From positions 1 through 50,842 of the IMG/VR virus record IMGVR_UViG_3300029977_000003: 50,842 nucleotides of DNA, one strand, 5' to 3'. Below the pieces are notes generated by a model. It did not search any database. It was not told where the DNA came from and worked only from the letters and a program-made list of their open reading frames with translations. Positions within the stretch are counted from its first letter, which is position 1, and every line of letters begins with the position of its first letter. Source of the DNA: a virus. This document shows positions 1-50,842 of the stretch, one piece after another. Position numbers and translations under genes: made by a program.

Positions 1-212
1 GTGGCCGTTTTCCGCCGCGGCGGTGGCGGTGGCTGTGGTGGTGGCCGTGGTGGCGGTGGCCGTGGTGGTGGCCGTGGTGGTGGCTGCGGTGGCCGTTTCC
101 CGCCGCGGTGGTGGCCGTGGTGGCCGTTTTTTCGCCGCGGCGGTGGCGGTGGCCGTGGTGGCCGTGGTGGTGGCCGCGGTGGCCGTTTTCCGCCGTGATG
201 GTGGCCGCGGTT
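1..212. repeat. GC-rich low-complexity repeat at left edge
   Basis: About 210 bases are built from GGTGGC, GGCCGT and CGCCGCGG words. A longer unit starting GTGGCCGTTTTCCGCCG recurs imperfectly near 1, 90, 118 and 179. G-rich runs of this kind can form G-quadruplexes. All three frames give Gly/Arg- or Val/Ala-only translations, so I do not call a protein. It lies at the window boundary and may be a terminus or the point where assembly stopped. Confidence 0.8.
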
Positions 213-351
213 TTCATTTTCTCAAAATTTTCGATAATTTCCCTGCGAAAATGAAAAAATTAGAGTGGGCCAGCGAAAATTTTCGCTATGGGTCCCCTTC
301 GCAATTCCCAAGCCAATTTTTGGCTCGTCCACGCTGCCACCTCATTTCATC
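213..351. promoter_or_regulatory. AT-rich region with 16-bp palindrome
   Basis: This AT-rich stretch follows the G-rich repeat. It holds a perfect 16-bp palindrome, AGCGAAAATTTTCGCT (272-287), and a related AAAATTTTCG string near 224. It lies upstream of the first rightward promoter, so a protein-binding site is plausible. A similar TTTTCGAAAAT string occurs near 50747, close to the other window end. Function is inferred only. Confidence 0.35.
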
Positions 352-380
352 TTGTCTCCCAAACTTTTTCCTGTTATACT
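352..380 (+). promoter_or_regulatory. promoter of the rightward tail operon
   Basis: The -35 TTGTCT (352-357), a 17-bp spacer and the extended -10 TGT-TATACT (372-380) form a good sigma70-like promoter. The expected start of transcription is near 387, where an in-frame GTG lies, so the first gene may be translated from a leaderless mRNA. Confidence 0.6.
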
Positions 381-386
381 TGTCTC

Positions 387-848
387 GTGCATTCTCTTTA
401 TCTTTTTGCCGGTCCTTCGAATTTAGCTCATCTAGACGAAGCGTTTTCTCGTCGTCTTCAGCCGGGTTGTTTTGTGATTTGGCGTGATGGTTATGTGAAT
501 TTTCGGTTGAATTTGATGTTAGATGGGCGTGGGGTGAAGTTTCGGTATGTGGAGGATTTGGGGGTATTGAAGCCGGGGTGGTTTACGGGGAGGGTAGGTT
601 TGGTGGGGTTTGAGGATGATGCGCATTTGGTGGATTTTGTGAAGGACCTATTGGTGGTGTGTGATGTTGCGGTGCGATTTCGGACGGGTATTGGGGATTT
701 TCGGGCGTTAGGGATGCTGGTAGCGATGGCGGATCGGGTGGAGGTGATGGGGAAGTCTTGTTTTGTTTGTGGGAGGCCGGGGGCAAAGATTGAGGATGAG
801 TTTGGGAGGGTTTACTGCGGAGTATGTTGGAAGGGGGGAAGGCTATGA
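387..848 (+). CDS. hypothetical protein with C-terminal zinc ribbon
   Basis: First gene of the rightward operon, about 153 aa if started at GTG 387. The frame is open further upstream to an ATG at 288, but that start precedes the promoter. The C-terminus carries two CxxC knuckles (CFVCG and CGVC, about 14 residues apart), typical of a small zinc ribbon. The rest is unrecognised. Its stop overlaps the next start (ATGA at 845-848), so the two are probably translationally coupled. Codons end mostly in G or T, as in its neighbours. A DNA- or RNA-binding role is possible but not shown. Confidence 0.6.
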   Translation: MHSLYLFAGPSNLAHLDEAFSRRLQPGCFVIWRDGYVNFRLNLMLDGRGVKFRYVEDLGVLKPGWFTGRVGLVGFEDDAHLVDFVKDLLVVCDVAVRFRTGIGDFRALGMLVAMADRVEVMGKSCFVCGRPGAKIEDEFGRVYCGVCWKGGRL

Positions 849-1885
849 AAGTTTTGCTTGTGGTGGAGTCGGTGGCGAAGAGCATGGGGTCGGAGCGGGT
901 GGTGGACTCTACGGCGAAGTGGTTACGGAGGGAGGGAGTTGATGTAGCGATTTTGGATCCGCGGCTAGATCTTCCTTTGTGGCTGGTTCGTGAGTTTGAC
1001 GTGGTTCATGTCTTCAATTCGGGCGGTTCTTTGCGGGCGGTTTTCGAGCTAGTTAACGGAGTAAAGGGCGAGAAGCCGATTGTGCTAACGGTGACGTATT
1101 GGCCTCCTACGGTGGGGGAGATCAAGTTAGCGGAGAAGGTGATGGGGTTAGATGGGGAGAGGATTGCGATTTTGATGCAAGCTCGGGCGGCGAAGGATGT
1201 GACGTTATTTAGGATTGCGGAGAGGGCGGATGCGTTGATTTTTACGAGTGAGAGGGAGATGAAAGCTTTCTTCGAGGCTGAGGAAAGTTTCGGGTTTAGG
1301 GCGAAGGGGCTTTGCGAGGTAGTGGAGAATGCGGTGGATCCGGAAGAGGTAAGCGAGGTAAAGGTGGAGAAGGAATGTGGTTTATGTGCGACGGTGGGAC
1401 GGGTGGAGGTTGCGAAGAACCAATGGACGGTAATTCAGGCTCTTCGGGAGCTTAAGAAGGAGTTTCCTGTAATCAGATATGTGAGTGTGGGGCGAGACAG
1501 TTTACGGCTTTCGGAGAAGGCGAAGGAAGGGTGGATTGAGTTTACTGGTGAGGTTGAGCCGCTGGAGGCTTTGCGGGTTTTGGGGCGGGCTGAGGTGCAT
1601 ATTTTGGCGAGTTTGCGGGACACGCCGGGGTTAGCTTCTTTGGAGGCTGCGGCGTTGGGGTGCAAGCTTGTAGTTTCGGATGATCCTTATGGTACGGCGC
1701 GGGATTATTTCCCTGAGGACATGGTTTCTTTTGTGGATCCTCTTTCTCCGATCAGCGTGTATCGTGGGATTCTGGAAGAGCTTTCCCGGGAAAGGCGTTG
1801 GGGGCTGAGGGAGTGGGTCTTGGGGAAGTTCTCGTATCCAAAAGTTGTGAAGAAGCTGATCGAGTTATACAATCAAGTGAGGTGA
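845..1885 (+). CDS. glycosyltransferase, GT-B fold (GT4-like)
   Basis: 346 aa, starting at the ATG preceded by a strong purine-rich ribosome site. It begins MKVLLVVESV, the usual first strand of a GT-B glycosyltransferase. The C-terminal half has the nucleotide-sugar-binding layout of family GT4: 'VGRVEVAKNQWTVIQAL', 'FTGEV', 'ILASLRDTPGLASLEAAALG' with the donor-binding Glu in LEAA, then 'VVSDDPYGTARDYF'. It should move a sugar from an activated donor to an unknown acceptor in the cytoplasm. Phage uses include glycosylating virion proteins or DNA, or altering host surface sugars. It sits directly before the tail chaperone genes, which favours a virion target. A second GT4-like enzyme is at 44783 and an epimerase at 16847. 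Confidence 0.8.
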   Translation: MKVLLVVESVAKSMGSERVVDSTAKWLRREGVDVAILDPRLDLPLWLVREFDVVHVFNSGGSLRAVFELVNGVKGEKPIVLTVTYWPPTVGEIKLAEKVMGLDGERIAILMQARAAKDVTLFRIAERADALIFTSEREMKAFFEAEESFGFRAKGLCEVVENAVDPEEVSEVKVEKECGLCATVGRVEVAKNQWTVIQALRELKKEFPVIRYVSVGRDSLRLSEKAKEGWIEFTGEVEPLEALRVLGRAEVHILASLRDTPGLASLEAAALGCKLVVSDDPYGTARDYFPEDMVSFVDPLSPISVYRGILEELSRERRWGLREWVLGKFSYPKVVKKLIELYNQVR

Positions 1886-1892
1886 TGGAAAG

Positions 1893-2285
1893 ATGGCAGT
1901 GAAGGATCGGGCGTTAGCGGAGCTCCTGCAGCGGGCTTTAGCGGATGAGCTGGCGGTCGAGGTTCAGGGTGTGCGGATCAGGTTTGGGCGGCTTACGGTG
2001 AATGATTTCGTGAAGCTGGACGAGAAGCTGGGAGTGAACATTTTTGGCGAGCTTATGGAAGCTGCGCGGGCTGGAGGTGGGTTACCGAAGCTTTGGAGTT
2101 ATAAGTTTCAGCGGGAGCTTCTGGGCCAGTCCTTGCGGAAATTTGAGCCGGAGATAACCGATGAAGAGGTGGGGCTGGTTTTGTCGTTGATTCCAGCGGA
2201 CAAGTTGGGTGAGATTTTGACTTGGGTTTTGGCGGGTGTTCGGCCGGAGGAGATGAAAGATCGCCCTTTACCGACGCAGAGTTAG
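1893..2285 (+). CDS. tail assembly chaperone, short form (G-like)
   Basis: 130 aa, unframeshifted product of the tail-chaperone locus. It lies upstream of the tape measure and overlaps a second reading frame in the -1 position, the arrangement of lambda G/GT. The first 100 residues resemble phage tail-assembly chaperones: an acidic, helical domain with 'GVRIRFGRLTVNDFVKLDEKLG' followed by charged helices. Such proteins coat the tape measure and recruit tail-tube subunits. Translation that does not slip ends at TAG 2283-2285, five codons after the slippery site. Confidence 0.8.
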   Translation: MAVKDRALAELLQRALADELAVEVQGVRIRFGRLTVNDFVKLDEKLGVNIFGELMEAARAGGGLPKLWSYKFQRELLGQSLRKFEPEITDEEVGLVLSLIPADKLGEILTWVLAGVRPEEMKDRPLPTQS

Positions 2286-2614
2286 AGGAGATTGTAAGAG
2301 GAATTCCCGTTTTCCGGGCGGATGTTTACTTCCCGCTTCTTTTACATCTCTATCCTGGACTTTCCCTTGACGACCTTTACAAGCTAAATCTCACTGAGCT
2401 TGGGATCTTGATTGGCGGCCTGGAGTGGGTGATGAAATGGCATGTTATGCTTTCTCCTTTCAAGGATAAGAAGACGAAGGTCAAGATTCCTGATCCGATC
2501 GACTTTTATCATGGTGAGGACTTGCTTAGGGCTGGGAAGATTCCGCGGGAGAAATATCTTGAAATTCAGAAAAAGTTGGTTAGAGAAGCCGCTGAGCCTA
2601 AAGGTAGGAGGTGA
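1893..2614 (+). CDS. tail assembly chaperone, frameshifted long form (GT-like)
   Basis: A -1 slip on CCCTTTA (2264-2270) would join the G-like frame (126 codons) to the downstream frame (114 residues), giving about 240 aa. After the slip the reading continues TDAELEEIVRGIPVF and ends REAAEPKGRR. The downstream frame has no good start of its own: its first ATG at 2222 lacks a ribosome site and translates as Gly/Cys-rich shadow sequence until the slip point. The ratio of short to long form is usually fixed in siphoviruses and is needed for tail assembly. Slip site and frame are seen directly; use is inferred from the family. Confidence 0.8.
2264..2270 (+). other. -1 ribosomal frameshift slippery heptamer CCCTTTA
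   Basis: The zero frame reads C CCT TTA, matching the X XXY YYZ rule. Slipping back one base gives CCC TTT and enters the downstream chaperone frame. A weak CCCG/CGGG stem lies about 35 nt downstream and may or may not stimulate slipping. Confidence 0.8.
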
Positions 2615-2619
2615 GGGAG

Positions 2620-2661
2620 ATGGCCAAGAGGAAGCGTGGTCGGAAAGCGAAGAAGGCTTGA
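2620..2661 (+). CDS. 13-aa highly basic peptide
   Basis: ATG 2620 with an upstream GGAGGTGAGGGA ribosome site opens a 13-codon frame encoding MAKRKRGRKAKKA, nine of 13 residues Lys or Arg. It lies between the frameshifted chaperone and a strong terminator. It may be a real micropeptide, for example nucleic-acid binding, or a translated leader whose ribosome occupancy affects the terminator 20 nt downstream. Length alone cannot decide. Confidence 0.35.
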   Translation: MAKRKRGRKAKKA

Positions 2662-2681
2662 TGGTTTTCGCGGCGCGTTGG

Positions 2682-2720
2682 ACAAGGGACGAGGGCAGCC
2701 TCGTCCCTTGTTTTATTTTC
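2682..2720 (+). terminator. strong intrinsic terminator before the tape measure
   Basis: A perfect 13-bp stem (ACAAGGGACGAGG, loop GCAG) is followed by TTTATTTTC. It should end most transcription from the left operon before the tape measure gene, which has its own promoter just downstream. Confidence 0.9.
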
Positions 2721-2728
2721 GGATTTTC

Positions 2729-2757
2729 TTGACCTTGTCTCTCTTCGGGGCTAAGTT
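2729..2757 (+). promoter_or_regulatory. promoter of tape measure gene
   Basis: TTGACC (2729-2734), a 17-bp spacer and TAAGTT (2752-2757), then nine bases CTTTCTGCC and ATG 2767. The -10 is weak, but the same CTTTCTGCC-ATG block follows a TAAAAT box at 13965, and a preceding terminator makes a promoter necessary here. The mRNA would be essentially leaderless. Confidence 0.55.
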
Positions 2758-2766
2758 CTTTCTGCC

Positions 2767-5700
2767 ATGGCGACTCAACCCATTGCTGAGGCTGCAGTCC
2801 GAATAGTTGCGGACACAGCTGAGCTTGAGGCTGCGCTTAAGAGTGCTGAGAAAGCCTTTACTTCCTTTGTTGCAAAATGGGTCTCAATTGGCGCTGCAGC
2901 GAAAGGAGTTTTTGATGCATTGATGGAGCAAGAGCGAGCCTTGCGCTTGGTCTCCGCAGAGATGGGGGTTGGGCGCGAGGCCGCCATGGCTTATGTTAAA
3001 TCCGTTGATCAAATTCGCCTCTATTGGGGCTTCGCTCGTGAGGAGGCGGTAAAGGCCGCGACCAACATTGCCGACGCAGGGTACACCGCAGCTGAATCGG
3101 CTTCGATTCTGGAAGAGGCAATGAAGTTGGCGGGCTCTACCGGCGCAAGCCTAGCAAATGTTGCGGACGTCCTCGCCTCTACAATGCGAGCTTACAACTT
3201 GAGCACCAATGAAGCCGGTAGGGCTGCCGAGAATCTCTTCTACATCCTTGCCGCAGGTCGTGTAACTCTGGAGGATCTTGACCTCGGTTTCAACCGCTTA
3301 TTGGTCGTAGCACGACCGTTAGGGGTCTCCCTCGAAGAGCTCACTGCGAGCTACACAGTCATGTCCCAGAAGACGACCGAGACCTATAACATCTATTTGG
3401 CCTTGATGGGCGTGATCAAGGCCATGATCAATCCAACGAAACAGCTCCAGGAAATTCTTCTTGCTCATGGTTATGCCTCTGGTCTTGCGGCACTTAAGTC
3501 TATGGGCTTCCTCGGAGTGATGAAGCTCCTTTGGGATGAAATGGCGAAGGGTAGACTGAGGCTCCAGGACATCATTTCTGATATTCGTGCGGTTTCTGGT
3601 CTAGCTAGCATTACCTCCGGCGATATCGAAAAGATGTTCCAAGCATTCCAGGACTTAACAAAGGGTGAAACTGGCTACCATGAAGCTACTCAAGCTTTCA
3701 CGGAGTCATTTATTCGCCAATGGAATGAGGTTAAGGAAACCTTGAAGCTTGTTGCTGCCGATATTGCGACAATTGTGCTTCCGGCTCTAAAGGGCTTATT
3801 GGATATTGTGAGGGGCCTTGCCGGCGCGTTAAAAACTGTAGCTGAGTTCGAATTAAGAATAATGGGAGTCAACATCACTGGCCAAGATCAATTTAGGAAG
3901 GCCGCTTCCGCGCTTCAAGTCCTACTACTTGCCCTTCTTCCGATTCTCGGACGGAAGTTTACGTTTGGGAATGTTCTGAAGTGGCTTATCCCATTGGAAC
4001 TTTCGTTAGAGATTGCCAAGATCCTTGCTCGTTCTACAGCAAGTCCAGCTTCAACGGCTGAAACCATACTGCGGGCGGTTGTTACTGGGGTTGGCGCAGC
4101 ACTAGCGGCGGCTGGGCTTGTTACAGGAAACATTTTCGTGGCTTTGGGGGGCCTAGTGATCGAGATCGCAGGGCAAATCGTTTTGAACCTTACCTTTAAG
4201 CCTCAGACTCCAGTAGATATTTCGAAGGTTCTCGAGGAGCAAGTCTTCCAGCCCTTTGGAACTTCCATGGAGGAACTCAATCAGAAAGTTCAGGAAATTG
4301 CAGGTCAAATGACGGTCAAAATAACGCCTAACATAGTGAGTGCACTTCCGCTTCTTCCTCCGAGGGAACTCCTGATTGGATTAACAAAGGCTTCGCAGGA
4401 ACTGCAGGAGAGGTTCGCCCAAATCAAGAAAGAGCACCTTACTCCGGACGTTTACAAGGCTCTCGGCTTCGTGTTCGGGAAAGCGATGGCGGATGCCTTC
4501 TTTGATTTCGAGACACGGATGCAGGCTCTTGCTGAGGCCATTAACCGTAACCTCCAGATTGGGATTGCGGAGTGGGATTTAAGGCTATCCAAGGCTCCCA
4601 CTGAATTTTGGGCGGCTTTCGCTTACGCGCAGAGCACAACCTTGGACGTATTGGCAACGCGGCTGGCTGAGCTTGGGGTTGATGTTCAGCTAATCAGCCC
4701 TCAGGCAGTTGAGGATGCTAGCAGTGCGATGGAGGCTCATCTCACGAAGCTCTCGACGGAGCTTCGAGAGGTCGTTTCCAGGTTTTCGGAGAGCTTGGCA
4801 GGCTACTTAATTGATGGCATTCTTACAGCTCTAAAACAGGGCCAAGATGCCTTAGAGAGTTTCCTTGCACAGGTAGCTGGGTTAGCTAGGACTATCGGAC
4901 CAAAAGCGGTAGTTGAGCTGATCGAAGGAATTGATGACGCGATTAAGGAGATCGATAAATACGGCGAAGTTCTAGGTTCGCTTCCTCCAGAATATGAGAA
5001 AACTCGGGCAGCGCTGGTCTCGTTGAAGGAAAGCATCGTTGGCATAAAGAGCCCCATTGAGATCGCGGTCTCCTCATTTAGAGCTCAGCTCGAGAGCGTT
5101 AATTTCGGTGGTCTTGCTGGCGGGATCTGGGATGTTATTAACGCTATCTCCGGCATGAAGGATGTCAACTGGATAGTTACCCTGTTACGAAGCGAGATCG
5201 AAGTTCGAAAGGACCAGCCAGCGCAGCTTCTTGCTCTTTCGGATGCGATTCTTACGGTTCTTGAAAGACTCAGGGAGGCAGCCTCCACTCTCGAAGGTTG
5301 GGGCGTGGAGGTTCCAGAAAAGATTCGGGCTGGAATTGCAGCGCTCTCCACTTTCGAGAGGACTACGTCGCTTGAGACCGAGCTTCTCAAGGCCAGCTTT
5401 GGTGGGCTTCAACAAATGCTTTATGAGCGAATTGGAGCTGAGTTAGAGGCGGGAAAAAGCGTTGACGAAGTTGCGCATTCTTTGCGAGTCCTTGCTGCAT
5501 CCGTGGCAGACAACCCGGCAGCGCTCAAGGAATTAGCAGAGACTGCCATTTCGCTGCGAAAGCAACTTGAGGATGTAGTGAGGACTTACAATTTTGCTTT
5601 ACAGCCAGTCCCTAAGAAGATTCAGGATAGCCTTGCTGCTCTTACGAAGTTCACAAAGGCCATGGAGGATTCGGCCGAGGATCTTATCACCTCATTTCGT

Positions 5701-8415
5701 AAAGCTCGGCTACCCGATCTTCAGGAAAGGTTGCTTCGCCTTCTTATAGCTGTGATCTCTTATAGCGAGGTTCAAGAACAGGCTGCTCAGGCTATGGAAT
5801 TCCTTAGGAGTGCCTTCTCTGAGACGAGCACATTCCTTTATGACTTCGCTAAATCGGTTTTGCAGGTTTCCTCCAGCGCTGAATCTTCTGGCGCAGTATT
5901 GGGGCTTAGTCTTAGCCAACTAAGTTTCACGACCGAGAAGAGTGCAGAAAGGCTTTCTTCTGCCCTAGACTCTGTGGCCGCGGGTTCGAAAAGCCTCCTA
6001 GCTTCCCTTGGGAGTGTTAGTGCTCGACTGCCAACTCTTTTCACGACAGTAACTCCTCCCGCGTTTAGTCTCGCTTTCGTGACAACGCCTGCTGTAGTCA
6101 GTCTCTCAAGGACGATCGAGGAAATCAGCGCGAAGATTAATCAGTCAGCCCAAACATTAACGGGTCTTAGCCAAAGCGTAGCCAACTTGCCCGGACTTTT
6201 TACGAATCTGCAAGAACAGGGAGCACAACTTACACTCGGTCTTTCCTTCCTTCAGATACAGAGCACGGACCTCAGCACGCGAATCGCTATGGTCGCTACC
6301 GAGCTTCAGAATCTTGGCGAGGCCACGAAAAGCTTAAGCGAGACTGCTCGACAGGCTGCGGCCGAAATGGACCCATTCACGAGAGTTCTTGCCGAGGTGT
6401 GGGGCACTCTTATGAAGGGAGCGGAAGGCGGCGCAGAGGCTGCCGAAAAGGCCCTCCGAGCTTTGGCTGAAAGGCTAGCAAAAGAAGCCGAGGGCGAAGG
6501 AGTAAACATTGCGCCCCTTCTTGAACTAATTGAAGTGTCTCAGGGCTTGAGGGACGCCTTGGGGAAGTACTTGGATTTCGTTACAGAGAAGCAGATCCCA
6601 ATTAACGAAGACCTGAAAAGGAAGCTAGAAGCAGCTAGGACCGCCCTTGACAATTTTGTCGGCGAGGCGAAAGACAGTTCCGAGTTTCTTAGGAAACTGC
6701 AAAGCGCCCTTGAAGAAGGTATTAACTCTATAGCCAGAGCAATGGGCATTGAGATCCCGTCCTCAGTTTCCTATGCAATCTCCGCTTTACTAGGAATCGA
6801 ATCATTCGATCCCATCATATTTGCAATTAAAGCTGCGGTTGATCTCGCTGTGTTCTCATTAAATCAAGCGAGGGCGTCACTTGATCAGGCAAAGCGGAGT
6901 TTGGATCAGTTTATTGATTCCGTTCTCGACTTGACGGAGATCTTTTGGGAACTAGTTACAAGCTCTAAGCCTTATGCGGATTTGATGAGCATCATGTCGT
7001 TTGTAGTCGGGGCCCTCATCGACACACTACTTGCTTTCTTATGGCCGCTTGTGGCGATCCTTCAAGAACTTGGTATTGTCGCAAGCGACTTCTTGAATGC
7101 GCTTTATCCGCTTGAACGGGAGACCGAGGAGGTTACGAAGCAAGCGCGGACTTTTACAGAGCTCAATGTTCCTGCAGGATTCAAGGAGCTTGCCGCCAGA
7201 CTCGAGTACCTGGTAGCACGTCCGGGCGAGCCCTACGTGCCTGAGGCTGCTGAAGCTGGCGGAGGCGCGGCGCCTAGACCAGGTCCATATCAGCCTCCGG
7301 AGGTTAAGATCCCCGCTTGGGCTAGAGATCTAATCGAAGGCTTCCGCGGGATCATTGAGGAGATCAAGGCTGCCCTTCAGAAAGCACTTGCAGGGCTTCT
7401 GAGTTTCGCACAAGCGATTGCGCCGGCCTTCACCGAGCTTCTCCTTTCGGTGATTAAGACCTTTGCTAGTTCCCTTGCCATAATTGTCGATTGGCTTAAT
7501 TCCACGGCGGCTCCGATCCTCATCCAGATCTTCCAAAGCTTAACGGATTTCTGGAATAACCAGGTTGCTCCATGGATCACTTCAACAATTCTTCCCGGTC
7601 TCCTTGGTATGTTTACAGCTCTCCTGGACTTCCTGAATACTACGGTGCTACCTTTCATCGAGAACTATGTATTCCCGTTACTTCAGAAGCTATGGCCCTT
7701 AATTGAGCAAATATTTTATGAGCTTTTCGACGCATTAAAGCGGGTTATCAGTTGGCTTCAGCAGAACTGGCCATTAATCGAGCAGTGGATCAACAACATG
7801 CTCCAGGAATGGAAAAACAACATCTTGAAGGGCCTGGATCTTTGGAAAGCCGATATGCAAGCCAAGGCGGGTGATTTCTGGGGCTCCTGGCAAACAATTT
7901 GGCAAAGCCAGAACTTGACGTTCTGGGAAAAGGTTTTGGCTGGCTGGATCCCAGTACAGCAAGCTTTTGCACAGGGACAAGTGGCTTTAGGCCTCTTCCT
8001 TGCTGCCATTCAAGTTGTCACGACGGTTTTAGGGTTGGCGGTCCAGGGTCTACTGCTTTTTGTCCAGGTCTTCAAGGCCGCGATCGATGTAATTGCTAGT
8101 GTTGTTAGATTCTTTTGGAACGTACTTGCCGACTTTATTGCCACGATCACCTTTGGCCTAGTTCGTCTTCCTAGGCTTCAGGAGGGCGGTATCATAGCAA
8201 AGCCAACTGTTCTTATGGCAGGCGAAGCTGGTCCCGAGGCGATTATTCCGCTGCCGGAGTTCAATGCTTTGATCAATGCCCTTAATGTCCCCAAAGGCGC
8301 TGGAGGCGAGTTCACGCTTGTGAATGAGATTCATATTGAGGTGGATGGGCGCGAGCTCGCGGCGATTGTCAAGCGTCAGGAAGTCCGGGAAGCTATAATA
8401 AGGGGCAGGTGGTGA
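2767..8415 (+). CDS. tail tape measure protein
   Basis: 1882 aa, the largest gene. The N-terminal 300 residues match the phage tail tape measure domain (PhageMin_Tail / TIGR01760 type): 'MEQERALRLVSAEMG' followed by alternating short helices. A long alpha-helical, Ala/Leu/Ser-rich middle follows, with hydrophobic helices around residues 380-480 and 1390-1460 and Trp-rich stretches near 1640-1760. The C-terminus has the typical GEAGPEAIIPL motif about 60 residues from the end. Tape measure length sets tail length; at the usual ~0.15 nm per residue the tail would be near 280 nm. The hydrophobic segments may help form the channel for DNA entry. No ribosome site precedes ATG 2767, which supports a leaderless start. 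Confidence 0.95.
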   Translation: MATQPIAEAAVRIVADTAELEAALKSAEKAFTSFVAKWVSIGAAAKGVFDALMEQERALRLVSAEMGVGREAAMAYVKSVDQIRLYWGFAREEAVKAATNIADAGYTAAESASILEEAMKLAGSTGASLANVADVLASTMRAYNLSTNEAGRAAENLFYILAAGRVTLEDLDLGFNRLLVVARPLGVSLEELTASYTVMSQKTTETYNIYLALMGVIKAMINPTKQLQEILLAHGYASGLAALKSMGFLGVMKLLWDEMAKGRLRLQDIISDIRAVSGLASITSGDIEKMFQAFQDLTKGETGYHEATQAFTESFIRQWNEVKETLKLVAADIATIVLPALKGLLDIVRGLAGALKTVAEFELRIMGVNITGQDQFRKAASALQVLLLALLPILGRKFTFGNVLKWLIPLELSLEIAKILARSTASPASTAETILRAVVTGVGAALAAAGLVTGNIFVALGGLVIEIAGQIVLNLTFKPQTPVDISKVLEEQVFQPFGTSMEELNQKVQEIAGQMTVKITPNIVSALPLLPPRELLIGLTKASQELQERFAQIKKEHLTPDVYKALGFVFGKAMADAFFDFETRMQALAEAINRNLQIGIAEWDLRLSKAPTEFWAAFAYAQSTTLDVLATRLAELGVDVQLISPQAVEDASSAMEAHLTKLSTELREVVSRFSESLAGYLIDGILTALKQGQDALESFLAQVAGLARTIGPKAVVELIEGIDDAIKEIDKYGEVLGSLPPEYEKTRAALVSLKESIVGIKSPIEIAVSSFRAQLESVNFGGLAGGIWDVINAISGMKDVNWIVTLLRSEIEVRKDQPAQLLALSDAILTVLERLREAASTLEGWGVEVPEKIRAGIAALSTFERTTSLETELLKASFGGLQQMLYERIGAELEAGKSVDEVAHSLRVLAASVADNPAALKELAETAISLRKQLEDVVRTYNFALQPVPKKIQDSLAALTKFTKAMEDSAEDLITSFRKARLPDLQERLLRLLIAVISYSEVQEQAAQAMEFLRSAFSETSTFLYDFAKSVLQVSSSAESSGAVLGLSLSQLSFTTEKSAERLSSALDSVAAGSKSLLASLGSVSARLPTLFTTVTPPAFSLAFVTTPAVVSLSRTIEEISAKINQSAQTLTGLSQSVANLPGLFTNLQEQGAQLTLGLSFLQIQSTDLSTRIAMVATELQNLGEATKSLSETARQAAAEMDPFTRVLAEVWGTLMKGAEGGAEAAEKALRALAERLAKEAEGEGVNIAPLLELIEVSQGLRDALGKYLDFVTEKQIPINEDLKRKLEAARTALDNFVGEAKDSSEFLRKLQSALEEGINSIARAMGIEIPSSVSYAISALLGIESFDPIIFAIKAAVDLAVFSLNQARASLDQAKRSLDQFIDSVLDLTEIFWELVTSSKPYADLMSIMSFVVGALIDTLLAFLWPLVAILQELGIVASDFLNALYPLERETEEVTKQARTFTELNVPAGFKELAARLEYLVARPGEPYVPEAAEAGGGAAPRPGPYQPPEVKIPAWARDLIEGFRGIIEEIKAALQKALAGLLSFAQAIAPAFTELLLSVIKTFASSLAIIVDWLNSTAAPILIQIFQSLTDFWNNQVAPWITSTILPGLLGMFTALLDFLNTTVLPFIENYVFPLLQKLWPLIEQIFYELFDALKRVISWLQQNWPLIEQWINNMLQEWKNNILKGLDLWKADMQAKAGDFWGSWQTIWQSQNLTFWEKVLAGWIPVQQAFAQGQVALGLFLAAIQVVTTVLGLAVQGLLLFVQVFKAAIDVIASVVRFFWNVLADFIATITFGLVRLPRLQEGGIIAKPTVLMAGEAGPEAIIPLPEFNALINALNVPKGAGGEFTLVNEIHIEVDGRELAAIVKRQEVREAIIRGRW

Positions 8416-8416
8416 T

Positions 8417-9298
8417 ATGCCGAGGCTGAAGGCGAAGAACTTAGCTCGAACGACTCTCGCAGCCGATCTTTCGGAGTCTGCTACAACTTGTACTGTAGCG
8501 GATTCCTCTCAGCTTCCTGATGCTCCATTTCGAGCAGTGATCGGAGGCTCTGAAATCGTTGAAGTAACAGCTAAGAACAACAACACCTTGACGATTGTTC
8601 GTGGCCAGGAGGGTACAACCGCTCAAGCCTGGCCTGCAGGAACGCCTATCGAGAACCGGTTCACAGCCGGCTATTGGGACGAAGTTTGTCGGCTTATTAG
8701 CCTTACCTCGGCGCAGACTGTCGCGATCTCAAACGACGCGATCACAATGACCCAGTCATTCCACCTCGTGGATACCGAGGATGGGGCTTCAACGGACAAC
8801 CTCTCCACGATAAACGGAGGTTCTGCCGGAGACCTCCTCTTCCTAAGACCCGTTTCGTCTTCTCGGCAAGTTGTCATAAAACATGGAGTAGGGAACATAA
8901 AGACACCAAGCGGACTTGATGTTCTGCTTGACTCAGTAGATAAGCTTGTAGCTCTCGCATATGATGGTTCATCTTGGCTAGTTTTGGGCGGAGACCTAGA
9001 TCTAAGCATAGGCATCAGAGTAGTCACGGGGTCTTATACACTTCAATTGTCTGATTCCGGGAAGCTCGTGCAGGTTAACTCCTCATCTGCAAGTACAGTC
9101 ACGATTCCGCCTAACTCAAGCGTTCCGTTCCGGACAGGGACAAGGATTGCTATTCAGCAGTATGGAACTGGCTCAGTCACTATTCAAGCGGGGTCCGGAG
9201 TTACATTGCGGGACCCGAACTCAATGGCATCGATCTCAACCCAGTATGATCTACGAGTTATTCTGAAGATCGGTTCGGATGAGTGGGTGATCATTTAG
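8417..9298 (+). CDS. tail tip/fibre structural protein
   Basis: 293 aa, two bases after the tape measure stop, with an AGGTGG ribosome site. The N-terminal 85 residues form a beta-rich module ('TCTVADSSQLP', 'GGSEIVEV', 'LTIVRGQEGT') common in phage tail and baseplate proteins, where it often precedes fibre domains. The C-terminal 100 residues ('LQLSDSGKLVQVNSS', 'VTIPPNSSVPFRTGTRI') resemble trimeric fibre segments with repeated beta-hairpins. No catalytic motif or signal peptide is seen. Position after the tape measure suggests a distal tail or adhesin-attachment role. Confidence 0.65.
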   Translation: MPRLKAKNLARTTLAADLSESATTCTVADSSQLPDAPFRAVIGGSEIVEVTAKNNNTLTIVRGQEGTTAQAWPAGTPIENRFTAGYWDEVCRLISLTSAQTVAISNDAITMTQSFHLVDTEDGASTDNLSTINGGSAGDLLFLRPVSSSRQVVIKHGVGNIKTPSGLDVLLDSVDKLVALAYDGSSWLVLGGDLDLSIGIRVVTGSYTLQLSDSGKLVQVNSSSASTVTIPPNSSVPFRTGTRIAIQQYGTGSVTIQAGSGVTLRDPNSMASISTQYDLRVILKIGSDEWVII

Positions 9299-9299
9299 T

Positions 9300-10319
9300 A
9301 TGGCCTGGTTATCCGGTTGGTCTTATCGAAGAAAGATAACAATCTCTGGTTCTTCTGGTGCAGGAACTAACTACCAAGTTCTTCTGAAGATTGGCGAGAG
9401 CTCTGGCGCAACGGGCTATCATTTCCATCTTGATGGCAAGTCGGCCAGCTTTCCATCTGGAATGAACCAAGGCGGGGATCTTCGATTTACTGCCGATGAT
9501 GGAATGACGCTTCTGAGCTTTTGGGTAGAAACTGTCAGGGGAACTTCTCCTAACCGAACCGCATACGTTTGGGTAAAAGTTTCCGCAGACCTTGGCACAG
9601 ACCAGATCATCTATTGTTACTTTGGAAATCCAAACGCGACAAATGCAAGTGATGCTACTAACACATTTTTGGCGTATGAGGGTTTCGAAAACGGGACCTT
9701 CGGCCTATTTAAAAATGTTTATGCCAATGATTATTTTAGTGTTAGTTCGACTATAAAAAGGGAAGGCAACTACGGAGCTCGAGCTAATGACACTTCTTCG
9801 AGTGAGGGTGGTGGCCGTTATTCTGATGCTGATAAATTTTGGGCTCAAAATAAGGTTGCAATAGAATTCTGGATGAGATGTAATGCCACTTCTTCGGCTG
9901 GCGGGGAAACTCGAGTTTCTTTCATGAAAGCTGGATATCGCAGAGCAGGTATAAGCATTGTAGATACTGGAGTTTTTGCTTACTGGACACAGTCTAAAAC
10001 AACTTTTGGTTCCGCGCAGAAAAATACTTGGTATAAATTTGTAGTCGAACTTGACCATGATAGCCTCACTTGGAATTTCAGGATTTACGATTCGGACTAT
10101 AATCTCTTATATTCTTATTCCAACTTGTCGATGGGGGCTACTTCGGTATCTTTTTCTGATGTGATAATGTTTTCAAGCAATACTTTGGTTGGGAATAGTT
10201 ACTGGGATGAGTTTTTCTCAAGGAAATGGACTTCTCCTGAGCCAGCATTCAGTTCAGCAGGAGCGATAGAAGTGCCTCCCATGCCTTCCAGCCGTGGTTT
10301 GTTGCTGATGCCTCTTTAA
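9300..10319 (+). CDS. DUF2341/LamG-like tail adhesin
   Basis: 339 aa. Residues 1-110 are a clear DUF2341 domain: 'WLSGWSYRRKITISGSSG', 'YQVLLKIGESSGA', 'FHLDGKSASFPSG', 'DLRFTADDG'. Residues 125-310 look like a concanavalin A/LamG-type beta sandwich ('YEGFENGTFG' onward, ending near 'DEFFSRKWTSPEPAF'). This pair is common in secreted and surface proteins that bind carbohydrate or other surface polymers. On a phage tail it is best read as a receptor-binding protein. The start lies one base after the preceding stop, with only weak ribosome-site similarity, so coupling to the upstream gene is likely. Confidence 0.75.
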   Translation: MAWLSGWSYRRKITISGSSGAGTNYQVLLKIGESSGATGYHFHLDGKSASFPSGMNQGGDLRFTADDGMTLLSFWVETVRGTSPNRTAYVWVKVSADLGTDQIIYCYFGNPNATNASDATNTFLAYEGFENGTFGLFKNVYANDYFSVSSTIKREGNYGARANDTSSSEGGGRYSDADKFWAQNKVAIEFWMRCNATSSAGGETRVSFMKAGYRRAGISIVDTGVFAYWTQSKTTFGSAQKNTWYKFVVELDHDSLTWNFRIYDSDYNLLYSYSNLSMGATSVSFSDVIMFSSNTLVGNSYWDEFFSRKWTSPEPAFSSAGAIEVPPMPSSRGLLLMPL

Positions 10320-10355
10320 TTGAAGCGGGATGAGAAGCCAGATTACCTGAATTTC

Positions 10356-10385
10356 TTGACTAAAGGCTAGCTAGGCAGATAAACT
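10356..10385 (+). promoter_or_regulatory. promoter within tail region
   Basis: TTGACT (10356-10361), an 18-bp spacer and TAAACT (10380-10385) lie upstream of a strong AGGAGGTGA ribosome site and ATG 10404. It would start a transcript for the hub and fibre genes. Confidence 0.55.
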
Positions 10386-10403
10386 CATTATAGGAGGTGA
10401 AAG

Positions 10404-10790
10404 ATGGCAGGGTGCTCTACTTATCTTAGCCATGCGTTGTTGAATGAGGTTTTCCGGGCTACGGACTATACGCCTCCTTCTGAAGTATATCTCGCTCTCT
10501 ATACAACCGATCCTGGTCCTGATGATTCCGGGACTGAAGTATCCGGGAACGGTTACCAGCGAGTCCAAGTAACCTTCGGGTCTCCCTCTAACCGTCAGAT
10601 CTCAAACTCTGCAGACGTGGTCTTTCCGGAGGCTACGGGATCCTGGGGCACGATCGCTTATGTAGGAATAAAAGATGCAGCTACGGGCGGGAACCTTCTC
10701 GCATACGGAGCGGTGACAAACCCGAAATCTGTAGATGCTGGTGACCAAGTTATCTTTCGGGCTGGGAACATCACAATTTCACTAACATGA
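10404..10790 (+). CDS. phage tail fibre/minor tail protein
   Basis: 128 aa with an excellent ribosome site. It has the pattern of a widespread small phage tail protein: an N-terminal 'LSHALLNEVFRATDYTPP', then 'VYLALYTTDPG', 'EVSGNGYQRVQVTFG', 'GSWGTIAYVGIKDA' and 'GNLLAYGAV'. Members are usually annotated as tail fibre proteins and are predicted beta-sandwiches. Its stop overlaps the next start (ATGA 10787-10790). Confidence 0.75.
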   Translation: MAGCSTYLSHALLNEVFRATDYTPPSEVYLALYTTDPGPDDSGTEVSGNGYQRVQVTFGSPSNRQISNSADVVFPEATGSWGTIAYVGIKDAATGGNLLAYGAVTNPKSVDAGDQVIFRAGNITISLT

Positions 10791-10885
10791 AGGGTAAGTC
10801 TCAGACCCAACTTGCGGTTAAGGCAACAATGACCGTTCGCCGCGGCTTTAAAGCGGCGTTGGTTACGGACCTGAGCAAGCGCTAA
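10787..10885 (+). CDS. 32-aa small protein
   Basis: Starts on the ATGA overlap with the preceding tail gene and ends in TAA two bases before the next gene's GTG, so it is coupled on both sides. The 32 residues are basic (MKGKSQTQLAVKATMTVRRG followed by FKAALVTDLSKR). No family is recognised. The tight packing is the main evidence that it is translated. Confidence 0.5.
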   Translation: MKGKSQTQLAVKATMTVRRGFKAALVTDLSKR

Positions 10886-10886
10886 T

Positions 10887-13800
10887 GTGTTCGGTAACGT
10901 TTGGTTTGGCTATGCTCTCTTTGAGGGGCCTCGGTCCGCCGAGGTCACTTCTTCTTTAGGAGTCGACTGCCAAACCACAGGCTCTGCCTCCAGGTCAGCT
11001 CAGCTTTATGCCTTAGCAGCGCTAAGCTGCAGTTTAGGGTCTTTCTCAAGCAGGCGCATCCCAGCTTCTAGCGTTGCTTCTTGTTCAGTTGGGATGGAAT
11101 CTGTCTTCGTTCGCGCTCGCCTCGTCGAGTCTTCTCTCGGACTTAGCCTTGTCTCCGTATTTATCGCGCTCCGAGCCAGGTCCTTTGGATCTCAGATGTC
11201 TTGCCAAGTCTCATCTTCGGCCTCACTCCTTCATAAGGTTGGACTGGCCTCGGAAATTGACTCCGAGCTTGCAGAAACCTCTACTCTTAGCCGGGCTTGC
11301 TCCCTCTTGGGCGAAACTGCTCCGGGTTTCTCTCTCGGGTTCTCGGTTTCTCGTGCCCGGCCTGTTGCCATCTCAATCGGAGCTTCTATTATAAGCAGCG
11401 CTCTTTCCTCCCGTTTGCGGGCCATCTCCTTTTCGCAGGAACTCTCCTTCTATTTCGAAGCGACTACGCGAGGCCCGCTCTACCTCGCTGCTAGTCTTTC
11501 GTGCAGCGTTGGGGTCATCCCCGGAGCCAACATCAAAGCTTCGTTAACGACTGCGGTCTTTGCAGACCTATTCACTTTGGCCCACCCCACTCGGCCTCTT
11601 GAATTCCGTTTTGGCGTCCTTACTGAAGTGACAGCTTCTGCATCAATATTCCGCAGCCGCGGCCTCTTTAGCCCACTAGAGTCTCGAATGTTTATAGAAG
11701 GCCAGCTTGCTCGGATGCGCTATATGCAATCACAAATCGAGCCGAGTCTTGATCCTACAAGCGAGCTCTCCCGTATCCGGTTGATGGACGTTCCTGTGGG
11801 ACTTGAGGTAGAAACTTCACTTTACGCATCGAGACAGCTTTATCCACAGCTTAATCTCGCGTTTTCCTTATCAACTGAAGCGTTCGCTACCCATCTGGTC
11901 TTTCCGGAAGTTCAGGCTGCTTTGTCTATAGAAACCGCAGTAAGCGTAATCAGAACACGCTTCTTCGATTTCGGCATTTCGGCTGAACTATCATGCACTC
12001 TAAGGATTCTTCGTGGAGCCTTATTTTCCTCTAACGTCACGTGTGAAGTGCAATCAGAATCTTTCCGTCTTTCAAGGCTGGGCCTATCTGCAATCGTAGA
12101 ACTAGAGCTCGATTCCGAGAGCCTTTTCGGCGTGTTTAAGCCTCTCTCCTGTTCCGCCTCCTTCATCGCGCAATGCTCCATAAGGATGTCTCGCGGACGC
12201 GGCCTTGCTATTCGACTACTTGAAGAGGTCGGATTCATTGTTGAAATCCCGGGCGTTCCGACTCTTCCCATCCGCTGGTGGCCGAGATTGATTGTGAAGG
12301 ATACTGACCTATCTTATAGGCTTAAGTCTTGCCGACTCTCGTTCTCATTTGATTCCGGAGCCTGGACGCTTGACCTTGAACTCACAAACCATCAGCAATT
12401 AGTAGAACAGGGAGAAGGCCTCGATCCATTCGACCCGATTTCTCGCTACAACACTAACGGACCGCTCCTCGGGGCATATAATCCTGTGGAGTTCTCGCTT
12501 ATTGCGGAGAATGGCTATGTTTGGCAATGTTTCACAGGCTATGTAGGGCCACTTGACCGAAGTAGCCAAGAAGCCTGGGGTGAGGCCGGAACCATATCAG
12601 TTAGCTGTGTTGGACCATCTCAGCCTCTTAAGGACTATTTCATCCCCGAGTGGGAAGCTCGGCGTTATACCCAAGCGGTTATTTCAAGGGAAGGACGGCC
12701 GGATCTTTTGAATAGGATTTTGATGGACCAAGGATTCGCACCCATCATCGGCTATATTGATGACCCTTATTTCCATGTCGATGAGTACATTATCGGCGGA
12801 GTCTCTCTTTGGGAAGCCCTTGAGAATGCTCTTGCACCCACGGGTTTCCGACTCATCGAGTACATGACCGCTGCGGGGCTTAGGATTAAAGTGAAAGATC
12901 CGCTCCGCTTTCGTACAAACCCTGATAGGGTTCTCATAGGTGGTTTCCGCTCTCGGCGCATAACTGGTAATGAGGCGGACGTTCGGACTTGGGTTGCGGT
13001 TGTCTATCGAGACCGCAATGACTTCCAGGAGAAGTTTGTTTGGGCAGAAGCTGATCCAGACATCGTAGCTATTTATGGGATACCGGACGGTCAGGGCGGT
13101 AGAAAACATAAGCGTATGGTTTACAAGACTTCGGAGCGCTCCCTTATTGATTCAGAATCCGAAGCACGGGAACTTGCGGCCACTATTCTATGGGATTTGC
13201 AATATCCTACGCCAAACCTTGAGCTTGAGATCCCCTGGATTGATCCATTCTTCCGGCCATTCTATCTTGTAAGGACAATAGGCGAGACGATCTCCACGGA
13301 CTTCGGAGTTATGGAAATCGAGTGGGAGTGGAGCTGGGAGAATCCATACGGAAGCACTACTCTTCGTGGCTCAACGGGCCGGGTTATCGGCGCGAAAGGA
13401 CTATGGTTTGCAAAAGATACCAAGAAGGAGCTCGCTAGGATTCATGGACGGCTCGAAGAGTTAACCAACGAAGCCTGTCCTAGGCCAGATGCGCCAGAAG
13501 TTTATGGAGCGTGGTACGTCCATGCCGATGGTTCACCCAGCCCTGTAGTGGATATCTACATCCCAGCGACCCCGCCTCATTGGGCTTCGGGAATCAGGGT
13601 GTATGTATGGCGTTTCAAGCGAATTGAAGAAGGCAGGATCGGCCAACTCGGGACGAACTGGTTTGCGCCCAAAGGTGAAACTTACGCAGACTACCGATTC
13701 GGCGCGGCTTATCGGGATTACGTAGTTTTTACAAGCGGAGCAGCAAAGAACAAGGGGGCGAAGATCATCACCACGCTTTCGAACCATGTGATCACTGCCT

Positions 13801-13967
13801 CCGATCTTCCTTCAGGCCTTGCCCAAGGCGACGGCTTTTGGATCGTTCGTCTTAACGATATCCAATCGTTTGAAATTGGGATCACAAACTACTATCGGCT
13901 CACTGGGCTTAGGGAGGGGGAGGCTGTAGCGGTGTCTTTCGCTTGGATCCCGAGGGTCTCGCGGTAA
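10887..13967 (+). CDS. tail hub protein with N-terminal repeat array
   Basis: 1026 aa from GTG 10887. Residues 1-450 are a Ser/Ala/Leu-rich array of loosely repeating 30-35-residue units, each with a small-residue beta motif such as 'LSCSVG', 'LSCTLR', 'MSCQVS' or 'VTCEVQ', often preceded by an Arg. Residues 460-830 look like a baseplate hub/tail-associated protein of the gp27 or Tal kind: 'LSFSFDSGAWTLDLEL', 'FTGYVGPLDRS', 'LLNRILMDQGF', 'FLRVI'-type beta segments and 'FGVMEIEWEWSWENPYGSTT'. The last 170 residues resemble fibronectin-like domains ('PRPDAPEVYGAWYVHADG'). Following tape measure and tip genes, it likely forms the tail tip. The repeats may extend it outward. Confidence 0.65.
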   Translation: MFGNVWFGYALFEGPRSAEVTSSLGVDCQTTGSASRSAQLYALAALSCSLGSFSSRRIPASSVASCSVGMESVFVRARLVESSLGLSLVSVFIALRARSFGSQMSCQVSSSASLLHKVGLASEIDSELAETSTLSRACSLLGETAPGFSLGFSVSRARPVAISIGASIISSALSSRLRAISFSQELSFYFEATTRGPLYLAASLSCSVGVIPGANIKASLTTAVFADLFTLAHPTRPLEFRFGVLTEVTASASIFRSRGLFSPLESRMFIEGQLARMRYMQSQIEPSLDPTSELSRIRLMDVPVGLEVETSLYASRQLYPQLNLAFSLSTEAFATHLVFPEVQAALSIETAVSVIRTRFFDFGISAELSCTLRILRGALFSSNVTCEVQSESFRLSRLGLSAIVELELDSESLFGVFKPLSCSASFIAQCSIRMSRGRGLAIRLLEEVGFIVEIPGVPTLPIRWWPRLIVKDTDLSYRLKSCRLSFSFDSGAWTLDLELTNHQQLVEQGEGLDPFDPISRYNTNGPLLGAYNPVEFSLIAENGYVWQCFTGYVGPLDRSSQEAWGEAGTISVSCVGPSQPLKDYFIPEWEARRYTQAVISREGRPDLLNRILMDQGFAPIIGYIDDPYFHVDEYIIGGVSLWEALENALAPTGFRLIEYMTAAGLRIKVKDPLRFRTNPDRVLIGGFRSRRITGNEADVRTWVAVVYRDRNDFQEKFVWAEADPDIVAIYGIPDGQGGRKHKRMVYKTSERSLIDSESEARELAATILWDLQYPTPNLELEIPWIDPFFRPFYLVRTIGETISTDFGVMEIEWEWSWENPYGSTTLRGSTGRVIGAKGLWFAKDTKKELARIHGRLEELTNEACPRPDAPEVYGAWYVHADGSPSPVVDIYIPATPPHWASGIRVYVWRFKRIEEGRIGQLGTNWFAPKGETYADYRFGAAYRDYVVFTSGAAKNKGAKIITTLSNHVITASDLPSGLAQGDGFWIVRLNDIQSFEIGITNYYRLTGLREGEAVAVSFAWIPRVSR

Positions 13968-13970
13968 AAT
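13965..13970 (+). promoter_or_regulatory. -10 box TAAAAT before leaderless start
   Basis: TAAAAT is followed by CTTTCTGCC and ATG 13980, repeating the spacing and the exact nine bases found before the tape measure start. The -35 is poor (TTGGAT at 13943-13948). It overlaps the end of the preceding gene. Confidence 0.45.
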
Positions 13971-13979
13971 CTTTCTGCC

Positions 13980-14267
13980 ATGCCTGCGCGCTGGTACAAG
14001 TATGTTGGCTTGACCCTGGTAGACGGACGACCAGAGCCATTGGTGAAAGTTTATGTGTACGAGCCAGGCACTCAAAATGAGATAACAATCTATGAGGATC
14101 GTGGTAACACGGAGATCACGCAGCCGATCTTGACTGATTCAGCAGGAATGTTCTCATTCTTCGTGGATGCGGATGCGCATCCAAGTATCAAGTTATACTT
14201 TGAAAAGGAAGGCGTGGATTTTACAAATACGAATTCTCACCACGAGGAGATTGTGATTGCCTGGTAG
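13980..14267 (+). CDS. small beta-sandwich tail protein
   Basis: 95 aa. The sequence 'PLVKVYVYEPGTQNEITIYEDRGNTEITQ', split over short strands, then 'DSAGMFSFFVDADAHPSIKLYFEKEG', resembles transthyretin-like or CnaB-like beta sandwiches in which a small module carries a Gly-containing turn. No ribosome site is visible and the start is ten bases after TAAAAT, so a leaderless start is likely. It lies between the hub and a long fibre and is probably part of the tail tip. Confidence 0.6.
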   Translation: MPARWYKYVGLTLVDGRPEPLVKVYVYEPGTQNEITIYEDRGNTEITQPILTDSAGMFSFFVDADAHPSIKLYFEKEGVDFTNTNSHHEEIVIAW

Positions 14268-16047
14268 CATGGAAACGAAACGGCTAGGAAGTGCGGTCCA
14301 GATTGGCCACGCCCACTTCGGGCGGTGGGCGGGAGGTTTAATTTCAGAACCTTCCTTTGCAATCACGCCAGTTAAAGAGGTCGTACCCAATCCTCCAGTC
14401 ATCCAATCCGTTTCGCTTGTAGAGAATGCGCCGGGTACCATTAAGTTGGCTATTGAGCTTCCTTCAACGAATACGGATGGATCACCTCTGGCTATTGGTG
14501 AGCTTGTTCGATTAAGAGTGAAATATGGTCCGGCCTCTAATGATCTAAGGTATCAGAATGACTTCCCTCCTGGATCCGAAATCAGTTTCGCGCCTGGCAT
14601 GTCAGGTATAGTTTATTTAGCGGCCCAAGTCCAAGATTCTCATGGTAACTGGTCTGCTCTTGGTTCGGTTGTACAAAGCCCATCCATCCCATCCATTGAA
14701 GAAAGCATTGCCTTTTGGGCTCATCGCCTTAATGCCGATGCTGTCTTTACTAATAACTCGCCATCCCCGGGGTATGTTTCTTGGAGCAATGTGAAGCTGT
14801 CCTTCCGCGATGAAACTTGGTCAATTCAGAACGGGAATACTAATAAGCGTTACATCTGGTGGGATTACTCGCTCTCAAAAACCACATTCCAGACCTCCGA
14901 TGATCCGCCTTCACTGGATCTTGAGGATGTGCTTGTTGCCGTCAATATAAATGGAACGTGCTATCTCTATATGTATCGGCCGATGGTCGCAGCCGATTTC
15001 CTTCGCGCAGGAGTCTTGCAAAGCGCGAACTGGAGCGAAACTTCTGGATCACAATTCAGTCTCAACGATGGAACATTTAAACTCGGCGGTTCGAGTTCTC
15101 CCAAGCTTTCTTGGGATGGAAGCACTTTGCAGGTGATGGGCATCATCCAAGCAGGCGCGAACAGCTGGCTTGGAAACTCCAACGCCGTTCAGATCACATC
15201 ACAGGGTATCAATGTTGGCTCGTCGGGTTATATTAGGGGAGGAGCGACAGGCTACAACCAAGGGACAGGCTTCTGGTTGGGCTATGATAGTACTACATAC
15301 AAGTTCTTTATCGGAAATGCTTCGGGCAATAGGCTTACCTGGGATGGCTCATCCCTAACGGTTTATGGCACAATCCAGGCAGCAAGTGGATTCCTAGGAA
15401 GCTCCTCGGGCGTGACTATCGAAAGTTCTGGAATAAACGTCGGCTCTTCGGGCTATATTCGGGGCGGGAAATCTGGTTACGGCTCGGGTTCCGGATTTTG
15501 GCTGGGATACAGCGGAGGCTATTACAGGTTTGACATTGGAGATTCTACGTATTATTTGCGGTGGGATGGAAGTAACCTTTTAGTTAATGGGAGGGTCTAT
15601 TCGCAGGCGGGATCATATTTGGTAACGGGATCAACACAGAGGACGGACATCAACTATTCCTATTCTCACCGGATAGCCCTCTTCGCCTCGAGCGGAAATC
15701 TTGGGACTTACATCGACGTCGGAGCCGTAACGCTCTATGATGCGAGCTATACCCCTGTCAGACTGCAGTCAGCGTCCCCTCACATTTATTTGTCCCCTTA
15801 CGGCGGGAGCGCGCGCATTGAATCTTCTGGCACCCTTATTGTTTCTGGAACGACTATCCTCTCGCTTGTAGCTTCTTCTGCAGAGCTTATTAGGCTAGAT
15901 TCCAGCTATGTACGCATGCCATATAGCGGCGGGACCTGGAAGTATGAGGGAGGGACTTATGGAGGAGCCTTTTATACTCCAGCTGGAGGCATCTATGTTT
16001 ATATCGGAGCAAATCGTTATGCTATCCCATACTATGGACCAGTATAA
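14257..16047 (+). CDS. long tail fibre with repeated beta domains
   Basis: 596 aa from TTG 14257, which has GAGGAG seven bases upstream and overlaps the previous gene by 11 bases; ATG 14269 is the alternative. A fibronectin-like domain covers about residues 45-145. Two near-identical ~75-residue repeats follow near residues 290-445, each with 'GINVGSSGYIRGG', 'GFWLGY', 'RF/FxIG' and 'WDGSxLxVxG'. This repeat is typical of trimeric phage tail fibres. The C-terminus is Tyr/Gly-rich ('GGTYGGAFYTPAGGIYVYIG'), often the receptor-contacting tip. It should bind the host surface. Confidence 0.8.
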   Translation: MPGSMETKRLGSAVQIGHAHFGRWAGGLISEPSFAITPVKEVVPNPPVIQSVSLVENAPGTIKLAIELPSTNTDGSPLAIGELVRLRVKYGPASNDLRYQNDFPPGSEISFAPGMSGIVYLAAQVQDSHGNWSALGSVVQSPSIPSIEESIAFWAHRLNADAVFTNNSPSPGYVSWSNVKLSFRDETWSIQNGNTNKRYIWWDYSLSKTTFQTSDDPPSLDLEDVLVAVNINGTCYLYMYRPMVAADFLRAGVLQSANWSETSGSQFSLNDGTFKLGGSSSPKLSWDGSTLQVMGIIQAGANSWLGNSNAVQITSQGINVGSSGYIRGGATGYNQGTGFWLGYDSTTYKFFIGNASGNRLTWDGSSLTVYGTIQAASGFLGSSSGVTIESSGINVGSSGYIRGGKSGYGSGSGFWLGYSGGYYRFDIGDSTYYLRWDGSNLLVNGRVYSQAGSYLVTGSTQRTDINYSYSHRIALFASSGNLGTYIDVGAVTLYDASYTPVRLQSASPHIYLSPYGGSARIESSGTLIVSGTTILSLVASSAELIRLDSSYVRMPYSGGTWKYEGGTYGGAFYTPAGGIYVYIGANRYAIPYYGPV

Positions 16048-16059
16048 AGGAGGTGCTAT

Positions 16060-16404
16060 ATGGAGATCGCGGATTTTGTGATCAGCGATGTAATGATCAC
16101 GCAGGAGAACAGCCCGCGTCCGGATGGCCGGTTCGATGCAGGCCTTGTGATCAGCTTTCGGATCATTCCGCTAGATACGAATGGAAATCCTTTGCCGCTC
16201 ACGACCCGCGCTTACCGTCTCTACTACCGAGAAGACGAAATCCCTCCTGAACTCGCAGATGTACTGGATCGATTATTCAGCCTAATTCGTCCACCAGTAG
16301 ATGCAATCAAGCAGGACATCCAGCAAGATGCTGAACCACTGAGACGCGTGAAGCTCGACAAAATGATCAAGGAGAAGCGGTCTGGTCGTGGCCCTGTAAA
16401 GTGA
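16060..16404 (+). CDS. hypothetical protein after tail fibre
   Basis: 114 aa with a strong AAAGGAGGTG ribosome site 12 bases after the fibre stop. Predicted beta-rich N-terminal half ('DFVISDVMITQENSP', 'GLVISFRIIPLD') and a charged helical C-terminus. Possibly a fibre-associated chaperone or accessory. No family recognised. Its last 38 bases overlap the end of a leftward gene. Confidence 0.6.
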   Translation: MEIADFVISDVMITQENSPRPDGRFDAGLVISFRIIPLDTNGNPLPLTTRAYRLYYREDEIPPELADVLDRLFSLIRPPVDAIKQDIQQDAEPLRRVKLDKMIKEKRSGRGPVK

Positions 16405-16624
16405 CTTCGATCTTCTCCAGTCGATAGTTGCGGAACTGGGGCTGGTAAGAAGCGATCTCCAGCCCCTGTGCTTTTCCTTTCTCGTAGATAAGATCGGCAA
16501 TCTCTTTGTTCGTAACTTGCAGCTCAGCGTAAATTCTTTCCATATCCCGAGAAAGCAACTCTGCTCTTAGGAAGAGAGCCTCGAGCTCTCGCCTCTCCTG
16601 ATCCGACAGCTTCAATTCTGGCAT
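16367..16624 (-). CDS. small coiled-coil protein
   Basis: 85 aa on the minus strand, converging on the tail operon. Residues 5-50 form a strong heptad-like, charged helix ('LSDQERRELEALFLRAELLS', 'MERIYAELQVTNKEIADLIYE'). The C-terminus is 'QFRNYRLEKIEVTLQG'. No family is recognised. The 38-base antisense overlap with the rightward gene could mean antisense control or just compaction. Isolation from any leftward operon lowers confidence. Confidence 0.5.
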   Translation of the reverse strand: MPELKLSDQERRELEALFLRAELLSRDMERIYAELQVTNKEIADLIYEKGKAQGLEIASYQPQFRNYRLEKIEVTLQGHDQTASP

Positions 16625-16630
16625 GGTCTA

Positions 16631-16691
16631 GCCCAGGTGCGGGATTCGAACCCGCTGCCGGGTGCGGCGGCCTCGGCCTCCTTGCCTGGGC
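16631..16691 (-). ncRNA. tRNA-like element, 61 nt, incomplete
   Basis: On the minus strand a 7-bp GCCCAGG/CCTGGGC acceptor-like stem encloses a perfect T-arm (GCGGG-TTCGAAT-CCCGC). Only 29 nt lie between the 5' acceptor strand and the T-arm, about 12 fewer than a normal D-arm plus anticodon arm. The only anticodon-like hairpin (GCCG-CCGCACC-CGGC) lacks U33, and no CCA is encoded. It may be a decayed tRNA, a tRNA-like RNA, or the tRNA end of an attachment site. It is not a functional canonical tRNA as seen. Confidence 0.5.
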
Positions 16692-16704
16692 TTCGAAAGG
16701 AGGT

Positions 16705-16806
16705 AGGACGGGCGGGAATACCCGCCAGCCTGATCTTAGATCAAAGTCCTGAAGTCGGCAAACCGAACAGCCAAGTTTTGCGAGAGCAAGGTCTGGCTAC
16801 CACCAG
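16705..16806. ncRNA. cluster of stem-loops including a three-way junction
   Basis: AGGAC (16705-16709) pairs with GTCCT (16746-16750) around two perfect hairpins: GGCGGG-AATA-CCCGCC (16711-16726) and TGATC-TTA-GATCA (16731-16743). TCGG-CAAA-CCGA, TTGC-GAGA-GCAA (a GNRA loop) and CTGG-N6-CCAG follow in series up to the -35 box at 16809. This density of short stems next to a tRNA-like element suggests a structured RNA. The strand is unknown. Confidence 0.4.
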
Positions 16807-16808
16807 GA

Positions 16809-16836
16809 TTGACAAGACTCGCAATTTCTGTAGACT
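16809..16836 (+). promoter_or_regulatory. promoter of epimerase gene
   Basis: Consensus TTGACA (16809-16814), 16-bp spacer, TAGACT (16831-16836), then ten bases to ATG 16847 with no ribosome site. Leaderless expression is likely. Confidence 0.65.
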
Positions 16837-16846
16837 TTTCAGTGCT

Positions 16847-17887
16847 ATGAAATGCGCGCTTATAGCAGGTACACGGCCGGAGGTAATTAAGCTGGCTCCA
16901 TTAGCGAAAGCTATGGAGCGCTGGAAAATCCCTTATGGATGGGTTCTAGTACGACAACATCAAGAGCTCCTTGATATTGCGAAGCATGACTTCGGCGTCT
17001 CGGGCCAAGAAATAAATCTTGACCTTGCAGAGTCTATGGCCCGAAAGCTTGGTTCTATGCTTCCAAAACTTGAGAATGCGCTCGCCGACTACAGTCATGT
17101 TGTTGTTCAGGGCGACACGCTAACGGCTTTTGCCGGAGCACTGGTTGGCTTTCTGTGCGAAAAGAAAGTCATTCACATTGAAGCTGGCGTGAGGTCACAT
17201 AACCTTTTCGAACCCTTTCCCGAAGAGCAGATTAGGATGTTCATAGACCGTGTTGCGTTCCTCCGTTTTGCGCCTACCAAGCACACTCTTCGGAATCTGA
17301 AAACTGAAGGTCTTTTATCGGGAACCATTTGCTCTTATGGCAATACTGTCTCGGATGCTCTCTTTTCTACTAAAGTCCCGGTAGTCGAGCTCCCCTTCCC
17401 AGAAGGATCGTACTTTCTTGTGTCCCTTCTTCGGAGAGAAAACTGGAGCATCATTCCAAAAGTCTATGAGATGCTGAGCAAGGAGAAAGACCGCCTCTTC
17501 ATTGTGGTAGTCCATCCTAACCACAGTCATGAGGCCTCGAAATTGACGGGTTCCCATATCGTAAAGATGGGCCCCTTACTTTACCCTTTCTTTATAGCGC
17601 TTCTTAGAAATGCAGCAGCGGTTATCACGGATTCTGGTGGAACCCAGGAAGAGGCCGCCCTACTAGGAGTCCCAGCGTTTATACTGAGACGAGCTATTGA
17701 TCGTCCAGAATCCATCGAAGCTGGCCAAGCGAAACAAGTAGCAGACTACGAAGAGCTCTTCAAGATCATCGATGAAAGCGACCTCAAAGAGATGGCAAAG
17801 CAGTCAATAGTTTACGGAGACGGACGGGTGAGCGAAAGAATAGCACTGCAATTGGCTAGAAAATTAGGCCTACTTAAAAGGCAATAA
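16847..17887 (+). CDS. UDP-N-acetylglucosamine 2-epimerase (non-hydrolysing type)
   Basis: 346 aa. It interconverts UDP-GlcNAc and UDP-ManNAc in the cytoplasm. The WecB/MnaA signature is clear: N-terminal 'IAGTRPEVIKLAPLAKAM', 'VVQGDTLTAFAGA', 'IHIEAGVRSHNLFEPFPEEQ', 'VVHPNH' and 'VITDSGGTQEEAALLGVPAF'. The frame is open upstream to 16637 but that part reads through the antisense of the tRNA-like element, so ATG 16847 at the promoter is preferred. It has its own promoter and ends in a hairpin at its stop codon. Together with two glycosyltransferases it points to phage-directed sugar modification. Confidence 0.9.
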   Translation: MKCALIAGTRPEVIKLAPLAKAMERWKIPYGWVLVRQHQELLDIAKHDFGVSGQEINLDLAESMARKLGSMLPKLENALADYSHVVVQGDTLTAFAGALVGFLCEKKVIHIEAGVRSHNLFEPFPEEQIRMFIDRVAFLRFAPTKHTLRNLKTEGLLSGTICSYGNTVSDALFSTKVPVVELPFPEGSYFLVSLLRRENWSIIPKVYEMLSKEKDRLFIVVVHPNHSHEASKLTGSHIVKMGPLLYPFFIALLRNAAAVITDSGGTQEEAALLGVPAFILRRAIDRPESIEAGQAKQVADYEELFKIIDESDLKEMAKQSIVYGDGRVSERIALQLARKLGLLKRQ

Positions 17888-17917
17888 AGCCGTTCTAAGG
17901 GACCGATAGGCTTTATT
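17883..17917. terminator. stem-loop at epimerase stop
   Basis: A 9-bp perfect repeat, AATAAAGCC and GGCTTTATT, flanks a 17-nt loop and includes the stop codon. It lacks a clear U-tract on either strand, so it may terminate weakly or protect mRNA ends between converging operons. Confidence 0.45.
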
Positions 17918-17965
17918 ACCCGTAGAAGGATGCGGAGGCGCCTTTAAGGCCGTTTTAATAGAAGA

Positions 17966-17991
17966 GGGGCGGACCTTCTTGGATCCGCCCC
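17966..17991 (-). terminator. terminator of the leftward holin operon
   Basis: GGGGCGGA/TCCGCCCC, 8 bp with a 10-nt loop, lies 24 bases downstream of the holin-like stop. On the minus strand it is followed by TCTTCTATTAAAA, a moderate U-tract. Confidence 0.65.
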
Positions 17992-18014
17992 ACTCCGATA
18001 GAAGATCTGATTCC

Positions 18015-18293
18015 CTAGGAAGTAAGGTACTTTTTGATGTTCTGGTAGAGGACCTGCGCCGATGCGAACACAACGCTAGAGGCTTTAGCGGCCTCAGCAA
18101 GGAATGCTTCAGGCGAAGAGAACATGGATGTAGTGAGTTGCCCCGTTGCAAACCCTGTTATGATGCCGCCGAGCACGCTGATTACGAGTGCTGTCCAGAA
18201 CATCGGCCGGTCTTTGAGCCCCGTATACTTCTTCACAACCTGGATGAGCGGCACCAAGATCCAGCCTATCACTATGTTTACAAAGATATCCAT
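18015..18293 (-). CDS. holin-like small membrane protein
   Basis: 92 aa with two predicted membrane helices: 'IFVNIVIGWILVPLIQVV' near residues 3-20 and 'FWTALVISVLGGIITGFATG' near 32-51, followed by a helical tail ending KKYLTS. Size and topology fit a class II-type phage holin, which would open the inner membrane for lysis. A good GGAGGTGAAGC ribosome site precedes the ATG. It is the last gene of the leftward nuclease/Sak4/envelope operon. No endolysin is recognisable nearby, so the holin role is inferred from topology only. Confidence 0.55.
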   Translation of the reverse strand: MDIFVNIVIGWILVPLIQVVKKYTGLKDRPMFWTALVISVLGGIITGFATGQLTTSMFSSPEAFLAEAAKASSVVFASAQVLYQNIKKYLTS

Positions 18294-18435
18294 GCTTCAC
18301 CTCCCGTCTTGGGTTTAAAGGGGCCGGCCTCTTCCGCATTCTTTTTAAGCCAGCGAAGGGCCAGCCCCTTCCCACCTTGGGCCCGCGGCGGCGAGTCCCG
18401 GCTAAGAATACACCGGGACCACCGCTCTGCAAAGT
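18294..18435 (-). other. structured spacer before holin-like gene
   Basis: The 142 bases between lipoprotein and holin-like genes are GC-rich with no frame. They hold a 7-bp stem, GTCCCGG/CCGGGAC (18395-18419), and alternative AAGGGGC/GCCCCTT pairings nearer the holin start. This could be a terminator remnant or a leader that delays holin translation. Confidence 0.35.
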
Positions 18436-19269
18436 CTAACACGGCCATACCTTGAGCAAGATTTCCTTGAAGCTAGTGCGTCCGCTTCGGTCGGTTACCC
18501 AGATTCGCACACGATATACCCAGTATGCTTGTGGAGCCGGACAACAGGAAGGGCCGGGAAGACCGCGCTCAAATCGGAACTCAGGGCCTTCATGACGGAA
18601 GTATTCCGGATCTTTCGGGCAGAGATCAGGATCAGTGCATTGGTACGGGTAGGGTTTTGGAACCCACTGTCCGTTTTCCATCTCAACATAGACAACCTCC
18701 CAGCGAATCCAGAGCGGTAGGTCTCTTTCTGGTGAGTAGCTTCCAGAAGCGTCCAAGATTATCGGCTGCCAGGCGAAAAGCTTATCGGGATTCACCTCGT
18801 CCCTAAGCGCGTCATAGACCGATAAAACAACTACGGGATAGTTGTGGGCCAGTAAGTCTACCTTCAAGGCACGGTACTTCTTAGTTGGCGAAGTTGTTCC
18901 GCCTCCACCGCCACCTACTCCGCCAGGATATTCTATATATGGATCATTGGGATCATTAGGTACGCCCTCGACCCGCAGGCGAGCGAAATACACCCCGGCC
19001 TCGGAGTAACGATAGACCATAATGGGGTCCCCCTCGATAAACGTGCCCGTACCGATAAAGTCCCAGTAGAAGTGAAGATTAGTACCGCGCTCTAGATATG
19101 CTGAAGCGTCGAAAAGGACGGTTCGATTATCCGAGCCGATCGCGACGACAACCTCCGGCTCCGATGTAGGAGGAGGCGAGGAAGTCTGCGGGATTAAAGA
19201 GCAGCCTCCTAGAAGGAGACAGAACACCAGACAACCAAGAGTAACCACGGAGAGGACTCGCCGCCGCAT
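18436..19269 (-). CDS. phage-encoded lipoprotein with PKD-like domains
   Basis: 277 aa with a type II signal peptide: MRRRV followed by a hydrophobic core and lipobox LLGGC, so Cys23 would be lipidated. Residues 40-105 read like a PKD domain ('FDASAYLERG', 'FYWDFIGTG', 'YRYSEAGVYFARLRVEG'). A Gly-rich linker follows (residues 115-127), then a second related domain ('IILDASGSYSPERDLPLWIRWEVV') with several Cys residues. It should sit at the outer face of the inner membrane or on the outer membrane. In phages, lipoproteins often block superinfection; that role is inferred here. It follows a secreted barrel-like protein gene by 10 bases. Confidence 0.7.
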   Translation of the reverse strand: MRRRVLSVVTLGCLVFCLLLGGCSLIPQTSSPPPTSEPEVVVAIGSDNRTVLFDASAYLERGTNLHFYWDFIGTGTFIEGDPIMVYRYSEAGVYFARLRVEGVPNDPNDPYIEYPGGVGGGGGGTTSPTKKYRALKVDLLAHNYPVVVLSVYDALRDEVNPDKLFAWQPIILDASGSYSPERDLPLWIRWEVVYVEMENGQWVPKPYPYQCTDPDLCPKDPEYFRHEGPEFRFERGLPGPSCCPAPQAYWVYRVRIWVTDRSGRTSFKEILLKVWPC

Positions 19270-19279
19270 GCCTCACCTC

Positions 19280-19780
19280 CTACTGGCCAGGCGCTGGACA
19301 GGGTGGCTCGCCCGGCAAGCCGCACCAAAGCAGATACCGGAAGCCGAAGGAGATGCGAATGAGGCCGCCAAAAGGCCACGTTGACTGGATCGGGCCGATT
19401 GGTGTTCCTTCGGCAGTCTGCATTGGGATGAAAGAGTAGATCGAGAAGAAGACAGTTACGGGTTTATGGACCCATTCCGCAATGGCGGCAAGGCCCCAGT
19501 GCCAGTTCGAGAGGGCCCAGTTATCGGTGATAAACACCGAGAACCGCGGGCCTCCGCCGATATAGAAGTTATCAAAGAACATTGGGACCTTTCCTTCGAC
19601 CCCGAGTGCCCACCAGTGCCCAAGGTTGGGCTCATATTTCTTGACCCATCCGGTGAACCCGAGGGTAGACCACCCGGCCTCAGCATAGGGCCATCCCCAG
19701 TCAAGCCCGACCCCGATGAACGGGGAAGCCAAGGCTGCGACACCCAACACCGTTGTCAGTAACAACGCAGCAAGTTTCAT
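19280..19780 (-). CDS. secreted outer-membrane-barrel-like protein
   Basis: 166 aa. A Sec signal peptide (MKLAALLLTTVLGVAALA) is followed by alternating aromatic and small residues typical of a small beta barrel: 'IGVGLDWGWPYAEAGWS', 'GPRFSVFITDNWALSNWHWG', 'FFSIYSFIP' and a final 'GLIRISFGFRYLLW' strand. A short Pro/Cys tail follows. This suggests an outer-membrane or periplasmic protein and so a diderm host. The gene starts on the ATGA overlap with 19777-20154. Function is unknown. Receptor masking or envelope change during infection is one possibility. Confidence 0.6.
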   Translation of the reverse strand: MKLAALLLTTVLGVAALASPFIGVGLDWGWPYAEAGWSTLGFTGWVKKYEPNLGHWWALGVEGKVPMFFDNFYIGGGPRFSVFITDNWALSNWHWGLAAIAEWVHKPVTVFFSIYSFIPMQTAEGTPIGPIQSTWPFGGLIRISFGFRYLLWCGLPGEPPCPAPGQ

Positions 19781-20154
19781 TGAGACACCTCCTCTTGCTT
19801 CTCTTCTTCCCTTTCCGGCGCAAGTCCTCGCGCCGGTTGATTTAGATTAACCTCCACTTCATCAGGCTGCAAGACCCGGTAATAGTAGTGACCGGGTTTC
19901 CAGCCCTCCTGCTCGATCACAGCAGCTAGAAAGATGTCACACCATACTTTCTTTTCTTTGTTGCCAAAGTTCAAAGCTCGCATCCCGCCATCGTCTTCCC
20001 GGAACTTTATCCTGATCGTGGATTTCGTGTATTTGATATCGCATGACTTGAACTGGGAAAGGTTTAATAACTGCGACGCTTCCACGCCGAACCGAACTCG
20101 CCCCGTTCCTACGAAGACGACATCCGGCGGGAGTTTCCTTCTTAACACGCGCAT
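19777..20154 (-). CDS. hypothetical protein
   Basis: 125 aa with an acidic, Glu-rich C-terminus ('APEREEEKQEEVSQ'). The first 90 residues are mixed alpha/beta ('VVFVGTGRVRFGVEASQLL', 'YTKSTIRIKFRE', 'KVWCDIFLAAVIEQEG'). No family recognised. It lies between the DUF669-like gene and the secreted barrel-like gene, overlapping the latter by four bases, so it is co-translated with the recombination module. Confidence 0.6.
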   Translation of the reverse strand: MRVLRRKLPPDVVFVGTGRVRFGVEASQLLNLSQFKSCDIKYTKSTIRIKFREDDGGMRALNFGNKEKKVWCDIFLAAVIEQEGWKPGHYYYRVLQPDEVEVNLNQPARGLAPEREEEKQEEVSQ

Positions 20155-20168
20155 GGACTCACCACCTC

Positions 20169-20591
20169 CTAGAACGGAACATCGTCACTTCTCTTTCTGA
20201 TCTCGCTTTGCCCTGCCTCCAGCCTAATAAAGCCTTTTATACGGTTGACAAGGGAACCATCCTGCCGCGTGGAAACAGAAACGGTTGCAAGGATCCGTTT
20301 CCCTTGGGCTGCTTTTATCACGGCCTCAAGGAAGTCGAGGGCATTTTGATACTCCTTCTCCACGAGTGATGGATCGACGAGTTTCGCAAGCGCTACTGCA
20401 GAACGAACAGCCATTTCCGAATCGGGATACCACACAGCCGTAACAGTTGACTCATGTCCTTCCACTCCGAAGTCGACCACAATACCCACAGATCCATCCG
20501 CCCGCGTCTGAAAGCGGTAGTCCACCGGGGTCACCACATAAGTCCCCGCCCTGATAAGCCTTGATTCCAGATAGTTTTTAGGATTGAACAT
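20169..20591 (-). CDS. DUF669-like protein with SSB-type C-terminal tip
   Basis: 140 aa. The core ('LIRAGTYVVTPVDYRF', 'VGIVVDFGVEGHES', 'GKRILATVSVSTRQDGSLV', 'NRIKGFI') matches the pattern of phage DUF669 proteins, which commonly sit beside AAA/Sak4 ATPases in recombination modules. The last residues SDDVPF mimic the DDDIPF tip with which bacterial SSB recruits partners. The protein may be an SSB-like partner of the upstream ATPase. It overlaps that gene by 14 bases. Confidence 0.6.
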   Translation of the reverse strand: MFNPKNYLESRLIRAGTYVVTPVDYRFQTRADGSVGIVVDFGVEGHESTVTAVWYPDSEMAVRSAVALAKLVDPSLVEKEYQNALDFLEAVIKAAQGKRILATVSVSTRQDGSLVNRIKGFIRLEAGQSEIRKRSDDVPF

Positions 20592-21333
20592 CCGACCTCC
20601 TCTCTTGATCCTCAGAATTGCCCGCTTCGCTCTTCAAGCGATCAGCCTCTAGCTCAGCTTCATAGCGTCTCCTCAGCTCACTGTACGAAGGCGGAAAAGG
20701 CGAGATTCGAAGAAGATATGGGTCGCGCGATCCTGCTTCAATCAGAGGTGAGGGCGCGGTGATACAAACCCTCTCACCATTATCGTTGATTGTTAGGAAG
20801 ATTATGTTATTTACCGCGGCCATTAGAGCCCTTGCTAGCTTCCCGGGCAGGTTGACAGTAGCCTTCTCTGAGTCTCCCTTTGAATGGGCAACGATGACTA
20901 GACCAGCGGGGAATATCGTAAACTGCTTCACAAGATCGAGAACGGAAGCTCGAAGCTTGGCCCATTCCGCGCCGAAAGCCTGGGACGGTCCGATCAGATC
21001 CTTTCTTCCGAACTCTAGCGCGATCTCGTCCATTAGCCAATCCGTGATTGCATCGATTGTATCAAGGGCGATGGTCTTCCATGGAAAATCATTGGACTCA
21101 GCTCGCTGCTTTAACTCTTTCCAGAGTAATCTGAGTTCATCAAGCGAACGGACCTCTGCGACCCATCCTTCGATGTAGTCTGCACCGCCGGGCTCAGCCT
21201 CGATAATCAGAACGTCAGGGAACGTAGACACAAAGGTTGTCTTACCAACCTTGGGCGGCCCATAAATCAGCGTAGTCGACCGAAGAAATCGGTCGATTCC
21301 CTTAATCGGACGCCGAAGCTCAATCATCTCCAC
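20578..21333 (-). CDS. Sak4-like RecA-fold ATPase
   Basis: 251 aa. Walker A is GPPKVGKTT near residue 25, with the Walker B-like 'TIALDTIDAIT' near residue 98 and a sensor-like 'GLVIVAHSKGD' near 143. The AAA_24/Sak4 family are short RecA-like proteins that promote single-strand annealing in phage recombination, often with an SSB or DUF669 partner. Both partners are present here: DUF669 downstream, nuclease upstream. It has its own promoter (21353-21380) and a strong AGGAGGTGGAG ribosome site. Confidence 0.75.
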   Translation of the reverse strand: MEMIELRRPIKGIDRFLRSTTLIYGPPKVGKTTFVSTFPDVLIIEAEPGGADYIEGWVAEVRSLDELRLLWKELKQRAESNDFPWKTIALDTIDAITDWLMDEIALEFGRKDLIGPSQAFGAEWAKLRASVLDLVKQFTIFPAGLVIVAHSKGDSEKATVNLPGKLARALMAAVNNIIFLTINDNGERVCITAPSPLIEAGSRDPYLLRISPFPPSYSELRRRYEAELEADRLKSEAGNSEDQERRSDVQS

Positions 21334-21352
21334 CTCCTCTCAAGTCTCTTAC

Positions 21353-21380
21353 ATTTTACCACATTCTCAGGCTTTGTCAA
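21353..21380 (-). promoter_or_regulatory. promoter of Sak4 gene
   Basis: On the minus strand TTGACA (21380-21375), a 16-bp spacer and TAAAAT (21358-21353). The -35 lies inside the last codons of the nuclease gene, so Sak4 and downstream genes can be expressed apart from it. Confidence 0.7.
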
Positions 21381-22170
21381 GTGGCTCGGTCAAGTTGTTC
21401 TTGGGGAGGAAGCCTAAGGCCACGGCGGTGTCATCAGCCCTGCAGATCAGCTGATAGGGGCAGGGGAAAGCCGCACAGGCTTGTGGATTTCGGAAGATCT
21501 TTCCCTGTCTTATCTCTTCCGAGATCAGTCTTATTTCCTCTTCGATGAAAGCTAGGTCAGATTCAGTAAAAGTCGTCGGAATAGTTACTACTGGACTTCC
21601 GCGGGATAGGCTCTCATCGACAAGACGATTCTCGAATTCCTCTAACGACTCATCATTCCTTCTTCTGAGATTCGGCACGACCACAATGTCCCAGATGCCG
21701 CCCATAACGCCCTTTATCCCAGCCTGTTTAGCTAGCCAGGCATAGAAGAGGAGCTGGTCTGAGATCGTTCTGTACCAGTCCCAGTGAGGATTTGATGTAA
21801 GCTTATGATCAACGATAAACAACGAGTCGCCTAGCCGTCGGATCGCATCCAGCCGACCTACCCAACGGATGCCATCGAATTCCACTTCCAGCCAGCTCTC
21901 GACCTGGAGAAGCTGGCCGCCAATTTCGTCCTTCCATAAACGAACTCCTGCCTTGGCTCGGGCAACTGCCACATCGGGCTGCTCGCAACGATCCAAAAGA
22001 GGTGAACTAAAGTTAAGAGGCTCATTTCGTTGTTTTCGGGCAAGGTTATCATGGAACAGAGATCCCGCTGCTAAGGCGGTTGGTATTGTCGGAGGTTCCC
22101 ACTTCTGCTCCAACTCCCAGCGCCTTCGGCACGTTAACCACATTCCGATACTCGTGATTGATAATCTCAT
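21367..22170 (-). CDS. PD-(D/E)XK nuclease, Cas4/RecB-like, with Fe-S cysteines
   Basis: 267 aa from the ATG eight bases after the -10 box. The catalytic core is 'GRLDAIRRLGDSLFIVDHKLTS': the Asp of GRLD and the D-x-K of VDHK. An N-terminal 'SITSIGMWLTCRRRWEL' supplies one Cys, and a C-terminal cluster 'CAAFPCPYQLIC' supplies three, the four-Cys layout that binds a 4Fe-4S cluster in Cas4 and AddB relatives. It should be a 5'-3' exonuclease that makes single strands for the Sak4 protein encoded next. It heads the leftward recombination operon. Confidence 0.85.
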   Translation of the reverse strand: MRLSITSIGMWLTCRRRWELEQKWEPPTIPTALAAGSLFHDNLARKQRNEPLNFSSPLLDRCEQPDVAVARAKAGVRLWKDEIGGQLLQVESWLEVEFDGIRWVGRLDAIRRLGDSLFIVDHKLTSNPHWDWYRTISDQLLFYAWLAKQAGIKGVMGGIWDIVVVPNLRRRNDESLEEFENRLVDESLSRGSPVVTIPTTFTESDLAFIEEEIRLISEEIRQGKIFRNPQACAAFPCPYQLICRADDTAVALGFLPKNNLTEPLDKA

Positions 22171-22178
22171 GTTGCTCA

Positions 22179-22207
22179 ATTTTACTACATTTCTCCTAAA
22201 AAGTCAA
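22179..22207 (-). promoter_or_regulatory. leaderless promoter of recombination operon
   Basis: Minus strand: TTGACT (22207-22202), 17-bp spacer, TAAAAT (22184-22179), then eight bases and ATG 22170. The -35 sits in the U-tract of the upstream operon's terminator. Confidence 0.8.
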
Positions 22208-22239
22208 GCGAGGGGAGCCATGATCCGACTCCCCTCGCT
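22207..22239 (-). terminator. terminator of the leftward head-tail operon
   Basis: An 11-bp perfect stem (AGCGAGGGGAG/CTCCCCTCGCT), 11-nt loop, and on the minus strand the run TGACTTTTT. It closes the structural operon after the tail-tube gene. Its U-tract doubles as the next promoter's -35. Confidence 0.85.
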
Positions 22240-22272
22240 AGTCCGGACGGACCTAGGGACAGTCCTAAGGCT

Positions 22273-22692
22273 CTACTCCCAGCCGATCTTGTCCAACATC
22301 CCCGTGCCTTGGACGTCGTAGGAGATCGTGCCCGCGCCGTCCCAGGTAAGCTCGATATCCTCGCCCGTTAGCACGCCCTTGCCCGCAAGGTACCTCGTGC
22401 CATCAAGATGGAAGTAAAACGAGAGCTCTGTGGCATTCCAGAGGGCGTCCTTGATGGCTTTCTGTCCCAAGTCCGTTGGCTCGACGAATCCCTCAAACGT
22501 GGCCGTCCAGCCCAAAGGGCCAGGGAGGAACTTCCGGAACCGCTTCGCAATGGGGCCAGCCTCAGGATCAAAAGCGGAGACGTCGATCGTGTCCTGAGAC
22601 GTGCTCACCGTCCAGCGGTTCATTCTCCCGATGACCTTCAGGCCCTCCTCGGTCGACACTGCGACGTAGCCGTCAAAACCGGAAAAAGGCAT
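22273..22692 (-). CDS. major tail tube protein
   Basis: 139 aa from an ATG with ribosome site GGAGG, 30-odd bases into a longer open frame. 'VSTEEGLKVIGRMNRWTVST', 'DTIDVSAFDP', 'FLPGPLGWTATFEGFVEP' and 'ELTWDGAGTISYDVQGTGML' match the pattern of siphovirus tail-tube (TP901-1 or lambda V type) proteins. It polymerises as hexameric rings around the tape measure. It is the last gene of the leftward head operon, while its chaperone and tape measure are in the rightward operon. Confidence 0.75.
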   Translation of the reverse strand: MPFSGFDGYVAVSTEEGLKVIGRMNRWTVSTSQDTIDVSAFDPEAGPIAKRFRKFLPGPLGWTATFEGFVEPTDLGQKAIKDALWNATELSFYFHLDGTRYLAGKGVLTGEDIELTWDGAGTISYDVQGTGMLDKIGWE

Positions 22693-22748
22693 ACAATCAC
22701 CTCCTGCTTCGTGGTCTTGCGACAAGTTTCAAGCTGGATATTGGCCTG

Positions 22749-23138
22749 TCAAGTTTTTCTCGATACGTGGAGAATAAAGTCCCCACTTACATACCAGAGA
22801 CCAGCTTCCTGATCATAGACTTTTCGCACCGTACTTAGTTGCATTCTGTAACGCGCCGTGGTTGTCTCAAAAGCAAAGCCTTCCAATTTATCCTGGATGT
22901 TTGCAAATATGTTTTCTGCTTCCGTGCTTACGTTCGACTTGGAGACGGCATCCACAGTTATTCCGGTCCTTGAGAAAAAATGCTTACTCTGAAAGGAGGA
23001 AAGCCAGTCCATCCCGATTAGATAGAACCGAATGAGTGGCGGATCCTGGCCCAGAGGTATAGCAGTATCGAAAACGGGAAGATTCAGCTCGCGCAAGCGT
23101 TCCCAAATTGCGCGCTTGAGCTCTTTGAGCTCGCGCAT
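22749..23138 (-). CDS. tail terminator-like protein
   Basis: 129 aa between the tail tube gene and the connector cluster, the usual site of the tail terminator. It begins with a helix ('RELKELKRAIWERLRELNLPV'), then 'PPLIRFYLIGMD' and 'EAENIFANIQDKLEGF', and ends 'SGDFILHVSRKT', consistent with DUF3168/gpU-like alpha-beta folds. It should cap the tail tube. Identity rests on gene order plus general pattern. Confidence 0.55.
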   Translation of the reverse strand: MRELKELKRAIWERLRELNLPVFDTAIPLGQDPPLIRFYLIGMDWLSSFQSKHFFSRTGITVDAVSKSNVSTEAENIFANIQDKLEGFAFETTTARYRMQLSTVRKVYDQEAGLWYVSGDFILHVSRKT

Positions 23139-23139
23139 A

Positions 23140-23382
23140 TCATGCTCCCAAGATGAAGTCTAGACTCTCCTCAACGATCAGCTCATCCCCACTAAAGAGC
23201 CGGATCCTGGTCCCGCCATCGTCGAGCTCTTCCATAAAGATGATTTGATCCGCAGGGAACGCAATCTTCCTCCGCACAACCTCGCCCTGAAAAGCCCGCA
23301 CCTTCTCGAGCTTCGTCAAGACCAGGAACCTTAGTACCTCACCTTCAGCCTCGGGGTAATCGCGATCGTCCTTCCGCGCCAT
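23140..23382 (-). CDS. small connector-region protein
   Basis: 80 aa from an ATG after an AGGAGGTGAGG ribosome site. The C-terminal half 'IIFMEELDDGGTRIRLFSGD' then 'ELIVEESLDFIL' has the strand-turn-strand-helix shape of FlbD-like small domains. It begins inside the end of the upstream gene (23331-23738). Function unknown. Position suggests a neck or tail-completion factor. Confidence 0.5.
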   Translation of the reverse strand: MARKDDRDYPEAEGEVLRFLVLTKLEKVRAFQGEVVRRKIAFPADQIIFMEELDDGGTRIRLFSGDELIVEESLDFILGA

Positions 23383-23738
23383 ATGGACCTCACCTCCTCT
23401 GCTTTTGACCACAACGCGCCTCGTAGATAGGGAAACGGCCCAACAAACCGCTTTGCCCTAACATGATAAAACCCAAGCTCGATGAAAACAGCGTAAGGAA
23501 CAGAACGAGATCCCCGCCATGGGCGGTTTGAACCGTACCATCCTTCAATCCGGGAGCCCTTATCGAGGACCTCCCATACCAAAGAGTCACGTAGCCTCCC
23601 CGTCCTCACCCGAACAAGCTGTTTGGCCTCTTGGCAGAGCATGTTTACAGTTTCGGCCATGAGAAACTTTGTGAGCTCTCTTGTAGGAATGATCGCGTTA
23701 AGGATCGACCCAACCCGCCTAACATCAACCCGAAACAC
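23331..23738 (-). CDS. tail completion / gp10-like neck protein
   Basis: 135 aa from GTG 23738. 'MAETVNMLCQEAKQLVRVRTGRLRDSLVWEV' carries the RTGRLRDS motif typical of HK97-gp10-type proteins, followed by 'SVPYAVFIELGFYHVRAKRFVGPFPYLRGAL' (YA..IE.G.....PFP.LR.AL). These proteins join head and tail. The gene overlaps its upstream neighbour by 14 bases and downstream one by 52. Confidence 0.75.
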   Translation of the reverse strand: MFRVDVRRVGSILNAIIPTRELTKFLMAETVNMLCQEAKQLVRVRTGRLRDSLVWEVLDKGSRIEGWYGSNRPWRGSRSVPYAVFIELGFYHVRAKRFVGPFPYLRGALWSKAEEVRSIWRGRTIAITPRLKVRY

Positions 23739-24141
23739 GTTTCACCCCTAAATAGAAAAGAGTCCGCGTAGGGTCCTCTCGGCACATCGCCCTCCTCGCA
23801 ACTTCGGCCGGAGTCCATACCGCATCGTGAAATTCAAGTTCATCCCCCAGCCCCGGCTTTGGCTCGGTTTCTTCTCCTGGCTGCTTCGTGAACGCGTTCC
23901 TCCTGAAAACAACAATTGCATCCCAGTTGGCTAGTTCTCCTCCCTCGATCGCGAGGCTTCCCGCGCCTTTGTCGTATACGATTGCTGAAAATTCGACCTC
24001 CTCCCAAAAGGTCTTAACTGTCCCTAGGTCAGGATCATATGATGAGGAACGGAGGCGCTTATATTTCACGAGCGTTCCTAGGCGCTTTACGAGGTAGTCG
24101 AAAGCCTGGTCTACTGCTTCCTCAAACATTCCTCTCTCCAT
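23725..24141 (-). CDS. head closure/connector protein
   Basis: 138 aa. 'YKRLRSSSYDPDLGTVKTFW' and 'DAIVVFRRNAF', then 'GLGDELEFHDAVWTPAEVAR', look like phage head-closure (SPP1 gp16-like) beta-barrel proteins. It lies between the adaptor and gp10-like genes as expected. ATG 24141 is used; ATG 24129 is possible. A small membrane-protein gene overlaps its start by 31 bases. Confidence 0.55.
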   Translation of the reverse strand: MERGMFEEAVDQAFDYLVKRLGTLVKYKRLRSSSYDPDLGTVKTFWEEVEFSAIVYDKGAGSLAIEGGELANWDAIVVFRRNAFTKQPGEETEPKPGLGDELEFHDAVWTPAEVARRAMCREDPTRTLFYLGVKRVSG

Positions 24142-24362
24142 TGCTCCAACCTTTCAATTCTGCCAAGCTGCTTTTCTATATTAGAGCATACGTTATTTAT
24201 GCGCTCTTCCAGATTGCCAAGCTTATGCCAAATTGTGAAGAGCGTTCCTATGAAAAGCACGACGATTCCTACATCCTGTATCGAGGAGTGCGTAAGAAGG
24301 AGGACGCCTCCAGCCGTGAACAAAGCAAATCCGAGAAGGAAGTACGGCCTTTTTATCCTCAT
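24111..24362 (-). CDS. small membrane protein with coiled coil
   Basis: 83 aa from an ATG with ribosome site AAGGAGG. Two membrane helices ('YFLLGFALFTAGGVLLLT' and 'VGIVVLFIGTLFTIW') are followed by a charged coiled coil ('LGNLEERINNVCSNIEKQLG', 'RIERLEQWREECLRKQ'). Placement inside the head-tail connector operon is unusual. It could be a holin/antiholin-like or membrane-associated assembly protein. No family recognised. Confidence 0.55.
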   Translation of the reverse strand: MRIKRPYFLLGFALFTAGGVLLLTHSSIQDVGIVVLFIGTLFTIWHKLGNLEERINNVCSNIEKQLGRIERLEQWREECLRKQ

Positions 24363-24363
24363 A

Positions 24364-24753
24364 TCAGCCTCCTTCTGCGCCAAATTGGCCAAGTTTAAAG
24401 AGTGGATCGCGAGGCTGTTCACGAGCAAGGAGCGGCAAACCTATCGAATCGGGGCTTCCCGCATCAAACGAAAATCCTTGACGCAAGCTTTCAGCTAATT
24501 CGAAATAACGCGTCGCTATGCTCGAGTATTTCACAGATAGATCGCCTACCGCAATATCAGCCTCTCGTGCGAAACGAGCGGCTATTACATCAGCTGCTCT
24601 TGCTGCTGCGAGTATTTCATTCGCTTCTTTCGAGATGATCCAATCAAGAACCTCATCGCTGATTAAAGGCTCAGCCGGATTCGTATCCCCGATTAGGATA
24701 CGGACTCTATCCCGAACTGAATTGGCGGGATCATTGGTGAAAGTCCAGCTCAT
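24364..24753 (-). CDS. head-tail adaptor protein
   Basis: 129 aa. 'NDPANSVRDRVRILIGDTNP' and 'PLISDEVLDWIISKEANEIL', then a long helix 'AAARAADVIAARFAREAD', give the classic pattern of SPP1 gp15/HK97 gp6-like adaptors that dock on the portal. It overlaps the zinc-finger gene by one base. Confidence 0.75.
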   Translation of the reverse strand: MSWTFTNDPANSVRDRVRILIGDTNPAEPLISDEVLDWIISKEANEILAAARAADVIAARFAREADIAVGDLSVKYSSIATRYFELAESLRQGFSFDAGSPDSIGLPLLAREQPRDPLFKLGQFGAEGG

Positions 24754-25178
24754 CAGCTTTTATCTTCTAGTGCCTGTTTCTCCTCGTCAAGACTTTTCTT
24801 CTTATATTGGCGCTTATGTCCTGTTTCCTTTTTGTGTTTCTGAAGAGCACTGTGTAAGAAATAGACCTTCAAGCAGTCTCCGCAATGATGGAGATCAGAT
24901 AATTCAGCGTCATCGAGGGGAATAACCCAGCCGCGCTTTTCATAATGCGGGGGCAAGTCTTCAAGAGGGAGCACTTCATAAGCTTCGCCTTCAGGGAGGT
25001 TGCGCAGGAGCACCCCATACCCCGAAGGATGCTTTGGTGGCTCGATTGTTACAGCCCTTACCGCCAATAGTTCGGGAAGCTGTTCAATCACGAAAGCCAA
25101 TGGGACTTTTACGCCTTGGGCGAGGACCTTCTTTCCTAAAACCGTCCCGCGAAGGATCTTTACTCTTGGTAGCTCCAT
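24753..25178 (-). CDS. C2H2 zinc-finger protein in head operon
   Basis: 141 aa from the ATG nine bases after a TATACT box. Near the C-terminus 'HHCGDCLKVYFLHSALQKHK' continues KETGH, giving C-x2-C-x12-H-x5-H, a canonical single C2H2 finger, followed by a Lys-rich tail. The N-terminal part is beta-rich ('PRVKILRGTVLGKKVL', 'YGVLLRNLPEGEAYEVLPLE'). C2H2 fingers are uncommon in bacterial phage structural operons. It could bind DNA or stabilise a small virion protein. Confidence 0.6.
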   Translation of the reverse strand: MELPRVKILRGTVLGKKVLAQGVKVPLAFVIEQLPELLAVRAVTIEPPKHPSGYGVLLRNLPEGEAYEVLPLEDLPPHYEKRGWVIPLDDAELSDLHHCGDCLKVYFLHSALQKHKKETGHKRQYKKKSLDEEKQALEDKS

Positions 25179-25187
25179 ATCGCTGCG

Positions 25188-25193
25188 AGTATA
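25188..25193 (-). promoter_or_regulatory. -10 box TATACT, leaderless start
   Basis: On the minus strand TATACT is followed by nine bases and ATG 25178. The -35 is weak. It restarts transcription for connector genes just after the capsid terminator. Confidence 0.5.
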
Positions 25194-25216
25194 CATGGTG
25201 AAAATGGAAAAAGAAA

Positions 25217-25241
25217 GGCCGGACCAAATCTTGGTCCGGCC
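25217..25241 (-). terminator. terminator after major capsid gene
   Basis: An 11-bp perfect stem (GGCCGGACCAA/TTGGTCCGGCC, loop 3 nt) followed on the minus strand by TTTCTTTTT. It should uncouple high capsid expression from the connector genes. Confidence 0.9.
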
Positions 25242-25267
25242 CTGACTTTTTACGGTCTTTTTTAGGA

Positions 25268-26242
25268 TCAGCTCAATACATCATAGAGGATGTATCCAAG
25301 GTCTGGTGCCAGGAGCTTCTGGTCATAGGCCATTTCGCCCTCGTACCTAATGGCCTTACGGGTGGGAAGTTCGATTGTCGCGACGCCCACGTTATAACCA
25401 TTGTTATAGCCAGTCCAGGCGAAGATGTACCCGCCCGTAGGCACCATTAGGCCTGGCCGCTCCGGAGCGTATACAAGTAGGAGGTTATCAGGGAACATGT
25501 AGGTCGGGTTAAGAGCCGAGCCCTCCGGGCCAGTATCGTGAAGAGCTCGACCAACCAAGACCTCATCGACATCAAAGAGACGAGCGAGAAGTTCGGGTGT
25601 TACGAGGCCCTTTACATCCGGCGCGGTAGGCGCATAGACCAGCTGGGCCTGGATCTTGGGGTGCATGCGAAGAGCGTTATAGACCTTAACCGACATCACG
25701 ATTTTGTTGGGGGAGATTCCGGTGATGCTTTCGATGTATTCCCTTGCACTGAAGATATCAGCAATGGGATCCGAGTTTTCGTTGTCCCACTTTACGGTCG
25801 GAGAAGACCCGTTCCAGAAGTTTACGCCGAGGCTCTTCCCGTTGTGATCGAAGAACTTCTCGACCCAGGTCTTCTCGCGCAAGAGCAAGAGCTGGTACAT
25901 TACGGTCTCGACTACCTGACGCTCCAGGTTGGGGATATCCGAGTTCTTGAACGTAGCAAGGGGCACGTCCCAGTGGAAGGCATAAATGTCGCAGAAGTAG
26001 GGCTCGGTTCGAGCGATCGCAAAGCCAGACCCAGCAGACTCCGCACCAGGAGCGCGCTTCTGGGCTTTGATCCGAAGCCAGGCCTCTTTGTCAAAGACCA
26101 AAACGAGGTCGCTTTGTTTCTCTACGTTTACGACGGGGAAGACGCGATCGGCAATGAACTTCTTGGTATCCTGGATATAAGCGACCGCGATCTGGGTCAA
26201 CACCTGATCAAAGTGGACTTCCTGGGTTGTAGGCTGAGGCAT
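25268..26242 (-). CDS. major capsid protein (HK97 fold)
   Basis: 324 aa. Features of the GpE/HK97-type capsid family: N-terminal 'LTQIAVAYIQDTKKFIADRV', 'FPVVNVEKQSD', 'NLERQVVETVMYQLLLLREK', 'NKIVMSVKVYNALRMHPKI' and a C-terminal 'TRKAIRYEGEMAYDQKLLAP'. It forms the icosahedral shell. A decoration protein gene is immediately upstream, a scaffold before that, and a strong terminator follows. A TGAGGAGGTGAGAG ribosome site fits high expression. Confidence 0.9.
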   Translation of the reverse strand: MPQPTTQEVHFDQVLTQIAVAYIQDTKKFIADRVFPVVNVEKQSDLVLVFDKEAWLRIKAQKRAPGAESAGSGFAIARTEPYFCDIYAFHWDVPLATFKNSDIPNLERQVVETVMYQLLLLREKTWVEKFFDHNGKSLGVNFWNGSSPTVKWDNENSDPIADIFSAREYIESITGISPNKIVMSVKVYNALRMHPKIQAQLVYAPTAPDVKGLVTPELLARLFDVDEVLVGRALHDTGPEGSALNPTYMFPDNLLLVYAPERPGLMVPTGGYIFAWTGYNNGYNVGVATIELPTRKAIRYEGEMAYDQKLLAPDLGYILYDVLS

Positions 26243-26256
26243 TGTCTCTCACCTCC

Positions 26257-26625
26257 TCACAGGGCCTTCTTCTCAGGGAGAATGAAGGCCGTAACAACCT
26301 GGCCAGCCTGCGCTGCAGCCTCAAGGGCTATACCAATTGGGTAGTAGCCCGTAGAGGCCGCAATAAGCCGGCCATCATCATCCGCGGTGAGGACGTCACC
26401 AATCGCGATGGCACCGCCTGCAACTACTTTTGAGATACCGAGCATGCGCACATTCGCAGCCTGCCCTTCCTTAGGCTTATCCTGGAGGATCCCGATCGGC
26501 AGCGTATCCGATTTAGCCTTCACAACCTTTCCGTTGCTGTTGAGCGCAACTGCCAGGAACTGCGCATTGGATAGGTCCTCACCGGACTCCAACGACACAT
26601 CGAAAAGTGAAAGTTCCCATGCCAT
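26257..26625 (-). CDS. capsid decoration protein (DUF2190-like)
   Basis: 122 aa. The pattern 'AQFLAVALNSNGKVVKAKSD', 'PIGILQDKPKEGQAANVRML', 'GISKVVAGGAIAIGDVLTAD' and 'GRLIAA...YYPIGIALEAA' is that of DUF2190 capsid-stabilising proteins. It likely binds the mature shell. ATG 26625 is used; GTG 26634 is an alternative start. Confidence 0.85.
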   Translation of the reverse strand: MAWELSLFDVSLESGEDLSNAQFLAVALNSNGKVVKAKSDTLPIGILQDKPKEGQAANVRMLGISKVVAGGAIAIGDVLTADDDGRLIAASTGYYPIGIALEAAAQAGQVVTAFILPEKKAL

Positions 26626-26630
26626 GGACC

Positions 26631-27524
26631 TCACCCCCTAAGCTGGCGATAAAGATCCGGGTTCTTCGTAAGAACCATGACCCGCGCTGCCTCGATGGAC
26701 TTAGCCGCACCCTTTGCAAGGAGTTCCTGGGCTTGCTTCTCTACGATATCCCACGGCGACTCCTCGACCTGACCAGCAGACCCAAGCTCCTTGAACAAGG
26801 GGCTAGCGGATACCACAGCCTCAAGTTTCTTGAAGGCTTCCTCGAGGCGGGTATCACCAGACTTTTTCATAGTGAAGAGCAAGTCTGCGATCTCTGGCGC
26901 GATGGACATCAAGCTCGGAATCTGAGACTTCATAGTCTCGATATATTCCTTCTTCTCGCGGATCAACCGCTCCTCTTCGAGGGCTTTGCGGAGAGCCTCC
27001 AGCTCAGCCTGGGCCTTCTGCAGGGCTTCAAGCTCAGCCGAGGGCTTCTGAGCCTCTTCCGCCTTTTCGATGGACTCTTGCTTCACTTCAGCTACATTAG
27101 GCTCGGATTTTGCAGCTTCCTCAGCGGCTGTGTTGGTAGAGCAGGAGGTTTCCTGGGGAGCAGGATAGCCATAGGGCTTGGGATAAGAATACTGAGGATA
27201 AGCTCCCGGATGCTGGTAAGGATACGGGTACGGGTAAGGCTTTACTCCCTCAGGCAGCGGGTACCCTACGAGCTTCCCCAATGCGGCGATCACCACATCA
27301 GGGATCAATCCTTCCTCAAACAGCGGATACAGAATCTCCAAGGCCTTCTTGACCTGGTCTTGCTGATCCGCTGTAAGGCCCTTTGTCTTCTTCTCTTCCT
27401 CTTGGAGAGTCTCCGGCATCTCTCCCACCTCCTTGAGAAGTAAAAATCGACGGCGGTTGGCGGGACTGCCAACCGCATCGACCCGCGGCACAAAGAGATC
27501 TTCAAGGCGCGCTTTTGCCCGCAT
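26631..27524 (-). CDS. scaffold-like protein with Tyr/Pro linker
   Basis: 297 aa between protease and decoration genes. The N-terminus has 'DAVGSPANRRRFLLLK', a motif found in proteins following XkdF-type proteases (VD.GANR..F.LLK). A Tyr/Pro-rich stretch (residues ~98-125, repeated PYPY) then a long Glu/Ala/Lys coiled coil (residues ~155-205) and a helical C-terminus follow. Coiled coil and position fit a prohead scaffold, which the protease would cleave. The Tyr/Pro linker is unusual. Confidence 0.7.
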   Translation of the reverse strand: MRAKARLEDLFVPRVDAVGSPANRRRFLLLKEVGEMPETLQEEEKKTKGLTADQQDQVKKALEILYPLFEEGLIPDVVIAALGKLVGYPLPEGVKPYPYPYPYQHPGAYPQYSYPKPYGYPAPQETSCSTNTAAEEAAKSEPNVAEVKQESIEKAEEAQKPSAELEALQKAQAELEALRKALEEERLIREKKEYIETMKSQIPSLMSIAPEIADLLFTMKKSGDTRLEEAFKKLEAVVSASPLFKELGSAGQVEESPWDIVEKQAQELLAKGAAKSIEAARVMVLTKNPDLYRQLRG

Positions 27525-27552
27525 GGCTTTAAGATTCCTGAATCAAGGGAAT

Positions 27553-29379
27553 CTAGTCAAGGGATTCTTGTAGTTTGTGCCTGATCCCCAAGCCCTGAAT
27601 AGACCAACCCGTAAGTTCTCCATTCTTGATTTTCTCCCATACCTCCCGCTCGGGGATCCAAACTCCTAAAACCCACTCTCCTTCCCGGACCAAACTGTCG
27701 GGACGCGATGGATCATAATAGAAAGAAGTGCGCGCTATAAAAGATTCGACCGGGAATGCTAAGATCGGCTCACCTTGATGATTTATTCCTACTTGTCTAC
27801 CAAAAATCAAGTACCGATGTGCGGCCTTCTCCACCTCATCCGGACTTATTATGTCTCCCTGAGCGTCTGGCTCATGAGGCGAAAGTACCACACCATAAAC
27901 GATCTGTTTCTCCTCATTCTTCCCGACCGGAATGAAAGGAGTCCCTTTCAGTGCGGATGGCGTATCAGACCTTCTGACAATCACGATTGGCGAGTCTTCC
28001 GATTCCCAAAGGATAAGGTAGTATCCGGTGATTTCCCTTCCTTCCAGCTTAAGCCTTAATAAGCCCGGCTCTTCCTCAAGGACAGTGGCCTCTCCTTCGT
28101 CAATCAGCTCGATTCTTGATGGAGTCTCCTTTGTTGGATTCAGAAGAGTACCAGGTTCGGGCTCAAACACGCCAGTCTTGGTGTACAAGGCCCTGTAGTA
28201 ATCCTCATCAAGTTCCACGCCAGCTACTTCTTCTCTAAGACGGGGATCATTATCAAGAGAAAACACCATCTTAGGATCATTGAGAAGAAGGTAGTAAATT
28301 GTGGTCGAGGGCCCAAATCTGATTACAATCTGGCCACGAAATGTTTGCCGGAAAATCTTAAAACGTGGCTTCGCCTTCTCTTGCGGCTTAAAATTTCCTT
28401 CCTCATACCAGGCCACAAGCTCTTCCCGCATGGCTTTTCGCTTCTCTTCGTCCTTCTCCTCCCAAAATCTTAATTCTGGCGGAACCCTCTCGCGCAGCCA
28501 GGATGGCAGCGCTGCCACCCCCACGGGCGGAAGCCAGTCTTTCTCGACTGCGTCATCTGAAAGAACATAGGGAGTTGGATCGGGAGTCACGAATAGCCAA
28601 TACCCTGACTCTCGGGCGGTCTCCTCGGCTTCGCCCGGAGGCAAAACGATGGCTCCGGCTTTTGCAAGCTCTACGGCCTCCCTCATCGACTTCGCCCGTG
28701 CAACAAACCGGAAAACGACCTTAGGAGGGAAGAGCTCATTTCCTTCCAGGAAATACTCGAAAAAGTAGGGCTTCCTGGCACCTGGGACCCAATACCCCCT
28801 ATCAATCACCACGAAGACACCGGGGAAGGATCGCGTCGCGCCAACCGGTATGCGATCGACTTTCCATGAACCATCCTTAATGACCTGTTCTGCTTTCTTT
28901 GGATCCCAGCCTTCCCTCCTCAGCCTCTCTTGGACTTCCGTTGGCCACTCATCCCAGTACTCGATCACGGTTTTCGGCCAATCCGGAGGGAATTCTGTTC
29001 GCCCCTCGACCTCTAACCACTCAATTGGGATGAGCTGGGCTTTTCGTTCGGCATAAAGTGAGCCAGGTCGGATCACCGTTCGTTTCTCGCCACGAATCGT
29101 AGTTTTTACCTCGCGCGGGAAGATGTAGCCCGTGTCCAGGTCGAACTTCCATACCGATTGGTCTTTCGCAATCTTCCTTCCTTGCTCTAGCGTGACTACC
29201 GGAGTCTTAATCGCACCCTCCACCTGAGCTGAAACAGTCCATCCTTCAGCAACTGAGTTTCGTGCGAAACGAAAGTCGAGGTGAACGCTCATGCCACGAT
29301 AGTGAGCTTGGACTACAAAGCGCTTTGGAGTATTAGGATCCTCCGGATACTCAGTAGTGGGCCCAAGTTGCTTTTCCAT
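27553..29379 (-). CDS. LigD-type 3'-phosphoesterase / XkdF prohead protease fusion
   Basis: 608 aa. The C-terminal 120 residues are an XkdF-like serine protease: 'YGVVLSPHEPDAQGDIIS', His534 in GINHQGEP, 'EGEWVLGVWIPEREVWEKI' and Ser593 in TGWSIQG. It would mature the prohead. Residues ~18-225 resemble the 3'-phosphoesterase domain of bacterial LigD: 'FVVQAHYRGMSVHLDFRFA' with H26, H33, D35 and R37 matching the H-x6-H-x-D-x-R metal site (spacing one longer), then 'IPVG', 'GVFVVIDRGYW' and 'YFLEGNELFPPKVVFRFV'. A second degenerate copy may cover ~340-460 ('IELIDEGEAT', 'LRLKLEGREITGYYLILW'). Prohead proteases are normally 150-250 aa. The neighbouring gene encodes a DNA ligase. The start is supported by length only; the ribosome site is weak. 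Confidence 0.75.
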   Translation of the reverse strand: MEKQLGPTTEYPEDPNTPKRFVVQAHYRGMSVHLDFRFARNSVAEGWTVSAQVEGAIKTPVVTLEQGRKIAKDQSVWKFDLDTGYIFPREVKTTIRGEKRTVIRPGSLYAERKAQLIPIEWLEVEGRTEFPPDWPKTVIEYWDEWPTEVQERLRREGWDPKKAEQVIKDGSWKVDRIPVGATRSFPGVFVVIDRGYWVPGARKPYFFEYFLEGNELFPPKVVFRFVARAKSMREAVELAKAGAIVLPPGEAEETARESGYWLFVTPDPTPYVLSDDAVEKDWLPPVGVAALPSWLRERVPPELRFWEEKDEEKRKAMREELVAWYEEGNFKPQEKAKPRFKIFRQTFRGQIVIRFGPSTTIYYLLLNDPKMVFSLDNDPRLREEVAGVELDEDYYRALYTKTGVFEPEPGTLLNPTKETPSRIELIDEGEATVLEEEPGLLRLKLEGREITGYYLILWESEDSPIVIVRRSDTPSALKGTPFIPVGKNEEKQIVYGVVLSPHEPDAQGDIISPDEVEKAAHRYLIFGRQVGINHQGEPILAFPVESFIARTSFYYDPSRPDSLVREGEWVLGVWIPEREVWEKIKNGELTGWSIQGLGIRHKLQESLD

Positions 29380-29426
29380 ACCTACTTAATCTTGACAGGA
29401 CTCTTATGGCTACGTCAAGGATTTTC

Positions 29427-32400
29427 TTATTTTTCGATATCAAGCAAAGAAGCGAACTCTTCCGGCGGCTCTTTCCTATGAGCGAAGAATGCAGCCTGAA
29501 TGGTTCCAATTCGGCTGCCGGGATCCTTTATGCCTACGGGAATCGGGTGCTGCCAAGATACATGGATTCCGCCCTTCTCATCTTTGAACGTGGTTATTTC
29601 CATGGGGGCTACTGTCAAGATGGTCCCAGGCTTGGGAGGCGAGGGGAACTTTATCGCATAAGAATTCCCAAATGCATACTCTCCCGGACCACGGTGTGGG
29701 ATTCCGAAGAACATTGTCCAAACTTTTGGATCGTCTAGACCCGTCCAGGCCTGCTTTTCTTCGTCCCAGTCCAGCTTTAGGTCCTTCTCGGTTAGCTTCT
29801 TCTTCGACTCGATCGGGACAATCTTTCCGGTTTTCTCGTCTAGCAGGCCTAGCCGACAGATATAGGTATCCGTCCATTCGAGATTTTTAAAGGCCTCTTC
29901 CTTTGTCCAAGTAGTTCCAGCTGGCCGAGGCTTGGGCATCCGACGATAGCCAAGAATTAGGCAATCAAGCTCAACTCGGTTCTTCAGTTTGATGACGGCT
30001 GTCCTAGCTTCCTGGGGATCGTACCTAAATGAGCCCAGTTTAGCCATCACTCCCTCGGTTGAGCGCCCTTTCTTGACTTGTCGGAACTCCTCTATTGCCT
30101 CGAGGAACGACTCTCTGTCTTTCACGATCTTGGTTTCGAAAACTTGGAGTATATAGCGCCCAAGCTTGATTGGCTTTGGAATAAGGTCCTGTAGGATCTT
30201 TAATCTCTCGGTGTATGGGAGCTGAGTTACATTCTTCCCATTCAGCCAAGCGATGTCGTGCACGAAGATCTTGATGTGGAAATCTTCTTTCGGCTCCTTC
30301 GCCGTCGCCATCCATGTCATTTGGGTCCTTGAAATCTGGTACTCATAACCCGGATCAAACTCAACAAACTCGCAGTCAAGGACGAATGATGGTGCAATCT
30401 TTTTCGCTAACCTCTCGATTCCAGGGAAATTATGGACTACATCGCTACCTTTCTCAGTAAATACATGGACTTTCTTGCCTCGGGAAAAGATGAAGCGTAG
30501 CCCATCGCCCTTAGGTTGCAGGACTATAACCTCGCCCTTCTCAACTGCCCGACGAGCCCACTTCTCCCATGCTAGTTCTGCTTCATGAGGGATGTAAAAC
30601 TCCCCAGCTACGTCGTAGTGCACAAAAGGTTTATCTGGATCTAACTTCTCGGGGTCCGTGATCAGCTTGGCCTTATACAGGAGTCTACGAGCCTCTTCGC
30701 CTTCCCGAACAACCCGTAGCTCGAAGGGAACCTTCCGTGCTACGAGCTCGTAGATGGGAAGGTAGTCCCAAGTGGGACCATTCGGGTCTAAGGAGAATTG
30801 CACGGGGAGGTTTACTTCGCTCTGAATGGCCCGCTGAATCTTGAGGAGAGCTCCGGGACTGGCATTCAGCCGAATGATTACGTCCACATCCCGGGGCGGA
30901 TGCTGACCATAAATCAAAGAGCCAGTAACCGACGCCCATTCGGGCTGTATCAAGATTTCATTGGGGAGTGCGCTCCATAGTGCAAAAAGGGCGTCTTTGA
31001 TGATCTCGGCTCGCTTCTTGTCCCATTCTCTAAGCTCTTCTTCCGAGGGAGGCTTGCTCTTAATATAGCCTCGCTTCTCAGCCTCGCGATAAGCCTCCCA
31101 ATAGGAAGAATGGTATTGCGGATCGGTTGGTTTTGGCGGGATAAGTGGGAAATAAATGGAACGAAGCGTATCGATGATCTTCCCAAAGTACCGCAGGACC
31201 AGGTCCAACGTCCAATCTCCCCATTTCTCTCCCGCCTTCAATCGTGGATAAGCAGAGTTTCCAAGGTATCTTGCATCAGCTAGCAATTGGCGCCATCTTT
31301 CGGCAGGATGCTCTAAATCATAATCAATGCCTGTCGCCATAAACTCTTCAAGATGGAGCTTAGCAAGCAGATTTATCTCCTGTCCTTCGTGGGTGAACTG
31401 GATATCTACTCCATGTTTCGCTCCGATTTCCTTAGCTAAGACGAGGGCCTCCTCTGGCGAGTCATAGTAAAACTCTCCAAAGTGGATTAGGTAGATCTTT
31501 GAAACGCCAGCCTTCTGTGCCCAAGAAGCTTCAGCAGCCCACGATGCATGGCCCCAAAGGTTGCCTTGGGCATCCCTCCGGGTGATGCCATCAGGGTGCG
31601 ATGCATCAAAAAATGCAAATGATGCTCCCTCCAGGCAGGCATCGCGATCGTCTCGAGATTCCCAGCCTAGGATGTCCGGGGCATAGACAAATGAGAACGA
31701 ATCTCCGTCTACTCTCAGCGCTGCAGCGGGAGCCCGGATCGAGTGAAGGACAGGATAAGGCGTGACTGAAATCCCATTAATCTTAGTCGGCTTTCGGAAA
31801 GGCATCTCGATTACATTGAAGCCAGCTTCCGCCAAGGCTTTATAGGCTGGCGGAGGCGCATAGATCACATCAGTTTTATCGATGGCTCCAATATGATCGG
31901 GATGAATATGAGTAATGACTACCACATCTGCCTTAACGCCGCGTGCAGAGCCCTTATCAAAACGTATCTTCTCGCCATTTACCTCAAGTAAGATGGAGGC
32001 ATTATTGCCTTCGCGATCGATGTTGCCTTTAACGCCGATAACCCTAATCCTCGCTTGGACGGATTTTTCGAGGAGCTCGACGTTAGGGAGCTCAACTTGC
32101 TCAATAAATGTTTGGACTCCAGGAGGAGTATCGAAGGCAATTGGGGCCGGATAAGGCCGAACGTCCTTCACGAAATACATGAAAAGTACATTTGCATCAG
32201 GCCACCATTTATCCAATTCCTCGGCGCTGACCCTATGGATGTTTATATAGTCTAGAACCTGGTCTCGTGGAATCGGAATAGGATCATGGAATTGCGCAAC
32301 GCCGAGAAGTTGCTGGTCTTCAATGATCGCGAGCCATTCCCCGGACATGTTAAAGCGCACCGATTTCAGGACGGCTTTCTTCTCCCCACGGATCAGCATG

Positions 32401-32462
32401 GTTCCGTGGGGTGGAACGAGGTAAAGCCCGCGGACAATCTCCGGAATCTCTCGATCCATCAT
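29427..32462 (-). CDS. ASCH-like / MBL-fold / nucleotidyltransferase / ATP-dependent DNA ligase fusion
   Basis: 1011 aa, at least three enzymatic domains. Residues ~10-110 look ASCH/PUA-like ('GTMLIRGEKKAVLKSVRF', 'LLGVAQFHDPIPI'). Residues ~135-370 are a metallo-beta-lactamase fold close to RNase Z/PhnP: THIHPDH at 184-190, H240, D263, H305, H327. Residues ~500-600 are a polymerase-beta-type nucleotidyltransferase: G514-S515 then D525-x-D527. Residues ~620-1000 are an ATP-dependent DNA ligase: motif I KGDGLR with Lys651, motif III 'VLDCEF', motif IV EGVMAK (803-808), motif V 'AVIKLKNRVELDCLILG', then an OB-like end. All key residues are present. It sits between portal and protease genes, overlapping the portal by four bases. 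It may process and join DNA ends. Confidence 0.8.
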   Translation of the reverse strand: MMDREIPEIVRGLYLVPPHGTMLIRGEKKAVLKSVRFNMSGEWLAIIEDQQLLGVAQFHDPIPIPRDQVLDYINIHRVSAEELDKWWPDANVLFMYFVKDVRPYPAPIAFDTPPGVQTFIEQVELPNVELLEKSVQARIRVIGVKGNIDREGNNASILLEVNGEKIRFDKGSARGVKADVVVITHIHPDHIGAIDKTDVIYAPPPAYKALAEAGFNVIEMPFRKPTKINGISVTPYPVLHSIRAPAAALRVDGDSFSFVYAPDILGWESRDDRDACLEGASFAFFDASHPDGITRRDAQGNLWGHASWAAEASWAQKAGVSKIYLIHFGEFYYDSPEEALVLAKEIGAKHGVDIQFTHEGQEINLLAKLHLEEFMATGIDYDLEHPAERWRQLLADARYLGNSAYPRLKAGEKWGDWTLDLVLRYFGKIIDTLRSIYFPLIPPKPTDPQYHSSYWEAYREAEKRGYIKSKPPSEEELREWDKKRAEIIKDALFALWSALPNEILIQPEWASVTGSLIYGQHPPRDVDVIIRLNASPGALLKIQRAIQSEVNLPVQFSLDPNGPTWDYLPIYELVARKVPFELRVVREGEEARRLLYKAKLITDPEKLDPDKPFVHYDVAGEFYIPHEAELAWEKWARRAVEKGEVIVLQPKGDGLRFIFSRGKKVHVFTEKGSDVVHNFPGIERLAKKIAPSFVLDCEFVEFDPGYEYQISRTQMTWMATAKEPKEDFHIKIFVHDIAWLNGKNVTQLPYTERLKILQDLIPKPIKLGRYILQVFETKIVKDRESFLEAIEEFRQVKKGRSTEGVMAKLGSFRYDPQEARTAVIKLKNRVELDCLILGYRRMPKPRPAGTTWTKEEAFKNLEWTDTYICRLGLLDEKTGKIVPIESKKKLTEKDLKLDWDEEKQAWTGLDDPKVWTMFFGIPHRGPGEYAFGNSYAIKFPSPPKPGTILTVAPMEITTFKDEKGGIHVSWQHPIPVGIKDPGSRIGTIQAAFFAHRKEPPEEFASLLDIEK

Positions 32463-33667
32463 GACCCTCCCAAGCCTACTAGCTCTCTTGTAAGTTTCGC
32501 AAGCGCGTTCTTCAAGTCCTCCGGAGCCTCGAGCTTCGCTACTGCGCCAATCAGGTCAACGAGTTCGTCAATCGTTGGCTTCCGCGGGAGCACTAGGCGA
32601 ATCTTTGGCGTTAACTTCGCATCTATTCCATTTAGACTAACGATCGTTCTTGCCACATCTCGCTGAAGCGCATTTGCAATCGCATCAAGACAAGTCTGAA
32701 TCCCAACTTCGAAGAGCGAACGCTTTTCCCGAGCTAGGGCATAAGAGCCGCGCGCTTCCATCCCGACCAAAATCAGATCAGCGAGAAGCGTATGGGCTAT
32801 CTCCTGATTATAGCGTTCAATAATATCAGAGGTTGAGAACTGTCTTCCGCCCGAAAGTGATAGTAACTTGAGATCAAAAAGAGGCTCGTTTGACCCCGCT
32901 GCTTTAGGCAGAATTAGGCCTTCCTCCTCGTCCCTTCGCAATTGTCTCATGAGCTCCCGAAGCTTTGCCATCTTCGCCTCATCTTTATACGTAGTCTGTG
33001 GCACGTATAGAATGGGAAGCCCAACCAAATCACGCTCCACTCCGATTCCTTCCAGGATCTGGAGGTGTTTCTTGAAGGTATACGGAACATAGGCGTTACG
33101 GAGGAGTGACCGGCCTGTAGGCGTATAGGAGTAACCCGGCGTTACGATGTGAAGTATCTTCCAGCGCGGAAGGAATACTTCTTCTCCGCTCAAAAGTCGC
33201 TGGTAGCATCCAAGTACATTTCCACGTGCATCAAATTCCCATCTTTCGATGGTCTCTGGCAGACGATAGGAAAGCTTTGCCAAAGAGACTCTTCCGTCCA
33301 TCGTTCTGTATACTTCTTCAAAAACAGAGAATCCGAATATTACGAAATTAGTAGCCTGGAATAGGAGCTCCGGACTCAGACTTGGCTCCAGCATCCTGAA
33401 GTCTTCGGAGACCATTTCTGCAGCTGTTTGAGCCTCCTTCGAATCATCGGCCGGCTCGATCACAAGATCAGCCTGCCCCATGAATTGTTTCATTGCGAAG
33501 ACGATGGCACCAATGGTGGGGTCGTTTTCGGCCATTTCCCGATACACCTTGAAGGCCTTACGACCCTGGAGATCCCGCAGAAACTCCTCGGAGACAATCC
33601 CGGCCCAGCGCTGGAGACCGGTCTCGCCAAACTCCCGTTCTATGTCTAGCTGTTTAACCACCCGCAT
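32459..33667 (-). CDS. portal protein (DUF935-like)
   Basis: 402 aa. 'FKVYREMAENDPTIGAIVFAMKQF', in two parts, 'FGFSVFEEVYR', 'RWKILHIVTPGYSYTPTGRS', 'LRNAYVPYTFKKH' and 'IIERYNQEIAHTLLADLILVG' match DUF935/Mu gp29-type portals. Twelve copies form the ring through which DNA enters and leaves the capsid. It overlaps the small gene upstream by 14 bases and the ligase fusion downstream by four. Confidence 0.9.
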   Translation of the reverse strand: MRVVKQLDIEREFGETGLQRWAGIVSEEFLRDLQGRKAFKVYREMAENDPTIGAIVFAMKQFMGQADLVIEPADDSKEAQTAAEMVSEDFRMLEPSLSPELLFQATNFVIFGFSVFEEVYRTMDGRVSLAKLSYRLPETIERWEFDARGNVLGCYQRLLSGEEVFLPRWKILHIVTPGYSYTPTGRSLLRNAYVPYTFKKHLQILEGIGVERDLVGLPILYVPQTTYKDEAKMAKLRELMRQLRRDEEEGLILPKAAGSNEPLFDLKLLSLSGGRQFSTSDIIERYNQEIAHTLLADLILVGMEARGSYALAREKRSLFEVGIQTCLDAIANALQRDVARTIVSLNGIDAKLTPKIRLVLPRKPTIDELVDLIGAVAKLEAPEDLKNALAKLTRELVGLGGS

Positions 33668-33839
33668 CGCTCTTCAACATCTGGCTCCGGAACATGGTCT
33701 CGAACATTTGGACTAATAATTCGCGAGTTAATCTGTAAGCCGTATCCTCATCTATGCCTCCATCAACAAGGGTCCTATAAAAGGTAACGATGGCTTTGGC
33801 GAAGCCCCGAATTCCTTCCTCAGGCCCGTTCATACTCAT
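33654..33839 (-). CDS. 61-aa protein at head of capsid operon
   Basis: First gene of the leftward capsid operon, from ATG 33839 nine bases after a TACATT box (ATG 33833 is possible). Helical: 'GIRGFAKAIVTFYRTLVDGG', 'IDEDTAYRLTRELLVQMFET', 'MFRSQMLKSDAGG'. No family recognised. It overlaps the portal start by 14 bases, suggesting coupling and a portal-related or small virion role. Confidence 0.6.
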   Translation of the reverse strand: MSMNGPEEGIRGFAKAIVTFYRTLVDGGIDEDTAYRLTRELLVQMFETMFRSQMLKSDAGG

Positions 33840-33848
33840 GACTTGGTA

Positions 33849-33878
33849 AATGTAAAGCAAACCCCTAGTCCGCGTCAA
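33849..33878 (-). promoter_or_regulatory. leaderless promoter of the capsid operon
   Basis: Minus strand: TTGACG (33878-33873), 18-bp spacer, TACATT (33854-33849), nine bases, ATG 33839. Divergent from the promoter of the resolvase gene about 45 bases away. Confidence 0.6.
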
Positions 33879-33892
33879 GTCCTATAAAATGC

Positions 33893-33921
33893 TTGCGGAG
33901 AAAGCAAATCAGCTTTAGGTT
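33893..33921 (+). promoter_or_regulatory. promoter of Hjc-like gene
   Basis: TTGCGG (33893-33898), 17-bp spacer, TAGGTT (33916-33921), nine bases, ATG 33931. Both hexamers are weak, but spacing matches the other leaderless promoters. Confidence 0.45.
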
Positions 33922-33930
33922 CGATGAAAG

Positions 33931-34335
33931 ATGTCTACCCCATATTCGAGGGGCGCAAGAGCAGAACGCGAGCTGGCAAAGCTTTTGGCTGAAAAATTCT
34001 CGATTCGTGCCTTTCGAGTGGCGGGGTCTCATGAGGCTGACCTCGTGATCTTGGGCATTCCCATTGAGGTTAAAAAGCGAAAAACCATCCCGGAAACAGT
34101 CAAGCCGGCCTTCTTTGCCCTCCTTTCGGATGCGTCTGTGGTAGCAGGCCCCCTCGACCTTTTCTTTTCTCAGGCTGATCCCATGAGAGTGTCTAAGATA
34201 ATAACGCCTGCCCTAATCATGCTTATCCCACCCCACGGGATTCTCGCTCTTCGTGCACCAATGCTAGGCTTTGCTTTATTCATGAAGTGGGAGGACTTTG
34301 TCAAGCTACGATCTATCCTCGGCCGCTTGAAATAA
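33931..34335 (+). CDS. Hjc-like Holliday junction resolvase
   Basis: 134 aa. 'YSRGARAERELAKLLAEKF' followed by 'RVAGSHEADLVILGIPIEVKKRK' is the archaeal Hjc-type PD-(D/E)XK core: Glu in RAERE, Asp in EADLV, and E-x-K in IEVKK. It would cut four-way junctions before packaging or during recombination. It precedes the terminase genes, fitting debranching before packaging. No ribosome site; leaderless start likely. Confidence 0.8.
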   Translation: MSTPYSRGARAERELAKLLAEKFSIRAFRVAGSHEADLVILGIPIEVKKRKTIPETVKPAFFALLSDASVVAGPLDLFFSQADPMRVSKIITPALIMLIPPHGILALRAPMLGFALFMKWEDFVKLRSILGRLK

Positions 34336-34355
34336 TCTTGAGCAACTATTAAACT
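34327..34355 (+). promoter_or_regulatory. promoter of terminase operon
   Basis: TTGAAA (34327-34332), 17-bp spacer, TAAACT (34350-34355), inside and just after the end of the resolvase gene. An AGAGGAGGTG ribosome site follows. Confidence 0.6.
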
Positions 34356-34375
34356 TCTCCCAGAGGAGGTGAAGA

Positions 34376-34660
34376 ATGAGCTTCCCTCTTAGTGAGCTAA
34401 ACGTTCCATATGATGTGACCGAGGACCAAGCAAAGGAGATTCAGTGCTTGAGCTATGAAGCCCTCCGGCTCTGGTTACTTAAAGCGTGCGAGATGATGCG
34501 GACGGAATCGCCTTCTAGCATCAAAGATATGAAAACATTTGCGACTATAGTCGACAAAGTGATACTCATTCTCCGCATACTAGGATTCAAGCCCCAGAGC
34601 AAGGACGAATTTGACAAGATCCTGGCCAGGCTAGCCTCAAGCGATGAATCAAAAGATTAA
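34376..34660 (+). CDS. terminase small subunit (putative)
   Basis: 94 aa, helical, directly upstream of and overlapping the large terminase by 17 bases. 'DVTEDQAKEIQCLSYEALRL' and 'WLLKACEMMRTESPSSIKDM', then 'IVDKVILILRILGF'. No clear HTH is visible, so the name rests on position. Small terminases select phage DNA at the packaging site. Confidence 0.55.
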   Translation: MSFPLSELNVPYDVTEDQAKEIQCLSYEALRLWLLKACEMMRTESPSSIKDMKTFATIVDKVILILRILGFKPQSKDEFDKILARLASSDESKD

Positions 34661-36047
34661 ACCTTCTGATTTCTGTCGTAGAGTCCTGGGGGAATCGCCC
34701 TATGACCTCCAGGCAGAGATCATGGATTCGCTCCTCGAATCTAAGCGGATTGCTGTAGCTGCTGCAAACGGAGTTGGGAAGACATGGGCCGCTGCTAGGA
34801 TTGCAGCATGGTTTCTAATCTGCATCCCACAATCCTTAGTTGTCACGACTGCCCCGACCTACCGCCAGGTCCGCTTTTTGATCTGGCGAGAGCTCGCTGC
34901 AATTTATCAGAACCTTGTGAAGAGATTCCCGGGTCGGGATTTCGGAAAGTGCGTGAGCACAAGATGGGAGACCCATAACTCAAGCCTTGCTCTTGGTTTT
35001 GCTGCTTCCGAGTACAAAGTAGATCGCTTCCAGGGCCTTCATGCGCCAAATCTTCTCGTGATTGTAGACGAGGCATCTGGGATTAGCGATGCCATCTATG
35101 AACAGATCCTGGCTACGCTGCGCGGGAAGAATTCCTACCTCTTCATGATCGGCAACCCACTCCGCTCCTCCGGCCCATTCGCCGACGCCTTCCTCTCAGG
35201 GACATTCAAGACCTTCAAAATCTCGGCTTTCGATAGCCCGAACGTTAAGGCTAAGAAGGTGGTTGTTCCTGGCCTTGTAACTCTCGAAGACATAGAGCGT
35301 GACAGGAGACTCTTCGGCGAGGACTCGGTTTATTGGCGGACTCGCATCCTTGCGGAGTTTCCCAAAGAGGAGGAGGGCGCGCTTTTTTCCTTGGGCGATA
35401 TCCTCAATGCCCAGTACCTCGAACGAGATCCTTCCTGTCCTGTAGAGGCGGGTTTCGATCCCGCAAGCGGGTCATCTGGCTCGGCCTCGGTAATCGTCTT
35501 TCGGCAGGGACCGGCCGCCTATCGCCTGGAAACGCTGACGGCCAAAAACTTAATGGAGATGGCGGAGAAAGCCCATAGTCTGATCCTTGAAGAGCACGCA
35601 GCGCGCGTAAAGGTCGATGCGCTAGGCCTCTCTGCTGGCGTGGCCGATAGGTTAGCCGAGCTCGCTTCTGGGCTTTATGAAGTGATTCCTATCCGCGGAT
35701 CTGAAAAGTCGGTGGAAGGCTATGTAAACCTGAGGACCGAGATGTGGGTGTACTTTGCAGAACTTGTAAAGCGGGCGCAGGCGGGTGGGCCAGTCTTCGC
35801 GGACCGGAGGGTAGTAAATGACCTCCTTACGATTCAGCTCGAGATCTCCCCATCGGGAAAACTTGGGCTTTCGAAGAAATCTTATGGAAGACCGACATTC
35901 GATTTTGGCGATGCCCTGGTCTACGCATTTTGGAACCCTGGTGGGATCTCTGACCTCGAATCGCTTATTTCCGCCGACTTCGAGCCGATCACGATTCCTA
36001 AGGAGTCTCCTTTTGTTCACGATGAGAGGCCTTGGAAATCGCTTTGA
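34644..36047 (+). CDS. terminase large subunit
   Basis: 467 aa. ATPase: Walker A AANGVGKT near residue 40, 'TTAPTYRQVRFLIWREL', and Walker B 'LLVIVDEASG' near residue 140. Nuclease (RNase H-like): 'AGFDPASG', 'VKVDALGLSAGVADRL' and 'FDFGDALVYAFW' carry the expected acidic residues. It pumps DNA into the prohead and cuts it. Its final 50 bases overlap antisense with a leftward gene. Confidence 0.95.
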   Translation: MNQKIKPSDFCRRVLGESPYDLQAEIMDSLLESKRIAVAAANGVGKTWAAARIAAWFLICIPQSLVVTTAPTYRQVRFLIWRELAAIYQNLVKRFPGRDFGKCVSTRWETHNSSLALGFAASEYKVDRFQGLHAPNLLVIVDEASGISDAIYEQILATLRGKNSYLFMIGNPLRSSGPFADAFLSGTFKTFKISAFDSPNVKAKKVVVPGLVTLEDIERDRRLFGEDSVYWRTRILAEFPKEEEGALFSLGDILNAQYLERDPSCPVEAGFDPASGSSGSASVIVFRQGPAAYRLETLTAKNLMEMAEKAHSLILEEHAARVKVDALGLSAGVADRLAELASGLYEVIPIRGSEKSVEGYVNLRTEMWVYFAELVKRAQAGGPVFADRRVVNDLLTIQLEISPSGKLGLSKKSYGRPTFDFGDALVYAFWNPGGISDLESLISADFEPITIPKESPFVHDERPWKSL

Positions 36048-36390
36048 TCTTCTCCCATTCTTCGTTGGCTTTCGCGAGATCATCGAAGTAAAGAACCTTA
36101 ACCTTCCTTGGCTTCATAAAGACGATCGCTGCTTCGGTATCGAGGAATGCATGGCGCTCGTCCCAGGTTAACGGAGGGTAGAAGTCCTTGAGGGCCGAGA
36201 CCCCATTTTCATAAGGCCTGATCAAAAGAGCGGCCCAAGCCCAACCAGGAGGATTGGCCAAATCGTCACATGACTGGTAGGCAAGATGGTATAGAAGCCT
36301 GTCCAGAGGAGTAGAGAGGGAATGCTCTTGCTGATAGGCCCGGATCTTATACTTGTGACCCTTTAGCTCGAGCGTGATTTTCCTGGGCAT
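35998..36390 (-). CDS. hypothetical protein, antisense to terL end
   Basis: 130 aa from ATG 36390. 'KITLELKGHKYKIRAYQQEH', 'LDRLLYHLAYQSCDDLANPP' and 'KPRKVKVLYFDDLAKANEEW' are visible; no family recognised. It overlaps the dead-transposase-like gene by 44 bases and shares its promoter, so they form a two-gene leftward unit inserted between two rightward genes. Confidence 0.6.
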   Translation of the reverse strand: MPRKITLELKGHKYKIRAYQQEHSLSTPLDRLLYHLAYQSCDDLANPPGWAWAALLIRPYENGVSALKDFYPPLTWDERHAFLDTEAAIVFMKPRKVKVLYFDDLAKANEEWEKIKAISKASHREQKETP

Positions 36391-36718
36391 CAAGCCCAAG
36401 CATACGCTCACACACCGCACCCCTGTCAAGTGCCCCAACTGTCCTAATTATGAACGGAATATCCCGGATCCTTCTGTCGCTATCCCGCTGCGCCAAATAC
36501 CAGCCCACCACACCTTTAAGCATCCGCACGAGATTGAGTGGGGAATCCTCGATTCCGGCCTCGATCTCCATGATGATGAAAGACGGCATAACGTCTATGG
36601 ATGTGATGGATACGTTATTCTTCTCGGCGGTCCGATAGAGCAATTCCTTTATAGCTTGCTCGTGTCCAATCAGCCGGTCTTTCCCACAGTAAAGCCCTAG
36701 GAGATAGTGGAGCTCCAT
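36347..36718 (-). CDS. catalytically dead IS200/IS605 TnpA-like protein
   Basis: 123 aa from the ATG nine bases after TATAAT. The layout follows Y1 transposases: 'LHYLLGLYCGKDRLIGHEQ', 'ELLYRTAEKNNVSITSIDVM', 'SPLNLVRMLKGVVGWYL' and 'IRDIPFIIRTVGALDRG'. The HUH metal motif expected after 'VMPD' is replaced: residues 44-50 read MPSFIIM. The catalytic Tyr of the final helix is absent ('VCERMLGLDAQEN'). No IS ends are seen. It is best read as a domesticated, nuclease-dead relative that may bind hairpin DNA. Length is slightly below the ~140 aa of active TnpA. Confidence 0.55.
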   Translation of the reverse strand: MELHYLLGLYCGKDRLIGHEQAIKELLYRTAEKNNVSITSIDVMPSFIIMEIEAGIEDSPLNLVRMLKGVVGWYLAQRDSDRRIRDIPFIIRTVGALDRGAVCERMLGLDAQENHARAKGSQV

Positions 36719-36727
36719 CACTGGGCA

Positions 36728-36756
36728 ATTATAAGGGTTCAAGGTCTAGGAGTCAA
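36728..36756 (-). promoter_or_regulatory. consensus leaderless promoter
   Basis: Minus strand: TTGACT (36756-36751), 17-bp spacer, TATAAT (36733-36728), nine bases, ATG 36718. The closest to consensus of the leaderless set. Confidence 0.85.
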
Positions 36757-36816
36757 GCCGAATGTTACAATTCAGTTCCTAACGAAAACGGCATTTTCAT
36801 GATAATGAAGGGTACC

Positions 36817-36845
36817 TTGAAGGAGGGGCGCTTCTCGGATAAACT
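36817..36845 (+). promoter_or_regulatory. promoter of primase-helicase gene
   Basis: TTGAAG (36817-36822), 17-bp spacer, TAAACT (36840-36845), then GGGAAGG and ATG 36860. Confidence 0.6.
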
Positions 36846-36859
36846 TGGGAAGGCGCGCC

Positions 36860-38767
36860 ATGCAGAATGAGCTTCTCGATACTATTCTATCCAGGCTGAG
36901 CGGGGTTAAGCAACTCGGACCCGATCGCTGGATGGCAAAGTGTCCCGCCCATCATGATGAACACCCATCCCTCTCAATAAAAGCCGTAGAAGGAAGGGTT
37001 CTTCTTCATTGCTTTGCGGGATGTAAGTACCAAGACATTCTACGGGCGCTAGGCCTTGAGTCCACGAAAACTGAGGAAATCGAGGACATCTATGAATATC
37101 GCGATATGGATAATCGTCCTCTCTTCCGGAAGATCCGCTTCTCGGGGAAACGGTTTGTCATAGAGCATGTCCATGAGAACTATTGGGTCCGAGGCCAAGG
37201 CTCAGCGCCTAACGTCCTTTACCGCCTTCCCGAGGTGAAAAACGCCCAGAAAGTCTACATCGTGGAGGGCGAGAAGGATGTCGAGAATCTTGTCCGCTTC
37301 GGTCTAGTTGCCACTACTAATCCGCATGGAGCGAATGAGCCCGATCTCCGCCCTTACGTTGAGCACCTGAAGGGGAAGGACATCGTAATCATTCCCGACC
37401 AGGATAAAGCCGGACTTGAATTAGCCAGACGGTGGACCGAACTCCTCTTTCCAGTCGCGAAGAGTCTGAAAGTCATTTACCTTCCCCATCCCGCAAAAGA
37501 TGTCTCAGATTTCCTAGCCTCCCATTCGATTGATGAGCTCCTCGCGCTGGAGGAAGTAACAACTTCTTTCTCTGCAGCTGACATCCAAGAGGAGTTCTCG
37601 GAGGCCCTGATCAGATTGAAGTTGAACAAAATCGAACTCATTCTAACCCGAGGTAAGCAGGATGCGAAGGGTTACGATTTCTGGCGCTATCATGCCATCA
37701 CCCCCTCCGGATCGACCTCGAGCCTAGTAGCCCTTAATAACCTCACAGCTCGCAGAAAAGAAGCCGCCCAGCTCGAAGATTATTTACCGACTGGGCTTTG
37801 GGGATATCTCCTTGAGAGAGCAGCAAGCGGCGTTTCAAAACCGAAAGCGCAGGTATTTTGTCTTGCCGAGGCCAAGGCCGAAGCCCCTTCTTTCCTTCTT
37901 AAGCCTTTTATCATCGCGGATGGACTAAATATCATATTCGGCCCCGGCGGGACCATGAAGAGCCTCTTTGCAATAATTCTTTCGAAATGCATCACGAATA
38001 ACTGGCTTCCTCCTGGAACCCACGATCTCGAGCTCTACAAAACTGGCAATGTACTTTTCATTGATTGGGAAGATGAGCTCGGACCATTTCTTGATCGCGT
38101 AAGGAAAGTGGGCCTCGTCCTCGACAGAGTGTTTTACGAAAAAGCAACACGACCTTTTGTAGAGATGATCCCCGAAATCAAGAAGGAGGTTGACGAACGC
38201 GATATAGCTCTGATTGTTATAGACTCAATCGGGCCAGCCCTGGGAAGTGGGAATCCATTCTCTTTGGAGGCGGCTACTGCATTCATTGCCGCGACAAAGT
38301 CCCTGGGAAGACCAGTGCTTGCCATAGGACATCCGCCGAAACACATGAGCGAAACAGTATATGGGTCGGTGTTTTTCGAGAACCTTTCAAGGAATATTTT
38401 TCGAGTCGAGGCTTTTCTGCCGGGCAACCCCTTTTCCATTATGGAGCTCGTAAATAAGAAGTCTTCCTATTTTGACGGATCTAATTTGGCTTATAAAGTA
38501 TCCATTGGATTCTTTGGGACTTCCATCGAGGCCAAGATAGACCGAATCTCAGTGGCGCCAAAGGCGCTCGCGCCAGCTATTTTGTTCCTGCTCAAGACTC
38601 ATGGAAAGATGACCTTCCGCGAGCTAAAGAACGAGCTACCCACTACTCCGGAAAACGTGATCCGGAGAGAACTGGGGCACCTGAAAGAGCTTGGCCAGAT
38701 CGAAATTGATGACGAGGGGAAGTTTATGCTCTCCGAAAAAGCCTTAGACGACGAAGTCCCATTCTGA
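36860..38767 (+). CDS. primase-helicase (CHC2, TOPRIM, RepA-like ATPase)
   Basis: 635 aa. N-terminal CHC2 zinc finger (C..H in 'KCPAHHDEHPSLSI', then 'LLHCFAGC'), TOPRIM near residues 135-200 ('VYIVEGEKD', 'IIPDQDKAGLELARRW'), and a RecA-fold helicase from ~350: Walker A 'GPGGTMKS', 'VLFIDWED', 'LIVIDSIG', 'VLAIGHPPKH'. A small winged helix follows near 580-620. The last residues, DDEVPF, resemble an SSB-type acidic tip. It should prime and unwind phage DNA. An upstream TTG (36845) is in frame, but ATG 36860 fits the promoter. It converges on and overlaps a leftward gene by 24 bases. Confidence 0.9.
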   Translation: MQNELLDTILSRLSGVKQLGPDRWMAKCPAHHDEHPSLSIKAVEGRVLLHCFAGCKYQDILRALGLESTKTEEIEDIYEYRDMDNRPLFRKIRFSGKRFVIEHVHENYWVRGQGSAPNVLYRLPEVKNAQKVYIVEGEKDVENLVRFGLVATTNPHGANEPDLRPYVEHLKGKDIVIIPDQDKAGLELARRWTELLFPVAKSLKVIYLPHPAKDVSDFLASHSIDELLALEEVTTSFSAADIQEEFSEALIRLKLNKIELILTRGKQDAKGYDFWRYHAITPSGSTSSLVALNNLTARRKEAAQLEDYLPTGLWGYLLERAASGVSKPKAQVFCLAEAKAEAPSFLLKPFIIADGLNIIFGPGGTMKSLFAIILSKCITNNWLPPGTHDLELYKTGNVLFIDWEDELGPFLDRVRKVGLVLDRVFYEKATRPFVEMIPEIKKEVDERDIALIVIDSIGPALGSGNPFSLEAATAFIAATKSLGRPVLAIGHPPKHMSETVYGSVFFENLSRNIFRVEAFLPGNPFSIMELVNKKSSYFDGSNLAYKVSIGFFGTSIEAKIDRISVAPKALAPAILFLLKTHGKMTFRELKNELPTTPENVIRRELGHLKELGQIEIDDEGKFMLSEKALDDEVPF

Positions 38768-38932
38768 GCGCGTGGGTGTTGAAGTCAACGACAAAACATA
38801 AATAGAGGAAAGCTCATCCGCTGCTACCACCTTTATCTTTCCCGTTAAGAAGAGGTCTTCGATTTCTTCAGTCGCGCCAACAATATCGAAATTAGGCTTT
38901 TCCTTCCATGTCCGTCGAGATTTGGAACCCAT
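38744..38932 (-). CDS. hypothetical 62-aa protein
   Basis: Last gene of a two-gene leftward unit, with ribosome site AGGAGGTG. 'ATEEIEDLFLTGKIKVVAAD' and 'LSSIYVLSLTSTP'. No family recognised. Its stop region overlaps the end of the primase-helicase gene. Confidence 0.55.
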   Translation of the reverse strand: MGSKSRRTWKEKPNFDIVGATEEIEDLFLTGKIKVVAADELSSIYVLSLTSTPTRSEWDFVV

Positions 38933-38933
38933 T

Positions 38934-39146
38934 TCATAACACCTCCTTCAGAAGATCCCCATTAAAGCTTTCGTGGGCTCGCTGGCACTCATGATCCGGA
39001 GCTGTTCTTCCGCAAAGCTCGCAAATAAAGATCACGTTTCCAAAGCGATCGATCTTCTTTGGAGAGAGGAATTCGCTTCCGCAGTACGGACAAGCGCGGA
39101 GCCCATCCCGGACTTCCACCGTCCTTCCCTTGACTCGGACTTTCAA
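38934..39146 (-). CDS. zinc-ribbon protein
   Basis: 70 aa from TTG 39146 with AAGGAGGAG upstream. Two knuckles, CPYCG and CELCG, separated by 20 residues, form a zinc ribbon. A basic N-terminal segment (KVRVKGRTVEVRDG) precedes them. A transcription- or replication-related nucleic-acid-binding role is typical for such phage proteins. Own promoter at 39165-39193. Confidence 0.6.
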   Translation of the reverse strand: MKVRVKGRTVEVRDGLRACPYCGSEFLSPKKIDRFGNVIFICELCGRTAPDHECQRAHESFNGDLLKEVL

Positions 39147-39164
39147 GGCTCCTCCTTTCGCTCA

Positions 39165-39193
39165 ATTTTAAACGGAATGAAATTACGGCTCAA
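39165..39193 (-). promoter_or_regulatory. promoter of zinc-ribbon gene
   Basis: Minus strand: TTGAGC (39193-39188), 17-bp spacer, TAAAAT (39170-39165). Confidence 0.6.
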
Positions 39194-39359
39194 ACCACGT
39201 TTTCGAGTGATTTTGCCTCTCGATCCATTCGCCTGGATAATCGAGTGCATGAACTTAAAGAGGCGTTGGCGGAATGCATTGCTCCGCTGGAAGCGCTGGC
39301 GCACAAGAAGAGCTCTTCGAAGGAGGCTAAGGAAAGATGAAGAGCGAAGAGCGCGATAG
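39177..39359 (+). CDS. Arg-rich small protein, opposite strand (uncertain)
   Basis: 60 aa on the plus strand inside the gap between two leftward genes. The second half is extremely basic and amphipathic ('MNLKRRWRNALLRWKRWRTR', then RALRRRLRKDEERRAR). No plus-strand promoter or good ribosome site is seen for ATG 39177; ATG 39249 is an alternative. It overlaps the next plus frame by 23 bases. It may be a chance frame. Confidence 0.3.
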   Translation: MKLRLKPRFRVILPLDPFAWIIECMNLKRRWRNALLRWKRWRTRRALRRRLRKDEERRAR

Positions 39360-39438
39360 AATGCTTATTAGACTAGGCTTGTTTCTGGTATCGATCGGCG
39401 CCATCTTGGTCATAATTGGGTCCATACTTCGTGTCTAG
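39337..39438 (+). CDS. 33-aa single-helix membrane protein (uncertain)
   Basis: MKSEERDRMLIRLG then a clear membrane helix (LFLVSIGAILVIIGSIL) and RV. AAGGAGG lies ten bases before the ATG. Its end overlaps the 3' end of the leftward 156-aa gene by 66 bases. The hydrophobic pattern is better than expected by chance, but context is antisense. Confidence 0.4.
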   Translation: MKSEERDRMLIRLGLFLVSIGAILVIIGSILRV

Positions 39439-39843
39439 AAGGTGTTCTAGTAAGCGGCTCCTGACGCCCAGGACCTGGAAGACATGCGCAACGTCCATGG
39501 CTGTCAGATACCGCCCGGGGCCGTCGAACACGCCCTTTGGAATTCTGTGCCCAACGGCTTCTTTTACGAGAGTGCGTGCGTGTTTCTTTAGGTATTGCCG
39601 GCATCTATCGCCAAACCGCGCGCGATAGGCGCTGAGGAGCTCTCGTGCAAGGACTCTCCGAGACACCTCCCGATGCCATTCAAGCTCCGACTCTAGAGTT
39701 TGCGGTGGCCGCTTTTGGAAAGCTTCCTCGAAGTCCTGCTGGCGCTTCGTGTAGGTAAGAAGAACGGCCTCACAGGCCACCTCCACAAGCCTCAACGTCG
39801 TCAACCCATGATCTTCCGCAAACTTCCCCAATAACTCGTGCAC
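39373..39843 (-). CDS. hypothetical early protein
   Basis: 156 aa from GTG 39843 with ribosome site AAAGGAGGTC. All-helical by appearance: 'LTTLRLVEVACEAVLLTYTK', 'RRVLARELLSAYRARFGDRC', 'YLTAMDVAHVFQVLGVRSRL'. No family recognised. Last gene of the leftward early operon that starts near 42608. Confidence 0.6.
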   Translation of the reverse strand: MHELLGKFAEDHGLTTLRLVEVACEAVLLTYTKRQQDFEEAFQKRPPQTLESELEWHREVSRRVLARELLSAYRARFGDRCRQYLKKHARTLVKEAVGHRIPKGVFDGPGRYLTAMDVAHVFQVLGVRSRLLEHLLDTKYGPNYDQDGADRYQKQA

Positions 39844-39856
39844 GGCCGACCTCCTT

Positions 39857-40513
39857 TCAGTCCAAAATTTCTAGCGCTTCATTAAGTTCTGGATGAAATT
39901 GCGCTTCGTAGGCAAGCAATCTCTTTACGAGATCCCTAACCGATTCTGGGGAAAACGCCTCATCGGGAAGCGAATGGAAAAGCTTGTTAAACGACCACTT
40001 ATGCAAAACCAGGCCGATGTGCGCGAAATCTATAAACGAACACGGAGCAACATTCAGGTACAGACCACGCTCTGCGATCCGTGTTTCGGCTTCCTCTCTA
40101 GGCAGAACCTGGGCAGAGATGATAGTATTCATAACTTGCATCAACCATGATCCAAATTCATTCTCGAACTCTTCCGCAGATGATGGCTGTTTTCCCGCGT
40201 TCTTAATTTTCTTAAGGGAAATCTTGAGGTACTTTACACTTTCCCTCCGCAATTCCTCCTCTGCCATAAATACCGCAATCAGCCTTGCTACCCCTTTAAC
40301 GAGGGATAGAGCGAAAGAAGCAACCAAAATGGGGTCCTTAAGCACCTTTACAACATACTTACTTAACTCAAGATTTCGACGCCCGTCCGCCTCTTCGAGA
40401 TCGTTCCCCGAAAGCAGGAGCATACTTAATGCATTCGTATGGCAGATACTATTCCAAATTCTTTCCCTACCCTTCTCTGTGTTATCTCTTTCCGTTCCTG
40501 GATTAATCATCAA
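39857..40513 (-). CDS. paralogous helical protein B
   Basis: 218 aa (TTG 40513 or ATG 40510), overlapping its paralogue upstream by 11 bases. Shared features with 40503-41114: 'HTNALSMLLLSG', 'YLKISLKKIKNAGKQPSSAE', 'FGSWLMQVMNTIISA', 'HIGLVLHKWSFNKLF' and the end 'EAQFHPELNEAL'. It looks like a diverged tandem duplicate. No catalytic motif seen. Function unknown. Confidence 0.6.
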   Translation of the reverse strand: MMINPGTERDNTEKGRERIWNSICHTNALSMLLLSGNDLEEADGRRNLELSKYVVKVLKDPILVASFALSLVKGVARLIAVFMAEEELRRESVKYLKISLKKIKNAGKQPSSAEEFENEFGSWLMQVMNTIISAQVLPREEAETRIAERGLYLNVAPCSFIDFAHIGLVLHKWSFNKLFHSLPDEAFSPESVRDLVKRLLAYEAQFHPELNEALEILD

Positions 40514-41114
40514 GGGCCCTCCTCAATTCTGGATAAATTTCCGCCTCAAAAGACACCCATCCCTCCGCGATATCCAGAATAGAAGAAAGCTGGAAAACCT
40601 GAGGTGGCAGAAGAGAAAAGAAGCGCTGCAAAGCTAGGACATGTAGCGTCCATCCTACGTACATGATCTGAAAAGAAGAGAAATTCTCGAACTCTAGAGG
40701 CCTTTCCTCAAACCGTTCGATGAATTCTTCCTTCGCGATAAATGGAGCGAAGAGAAAAGCATTCGTCATGCCCACAAACCAGAGTCCAAGATGTTTCGCA
40801 ATGTCGTCTGGGGATTTAATCTTGCTTTTCTGGTCCCTGGCTTTACGAAGCACCGCTTTAATGTAGTCTGTGCCCATTGCTTCCAGCTCCTTTTCATGTC
40901 CTTGCGTAGCAAGGTTTCTCACCCCATGCATAACCAAAGCTGCAGCAATGGGAGCAAGCTCCAATGGAGAAGGATGGACTTCAGCGATCGAGCCTGCTGC
41001 CTCGATGATCCGCTTCTCTTCATCTTGTGAAAACTGTTTTTGATGGAGCGCAAGAATGCTTAAGGCATGGGACAGACAAACACTTTCCGCAACTTTCGGA
41101 GTTTCCTTTTTCAT
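40503..41114 (-). CDS. paralogous helical protein A
   Basis: 203 aa, with ribosome site AAGGAGGGC. Matching segments to the downstream paralogue are 'LSHALSILALHQ', 'DYIKAVLRKARDQKSKIKSP', 'LGLWFVGMTNAFLFAP', 'MYVGWTLHVLALQRFF' and 'FEAEIYPELRRALDD'. Both are helical with hydrophobic patches that may be peripheral to membranes. Function unknown. Confidence 0.6.
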   Translation of the reverse strand: MKKETPKVAESVCLSHALSILALHQKQFSQDEEKRIIEAAGSIAEVHPSPLELAPIAAALVMHGVRNLATQGHEKELEAMGTDYIKAVLRKARDQKSKIKSPDDIAKHLGLWFVGMTNAFLFAPFIAKEEFIERFEERPLEFENFSSFQIMYVGWTLHVLALQRFFSLLPPQVFQLSSILDIAEGWVSFEAEIYPELRRALDD

Positions 41115-41124
41115 TTTGCCCTCC

Positions 41125-41379
41125 TTATTCTACTAAATGAATCGCAAGAAGAAAGAGCCGATGCCGAATGGAGCTAAAGGGAAGGAGATAATCATCGGAA
41201 ATCTTCCAAAATACGAGGAGTCGAGTAAGCCCCTCCAGAACATCAAAAATTGCAACGAGCACCAACACGAACGTAGCGAGGTAGTCCTTAGCCCATCGCA
41301 CCAGCTTCCCGGGCCTCTTTGGAACATAAGGCCAGCGTAAGTCCTTCTTTAGCTGATCAACTACGATTTCTTGGTACAT
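41125..41379 (-). CDS. small membrane protein
   Basis: 84 aa from an ATG after GGAGGAGGTG. One strong membrane helix ('YLATFVLVLVAIFDVLEGLT') and a hydrophobic C-terminus ('HRLFLLAIHLVE'). A basic N-terminal part (KKDLRWPYVPKRPGK) should face the cytoplasm. In the early operon it could act on the host envelope. No family recognised. Confidence 0.6.
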   Translation of the reverse strand: MYQEIVVDQLKKDLRWPYVPKRPGKLVRWAKDYLATFVLVLVAIFDVLEGLTRLLVFWKISDDYLLPFSSIRHRLFLLAIHLVE

Positions 41380-41696
41380 CGCACCTCCTCCATTAACTTC
41401 ATCGCCGCCTGCCAAGCTTCCTTCCTTCTGAAGTATACGTCCTTCGCGCCCAAAGCCATGTTCCCACGGCCATCGTCAGTTCCTAGACCAAACTTTTGGT
41501 CAGGATCTCCAACGAATTGCCCGAATATTTCGAAGAAAGTCAGCAGAGCATCCCATCGGGCCTCGGCTTTTCCGGCCCAATAGATTCTCTTTTCCAGACC
41601 CTCGAGCGCGCTCGCCGCCTTCGCCTCCTCAACCCTCACCGAAACGATCATCCGCTCTGTGAAGGCAAGGAAGGAATTCCTCATCCTCTTTTTCAA
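41361..41696 (-). CDS. hypothetical early protein, start uncertain
   Basis: 111 aa from TTG 41696, or 107 from ATG 41684. Helical: 'SVRVEEAKAASALEGLEKRI', 'EARWDALLTFFEIFGQFVGD', 'FRRKEAWQAAMKLMEEV'. The ATGA overlap with the upstream stop and a perfect GGAGGAG site instead point to ATG 41706, which is in another frame and meets a stop after 25 codons. A +1 shift in the TTCCTTCC repeat would join it to this frame. So either the start is internal, or there is a frameshift or a one-base sequence error. Confidence 0.5.
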   Translation of the reverse strand: MKKRMRNSFLAFTERMIVSVRVEEAKAASALEGLEKRIYWAGKAEARWDALLTFFEIFGQFVGDPDQKFGLGTDDGRGNMALGAKDVYFRRKEAWQAAMKLMEEVRCTKKS

Positions 41697-41702
41697 AATC
41701 AG

Positions 41703-42011
41703 TCATTTCTCCTCCTTTAACAACCATCCGAAACGGCAAAAGAACCAGTCACAAGCCCTATCCGCAGCCTCACATGGGTCTGGTCCCCATTTCTTTTGGG
41801 GATCCTCCGGAATGTCAGGAAGGCCAGCCCTGCGGAGAAGGTCCAGGCCCATTCCCAGGTCGGTCCAGATTTTCTCCTTTTCGGTCCGACGGACGGTCCT
41901 AAAGAAGAAGAATTTAGCTGCCTTGATGAGATCATCGGGGCTGACCTCCTCGCCTTGGACCATTCGCCTATACACTCTCTCCGCCTCCCTTTTCCTTAGC
42001 CCGCCCGCCAT
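41703..42011 (-). CDS. hypothetical early protein
   Basis: 102 aa from ATG 42011. 'REAERVYRRMVQGEEVSPDD', 'LIKAAKFFFFRTVRRTEKEK' and a Trp/Cys-rich end ('CEAADRACDWFFCRFGWLL'). No family recognised. Lies two bases after the winged-helix regulator gene. Confidence 0.6.
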   Translation of the reverse strand: MAGGLRKREAERVYRRMVQGEEVSPDDLIKAAKFFFFRTVRRTEKEKIWTDLGMGLDLLRRAGLPDIPEDPQKKWGPDPCEAADRACDWFFCRFGWLLKEEK

Positions 42012-42012
42012 T

Positions 42013-42324
42013 TTAGTGCTCCTTTCTTCGGAAGTAAGCAACCGCTGCGGCCCTCATTTGTTCAAGGTGGTCGACTATTTCCTTGCCAAGCTCCGTTAAT
42101 GAGTAAAAGGATCGGTAGGGCGGCTGGGGTTCTACATCCTTCTTGATCAAGAGAGCATCCATCAAGACCTGAAGGTTCTTGAGGATATTAAAGCTTTTTT
42201 CTCCAAGCTTTCCCTCCATTTCGCCAAACGGAACCACGTCCTCCTGTCTGAGCAAGAAAAGGATCTTCATCCTAATTGGATAAATCACGGCCTTTAGAAC
42301 CTGTTCGAAAGGATCTTTCCTCAT
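42013..42324 (-). CDS. winged-helix transcription regulator
   Basis: 103 aa from ATG 42324 with site GGAGGAG. 'YPIRMKILFLLRQEDVVPFG', 'EMEGKLGEKSFNILKNLQVL', 'MDALLIKKDVEPQPPYRSFY', 'SLTELGKEIVDHLEQM' is the ArsR/PadR-like wHTH layout: helix, recognition helix with LKNLQVL, then a Tyr-containing wing. It likely binds the nearby divergent promoter at 42628-42678 and controls early transcription. It overlaps the upstream gene by four bases. Confidence 0.75.
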   Translation of the reverse strand: MRKDPFEQVLKAVIYPIRMKILFLLRQEDVVPFGEMEGKLGEKSFNILKNLQVLMDALLIKKDVEPQPPYRSFYSLTELGKEIVDHLEQMRAAAVAYFRRKEH

Positions 42325-42608
42325 ATTCTCCTCCAGCCTCCCCGTGGCCACATCTCATAGATCCTGAGCTCTCGGCCCAGCCTCGCCCTTCCGATTTTTC
42401 GTAATAGCTCGATGCAGGCGGAGAGTCGCTCAGGATCCTGGGCTGCCGGACCATCCAGAACCACGGCATATCCGTCCACCGCGTCTTTTTCAACTAACGC
42501 AAGCGTAGGACTGTCCTTTTTCACGAAATCCGCCAGGAGGGCCCGAACAGGAAACGCGCCGCCATCTTCGCAAAGCTGCATCAGATCCGAAAGCCGCACC
42601 GCTTTCAT
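42321..42608 (-). CDS. first gene of leftward early operon
   Basis: 95 aa from ATG 42608 (site GGAGGTGAAG). ATG 42620, seven bases from the -10, is an in-frame leaderless alternative. 'AVRLSDLMQLCEDGGAFPVR', 'TLALVEKDAVDGYAVVLDG' and 'LSACIELLRKIGRARLG'. No family recognised. Coupled to the winged-helix regulator through an ATGA overlap. Confidence 0.6.
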   Translation of the reverse strand: MKAVRLSDLMQLCEDGGAFPVRALLADFVKKDSPTLALVEKDAVDGYAVVLDGPAAQDPERLSACIELLRKIGRARLGRELRIYEMWPRGGWRRI

Positions 42609-42627
42609 CTTCACCTCCATAACTCCT

Positions 42628-42656
42628 ATTTTACCCTATAACTAAACCGTTGTCAA
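42628..42656 (-). promoter_or_regulatory. consensus promoter of the leftward early operon
   Basis: Minus strand: TTGACA (42656-42651), 17-bp spacer, TAAAAT (42633-42628). The -35 shares TTGTCAA (42650-42656) with the divergent plus-strand promoter. Confidence 0.85.
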
Positions 42657-42678
42657 GAGACCTGTTATCGGGTATCCT
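42650..42678 (+). promoter_or_regulatory. divergent promoter sharing the -35 element
   Basis: TTGTCA (42650-42655), 17-bp spacer, TATCCT (42673-42678), six bases, ATG 42685. One polymerase bound here would block the opposite promoter, which gives a switch-like layout. Confidence 0.6.
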
Positions 42679-42684
42679 TAAGGG

Positions 42685-42966
42685 ATGAAGAAGGAGATCC
42701 GGGAAGTGGTTTATGTGGATCGGAATGGGGTTCACTCCATTCCGGTCGAGAAATTAATTGGAGCGGACTTCGCTGAGGTTTCCCTCGAACCCTCTGGGAG
42801 TCTTTTCATAAAAGGCCAGGTTGGTGACTTACCTTTTTCGTTCGAAGTAACGCGCAAAAACACAAAGGAATTCGGGATCACCGTTCCCCTTCTCGCTATC
42901 AGGAAGTACCTTTCCGAAATGGAGGAGGGAAATGAAAGGGAAAAGGGAAAGGAAAAGAAAGACTAA
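42685..42966 (+). CDS. hypothetical protein, first of rightward early operon
   Basis: 93 aa. 'EIREVVYVDRNGVHSIPVEK', 'VSLEPSGSLFIKGQVGDLPF', then a Glu/Lys-rich C-terminus. Beta-rich core and acidic-basic tail. No family recognised. Probably leaderless from the divergent promoter; its 3' end overlaps the next gene by 35 bases. Confidence 0.6.
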   Translation: MKKEIREVVYVDRNGVHSIPVEKLIGADFAEVSLEPSGSLFIKGQVGDLPFSFEVTRKNTKEFGITVPLLAIRKYLSEMEEGNEREKGKEKKD

Positions 42967-43093
42967 GATGAAGATGGGCCCGATGCTTCCTCAAAAGGCT
43001 GGCCCCATGAAGGACCGCCGCACGAAACGCGAAAGGCAGAAGCTTATGAGGATCCTAGAGGAGGAGGCGCTCGATGCTGGAATCATCTTGTAA
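42932..43093 (+). CDS. 53-aa basic small protein
   Basis: ATG 42932 has an ideal GGAGGAGGGAA site. The peptide starts MKGKRERKRKTKMKMGPM, contains 'KDRRTKRERQKLMRILEEEA' and ends LDAGIIL. It is Lys/Arg-rich with an acidic helical end and overlaps both neighbours (35 and 20 bases). Codon layout and coupling support a real gene. Nucleic-acid binding is plausible. Confidence 0.55.
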   Translation: MKGKRERKRKTKMKMGPMLPQKAGPMKDRRTKRERQKLMRILEEEALDAGIIL

Positions 43094-43385
43094 ATTCATC
43101 CACATCCGAGCCTCGAAAGAAGAAGCCCTCCAGCTCTTCGAAGCCCTAAACCAGGGATCCAAGCGCACTTGGGGAGGGTTCCCTCTCGCCACTTTCTGGA
43201 GGGACAACCAGACTCACATTTCCTTCCACTGGATTCCCCTCGGGAAAACAGGAAACATCCTCCTCGCCTTTTCGCCCACCCTAGAAAGGGAGATCATGCA
43301 GTTTGCCCAAGGGAAGAAACAGGAAAGTCCCGAGAAGAGCCTGCAGGAATTAGAGACCCTTCCGCTCCTCGGAAAGGAGGAATAA
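43074..43385 (+). CDS. hypothetical protein before thyX
   Basis: 103 aa. 'FIHIRASKEEALQLFEALNQ', 'GGFPLATFWRDNQTHISFHW', 'GNILLAFSPTLEREIMQFA'. Alpha/beta, possibly a small ACT- or ferredoxin-like fold. No family recognised. Its stop overlaps the thyX start (TAATG). Confidence 0.6.
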   Translation: MLESSCKFIHIRASKEEALQLFEALNQGSKRTWGGFPLATFWRDNQTHISFHWIPLGKTGNILLAFSPTLEREIMQFAQGKKQESPEKSLQELETLPLLGKEE

Positions 43386-43990
43386 TGAAAGTTGAGCTCT
43401 GGGAAATAACCCGTGTTCCGGAAATTTTTATTGTGCGATGTGCACGAGTTAGCCGCGGGAAATCTGGAAGGGATGAGCTGATACTCCTTGATGATGCACG
43501 AGACTTCATAAGAAAGCTCATCAGAAAGGGGCATGAATCGGTTCTAGAACATGCCTGGGCCACTTTCTACATCGATGGGATCTCCAGGGTTTGCCTTGCC
43601 CAACTTACCCGCCACCGCATAGCTTCCTACACGGTCGAGTCCCAAAGGTTTGTGACGCCCAAGGAAACGTTCGTGATCCCGCCTTCTTTTCTGAAACCCG
43701 ATGATCCTAGCGTAAAAGCTATGGTGGAGGCCTATTTGGAGACTTCGAAAGTTGTCTTCGAAAACTTACTTGCCTCGGGCATCCCGAAAGAAGATGCCCG
43801 TTTCATGCTTCCGCAAGCGATCACTACCTCCCTTGTCATGACCGCGAATTTCCGAGAGTGGAGGCATATTCTAAAACTCCGAACCGCCCCGGATGCTCAA
43901 TGGGAGATCCGCACCTTGTGCACGGAGATCGGTAGAATCCTTATGGAACACGCTCCAAGCGTGTTCCAGGACATCATGGAGGGAAAATGA
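43385..43990 (+). CDS. thyX: FAD-dependent thymidylate synthase
   Basis: 201 aa. It methylates dUMP to dTMP using FAD, NADPH and methylene-tetrahydrofolate. The ThyX motif RHR-x3-S-x5-QR is present as RHRIASYTVESQR. 'GHESVLEHAWATFYIDGISR', 'YLPQ'-like 'DARFMLPQAITTSLVMTANF' and 'REWRHILKLRTAPDAQWEIR' complete the family pattern. Site AAAGGAGGAAT. It overlaps dCTP deaminase by four bases, forming a dTMP-supply pair. Confidence 0.95.
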   Translation: MKVELWEITRVPEIFIVRCARVSRGKSGRDELILLDDARDFIRKLIRKGHESVLEHAWATFYIDGISRVCLAQLTRHRIASYTVESQRFVTPKETFVIPPSFLKPDDPSVKAMVEAYLETSKVVFENLLASGIPKEDARFMLPQAITTSLVMTANFREWRHILKLRTAPDAQWEIRTLCTEIGRILMEHAPSVFQDIMEGK

Positions 43991-44562
43991 ACTTTCATTT
44001 TCTGCCGGATTATGAAATAAAGGAACTGTGCGAACGGGACCCGCCCATGATTTCTCCTTTCGTCCCTCGACAAGAAGGGAGACCAACCTATGGGCTTAGC
44101 TCTATAGGCTACGACATCCGCCTAGGACGGAAATTCCTGGTCCCAAAGTTCTCAGGAGTGAACCTCGTCCTGGATCCACGAAGGTTTCCGAGGGAGATGT
44201 TTGCAAGCGTGGAACTAGATAAGAATGAGAAGACCATAGAGCTCGCGCCCCATTCATCGATTTTGGCCGAGTCCTTAGAGCACTTCGTGATGCCCGATGA
44301 TGTGTTCGCTCTTTGTGTAGGCAAATCGACCTATGCTCGATGTGGGGTCTTCATCAACTTCACCGTCGCCGAACCAGGATGGCGAGGAGTTTTAACCCTG
44401 GAAATCATGAACCTCTCAAGCTACCCCGTTCGCCTATACCTGGAAGAAGGCATAGGACAAATGCTTTTCTTCCGCGTCCCGCGTCCGAAACGTACTTACT
44501 CCGAGAAAGAAGCAGGAGGGATCTATCAAGACCAAACTGGCGCAACTCTGCCTTCTTGGTGA
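43987..44562 (+). CDS. dcd: dCTP deaminase
   Basis: 191 aa. 'SSIGYDIRLG', 'GKSTYARCGVFINFTVAEPG', 'WRGVLTLEIMNLSSYPVRLY' and 'EEGIGQMLFF' carry the dCTP deaminase motifs, including the catalytic Glu in AEPGWRG. It makes dUTP, or dUMP if bifunctional, feeding ThyX. The C-terminal 'GGIYQDQTGATLPSW' closes the active site in the family. ATGA-coupled to thyX. Confidence 0.9.
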   Translation: MNFHFLPDYEIKELCERDPPMISPFVPRQEGRPTYGLSSIGYDIRLGRKFLVPKFSGVNLVLDPRRFPREMFASVELDKNEKTIELAPHSSILAESLEHFVMPDDVFALCVGKSTYARCGVFINFTVAEPGWRGVLTLEIMNLSSYPVRLYLEEGIGQMLFFRVPRPKRTYSEKEAGGIYQDQTGATLPSW

Positions 44563-44572
44563 GGGGTGAGCC

Positions 44573-44770
44573 TTGTTCTGTCCACGATGCGGAGAAAGAG
44601 GAAGATGGCAGTCACTTGGAAGCGGAAAAGTTTTATTTTGCCCTTATTGTCGAAGCCTCTGGGATCTTGATTACATCTCCCGCGTAGTAGAAAAGCGGCG
44701 AGCTTTCCTAAAATTCTCCCGTGGAGATGCCAGCCGAAGAGTCCGCTTGTTAAACCCTAAAACTCCTTAA
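44573..44770 (+). CDS. zinc-ribbon small protein
   Basis: 65 aa from TTG 44573 with GAGGGGTG upstream. CPRCG and CPYC knuckles, 18 residues apart, then a basic C-terminus. Similar small ribbons often accompany phage nucleotide-metabolism genes. Function unknown. Confidence 0.55.
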   Translation: MFCPRCGERGRWQSLGSGKVLFCPYCRSLWDLDYISRVVEKRRAFLKFSRGDASRRVRLLNPKTP

Positions 44771-44782
44771 TGGAAAATCTTC

Positions 44783-45802
44783 TTGGAATTGAAAATCGCC
44801 ATAGTAACAAGAAACGCTATACACGGAGGAGTAGAAAGCCTCGTTGCTCTTCACCAGGAATATTTCCCAGCTGATGTTTTCGTGGCTGGAGGAATTAATC
44901 AGCCCAAAACCTGCCCATTTTCTTACACTTACATAGATGCCAAGAATGGGAAGAAAGCTCATGAAGACCTCGCACTCCTCTTAAGAGATTATGATGTGGT
45001 TGAGTACCATTGGCCTCCGCCTTGGGCCGTCCAGGCCATAGCTTCAACGAAGAAGCCCTGTGTGGAAGTTGTGCATCGAACTGATGCCTCCGAGTGCGAT
45101 AAAACCGTCCCGACCCTGATCATAACCCACTCCCATTATCTCGCTGATTTCCTCGAAAAGACTTATGGCCGAAACGCGATCGTCATCCCAAATGCGATCG
45201 AAGTGGATAAGTTTCCAGAGAAAAGCAGAGGGGAATTCGTGGGCGCAATCACTTCCTATTCCAGGATCAAAGGAATAGACCTCTTCTTAAAAGCCTGGAA
45301 AGGAGTGCAACAACTCTTTCCCGAAGTTCCCGTCCGGTTCTATGGTGCTGGACCAGACCTTCCCCTATTTAAGAAAATGGTTTCTGATTTAGGCTTGAAG
45401 AATGTGGAACTCCTCGGCCCAGTAGCCCACCCAGAAAACTACATCACCGAGTTCAAGCTTTTTGTTGTGCCATCAAGGGTCGAAGGCTTTCCTACGACCA
45501 TTTTGGAGGCTCTAGCCTGTAACATCCCCGTACTAGCTTCAGCTTTGCCGGGAATTCTTGAGTTCAAGGAACTTTCCGAAAAGCGCGGCTTTTCTCTTCC
45601 GCTCTTCTTATTCAATCCGGAAGACATCAATGATCTAAGGGGAAAACTAATCGAGCTTCTAAGTTCATCTCCGCATTCCCTAAATGGACGCATTTATGTC
45701 TCTCGGTACCATAACGCAAAAGATCATTGCCATGCATACCTTGAAGTACTTCGTCAAGCTTTTATGAAGATTGAACTGGAGCGTTTGGATAGAATCTTTT
45801 GA
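44783..45802 (+). CDS. glycosyltransferase, GT4-like
   Basis: 339 aa from TTG 44783 (TTG 44789 alternative). N-terminal 'LKIAIVTRNAIHGGVESLVA' with the GG-V-E acceptor loop, 'VVEYHWPPPWAVQAI', 'IVIPNAIEVDKFPE', 'YSRIKGIDLFLKAWKGV', and the GT4 donor site 'VVPSRVEGFPTTILEALACN' (E-x7-E). GT-B fold, retaining enzyme expected. Unlike 845-1885 it sits with nucleotide metabolism genes, so DNA-base or host-surface sugar transfer are both possible. A terminator-like structure follows directly. Confidence 0.85.
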   Translation: MELKIAIVTRNAIHGGVESLVALHQEYFPADVFVAGGINQPKTCPFSYTYIDAKNGKKAHEDLALLLRDYDVVEYHWPPPWAVQAIASTKKPCVEVVHRTDASECDKTVPTLIITHSHYLADFLEKTYGRNAIVIPNAIEVDKFPEKSRGEFVGAITSYSRIKGIDLFLKAWKGVQQLFPEVPVRFYGAGPDLPLFKKMVSDLGLKNVELLGPVAHPENYITEFKLFVVPSRVEGFPTTILEALACNIPVLASALPGILEFKELSEKRGFSLPLFLFNPEDINDLRGKLIELLSSSPHSLNGRIYVSRYHNAKDHCHAYLEVLRQAFMKIELERLDRIF

Positions 45803-45857
45803 AGAGGCCCAGGCGAGCCTTATCCGAGGCCGGACCCTAAAGCTCGCCTGAACCTCT
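45803..45857 (+). terminator. long stem-loop after glycosyltransferase
   Basis: AGAGG/CCTCT and CAGGCGAGC/GCTCGCCTG (45810-45850) stack with small internal bulges around a 23-nt loop. A short TTGCAATTCTT follows. Probably a terminator. Confidence 0.6.
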
Positions 45858-45874
45858 TGCAATTCTTCGCTCTC

Positions 45875-45903
45875 TTGACAAAACTCAAGCCATGTGGTAA
45901 ACT
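45875..45903 (+). promoter_or_regulatory. promoter of small Cys protein and initiator genes
   Basis: TTGACA (45875-45880), 17-bp spacer, TAAACT (45898-45903), six bases, ATG 45910. Leaderless. Confidence 0.8.
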
Positions 45904-45909
45904 AGAAGC

Positions 45910-46107
45910 ATGGGGACTGGAACCCAGGAAGTAGATCAGGAAACGAGGAAATACCAGGAATTCAAATCAGTGCCATTATGCCCCATGAATGATTTTGGAG
46001 CGTGCAAAGAGGGAAGATGCGCGTGGTTCGACCCATGGGCCAAAAAGTGCGCAGTACTTGTTATTGCCCAGGCAATTCCTCGAGTGGATATCCAAGAGTT
46101 ACCATGA
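45910..46107 (+). CDS. Cys-rich small protein
   Basis: 65 aa. 'CPMNDFGACKEGRCAWFDPW' followed by AKKC gives C-x6/7-C-x4-C-x8-C, a small metal-binding or Fe-S-like motif. N-terminus is acidic and helical. No family name. First gene after the promoter, leading to the winged-helix gene. Confidence 0.6.
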   Translation: MGTGTQEVDQETRKYQEFKSVPLCPMNDFGACKEGRCAWFDPWAKKCAVLVIAQAIPRVDIQELP

Positions 46108-46112
46108 AAGAT

Positions 46113-46159
46113 GGGCTGGGGGCATCCCGCCCCGCTGTCCCTCAAATCGCCCCCAGCCC
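46113..46159 (+). promoter_or_regulatory. leader hairpin before putative initiator gene
   Basis: An 11-bp perfect stem (GGGCTGGGGGC/GCCCCCAGCCC) with a 25-nt loop lies between the two genes and 12 bases before the AAAGGAGGAC site. No U-tract. It could set mRNA stability or translation of the initiator. Confidence 0.5.
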
Positions 46160-46183
46160 TCCACCCTCCGAAAGGAGGACATC

Positions 46184-46927
46184 ATGATGATCCGAGATTC
46201 CCTGGAGCCGCCCGAAAACCCCCTCCTAACTTTCGTCGAGAATTACATTGAGCTCGGCCCCGAGGAGAAGAGGAAAGCCTTCTGGAGGGCCATAAGCTGG
46301 CAATCGCGCTTCAAGGAAGTCCTCCGCGGCGATGCCTCGTTCTGCCGAAAACACTTCGCCCGAGTCCTGAAAGAGTTCGGCTACCCTGGGAACCCCCAAC
46401 AAGACTACATCGAATTCCTCCTCCGCCGAGGAGCTTGGAAATACATGAACCCAAGAAGGCCTCCCAAACTCGAACTCTACGTCCTCCTCGCCCTTCTCCT
46501 CGCAGGAAGGTCCCTATCCAAGAACGAACTCACCCTCTTCCTCAACCTCCCCAAACGAAAAATCACCCAGGCCATCCATAACCTCCGCCGCGATGCCCTC
46601 GTCCGAGTCTCCTCAACCCCTAGAACTCCCATCCGAAGAAACTTCTGGACACTCCACAACTCCACAAAACTCCTCCTCACCGAACTCCTCAACTCCGGCC
46701 TCTTCGTAAAAGAAACCTGGGAAGTCCAAGTCGCCCTCCACTCCAAAGGAGTAAAACCCATCTGCCCCTACACCCCAGATATGCGAACCACCATCCTGAA
46801 AGCCCGCCTCTATATCCAACAAAGGGATAACCTCTATAACCTCCCCGTCACCGTAGGACTCGAAATCGGAAAAGACGAAATCCAAATCCTCCCTAACCCG
46901 AACACCGAAACCTACCAAGCCTCCTGA
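46184..46927 (+). CDS. winged-helix protein, putative replication initiator
   Basis: 247 aa from ATG 46184 (or 46187) after a strong ribosome site. The frame is open upstream to 45989, but that part overlaps the previous gene. Residues ~85-150 are a winged helix ('KLELYVLLALLLAGRSLSKN', 'ELTLFLNLPKRKITQAIHNL', 'RRDALVRVSSTPRTPIRRNF'). A second domain follows with 'NLYNLPVTVGLEIGKDEIQI'. Codons end almost only in C or A, the most skewed of the window. It sits directly beside the non-coding iteron region, the typical place for an initiator. Function is inferred from position and fold. Confidence 0.6.
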   Translation: MMIRDSLEPPENPLLTFVENYIELGPEEKRKAFWRAISWQSRFKEVLRGDASFCRKHFARVLKEFGYPGNPQQDYIEFLLRRGAWKYMNPRRPPKLELYVLLALLLAGRSLSKNELTLFLNLPKRKITQAIHNLRRDALVRVSSTPRTPIRRNFWTLHNSTKLLLTELLNSGLFVKETWEVQVALHSKGVKPICPYTPDMRTTILKARLYIQQRDNLYNLPVTVGLEIGKDEIQILPNPNTETYQAS

Positions 46928-48543
46928 ATAACTCATAGCTTGAAATCTGCATTCTAACAGAACTTGCCTCAACTCGAAAGGTTCCGCACGTCTCTTAGAC
47001 TTTCCAAACTAGTGCGAGAGGTAAGAAAACCCAGACTAGGACCGCAAAACCTCGATTTTAAAACCGGTGATTAAAATGAAACTGTTGGGGACCGCAAAAA
47101 GCATCTATATAGACCACCATAGTCGATTTTCACCACTGAAAGTCCCGCTTGGCAACTGAACGAACCCTTTATGATGCGTTTTTCGATATGCGCGGAAATT
47201 CAGTTCCAGTCTAGCCAAAGTCCAACATGCTTCACACGAGGCGAATCAGGAGTTCCCATGCGAGGAATCGAGATTCCACGCTTGCCACCTGCTAAAGACC
47301 TCGATACTTAAAGGATCTTTGAAGTATTTGCTAAAAAATCCTTTAAATGATGCCTAGAGACTCTAGAAACTACCCAAGACTAACAGACATTTGTCCCTTA
47401 CGACTGTCAATTCGCGAAAGCTCAACTCTGTGGCAGGAAAGCACGAAGAGAACCGAGGAGAAACTTGGATGATGGAGTATGATGGAAAACAGTGTTACAA
47501 CGAGGGGTTTTGACCCTCCTCCCCGAAAAGGTGGGGGGTCTTTTTCTTCCTGGGGTCCAAGTTCCAACCCACGAGAAATCAAGATAGCTAGCCAGCGGAA
47601 ACTTAATAAAATGCGATCTTGAAACTGTTTTGCAAAAATCACTTGGATAGAGTCCAGAACAGAGAAAAACCCGTTTGTACAAACCAAGCCACTCTCTTGA
47701 AACTATACAACCCACTGAATTTCGAACGGCACATCATCAGAACCTTATTCTAAGACAAGCCACGAAGTTTTCAGACTTTGTGAGCAAATTTAAAGCTCGA
47801 AGGAGTCTGCATAAGCAATCACGATTTTTTGAGAGCGAACTACAGCACCCTTCAAAGTATTTTGAAATGTCCACTTACATAACTCTAACCCCTCCGAGCA
47901 AATTTGACAAATCAGCTGGGGAAGCTCCTTCCATCGAGGCCGAGCGAGTTAATCACACGAAGAGAACAGCAATAGCCTACAAGCAAACCTGAAATCTATC
48001 CAAGCTTCACGGCTTGGCTTGATAGAGGAACTCAAGATAGTCCTGGACTAAGCAGAACCTAATTTTAAAGGCCGTTTTTCGGCTTGTCTTAAACTTGAAA
48101 ACCACCCACCCAAAATACAGTCTAGAACGTATGTGAGTTTGTAGTGGATTTTTCAGAAAAAATTGCGTCGAATTAGCATACAGTCTTAATTTAGAGGAAT
48201 GTAGTAAAATGTTAGTCGAAGTTTGCACCCTCCAGGGAAAAGGTATATAAGGAGCTTCGGTGTCACACTGTTAAAACGAGCCAAAATCAAACCAACGGGA
48301 AACACAGAATGAACCAGCAAAATCCCCTAAACCAGACCCTAAAGAACCCCATTTAAAAGCCCATAAAGGCGTTCCTCCATGGCTCTACGTATAAAGAGAC
48401 TATCCCATACCTCGGAGGCCATTTAAAGCCATTTTAGACGGGTTGGGAGGAGAAACTTACCATAACCCCTCGAGGAAGACTTAAGAGGGAGGAAGGAAGA
48501 TGTGCCACAGTCATCTAGCTGCATAAGTCAGATATTCCAGGTT
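46928..48543. other. large non-coding region, candidate replication origin
   Basis: About 1.6 kb without a convincing gene on either strand, very long for a phage. It is AT-rich with many short inverted repeats: TTAAAGGAT/ATCCTTTAA (47308-47346), TCTATC..CCAAGC-loop-GCTTGG..GATAGA (47995-48028) and GCCG-TTTTT-CGGC near 48070. A direct repeat GGACCGCAAAA occurs near 47039 and 47091. A strong terminator lies at 47512. Strand composition switches here. Iterons follow. Best read as origin plus untranslated RNA. Confidence 0.55.
47512..47550 (+). terminator. strong terminator inside non-coding region
   Basis: GACCCTCCTCC pairs with GGTGGGGGGTC (one T-T mismatch), then TTTTTCTTCC. The preceding GAGGGG (47502-47507) can instead pair with the first stem strand (CCCTC), so an alternative antiterminator fold exists. 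It ends a transcript that must start upstream, either from the initiator operon or a non-coding RNA. Confidence 0.8.
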
Positions 48544-48618
48544 GTAATACCCTAGTTTGGAATATCCAGACTTGGAATACCACAGTTCGGAATATCATAG
48601 TTTGGACTGCTTCTGGTT
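48544..48618 (+). repeat. 15-bp iterons, five tandem copies
   Basis: Units begin at 48544, 48559, 48574, 48589 and 48604, exactly 15 bp apart. The consensus is GGAATAYC followed by NNAGTTT-like bases. The middle three match best; the outer two are degenerate. GATATTCC, the inverse of GGAATATC, lies just before at 48531. Iterons of this kind bind initiators in plasmid and phage origins. Confidence 0.7.
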
Positions 48619-48727
48619 TGCCATTGACGGCTTGCTCGCGGCTAGAGTCTGTGAGAAGCGTTCGGTTCGTCAGGAAAGCTCTCTGGTTCCATCCTTTCCG
48701 GCCCGGTATTCGCGGAATGTATCCAGG

Positions 48728-48760
48728 GCGGAATGCGCGCGCTCTGCGCTTCCATTCTGC
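48728..48760 (+). terminator. stem-loop with short T-run
   Basis: GCGGAATG pairs with CATTCTGC (one G-T), with an inner GCGC/GCGC stem, then ATTTTCC. It stops read-through on the plus strand or lies 3' to the leftward 32-aa gene. The rest of 48619-48818 shows no convincing gene. Confidence 0.4.
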
Positions 48761-48818
48761 ATTTTCCTATCATCTCTTTCTTGCTTCCCAACTGTTTTCC
48801 CGTAATCGGTGCTTTCTC

Positions 48819-48917
48819 TCATGGGGGAAACATAGAGCAGATGAGGACTTTGATTAAATAGAAGAGGAAAAGGCCGGTTATGAGAAGGAAGAGGGCCTGG
48901 AGGATTCTCCATCTCAT
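48819..48917 (-). CDS. 32-aa membrane peptide with leaderless promoter
   Basis: MRWRILQALFLLITGLFLFY then LIKVLICSMFPP: one strong membrane helix. Start ATG 48917 is nine bases after a TAAAAT box with a 17-bp spacer to TTGCAA, the exact layout of the other leaderless genes. Leftward and divergent from the 49016 promoter. Function unknown; toxin-like or envelope-acting peptides look similar. Confidence 0.6.
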   Translation of the reverse strand: MRWRILQALFLLITGLFLFYLIKVLICSMFPP

Positions 48918-48926
48918 GGCTTTTCC

Positions 48927-48955
48927 ATTTTACTGTGTGCTTCTCGGTTTTGCAA
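48927..48955 (-). promoter_or_regulatory. leaderless promoter of membrane peptide
   Basis: Minus strand TTGCAA (48955-48950), 17-bp spacer, TAAAAT (48932-48927), nine bases to ATG 48917. Confidence 0.7.
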
Positions 48956-48962
48956 CGTGCTT

Positions 48963-48977
48963 CACATGCTGCATGTG
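48963..48977. promoter_or_regulatory. 15-bp palindrome, copy 1
   Basis: CACATGCTGCATGTG, a perfect 6-3-6 inverted repeat, lies between the divergent promoters at 48927-48955 and 49016-49044. Identical copy at 50681. Candidate operator. Confidence 0.55.
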
Positions 48978-49015
48978 CTGCATTTGCTTCATGGCTCACA
49001 AGTTTCATGAATCAC

Positions 49016-49044
49016 TTGACAATGGCTTGGAGGTGTGGTATAAT
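49016..49044 (+). promoter_or_regulatory. full-consensus promoter
   Basis: TTGACA (49016-49021), 17-bp spacer, TATAAT (49039-49044): every base matches the sigma70 consensus. Probably the strongest early promoter. A GAAAGGAGGCGG site follows. Confidence 0.95.
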
Positions 49045-49064
49045 ATGGGCGAAAGGAGGCGGAG

Positions 49065-49241
49065 ATGGACATAAGGATTTCGGCAATTGAGTATAGGGTG
49101 CTGTGCTTTGAGGCTTCTGGCGTTAAGGTCTGGGCCGATGAGGCCCAGATCATCAATGGCTCGCTCCACCTATACAAAAACGGTGGAGTAGTAGCCGTTT
49201 TCGAGCTTTCAAAGTTTGGTCCTCAAGAAAGGAGGGAGTGA
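49065..49241 (+). CDS. 58-aa early protein
   Basis: MDIRISAIEYRVLCFEASG then 'VKVWADEAQIINGSLHLYKN' and a final FGPQERRE. Beta-rich by appearance. It has the best promoter and ribosome site in the window, and its stop overlaps the next start (TGATG). No family recognised. First-expressed phage genes of this size often alter host functions; that is inference. Confidence 0.65.
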   Translation: MDIRISAIEYRVLCFEASGVKVWADEAQIINGSLHLYKNGGVVAVFELSKFGPQERRE

Positions 49242-49537
49242 TGTTGCGAGCGGTGATTTCAGGGGTGGATGAGAGGAATTTAGTGAAGCGGGCCGTCCTG
49301 TTCTGGGACGGTGCGGGGTGGTATGCCACAGGCACTCGCTGGGATTCGGTTCGTCGCGAATCCTATCTTGTGATCCAGTGTCTGTGTCGGGATCGAGATG
49401 CATACGATAAGGCTGCGCGAGAGGCCCGGAGTTGGTTTCTCGGTTCTCCGTTTTGGGCGGAGACGCCCGAGGAGGCGCTTCGCCCATACAAGGAAGTGGG
49501 GAGGGTGATTTATGATGATCATTCTGAAGTTTCTTGA
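49241..49537 (+). CDS. hypothetical early protein
   Basis: 98 aa from ATG 49241 (GTG 49238 also in frame). 'RAVLFWDGAGWYATGTRWDS', 'YLVIQCLCRDRDAYDKAARE', 'SWFLGSPFWAETPEEALRPY'. No family recognised. Overlaps the next gene by 23-26 bases. Confidence 0.6.
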   Translation: MLRAVISGVDERNLVKRAVLFWDGAGWYATGTRWDSVRRESYLVIQCLCRDRDAYDKAAREARSWFLGSPFWAETPEEALRPYKEVGRVIYDDHSEVS

Positions 49538-49799
49538 GATCGCACCGGGCGGAGATTTCGCTTTCGCTATCAGGGTCTATGATTCGAATAGCGGGACTCT
49601 CTGTCATGTTGGAACTGTCTGGGCTGATCGCATAATTGTCTCGTCTCAGCCACCCTATTTTGTCGTAACGCTGTTCACATCAGGAAACGCAAATTTTGTC
49701 GCTGTCGTGGATGAGATCGATCTCGCTTTGGCTCCTCCGGAACTTCGCGAGAAATTCCGGGCCCCGCGGGCTGATCTTCGGGCATGGGAGGTCGTATGA
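49515..49799 (+). CDS. hypothetical early protein
   Basis: 94 aa (ATG 49512 or 49515). Beta-rich: 'GDFAFAIRVYDSNSGTLCHV', 'GTVWADRIIVSSQPPYFVVT', 'NANFVAVVDEIDLALAPPEL'. No family recognised. GGGGAGGGTG site; stop overlaps a 14-codon frame. Confidence 0.6.
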   Translation: MIILKFLEIAPGGDFAFAIRVYDSNSGTLCHVGTVWADRIIVSSQPPYFVVTLFTSGNANFVAVVDEIDLALAPPELREKFRAPRADLRAWEVV

Positions 49800-49841
49800 G
49801 TCGCAATCCCTTTCAGGGTGGGATGGGGTTTTTCACCTGAT
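49797..49841 (+). CDS. 14-aa peptide (uncertain)
   Basis: ATGA overlap at 49797 opens MSRNPFQGGMGFFT. Coupling is the only support. The terminator follows 77 bases later. Confidence 0.25.
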
Positions 49842-49917
49842 CGACTGTTTGCGTTTGCTCGTTCTCGGGATTAGAATTGGGCGAATGCATTAGCCCTCCC
49901 TCATCCTTCCCTCCGGG

Positions 49918-49955
49918 ACGGGCCCAGGGCAAAACCTGGGCCCGTTTTATTTTCC
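49918..49955 (+). terminator. terminator of the 49.0-49.8 kb operon
   Basis: 11-bp perfect stem ACGGGCCCAGG/CCTGGGCCCGT, loop GCAAAA, then TTTATTTTCC. The U-tract is nearly the same as that of the 2682 terminator. Confidence 0.9.
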
Positions 49956-49962
49956 CTCCGAG

Positions 49963-49991
49963 TTGCAATTCTGAACGCTTTCTGATATAAT
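49963..49991 (+). promoter_or_regulatory. leaderless promoter of ComM-like gene
   Basis: TTGCAA (49963-49968), 17-bp spacer, TATAAT (49986-49991), six bases, ATG 49998. Confidence 0.75.
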
Positions 49992-49997
49992 TTCAGC

Positions 49998-50543
49998 ATG
50001 CTAAAATGGGAAGAGATCCCGGGAAATGAACACGTGAAGCGGGCCCTCGAGGTGGCTGCGGTTGGCTGCCATCCTGTTCTTTTCGTGCCTTTTGATATCG
50101 AACTCGCAGAGGATTTCGAAAAGTATGCCTCTTCACTTGGCGTTCAAGTTACGAAGATTGATCCATCTGAATTCGAGATTGACACTAAACTGCGCTTTTC
50201 AATTCCTATTCAGGTCGCAATCTTCACGCCGGAACCTTTTGAAATTGTGAGGCTAGTTGGATATGGCGCAAAGGGCGAGAATTTCGATGAGCTGAGGAAA
50301 CGGGTTGAAGAGGCCCGAGATTTCCGAAGGCGGGTTTCTGAGGTTTTCTCGGGGAAAGAAGATATCATTCTCGAAGACATCAAAACCTACGGGATCGGAT
50401 TGGGCCTATTCTTGAAAATGTTTCAGGTCGCCCGTTCTTGTGCAGCGCTCGAGAAGAATGAGAAAGTGGATGCTTGGCATTGGAAGGAAGCGCTTGCTCT
50501 CTGGCGTTCGGCTGAGCTCGCTTTGGCCGCCAAGAAAATTTAG
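49998..50543 (+). CDS. ComM/Mg-chelatase-like protein lacking Walker A
   Basis: 181 aa. The start 'WEEIPGNEHVKRALEVAAVG' and 'CHPVLFVPF' follow ComM/YifB ('GQE.AKRALEIAA.GGH..L..G'), but the expected GPPGSGKT loop is missing: after VLFV comes PFDIELAEDF. The C-terminal 'LFLKMFQVARSCAALEKNEK' and VDAWHWKEALALWR resemble the ComM C-terminal helical domain ('RILKVARTIADL'). Full ComM is ~500 aa, so this is a short, ATPase-dead version. It might bind host ComM-like hexamers or DNA. Distant similarity by eye only. Confidence 0.5.
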   Translation: MLKWEEIPGNEHVKRALEVAAVGCHPVLFVPFDIELAEDFEKYASSLGVQVTKIDPSEFEIDTKLRFSIPIQVAIFTPEPFEIVRLVGYGAKGENFDELRKRVEEARDFRRRVSEVFSGKEDIILEDIKTYGIGLGLFLKMFQVARSCAALEKNEKVDAWHWKEALALWRSAELALAAKKI

Positions 50544-50590
50544 CGGAATGTTTCGCGGAATGTTTTAGCGGAATGTTCTTCGGAATTTTT
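50544..50590 (+). repeat. CGGAATGTT tandem repeats
   Basis: CGGAATG(T)T starts at 50544, 50556, 50569 and 50581 (last copy CGGAATTTT), 12-13 bp apart. The same CGGAATG word occurs at 48714 and 48729. May be protein-binding sites related to the iterons at 48544. Confidence 0.6.
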
Positions 50591-50842
50591 CCTTGCCAGA
50601 TCCCGGTTGCTTTCTTGCGGTCCTAAATTTGGCAAGTTTTCCGAAATTGTTAAAAAATTCTTGAAATGTTGCAGGTGCAGCACATGCTGCATGTGTTGTA
50701 TGTGCCGCAATGGAAGCGGGTTTTCCATAGGTGCATGATTATACGCGATATTTTTCGAAAATGCAAGATGGAGGAGACATGAACGCGAGTCTAATCATGT
50801 TTTAACGCCCCACGCCCCACGCCCACGCCCACGCCCACGCCC
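50591..50842. other. right-edge non-coding region and GC repeat
   Basis: AT-rich to about 50800 with palindrome copy 2 (50681-50695) and TTTTCGAAAAT near 50747. An 8-codon frame (ATG 50779, site GGAGGAG) reads MNASLIMF. From 50806 the sequence is CCCCACG/CCCACG repeats to the edge, G-rich on the minus strand. Confidence 0.6.
50681..50695. promoter_or_regulatory. 15-bp palindrome, copy 2
   Basis: Identical CACATGCTGCATGTG to 48963-48977, here between the ComM-like gene and the right edge. The flanks also share GTGCNGC-like words. Confidence 0.5.

Follow-up and report, generated by a model that had tools for sequence, protein, structure and literature searches.

Organization of the Head Operon

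The window, the whole 50,842-nt stretch of DNA analysed here, covers positions 1 to 50,842 of IMG/VR record IMGVR_UViG_3300029977_000003. Its minus strand carries a tight operon in which the genes for a portal, a ligase fusion, a phosphoesterase (PE)/XkdF fusion and a scaffold-like protein are followed by that of the capsid protein. The 402-aa portal protein (32459..33667) is Mu gp29-like, matching Pfam Portal_Mu (E 8e-32) and the PHROG 113 portal (E 5e-61). The last 4 nt of its gene overlap the beginning of the ligase fusion (29427..32462), and the other genes of the portal-to-scaffold run, including the PE/XkdF fusion (27553..29379), are spaced by 47 and 28 nt. Further along the same strand lie a head decoration or cement protein (26257..26634; Pfam Phage_cement_2, E 3e-10), the major capsid protein (25268..26242; PHROG 1005, E 2e-76) and, at the end of the operon, a terminator-like hairpin with a 13-bp stem followed by a T run (25215..25243). 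No terminal repeats were found within the window.

The portal, ligase fusion, phosphoesterase-protease fusion and scaffold, which an earlier note on this DNA had described as four consecutive genes, are all present in that order on the minus strand. The scaffold gene (26631..27524), however, sits just beyond the interval 27553-33667 quoted there, and its putative identity comes from position only: its product matched no significant named family in Pfam or PHROG searches, and has a local profile common to relatives and a conserved N-terminal PAN...F motif. Comparison of the window with a 93%-identical relative indicates strong purifying selection on all domains (dN/dS 0.02-0.10), with values of 0.036 for the ligase fusion and 0.052 for the PE/XkdF fusion.

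Domains of the Two Fusion Proteins

The 1011-aa ligase fusion joins ASCH-like, metallo-beta-lactamase (MBL), helical, nucleotidyltransferase (NT) and ATP-dependent DNA ligase domains, whose boundaries, all on the minus strand, are approximate. When its profile is compared with the PDB, the ASCH-like domain (32094..32435) matches TTHA0113 (2dp9/1wk2, E 1.7e-9). The MBL domain (31377..32054; Pfam Lactamase_B_2, E 1e-13) is RNase Z/phosphodiesterase-like, with PDB profile matches to 6b9v, 1zkp and RNase Z (E 2e-14 to 6e-13) and a complete HxHxDH...H...D...H motif that is invariant in the 11 sequences aligned. We rejected its designation as an Apyc1 homologue, as the Apyc1 match among PDB profiles is weaker than those to RNase Z and other hydrolases. 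The conserved helical domain (30999..31331) is common to 10 contigs and at times stands beside XkdF. The NT domain (30675..30956) is assigned by motif to the Pol-beta superfamily, which shows a G, a D-x-D and a later D/E; here the motif reads GS...DVD...E, with G30, D41, D43 and R60 invariant in 20 aligned sequences, and relatives weakly match NTP_transf_2, DNA_pol_B_palm and DUF6932.

The ligase core with its OB fold (29457..30542; Pfam DNA_ligase_A_M, PF01068, E 2e-18) retains motifs I (KGDGLR), III, IV (TEG) and V (KLK), all invariant in 21 aligned sequences. It consists of adenylation and OB parts, and no N-terminal DNA-binding domain was found in the fusion. An AF2 model places the core close to archaeal and human DNA ligases (Foldseek E about 3e-17, VIA Z about 24). 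This model covers the NT-ligase part only, because the full-length alignment of the fusion misplaced its shuffled domains. Pfam alone left the NT and PE domains of the window undetected, and custom profiles were required to recognize them. A tblastn search of phage records with the 1011-aa protein gave no match.

The 608-aa fusion consists of two LigD 3'-phosphoesterase-like domains, PE1 and PE2, and an XkdF-type prohead protease, all on the minus strand. PE1 (28480..29349) carries an insertion of about 100 residues, aligns with cellular LigD PE in hhalign (E 8e-8) and retains H26, H33, D35 and R37 as an invariant H-H-D-R set. It was assigned by profile alone, with LigD PE structures ranking best in the PDB; PE2 dominated the matches when the PE fusion was searched by structure. 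For PE2 (27958..28380; profile comparison E 5e-7), the AF2 model superimposes on the LigD-PE structure 3p43 with Z 15.8 and rmsd 2.4 over 118 residues, and the top matches of its structure search are all six LigD-PE entries. Its catalytic residues are lost in the window and intact in some relatives. The NCBIfam match to LigD-PE (TIGR02777, E 0.006) falls below the cut-off; nevertheless, profile comparison and, for PE2, the AlphaFold model establish that both predicted copies are homologous to LigD-PE.

The XkdF (Peptidase_S78_2) domain (27589..27921) is located in the head module and scores 95 bits against a Pfam cut-off of 24 (E 4.5e-27). It also matches the PHROG head maturation protease (E 1.5e-25) and, in Foldseek, viral XkdF proteins. 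The domains of both activities that had been proposed for this gene are thus found, with the phosphoesterase in two copies where the earlier note gave one.

Distribution of the Cassette

Our IMG/VR survey yielded 79 distinct contigs with the cassette, the archaeal virus ANMV-1 included; since the contigs are fragmentary and several of them nearly identical, the number of independent cases is smaller. The ligase was detected in 78 of them, PE1 in 75 and NT in 74, and ligase and PE1 share a single ORF in 60. When contigs were selected on NT-ligase alone, 37 of the 41 new ones also carried PE. The H-H-D-R motif is present in 64 of 68 PE1 sequences. XkdF occurs in 42 of the 79 contigs and shares the ORF of the cassette in 27, being unfused or undetected in about half; MBL and ASCH are found in 14 and 38 contigs, respectively. 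Further domains include a uracil-DNA glycosylase (UDG) fused in six members, D12 DNA (adenine) methyltransferases in several, and, in member L099, a 2H phosphoesterase homologous to that of phage Kovu.

The order of portal, ligase and PE/protease, whose conservation in related contigs had been suggested as a check, holds in about 79 contigs. The portals next to the cassette belong to several families that are unrelated to one another (Portal_Mu, Phage_portal, Phage_portal_3, SPP1_portal and PHROG 10963), and the cassette is found with two capsid families. Chance does not explain the association of these genes, since dozens of divergent contigs repeat their order and every domain shows purifying selection. 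A second ligase, ATP- or NAD-type, was found in none of the 32 records tested, and in 30 of them the cassette ligase is recognizable and is the sole ligase.

This conserved family is practically missing from deposited phage records, ANMV-1 being the only member among 50,697. Scanning IMG/VR with the ANMV-1 protein alone returned no matches, a search of genome contigs recovered the cassette in two MAG contigs only, and no description of the system was found in the open-access literature searched.

Relation to Polyvalent Proteins and Other Phage Fusions

Capsid-packaged polyvalent proteins of portal-type phages have been described as a class, and we compare the cassette with the accessible part of that description (Iyer et al. 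2017, PMC5512222). The polyvalent proteins set out there are very long and multidomain, with shuffled enzymatic domains, and are encoded among packaging genes. The cassette resembles them in this respect, with at least two unrelated enzymatic domains per protein encoded together with packaging genes. It is presumed that they are packaged and processed by a peptidase of their own, which is similar to our reading of the cassette, and 2H phosphoesterases and Pol-beta NTases are common to both. In contrast, that part of the text describes no DNA ligase, LigD-PE or XkdF, and its ligase passage concerns RNA ligases; in the cassette the prohead maturation protease itself would serve as the peptidase, and the predicted function of the core is DNA break repair.

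ANMV-1 protein AJP62006.1, annotated as an ATP-dependent DNA ligase, belongs to the same family. It is an NT-ligase-PE1-PE2 fusion encoded directly downstream of the portal gene, and differs in carrying no XkdF, MBL or ASCH. The ANMV-1 annotations do not mention the PE role, and label the neighbouring portal as a MutT-like hydrolase. In the head region of the cultured Arthrobacter phage Kovu, a 2H phosphoesterase, annotated as RNA ligase, lies on the N-terminal side of XkdF. As in the cassette, a nucleic-acid end enzyme is fused to XkdF, although ligase, PE and NT are lacking. By analogy, the Kovu fusion is a smaller instance of the cassette design. Arthrobacter phage Salgado likewise has a 2H-XkdF fusion.

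Possible Role of the Cassette

A role of the cassette in DNA repair is well supported by its predicted domains. The UDG fused in six members and the D12 methyltransferases in several indicate DNA as the substrate. A head-borne location can also be inferred with good reason, because the ligase is nearly always fused or adjacent to PE and often to the prohead protease. Such fusions among the head genes of many uncultured tailed viruses suggest that a DNA repair kit is built into the particles of these viruses. We give about even chances to the reading that the cassette is a "polyvalent" protein which is packaged in the virion, processes itself, and repairs viral DNA by healing and sealing its nicks, gaps and ends. 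The fusion proteins would be synthesized together with the head proteins, and the fused XkdF protease would carry the enzymes into the procapsid, beside portal and scaffold, and release them during maturation. The released enzymes would remain in the particle and either accompany the DNA into the cell or work on it inside the head. PE would heal 3' ends, NT add or fill in nucleotides and the ligase seal nicks or ends, while UDG would contribute a base-removal step in other members. Single-strand breaks, gaps and ends of the viral genome could in this way be repaired before host or viral gene expression helps, and compatible ends might be circularized as a result.

More tentatively, and at somewhat less than even chances, the cassette may represent an undescribed virion-borne DNA repair machine of archaeal and bacterial tailed viruses, a self-processing polyprotein of NT, ligase, LigD-type PE and at times UDG that is built into the head by its fusion to the maturation protease and delivers a near-complete base-excision/strand-break pathway with the DNA. 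If packaged, the virus would ship DNA-damage repair within its particle, which bears on viral genome survival in sediments and in hot or long-lived environments, and on making linear DNA replication-ready at entry. The enzyme set is compact and open to assay, and it offers a testable rule, namely that domains fused to XkdF would be head cargo. Counting against the repair-cargo reading are the contigs with unfused or undetected XkdF, the cassette ligase being the sole ligase found in the records tested, the apparent loss of a catalytic His in PE1, the number of independent cases being below 79, and the MBL and ASCH domains, which have no obvious role in simple DNA-end repair.

The enzymes could instead act late inside the cell, sealing nicks and gaps of replicated DNA for the terminase; the head operon would then reflect late timing and proximity to the motor rather than virion cargo. 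Packaging motors require an intact DNA substrate, and placement in the head operon and the cassette ligase being the sole ligase found in the records tested are in line with this possibility. With no second ligase in any of these records, the cassette ligase may simply be the general replication ligase of the virus. However, the prohead protease is an internal procapsid component, so that a single-polypeptide fusion to it, seen in 27 contigs, is an odd address for a cytosolic enzyme, and we regard an exclusively intracellular role as unlikely.

Ku-independent joining, in which packaged enzymes trim, extend and join both injected ends into a circular genome, is improbable. End joining in bacteria and archaea typically combines LigD-PE with a ligase, and Ku/LigD-dependent circularization is on record for mycobacteriophages Corndog and Omega (PMC8068969). 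The cassette shares the PE fold (Z up to 15.8) and the H-H-D-R of PE1 with bacterial and archaeal LigD and stand-alone PE; as in LigD, an ATP-dependent ligase core that lacks the large N-terminal DNA-binding domain shares a polypeptide or operon with PE. Unlike in LigD, the PE is duplicated with a large insertion, and the cassette has its place within the head genes and is linked to a protease. Its NT is Pol-beta-type, and no AEP/primase family was detected in either fusion with Pfam or NCBIfam. At the EDHP His of cellular LigD, PE1 carries other residues as read from the alignment; as this further catalytic His seems to be missing, PE1 chemistry may differ from that of LigD-PE. In agreement with the earlier note, Ku was found in none of 26 records, which may be fragments and whose hosts could supply Ku, while a control genome was positive. 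With no Ku or AEP polymerase found, a Pol-beta-like NT, the apparent loss in PE1 and a degenerate PE2 in the window, the specific NHEJ/LigD analogy is weaker and is not supported in the form proposed. The fused UDG fits base-excision repair better; it is no less suggestive of base-excision or single-strand-break repair than of end joining.

We likewise assign little probability to a polyvalent counter-defence role, with MBL acting on nucleotide signals, methyltransferases countering restriction, and NT, ligase and PE targeting RNA or DNA cut by restriction. The part of PMC5512222 cited above establishes polyvalent proteins as a means of acting against the host, Apyc1 is among the weaker MBL relatives, and ASCH, 2H phosphoesterase and DNA methyltransferases are present in family members. 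Nonetheless, NT, ligase and PE form the constant core, in contrast to the variable MBL and ASCH; the ligase most resembles DNA ligases, and UDG acts specifically on DNA. RNA repair, to which the RNase Z-like MBL and ASCH could belong, ranks lower, since ligase and UDG are DNA enzymes.

Results and Discussion

The head genes of the window form one minus-strand operon, in which the portal gene (32459-33667, first in transcription order) overlaps by 4 nt the gene of the 1011-aa ligase fusion (29427-32462), followed by the 608-aa phosphoesterase (PE)-XkdF fusion (27553-29379), a scaffold-like protein labeled from its position (26631-27524), a cement/decoration protein (26257-26634) and, last, the major capsid protein (25268-26242). 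A strong terminator-like hairpin (25243-25215, minus strand) ends the operon, from which the large terminase (34644-36047, plus strand) is divergent. This gene order confirms that the consecutive portal, ligase fusion, PE-protease fusion and scaffold genes of the earlier note are real, with the scaffold just beyond the quoted interval (27553-33667). Low-complexity DNA is present at both contig ends (GGTGGC-rich at 1-200, CCCACG-repeat at 50800-50842), and no terminal repeat common to these two stretches was found.

The 1011-aa protein contains an ATP-dependent DNA ligase core (Pfam E 2e-18), in which K-x-DG, EG of motif IV and K of motif V are invariant when 21 relatives are aligned. Modeled with AlphaFold (pLDDT 80), residues 500-1011 match DNA ligases from archaea and human, at a Foldseek E of about 3e-17 and, across some 300 residues, a VIA Z of about 24. 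N-terminal to the ligase lies a small nucleotidyltransferase (NT), whose G, D-x-D and later D/E are kept in 20 relatives, some with weak matches to NTP_transf_2, DNA_pol_B_palm or DUF6932. The metallo-beta-lactamase (MBL; Pfam E 1e-13) carries the full HxHxDH...H...D...H set, with RNase Z-like and related hydrolases as nearest relatives. At its N-terminus the protein resembles ASCH domains (TTHA0113, E 1.7e-9).

Two LigD-phosphoesterase-like domains, PE1 and PE2, lie within the first 475 residues of the 608-aa protein, which ends in the XkdF prohead protease (E 4.5e-27). PE1 matches NCBIfam LigD_PE below threshold (E 0.006). With a PE1 profile of 12 relatives, LigD-PE structures are the top PDB matches (E 0.0025, collinear alignment in two pieces). 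Compared profile to profile with four LigD PE domains of cellular origin, which were taken from plasmids with a query of two 3p4h pieces joined by eight filler residues, PE1 reaches E 8e-8. The H, H, D and R with which LigD-PE binds metal and phosphate are invariant in the 12 sequences and found in 64 of 68 PE1 copies; at the position of the cellular EDHP-motif His, the viral sequences inspected have no His. For PE2, residues 337-473 of the AlphaFold model (pLDDT 85) superimpose on 3p43 with Z 15.8 and rmsd 2.4 over 118 residues, and all six LigD-PE entries rank first, the next row having Z 4.8. Its catalytic residues are gone in the window and kept in contigs L023, L024, L039, L042, L047, L050, L051, L074 and others.

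Both fusions are under constraint as strict as that on structural genes. Measured against L020, a relative whose proteins are 93-95% identical, dN/dS is 0.036 (ligase fusion) and 0.052 (PE fusion), next to 0.033 (portal) and 0.040 (capsid protein); single domains taken separately range from 0.021 to 0.099.

PE-based scans and a scan on NT-ligase alone, annotated with local profiles iterated on the same contig set to which they were applied, yielded 79 distinct contigs, all metagenomic and possibly fragments; many are closely related, so independent lineages are fewer. The ligase is present in 78, PE1 in 75, PE2 and NT in 74 each, XkdF in 42, ASCH in 38 and MBL in 14. Ligase and PE1 share one reading frame in 60/79 contigs, and XkdF shares a frame with PE or ligase in 27/79. 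Domain order is shuffled among members, and the longest fusions reach 2241 aa. ANMV-1 is the single deposited phage record, out of 50,697, with a PE match. One contig from a metagenome-assembled genome is labeled Dehalococcoidia and another Archaeoglobales.

The portal-ligase-PE order, which the earlier note proposed to check in related contigs, recurs there. PE1 is present in 37 of 41 new contigs picked by NT-ligase alone; of the other four, two end within the cassette, one has an unrelated ligase, and in one (L113) an MBL arrangement that includes a Mu-I-protease-like piece takes the place of PE. Upstream lie portals of several families: Portal_Mu (window), Phage_portal (L033, L038, L062), Phage_portal_3 (ANMV-1), SPP1_portal (L067) and PHROG 10963 (L044, L055, L064). 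Downstream genes encode XkdF, scaffold-like proteins and, from two or more families, capsid proteins. In cultured phages that have a related XkdF, for example RHph_TM16 of Rhizobium and Mufasa8 of Arthrobacter, the portal is followed by a short XkdF with no cassette between, indicating that the cassette is an optional addition at this position, dispensable for head building. ANMV-1 AJP62005.1 (L002:1913-3193), labeled MutT-like phage hydrolase, matches Phage_portal_3 and is hence misannotated.

A uracil-DNA glycosylase (UDG) domain is fused after the ligase and before the terminal PE-XkdF part in L097, L098, L099, L102, L105 and L107, and D12 adenine-specific DNA methyltransferases occur in at least eight fusions; both suggest that DNA is the substrate. 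As a set, UDG, the ligase and the domains predicted to clean 3' ends and add nucleotides resemble base-excision and single-strand-break repair. End joining, to which the LigD comparison of the earlier note leads, may occur, but the domain set does not point to it in particular. No Ku, which the earlier note did not see either, was found in the 26 records searched (0/26), and a search of 32 records for a further ligase, ATP- or NAD-dependent, found none.

Because XkdF proteases work within the procapsid, a polypeptide that bears XkdF should enter it and be cut there. The fusion would be incorporated, cleaved inside by its protease, and the freed enzymes may remain with the viral DNA; that the enzymes instead work late, inside the cell and ahead of packaging, seems to us the less likely alternative. 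Packaging of XkdF fusions would follow the same logic as that of the multidomain capsid-packaged (polyvalent) proteins of portal-type phages, as described in PMC5512222. Arthrobacter phage Kovu offers a simpler, cultured example, a 2H phosphoesterase-XkdF fusion whose 2H part is homologous to the N-terminus of L099. This Kovu gene 20 product (L123:957-2090) is labeled 'RNA ligase', a label also given in further phages of Arthrobacter and Mycobacterium.

That multidomain proteins can be packaged is an existing idea, and each of the domains is known by itself. The open-access published literature searched contains no description of the ligase-NT-LigD-PE family; new relative to it is this core bound to a prohead protease, and there is a real chance that the family is a distinct class.

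Several members are unusual. In six contigs (L023:4377-8308, L024:4377-8371, L039:4992-8969, L040, L041, L046) two consecutive frames share the ligase adenylation domain in a conserved layout, in which the first carries the motif I side and the second opens with motifs IV-V; the frames overlap by 4 nt in L023 and L024. This reflects either a natural split ligase or translational coupling/frameshift. In L056, L057, L059, L062 and L065 the ligase domain follows PE, and the simple K-x-DG pattern missed motif I in several of them, where it is possibly K-Y-N-G. L113:7294-10293 encodes an NT-MBL-ligase protein that begins with a Mu I-protease-like part and ends in ChaB, XkdF being next; here a different protease is joined to a ligase. 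The related locus L005:2275-6771 has an MBL without HxHxDH, no ligase adenylation domain, an HNH gene inserted between parts, and NT plus a helical domain fused directly to XkdF. Intein-like insertions (LAGLIDADG) interrupt PE1 in L042 (6927-8024), between the two active-site His that bind metal, and in L066 (6573-7694), where an intein splicing domain is included; the L047 terminase carries an intein-like insertion as well.

Follow-up and report, generated by a model that had tools for sequence, protein, structure and literature searches.

The window analysed here, the whole of a 50,842-nucleotide stretch that is a linear IMG/VR virus record, encodes a 1011-aa protein from a family, so far unremarked, of large multi-enzyme proteins of uncultivated archaeal and bacterial viruses. 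Our preferred reading, to which we assign a probability slightly below one half (about 0.46), is that this open reading frame (ORF) encodes half of a modular, LigD-like and Ku-less viral machine for healing and sealing DNA ends, made with the head and probably borne in the virion. A ligase and a LigD-type phosphoesterase (PE) are encoded beside a prohead protease and head genes, and it is this association that suggests an end-healing machine destined for the virion. The relevant features of the window are as follows.

29427..32462, minus strand: multi-enzyme ORF, 1011 aa (ASCH-MBL-helical-NTase-ligase), whose ATG at 32462 shares bases with the stop codon of the portal gene
32088..32429, minus strand: ASCH/PUA-like module, aa 12-125, by family profile
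31428..32048, minus strand: metallo-beta-lactamase (MBL)-fold module, RNase Z/PhnP-like, aa 139-345, by Pfam and profile
30987..31376, minus strand: helical module, aa 363-492, all-helical in the model, between the MBL and the nucleotidyltransferase
30603..30980, minus strand: minimal nucleotidyltransferase (NTase) of the Pol-beta superfamily, aa 495-620, motif G514-S515...D525-V-D527
29883..30542, minus strand: nucleotidyl-transfer domain of an ATP-dependent DNA ligase, aa 641-860, by Pfam and family profile
29430..29882, minus strand: putative extension at the C-terminus of the ligase (aa 861-1011), placed by alignments A4 and A7
27553..29379, minus strand: partner gene, 608 aa, LigD phosphoesterase-like module and XkdF protease, directly downstream of the 1011-aa ORF
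28690..29358, minus strand: PE-a, LigD 3'-phosphoesterase-like half (Q24, H26, H33, D35, R37; Foldseek)
27964..28368, minus strand: PE-b, the second of the PE-like halves, lacking the conserved active-site H and D in the window
27580..27921, minus strand: XkdF-type (Peptidase_S78_2) prohead protease domain, Pfam E 4.5e-27
32459..33667, minus strand: portal protein (Mu gp29-like), Pfam Portal_Mu E 8e-32, phrog_113 E 5e-61, directly upstream
26631..27524, minus strand: next gene, putative scaffold, with homologues downstream of the block in 16 of 51 loci
25268..26242, minus strand: major head protein, phrog_1005 E 2e-76

The 1011-aa ORF is a real gene and no chance reading frame. Two relatives share 93% identity with it, and comparison with one of these (L002) gives a dN/dS of 0.036, the values for individual domains being 0.035 (ASCH), 0.030 (MBL), 0.040 (helical), 0.028 (NTase), 0.033 (ligase) and 0.047 (C-terminus). 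Since dN/dS is below 0.05 in each domain, the whole ORF is under strong purifying selection. An earlier note on this DNA had described a single 1011-aa frame at 29427-32462, which exists as described, although its minus strand went unstated. The four domains named there form an incomplete inventory that overlooks the helical module at 363-492, the putative C-terminal ligase extension at 861-1011 and the downstream phosphoesterase-XkdF gene.

The ligase assignment made in that note, with Lys651 and motifs III-V, is borne out. Pfam DNA_ligase_A_M (PF01068) matches aa 641-827 at E 1.9e-18, and K651 (motif I), E698, E803-G804 (motif IV) and K825/K827 (motif V) are all intact. The motif I lysine is kept in 43 of 45 family ligases. 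The family profile (A7) finds an archaeal DNA ligase, 4eq5, as its best match (E 2.5e-26) and human DNA ligase 1 at about 1e-18, and NCBIfam groups the window ligase with ATP-dependent ligases that include the NHEJ and LigD types. Beyond the core, aa 861-1011 align, with an insertion, at the OB-fold position of other family members (alignments A4 and A7). In one locus, L017 (3853-8769, aa about 1206-1407), glutamate stands in place of the motif I lysine (EPEWNG); this ligase is probably dead, judging from its sequence, and the remainder of the protein is retained. In three related records the ligase core is divided between two abutting ORFs (L037, 5335-7083 and 7080-9266; L038, 4992-6776 and 6789-8969; L039, as L037), the second of which opens with the rest of the ligase and continues with the NTase and PE, an arrangement conserved in all three.

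The NTase had been proposed from a GS...DxD motif at 514-527. This motif is intact, with G514, D525 and D527 invariant in 50 of 50 family members, but the window protein alone has no Pfam match to an NTase; some family members weakly match NTP_transf_2 and the pol-beta palm. The third carboxylate is Glu in the window (at YELVA), Asp in many members and a basic residue in some. When the helical-NTase segment was modelled (pLDDT 75), the best PDB folds found by Foldseek for the NTase were MNT structures 8xeo and 8xeh (probability 0.98 and 0.97), at an E of about 0.3 and over ~60 columns only. Family profiles, motif conservation and the model support the identification. The module is similar in fold to minimal NTases, the MNT antitoxin among them, enzymes that use other substrates; the nucleotide addition to ends proposed in the earlier note is thus at most a putative activity of the window NTase. 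The helical module that precedes it is 45-58% identical to its counterparts in four distant loci (L004, L019, L066 and L081).

For the MBL module, Pfam Lactamase_B_2 matches aa 176-328 at E 1.2e-13, and the family profile (A11) is nearest to the RNase Z/PhnP class, matching RNase Z and similar enzymes at E 1e-12. The metal ligands are present, namely H185, H187, D189 and H190 of the HxHxDH motif together with H240, D263, H305 and H327, and HxHxDH, H305 and H327 are conserved. The motif named in the earlier note lies at 185-190, and the D186A variant suggested there was misnumbered: position 186 holds Ile, the aspartate of the MBL module being D189. Going by enzyme class only, the module may be a nuclease. 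At the N-terminus, the ASCH-like domain claimed previously gains some support from the family profile (A8), which matches TTHA0113 (PDB 2dp9/1wk2) at E 1.6e-7, although the window protein has no Pfam ASCH match. This ASCH/PUA-like domain probably binds nucleic acid. Two or three tandem ASCH-like modules are found per giant protein in L065 (4148-9925), L079 (4797-11009) and L044 (5775-11168).

The first 475 residues of the 608-aa partner protein are LigD 3'-phosphoesterase-like, in two tandem halves, and XkdF forms its C-terminus. The 608-aa protein alone matches the NCBIfam LigD phosphoesterase weakly (E 0.006); PF13298 matches seven of 16 relatives, and the PE family profile matches 3p43 (E 5e-8) and 3p4h (E 8e-7). 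The seven top PDB matches returned by Foldseek for the PE model (pLDDT 86) are all LigD-type PE, with probability 1.00. Equivalents of Gln40, His42, His48, Asp50 and Arg52 are kept in PE-a and are almost invariant across the family, H33 and D35 being retained in 52 of 52. The positions of His84 and Tyr88, each of which is essential in P. aeruginosa LigD (PMC8656161), are mostly occupied across the family by Gln/Glu and Trp respectively, and because these residues are replaced, phosphoesterase activity of the window PE is uncertain. The earlier proposal of a complete end-processing enzyme pointed in the right direction as regards a multi-enzyme protein, and is strengthened by the downstream PE, but the set is incomplete in one chain, the PE lying in the next gene. 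In L019 the PE module is itself divided over two overlapping ORFs (5965-7119 and 7011-7463).

The family was collected by scanning viral sequences with the PE module, for which smaller alignments were substituted for a 16-member alignment that was too divergent as a query, and it comprised 51 loci after duplicate removal. PE is present in 51 of 51 by construction, nearly all loci having been picked through it; the other counts are independent of that choice and amount to 50 for NTase, 45 for ligase, 38 for ASCH, 29 for XkdF, 14 for MBL (missing in 37) and five for the helical module. NTase, ligase and PE occur together in 45 of 51 loci, in 32 as a single ORF, and all five of ASCH, MBL, NTase, ligase and PE are found in 13. 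Module order varies, with splits over genes as well as fusions into polypeptides of up to 2070 aa: nine proteins of 1411-2070 aa follow the order ASCH-NT-PE-LIG-XkdF, five the order NT-LIG-PE and four MBL-ASCH-NT-LIG-PE, further orders occur (a 1020-aa NT-LIG-PE-XkdF protein in L034, for instance), and in L019 and the window the enzyme modules are spread over separate genes. XkdF is fused to enzyme modules in 17 of the 51 loci, a direct fusion being absent from the other 34. The four-part order of the window, which the earlier note did not match to any described phage, does recur, since L048 encodes ASCH-MBL-NTase-ligase-PE in one ORF, that is, the window order plus PE.

A tblastn search with the whole ORF against 50,697 phage records gave no match, and an NTase-ligase alignment, used to scan viral sequences, recovered nothing beyond the two near-identical relatives. 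The sole carrier among the 50,697 records is the archaeal virus ANMV-1, which was reached through the downstream gene only. Named contigs with the family belong to MAGs of Aenigmatarchaeota, Archaeoglobales, Thermoprotei and Dehalococcoidia. One of these, the 'Archaeoglobales' MAG contig L030, matches IMG/VR virus contigs L057 and L058 at 95% identity or more, and its host assignment by binning appears plausible. The family is large and linked both to archaea, among them ANME, Archaeoglobales, Aenigmatarchaeota and Thermoprotei, and to Dehalococcoidia, and it is nearly invisible in isolate collections.

Across the family, portal, terminase, minor head and head-maturation ORFs are found upstream of the enzyme block, and head-maturation proteases and major head proteins downstream. 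Portals were too diverse for a homology walk and were sought by PHROG searches; at least 29 of 41 records could be assigned a portal (phrog_12 in 24, phrog_2662 in one more, together with the window, ANMV-1, L019 and L048), and the portal lies upstream of the ligase on the same strand in 13 of 13 records with both located by search. The window also encodes a ThyX thymidylate synthase (43169-43990), a UDP-GlcNAc 2-epimerase (16637-17887), two GT-B glycosyltransferases (824-1885 and 44783-45802), a Toprim-type primase fused to a RecA-like AAA domain (36845-38767) and a small Hjc/RusA-like endonuclease adjoining the terminase (33931-34335). A late-operon place next to portal and terminase would also suit a general viral DNA ligase with accessory domains, acting inside the cell in a packaging-coupled role, such as the sealing of concatemer nicks before packaging through the portal, instead of being carried in the virion. 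The majority of loci, being unfused to XkdF, are in keeping with this; furthermore, where a PF01068 ligase was found (24 of 27 records, one of them of 156 kb) it was the sole one in its record, and for that reason it may simply be replicative. This is a serious rival but the less probable reading, since a replicative ligase needs no LigD-type PE, no NTase and no prohead-protease fusion of the kind seen in 17 loci.

A close known parallel to the window pair is found in LigD of bacterial and archaeal NHEJ, which likewise combines an ATP-dependent ligase with the LigD-type 3'-phosphoesterase fold. The viral family differs in having neither AEP polymerase nor Ku, a minimal NTase replacing POL, in the replacement of PE His84 and Tyr88, and in its linkage to head genes; since the polymerase, Ku and part of the PE active site are absent, we place it outside LigD. 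A Ku-dependent NHEJ system was rejected, as Ku (PF02735) was absent from 51 records in a search that detected its positive control, records that may be fragments and whose hosts could supply Ku. A full LigD was rejected likewise, the LigD AEP polymerase (PF21686) being absent from 47 records, possibly fragments, with positive controls detected. In ANMV-1, AJP62006 (KP703175) is like the window an NTase-ligase-PE protein, in this case a single 866-aa chain encoded right after the portal gene, to which the 1011-aa and 608-aa proteins align collinearly at 23% and 31% identity; unlike the window, it yielded no match for an ASCH, MBL, helical or XkdF domain. It is annotated merely as 'ATP-dependent DNA ligase', and the ANMV-1 discovery paper leaves the ligase unmentioned. 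Directly after this gene (L005, 5868-9368) lies a 1166-aa cysteine-rich repeat protein with weak EB-module/Dickkopf-like matches, the C-terminus of which resembles, by eye, a MuF motif.

LigD-type PE acts on 3'-ribonucleotides (PMC8656161), phage RNA repair pairs NTases with RNA ligases (PMC7824862), and these precedents favour a role in the repair or processing of RNA against host RNases, in which the ASCH/PUA domain would bind RNA, MBL and NTase would process 3' ends, and ligase and PE would act on ribonucleotide ends. The ASCH/PUA-like fold, and RNase Z as the closest MBL class, would accord with such a role. It is made distinctly improbable by the fit of the ligase profile to archaeal and human DNA ligases, by the failure of the window proteins to match any RNA-ligase family in Pfam or NCBIfam, and by the presence of MBL in only 14 of 51 loci.

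Phage polyvalent proteins carry many enzyme domains per polypeptide, are encoded beside virion genes and are predicted to be packaged and injected (PMC5512222). The window family similarly has several catalytic domains per chain, encoded with virion genes, and no architecture with LigD, ASCH or a DNA ligase is mentioned in the text of that survey. An injected polyvalent counter-defence effector, whose NTase and MBL would target host proteins or nucleotide signals while ligase and PE mended nuclease-damaged viral DNA, draws on this resemblance, on MNT antitoxins as the nearest relatives of the NTase and on the reach of the MBL profile to phage Apyc1 (E 1e-5), but has little probability in our view, as no defence-specific signature was found, RNase Z-class scores lie far above Apyc1, and the common core consists of NTase, ligase and PE, with MBL outside it. 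An extra domain on a head maturation protease is also seen in other XkdF fusions (phrog_1530, annotated DNA methyltransferase) and in Nudix fused to a capsid serine peptidase (PMC9503650), whereas the partners in the viral family are DNA end-joining modules. Such precedents for packaged and injected multi-domain or protease-fused proteins (PMC5512222, PMC9503650, PMC5694885) favour the preferred reading. The parts are known; for the viral multi-enzyme architecture, with its permuted combination, Ku-less LigD-like core with minimal NTase and prohead-protease fusion, no description was found among the open-access papers searched, a set without preprints.

Support for a machine that heals and seals ends and is made with the head comes from the pairing of ligase core and LigD-type PE, which in LigD carry out sealing and healing, respectively. 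The 1011-aa protein would supply the ATP-dependent ligase, minimal NTase, RNase Z-class metallo-hydrolase and ASCH/PUA-like domain, and the downstream gene a LigD-type 3'-end phosphoesterase joined to XkdF; related viruses have these modules in a single polypeptide ending in the protease. The enzymes would enter the procapsid along with the protease, be freed by it during head maturation and pass into the cell with the viral DNA, where, independently of Ku, they would clean up 3' termini and close nicks, breaks or cohesive ends in the incoming genome. General phage biology points to sealing the incoming linear genome, or mending breaks, as the likely task. The sequences themselves show the domains, the gene neighbourhood, the joint occurrence of the modules across the family, the conserved catalytic residues and the purifying selection; from these we infer virion packaging, proteolytic release, ejection, a DNA rather than RNA substrate and the purpose of circularisation or repair. 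Against this reading stand the replaced His84 and Tyr88 of PE, the variable third carboxylate of the NTase, the lost lysine of L017, the 34 of 51 loci without direct XkdF fusion, a possible replicative role of the sole ligase, and the absence of Ku from the records searched. More tentative still, and open to greater doubt, is the broader proposal that widespread archaeal and bacterial tailed viruses carry in the virion a Ku-independent, LigD-like end-joining machine, made as or with a prohead-protease polyprotein, cut free as the head matures, ejected together with the genome, possibly pre-adenylylated, and healing and sealing the viral chromosome at entry.

If the preferred reading is true, these viruses would need neither host ligase nor the recruitment of host NHEJ for circularising or mending their DNA on entry, and a new link would be drawn between the proteolysis of head maturation and genome repair. 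They would also be a natural source of a LigD-like enzyme that needs no Ku, with a nucleotidyltransferase substituting for the polymerase.
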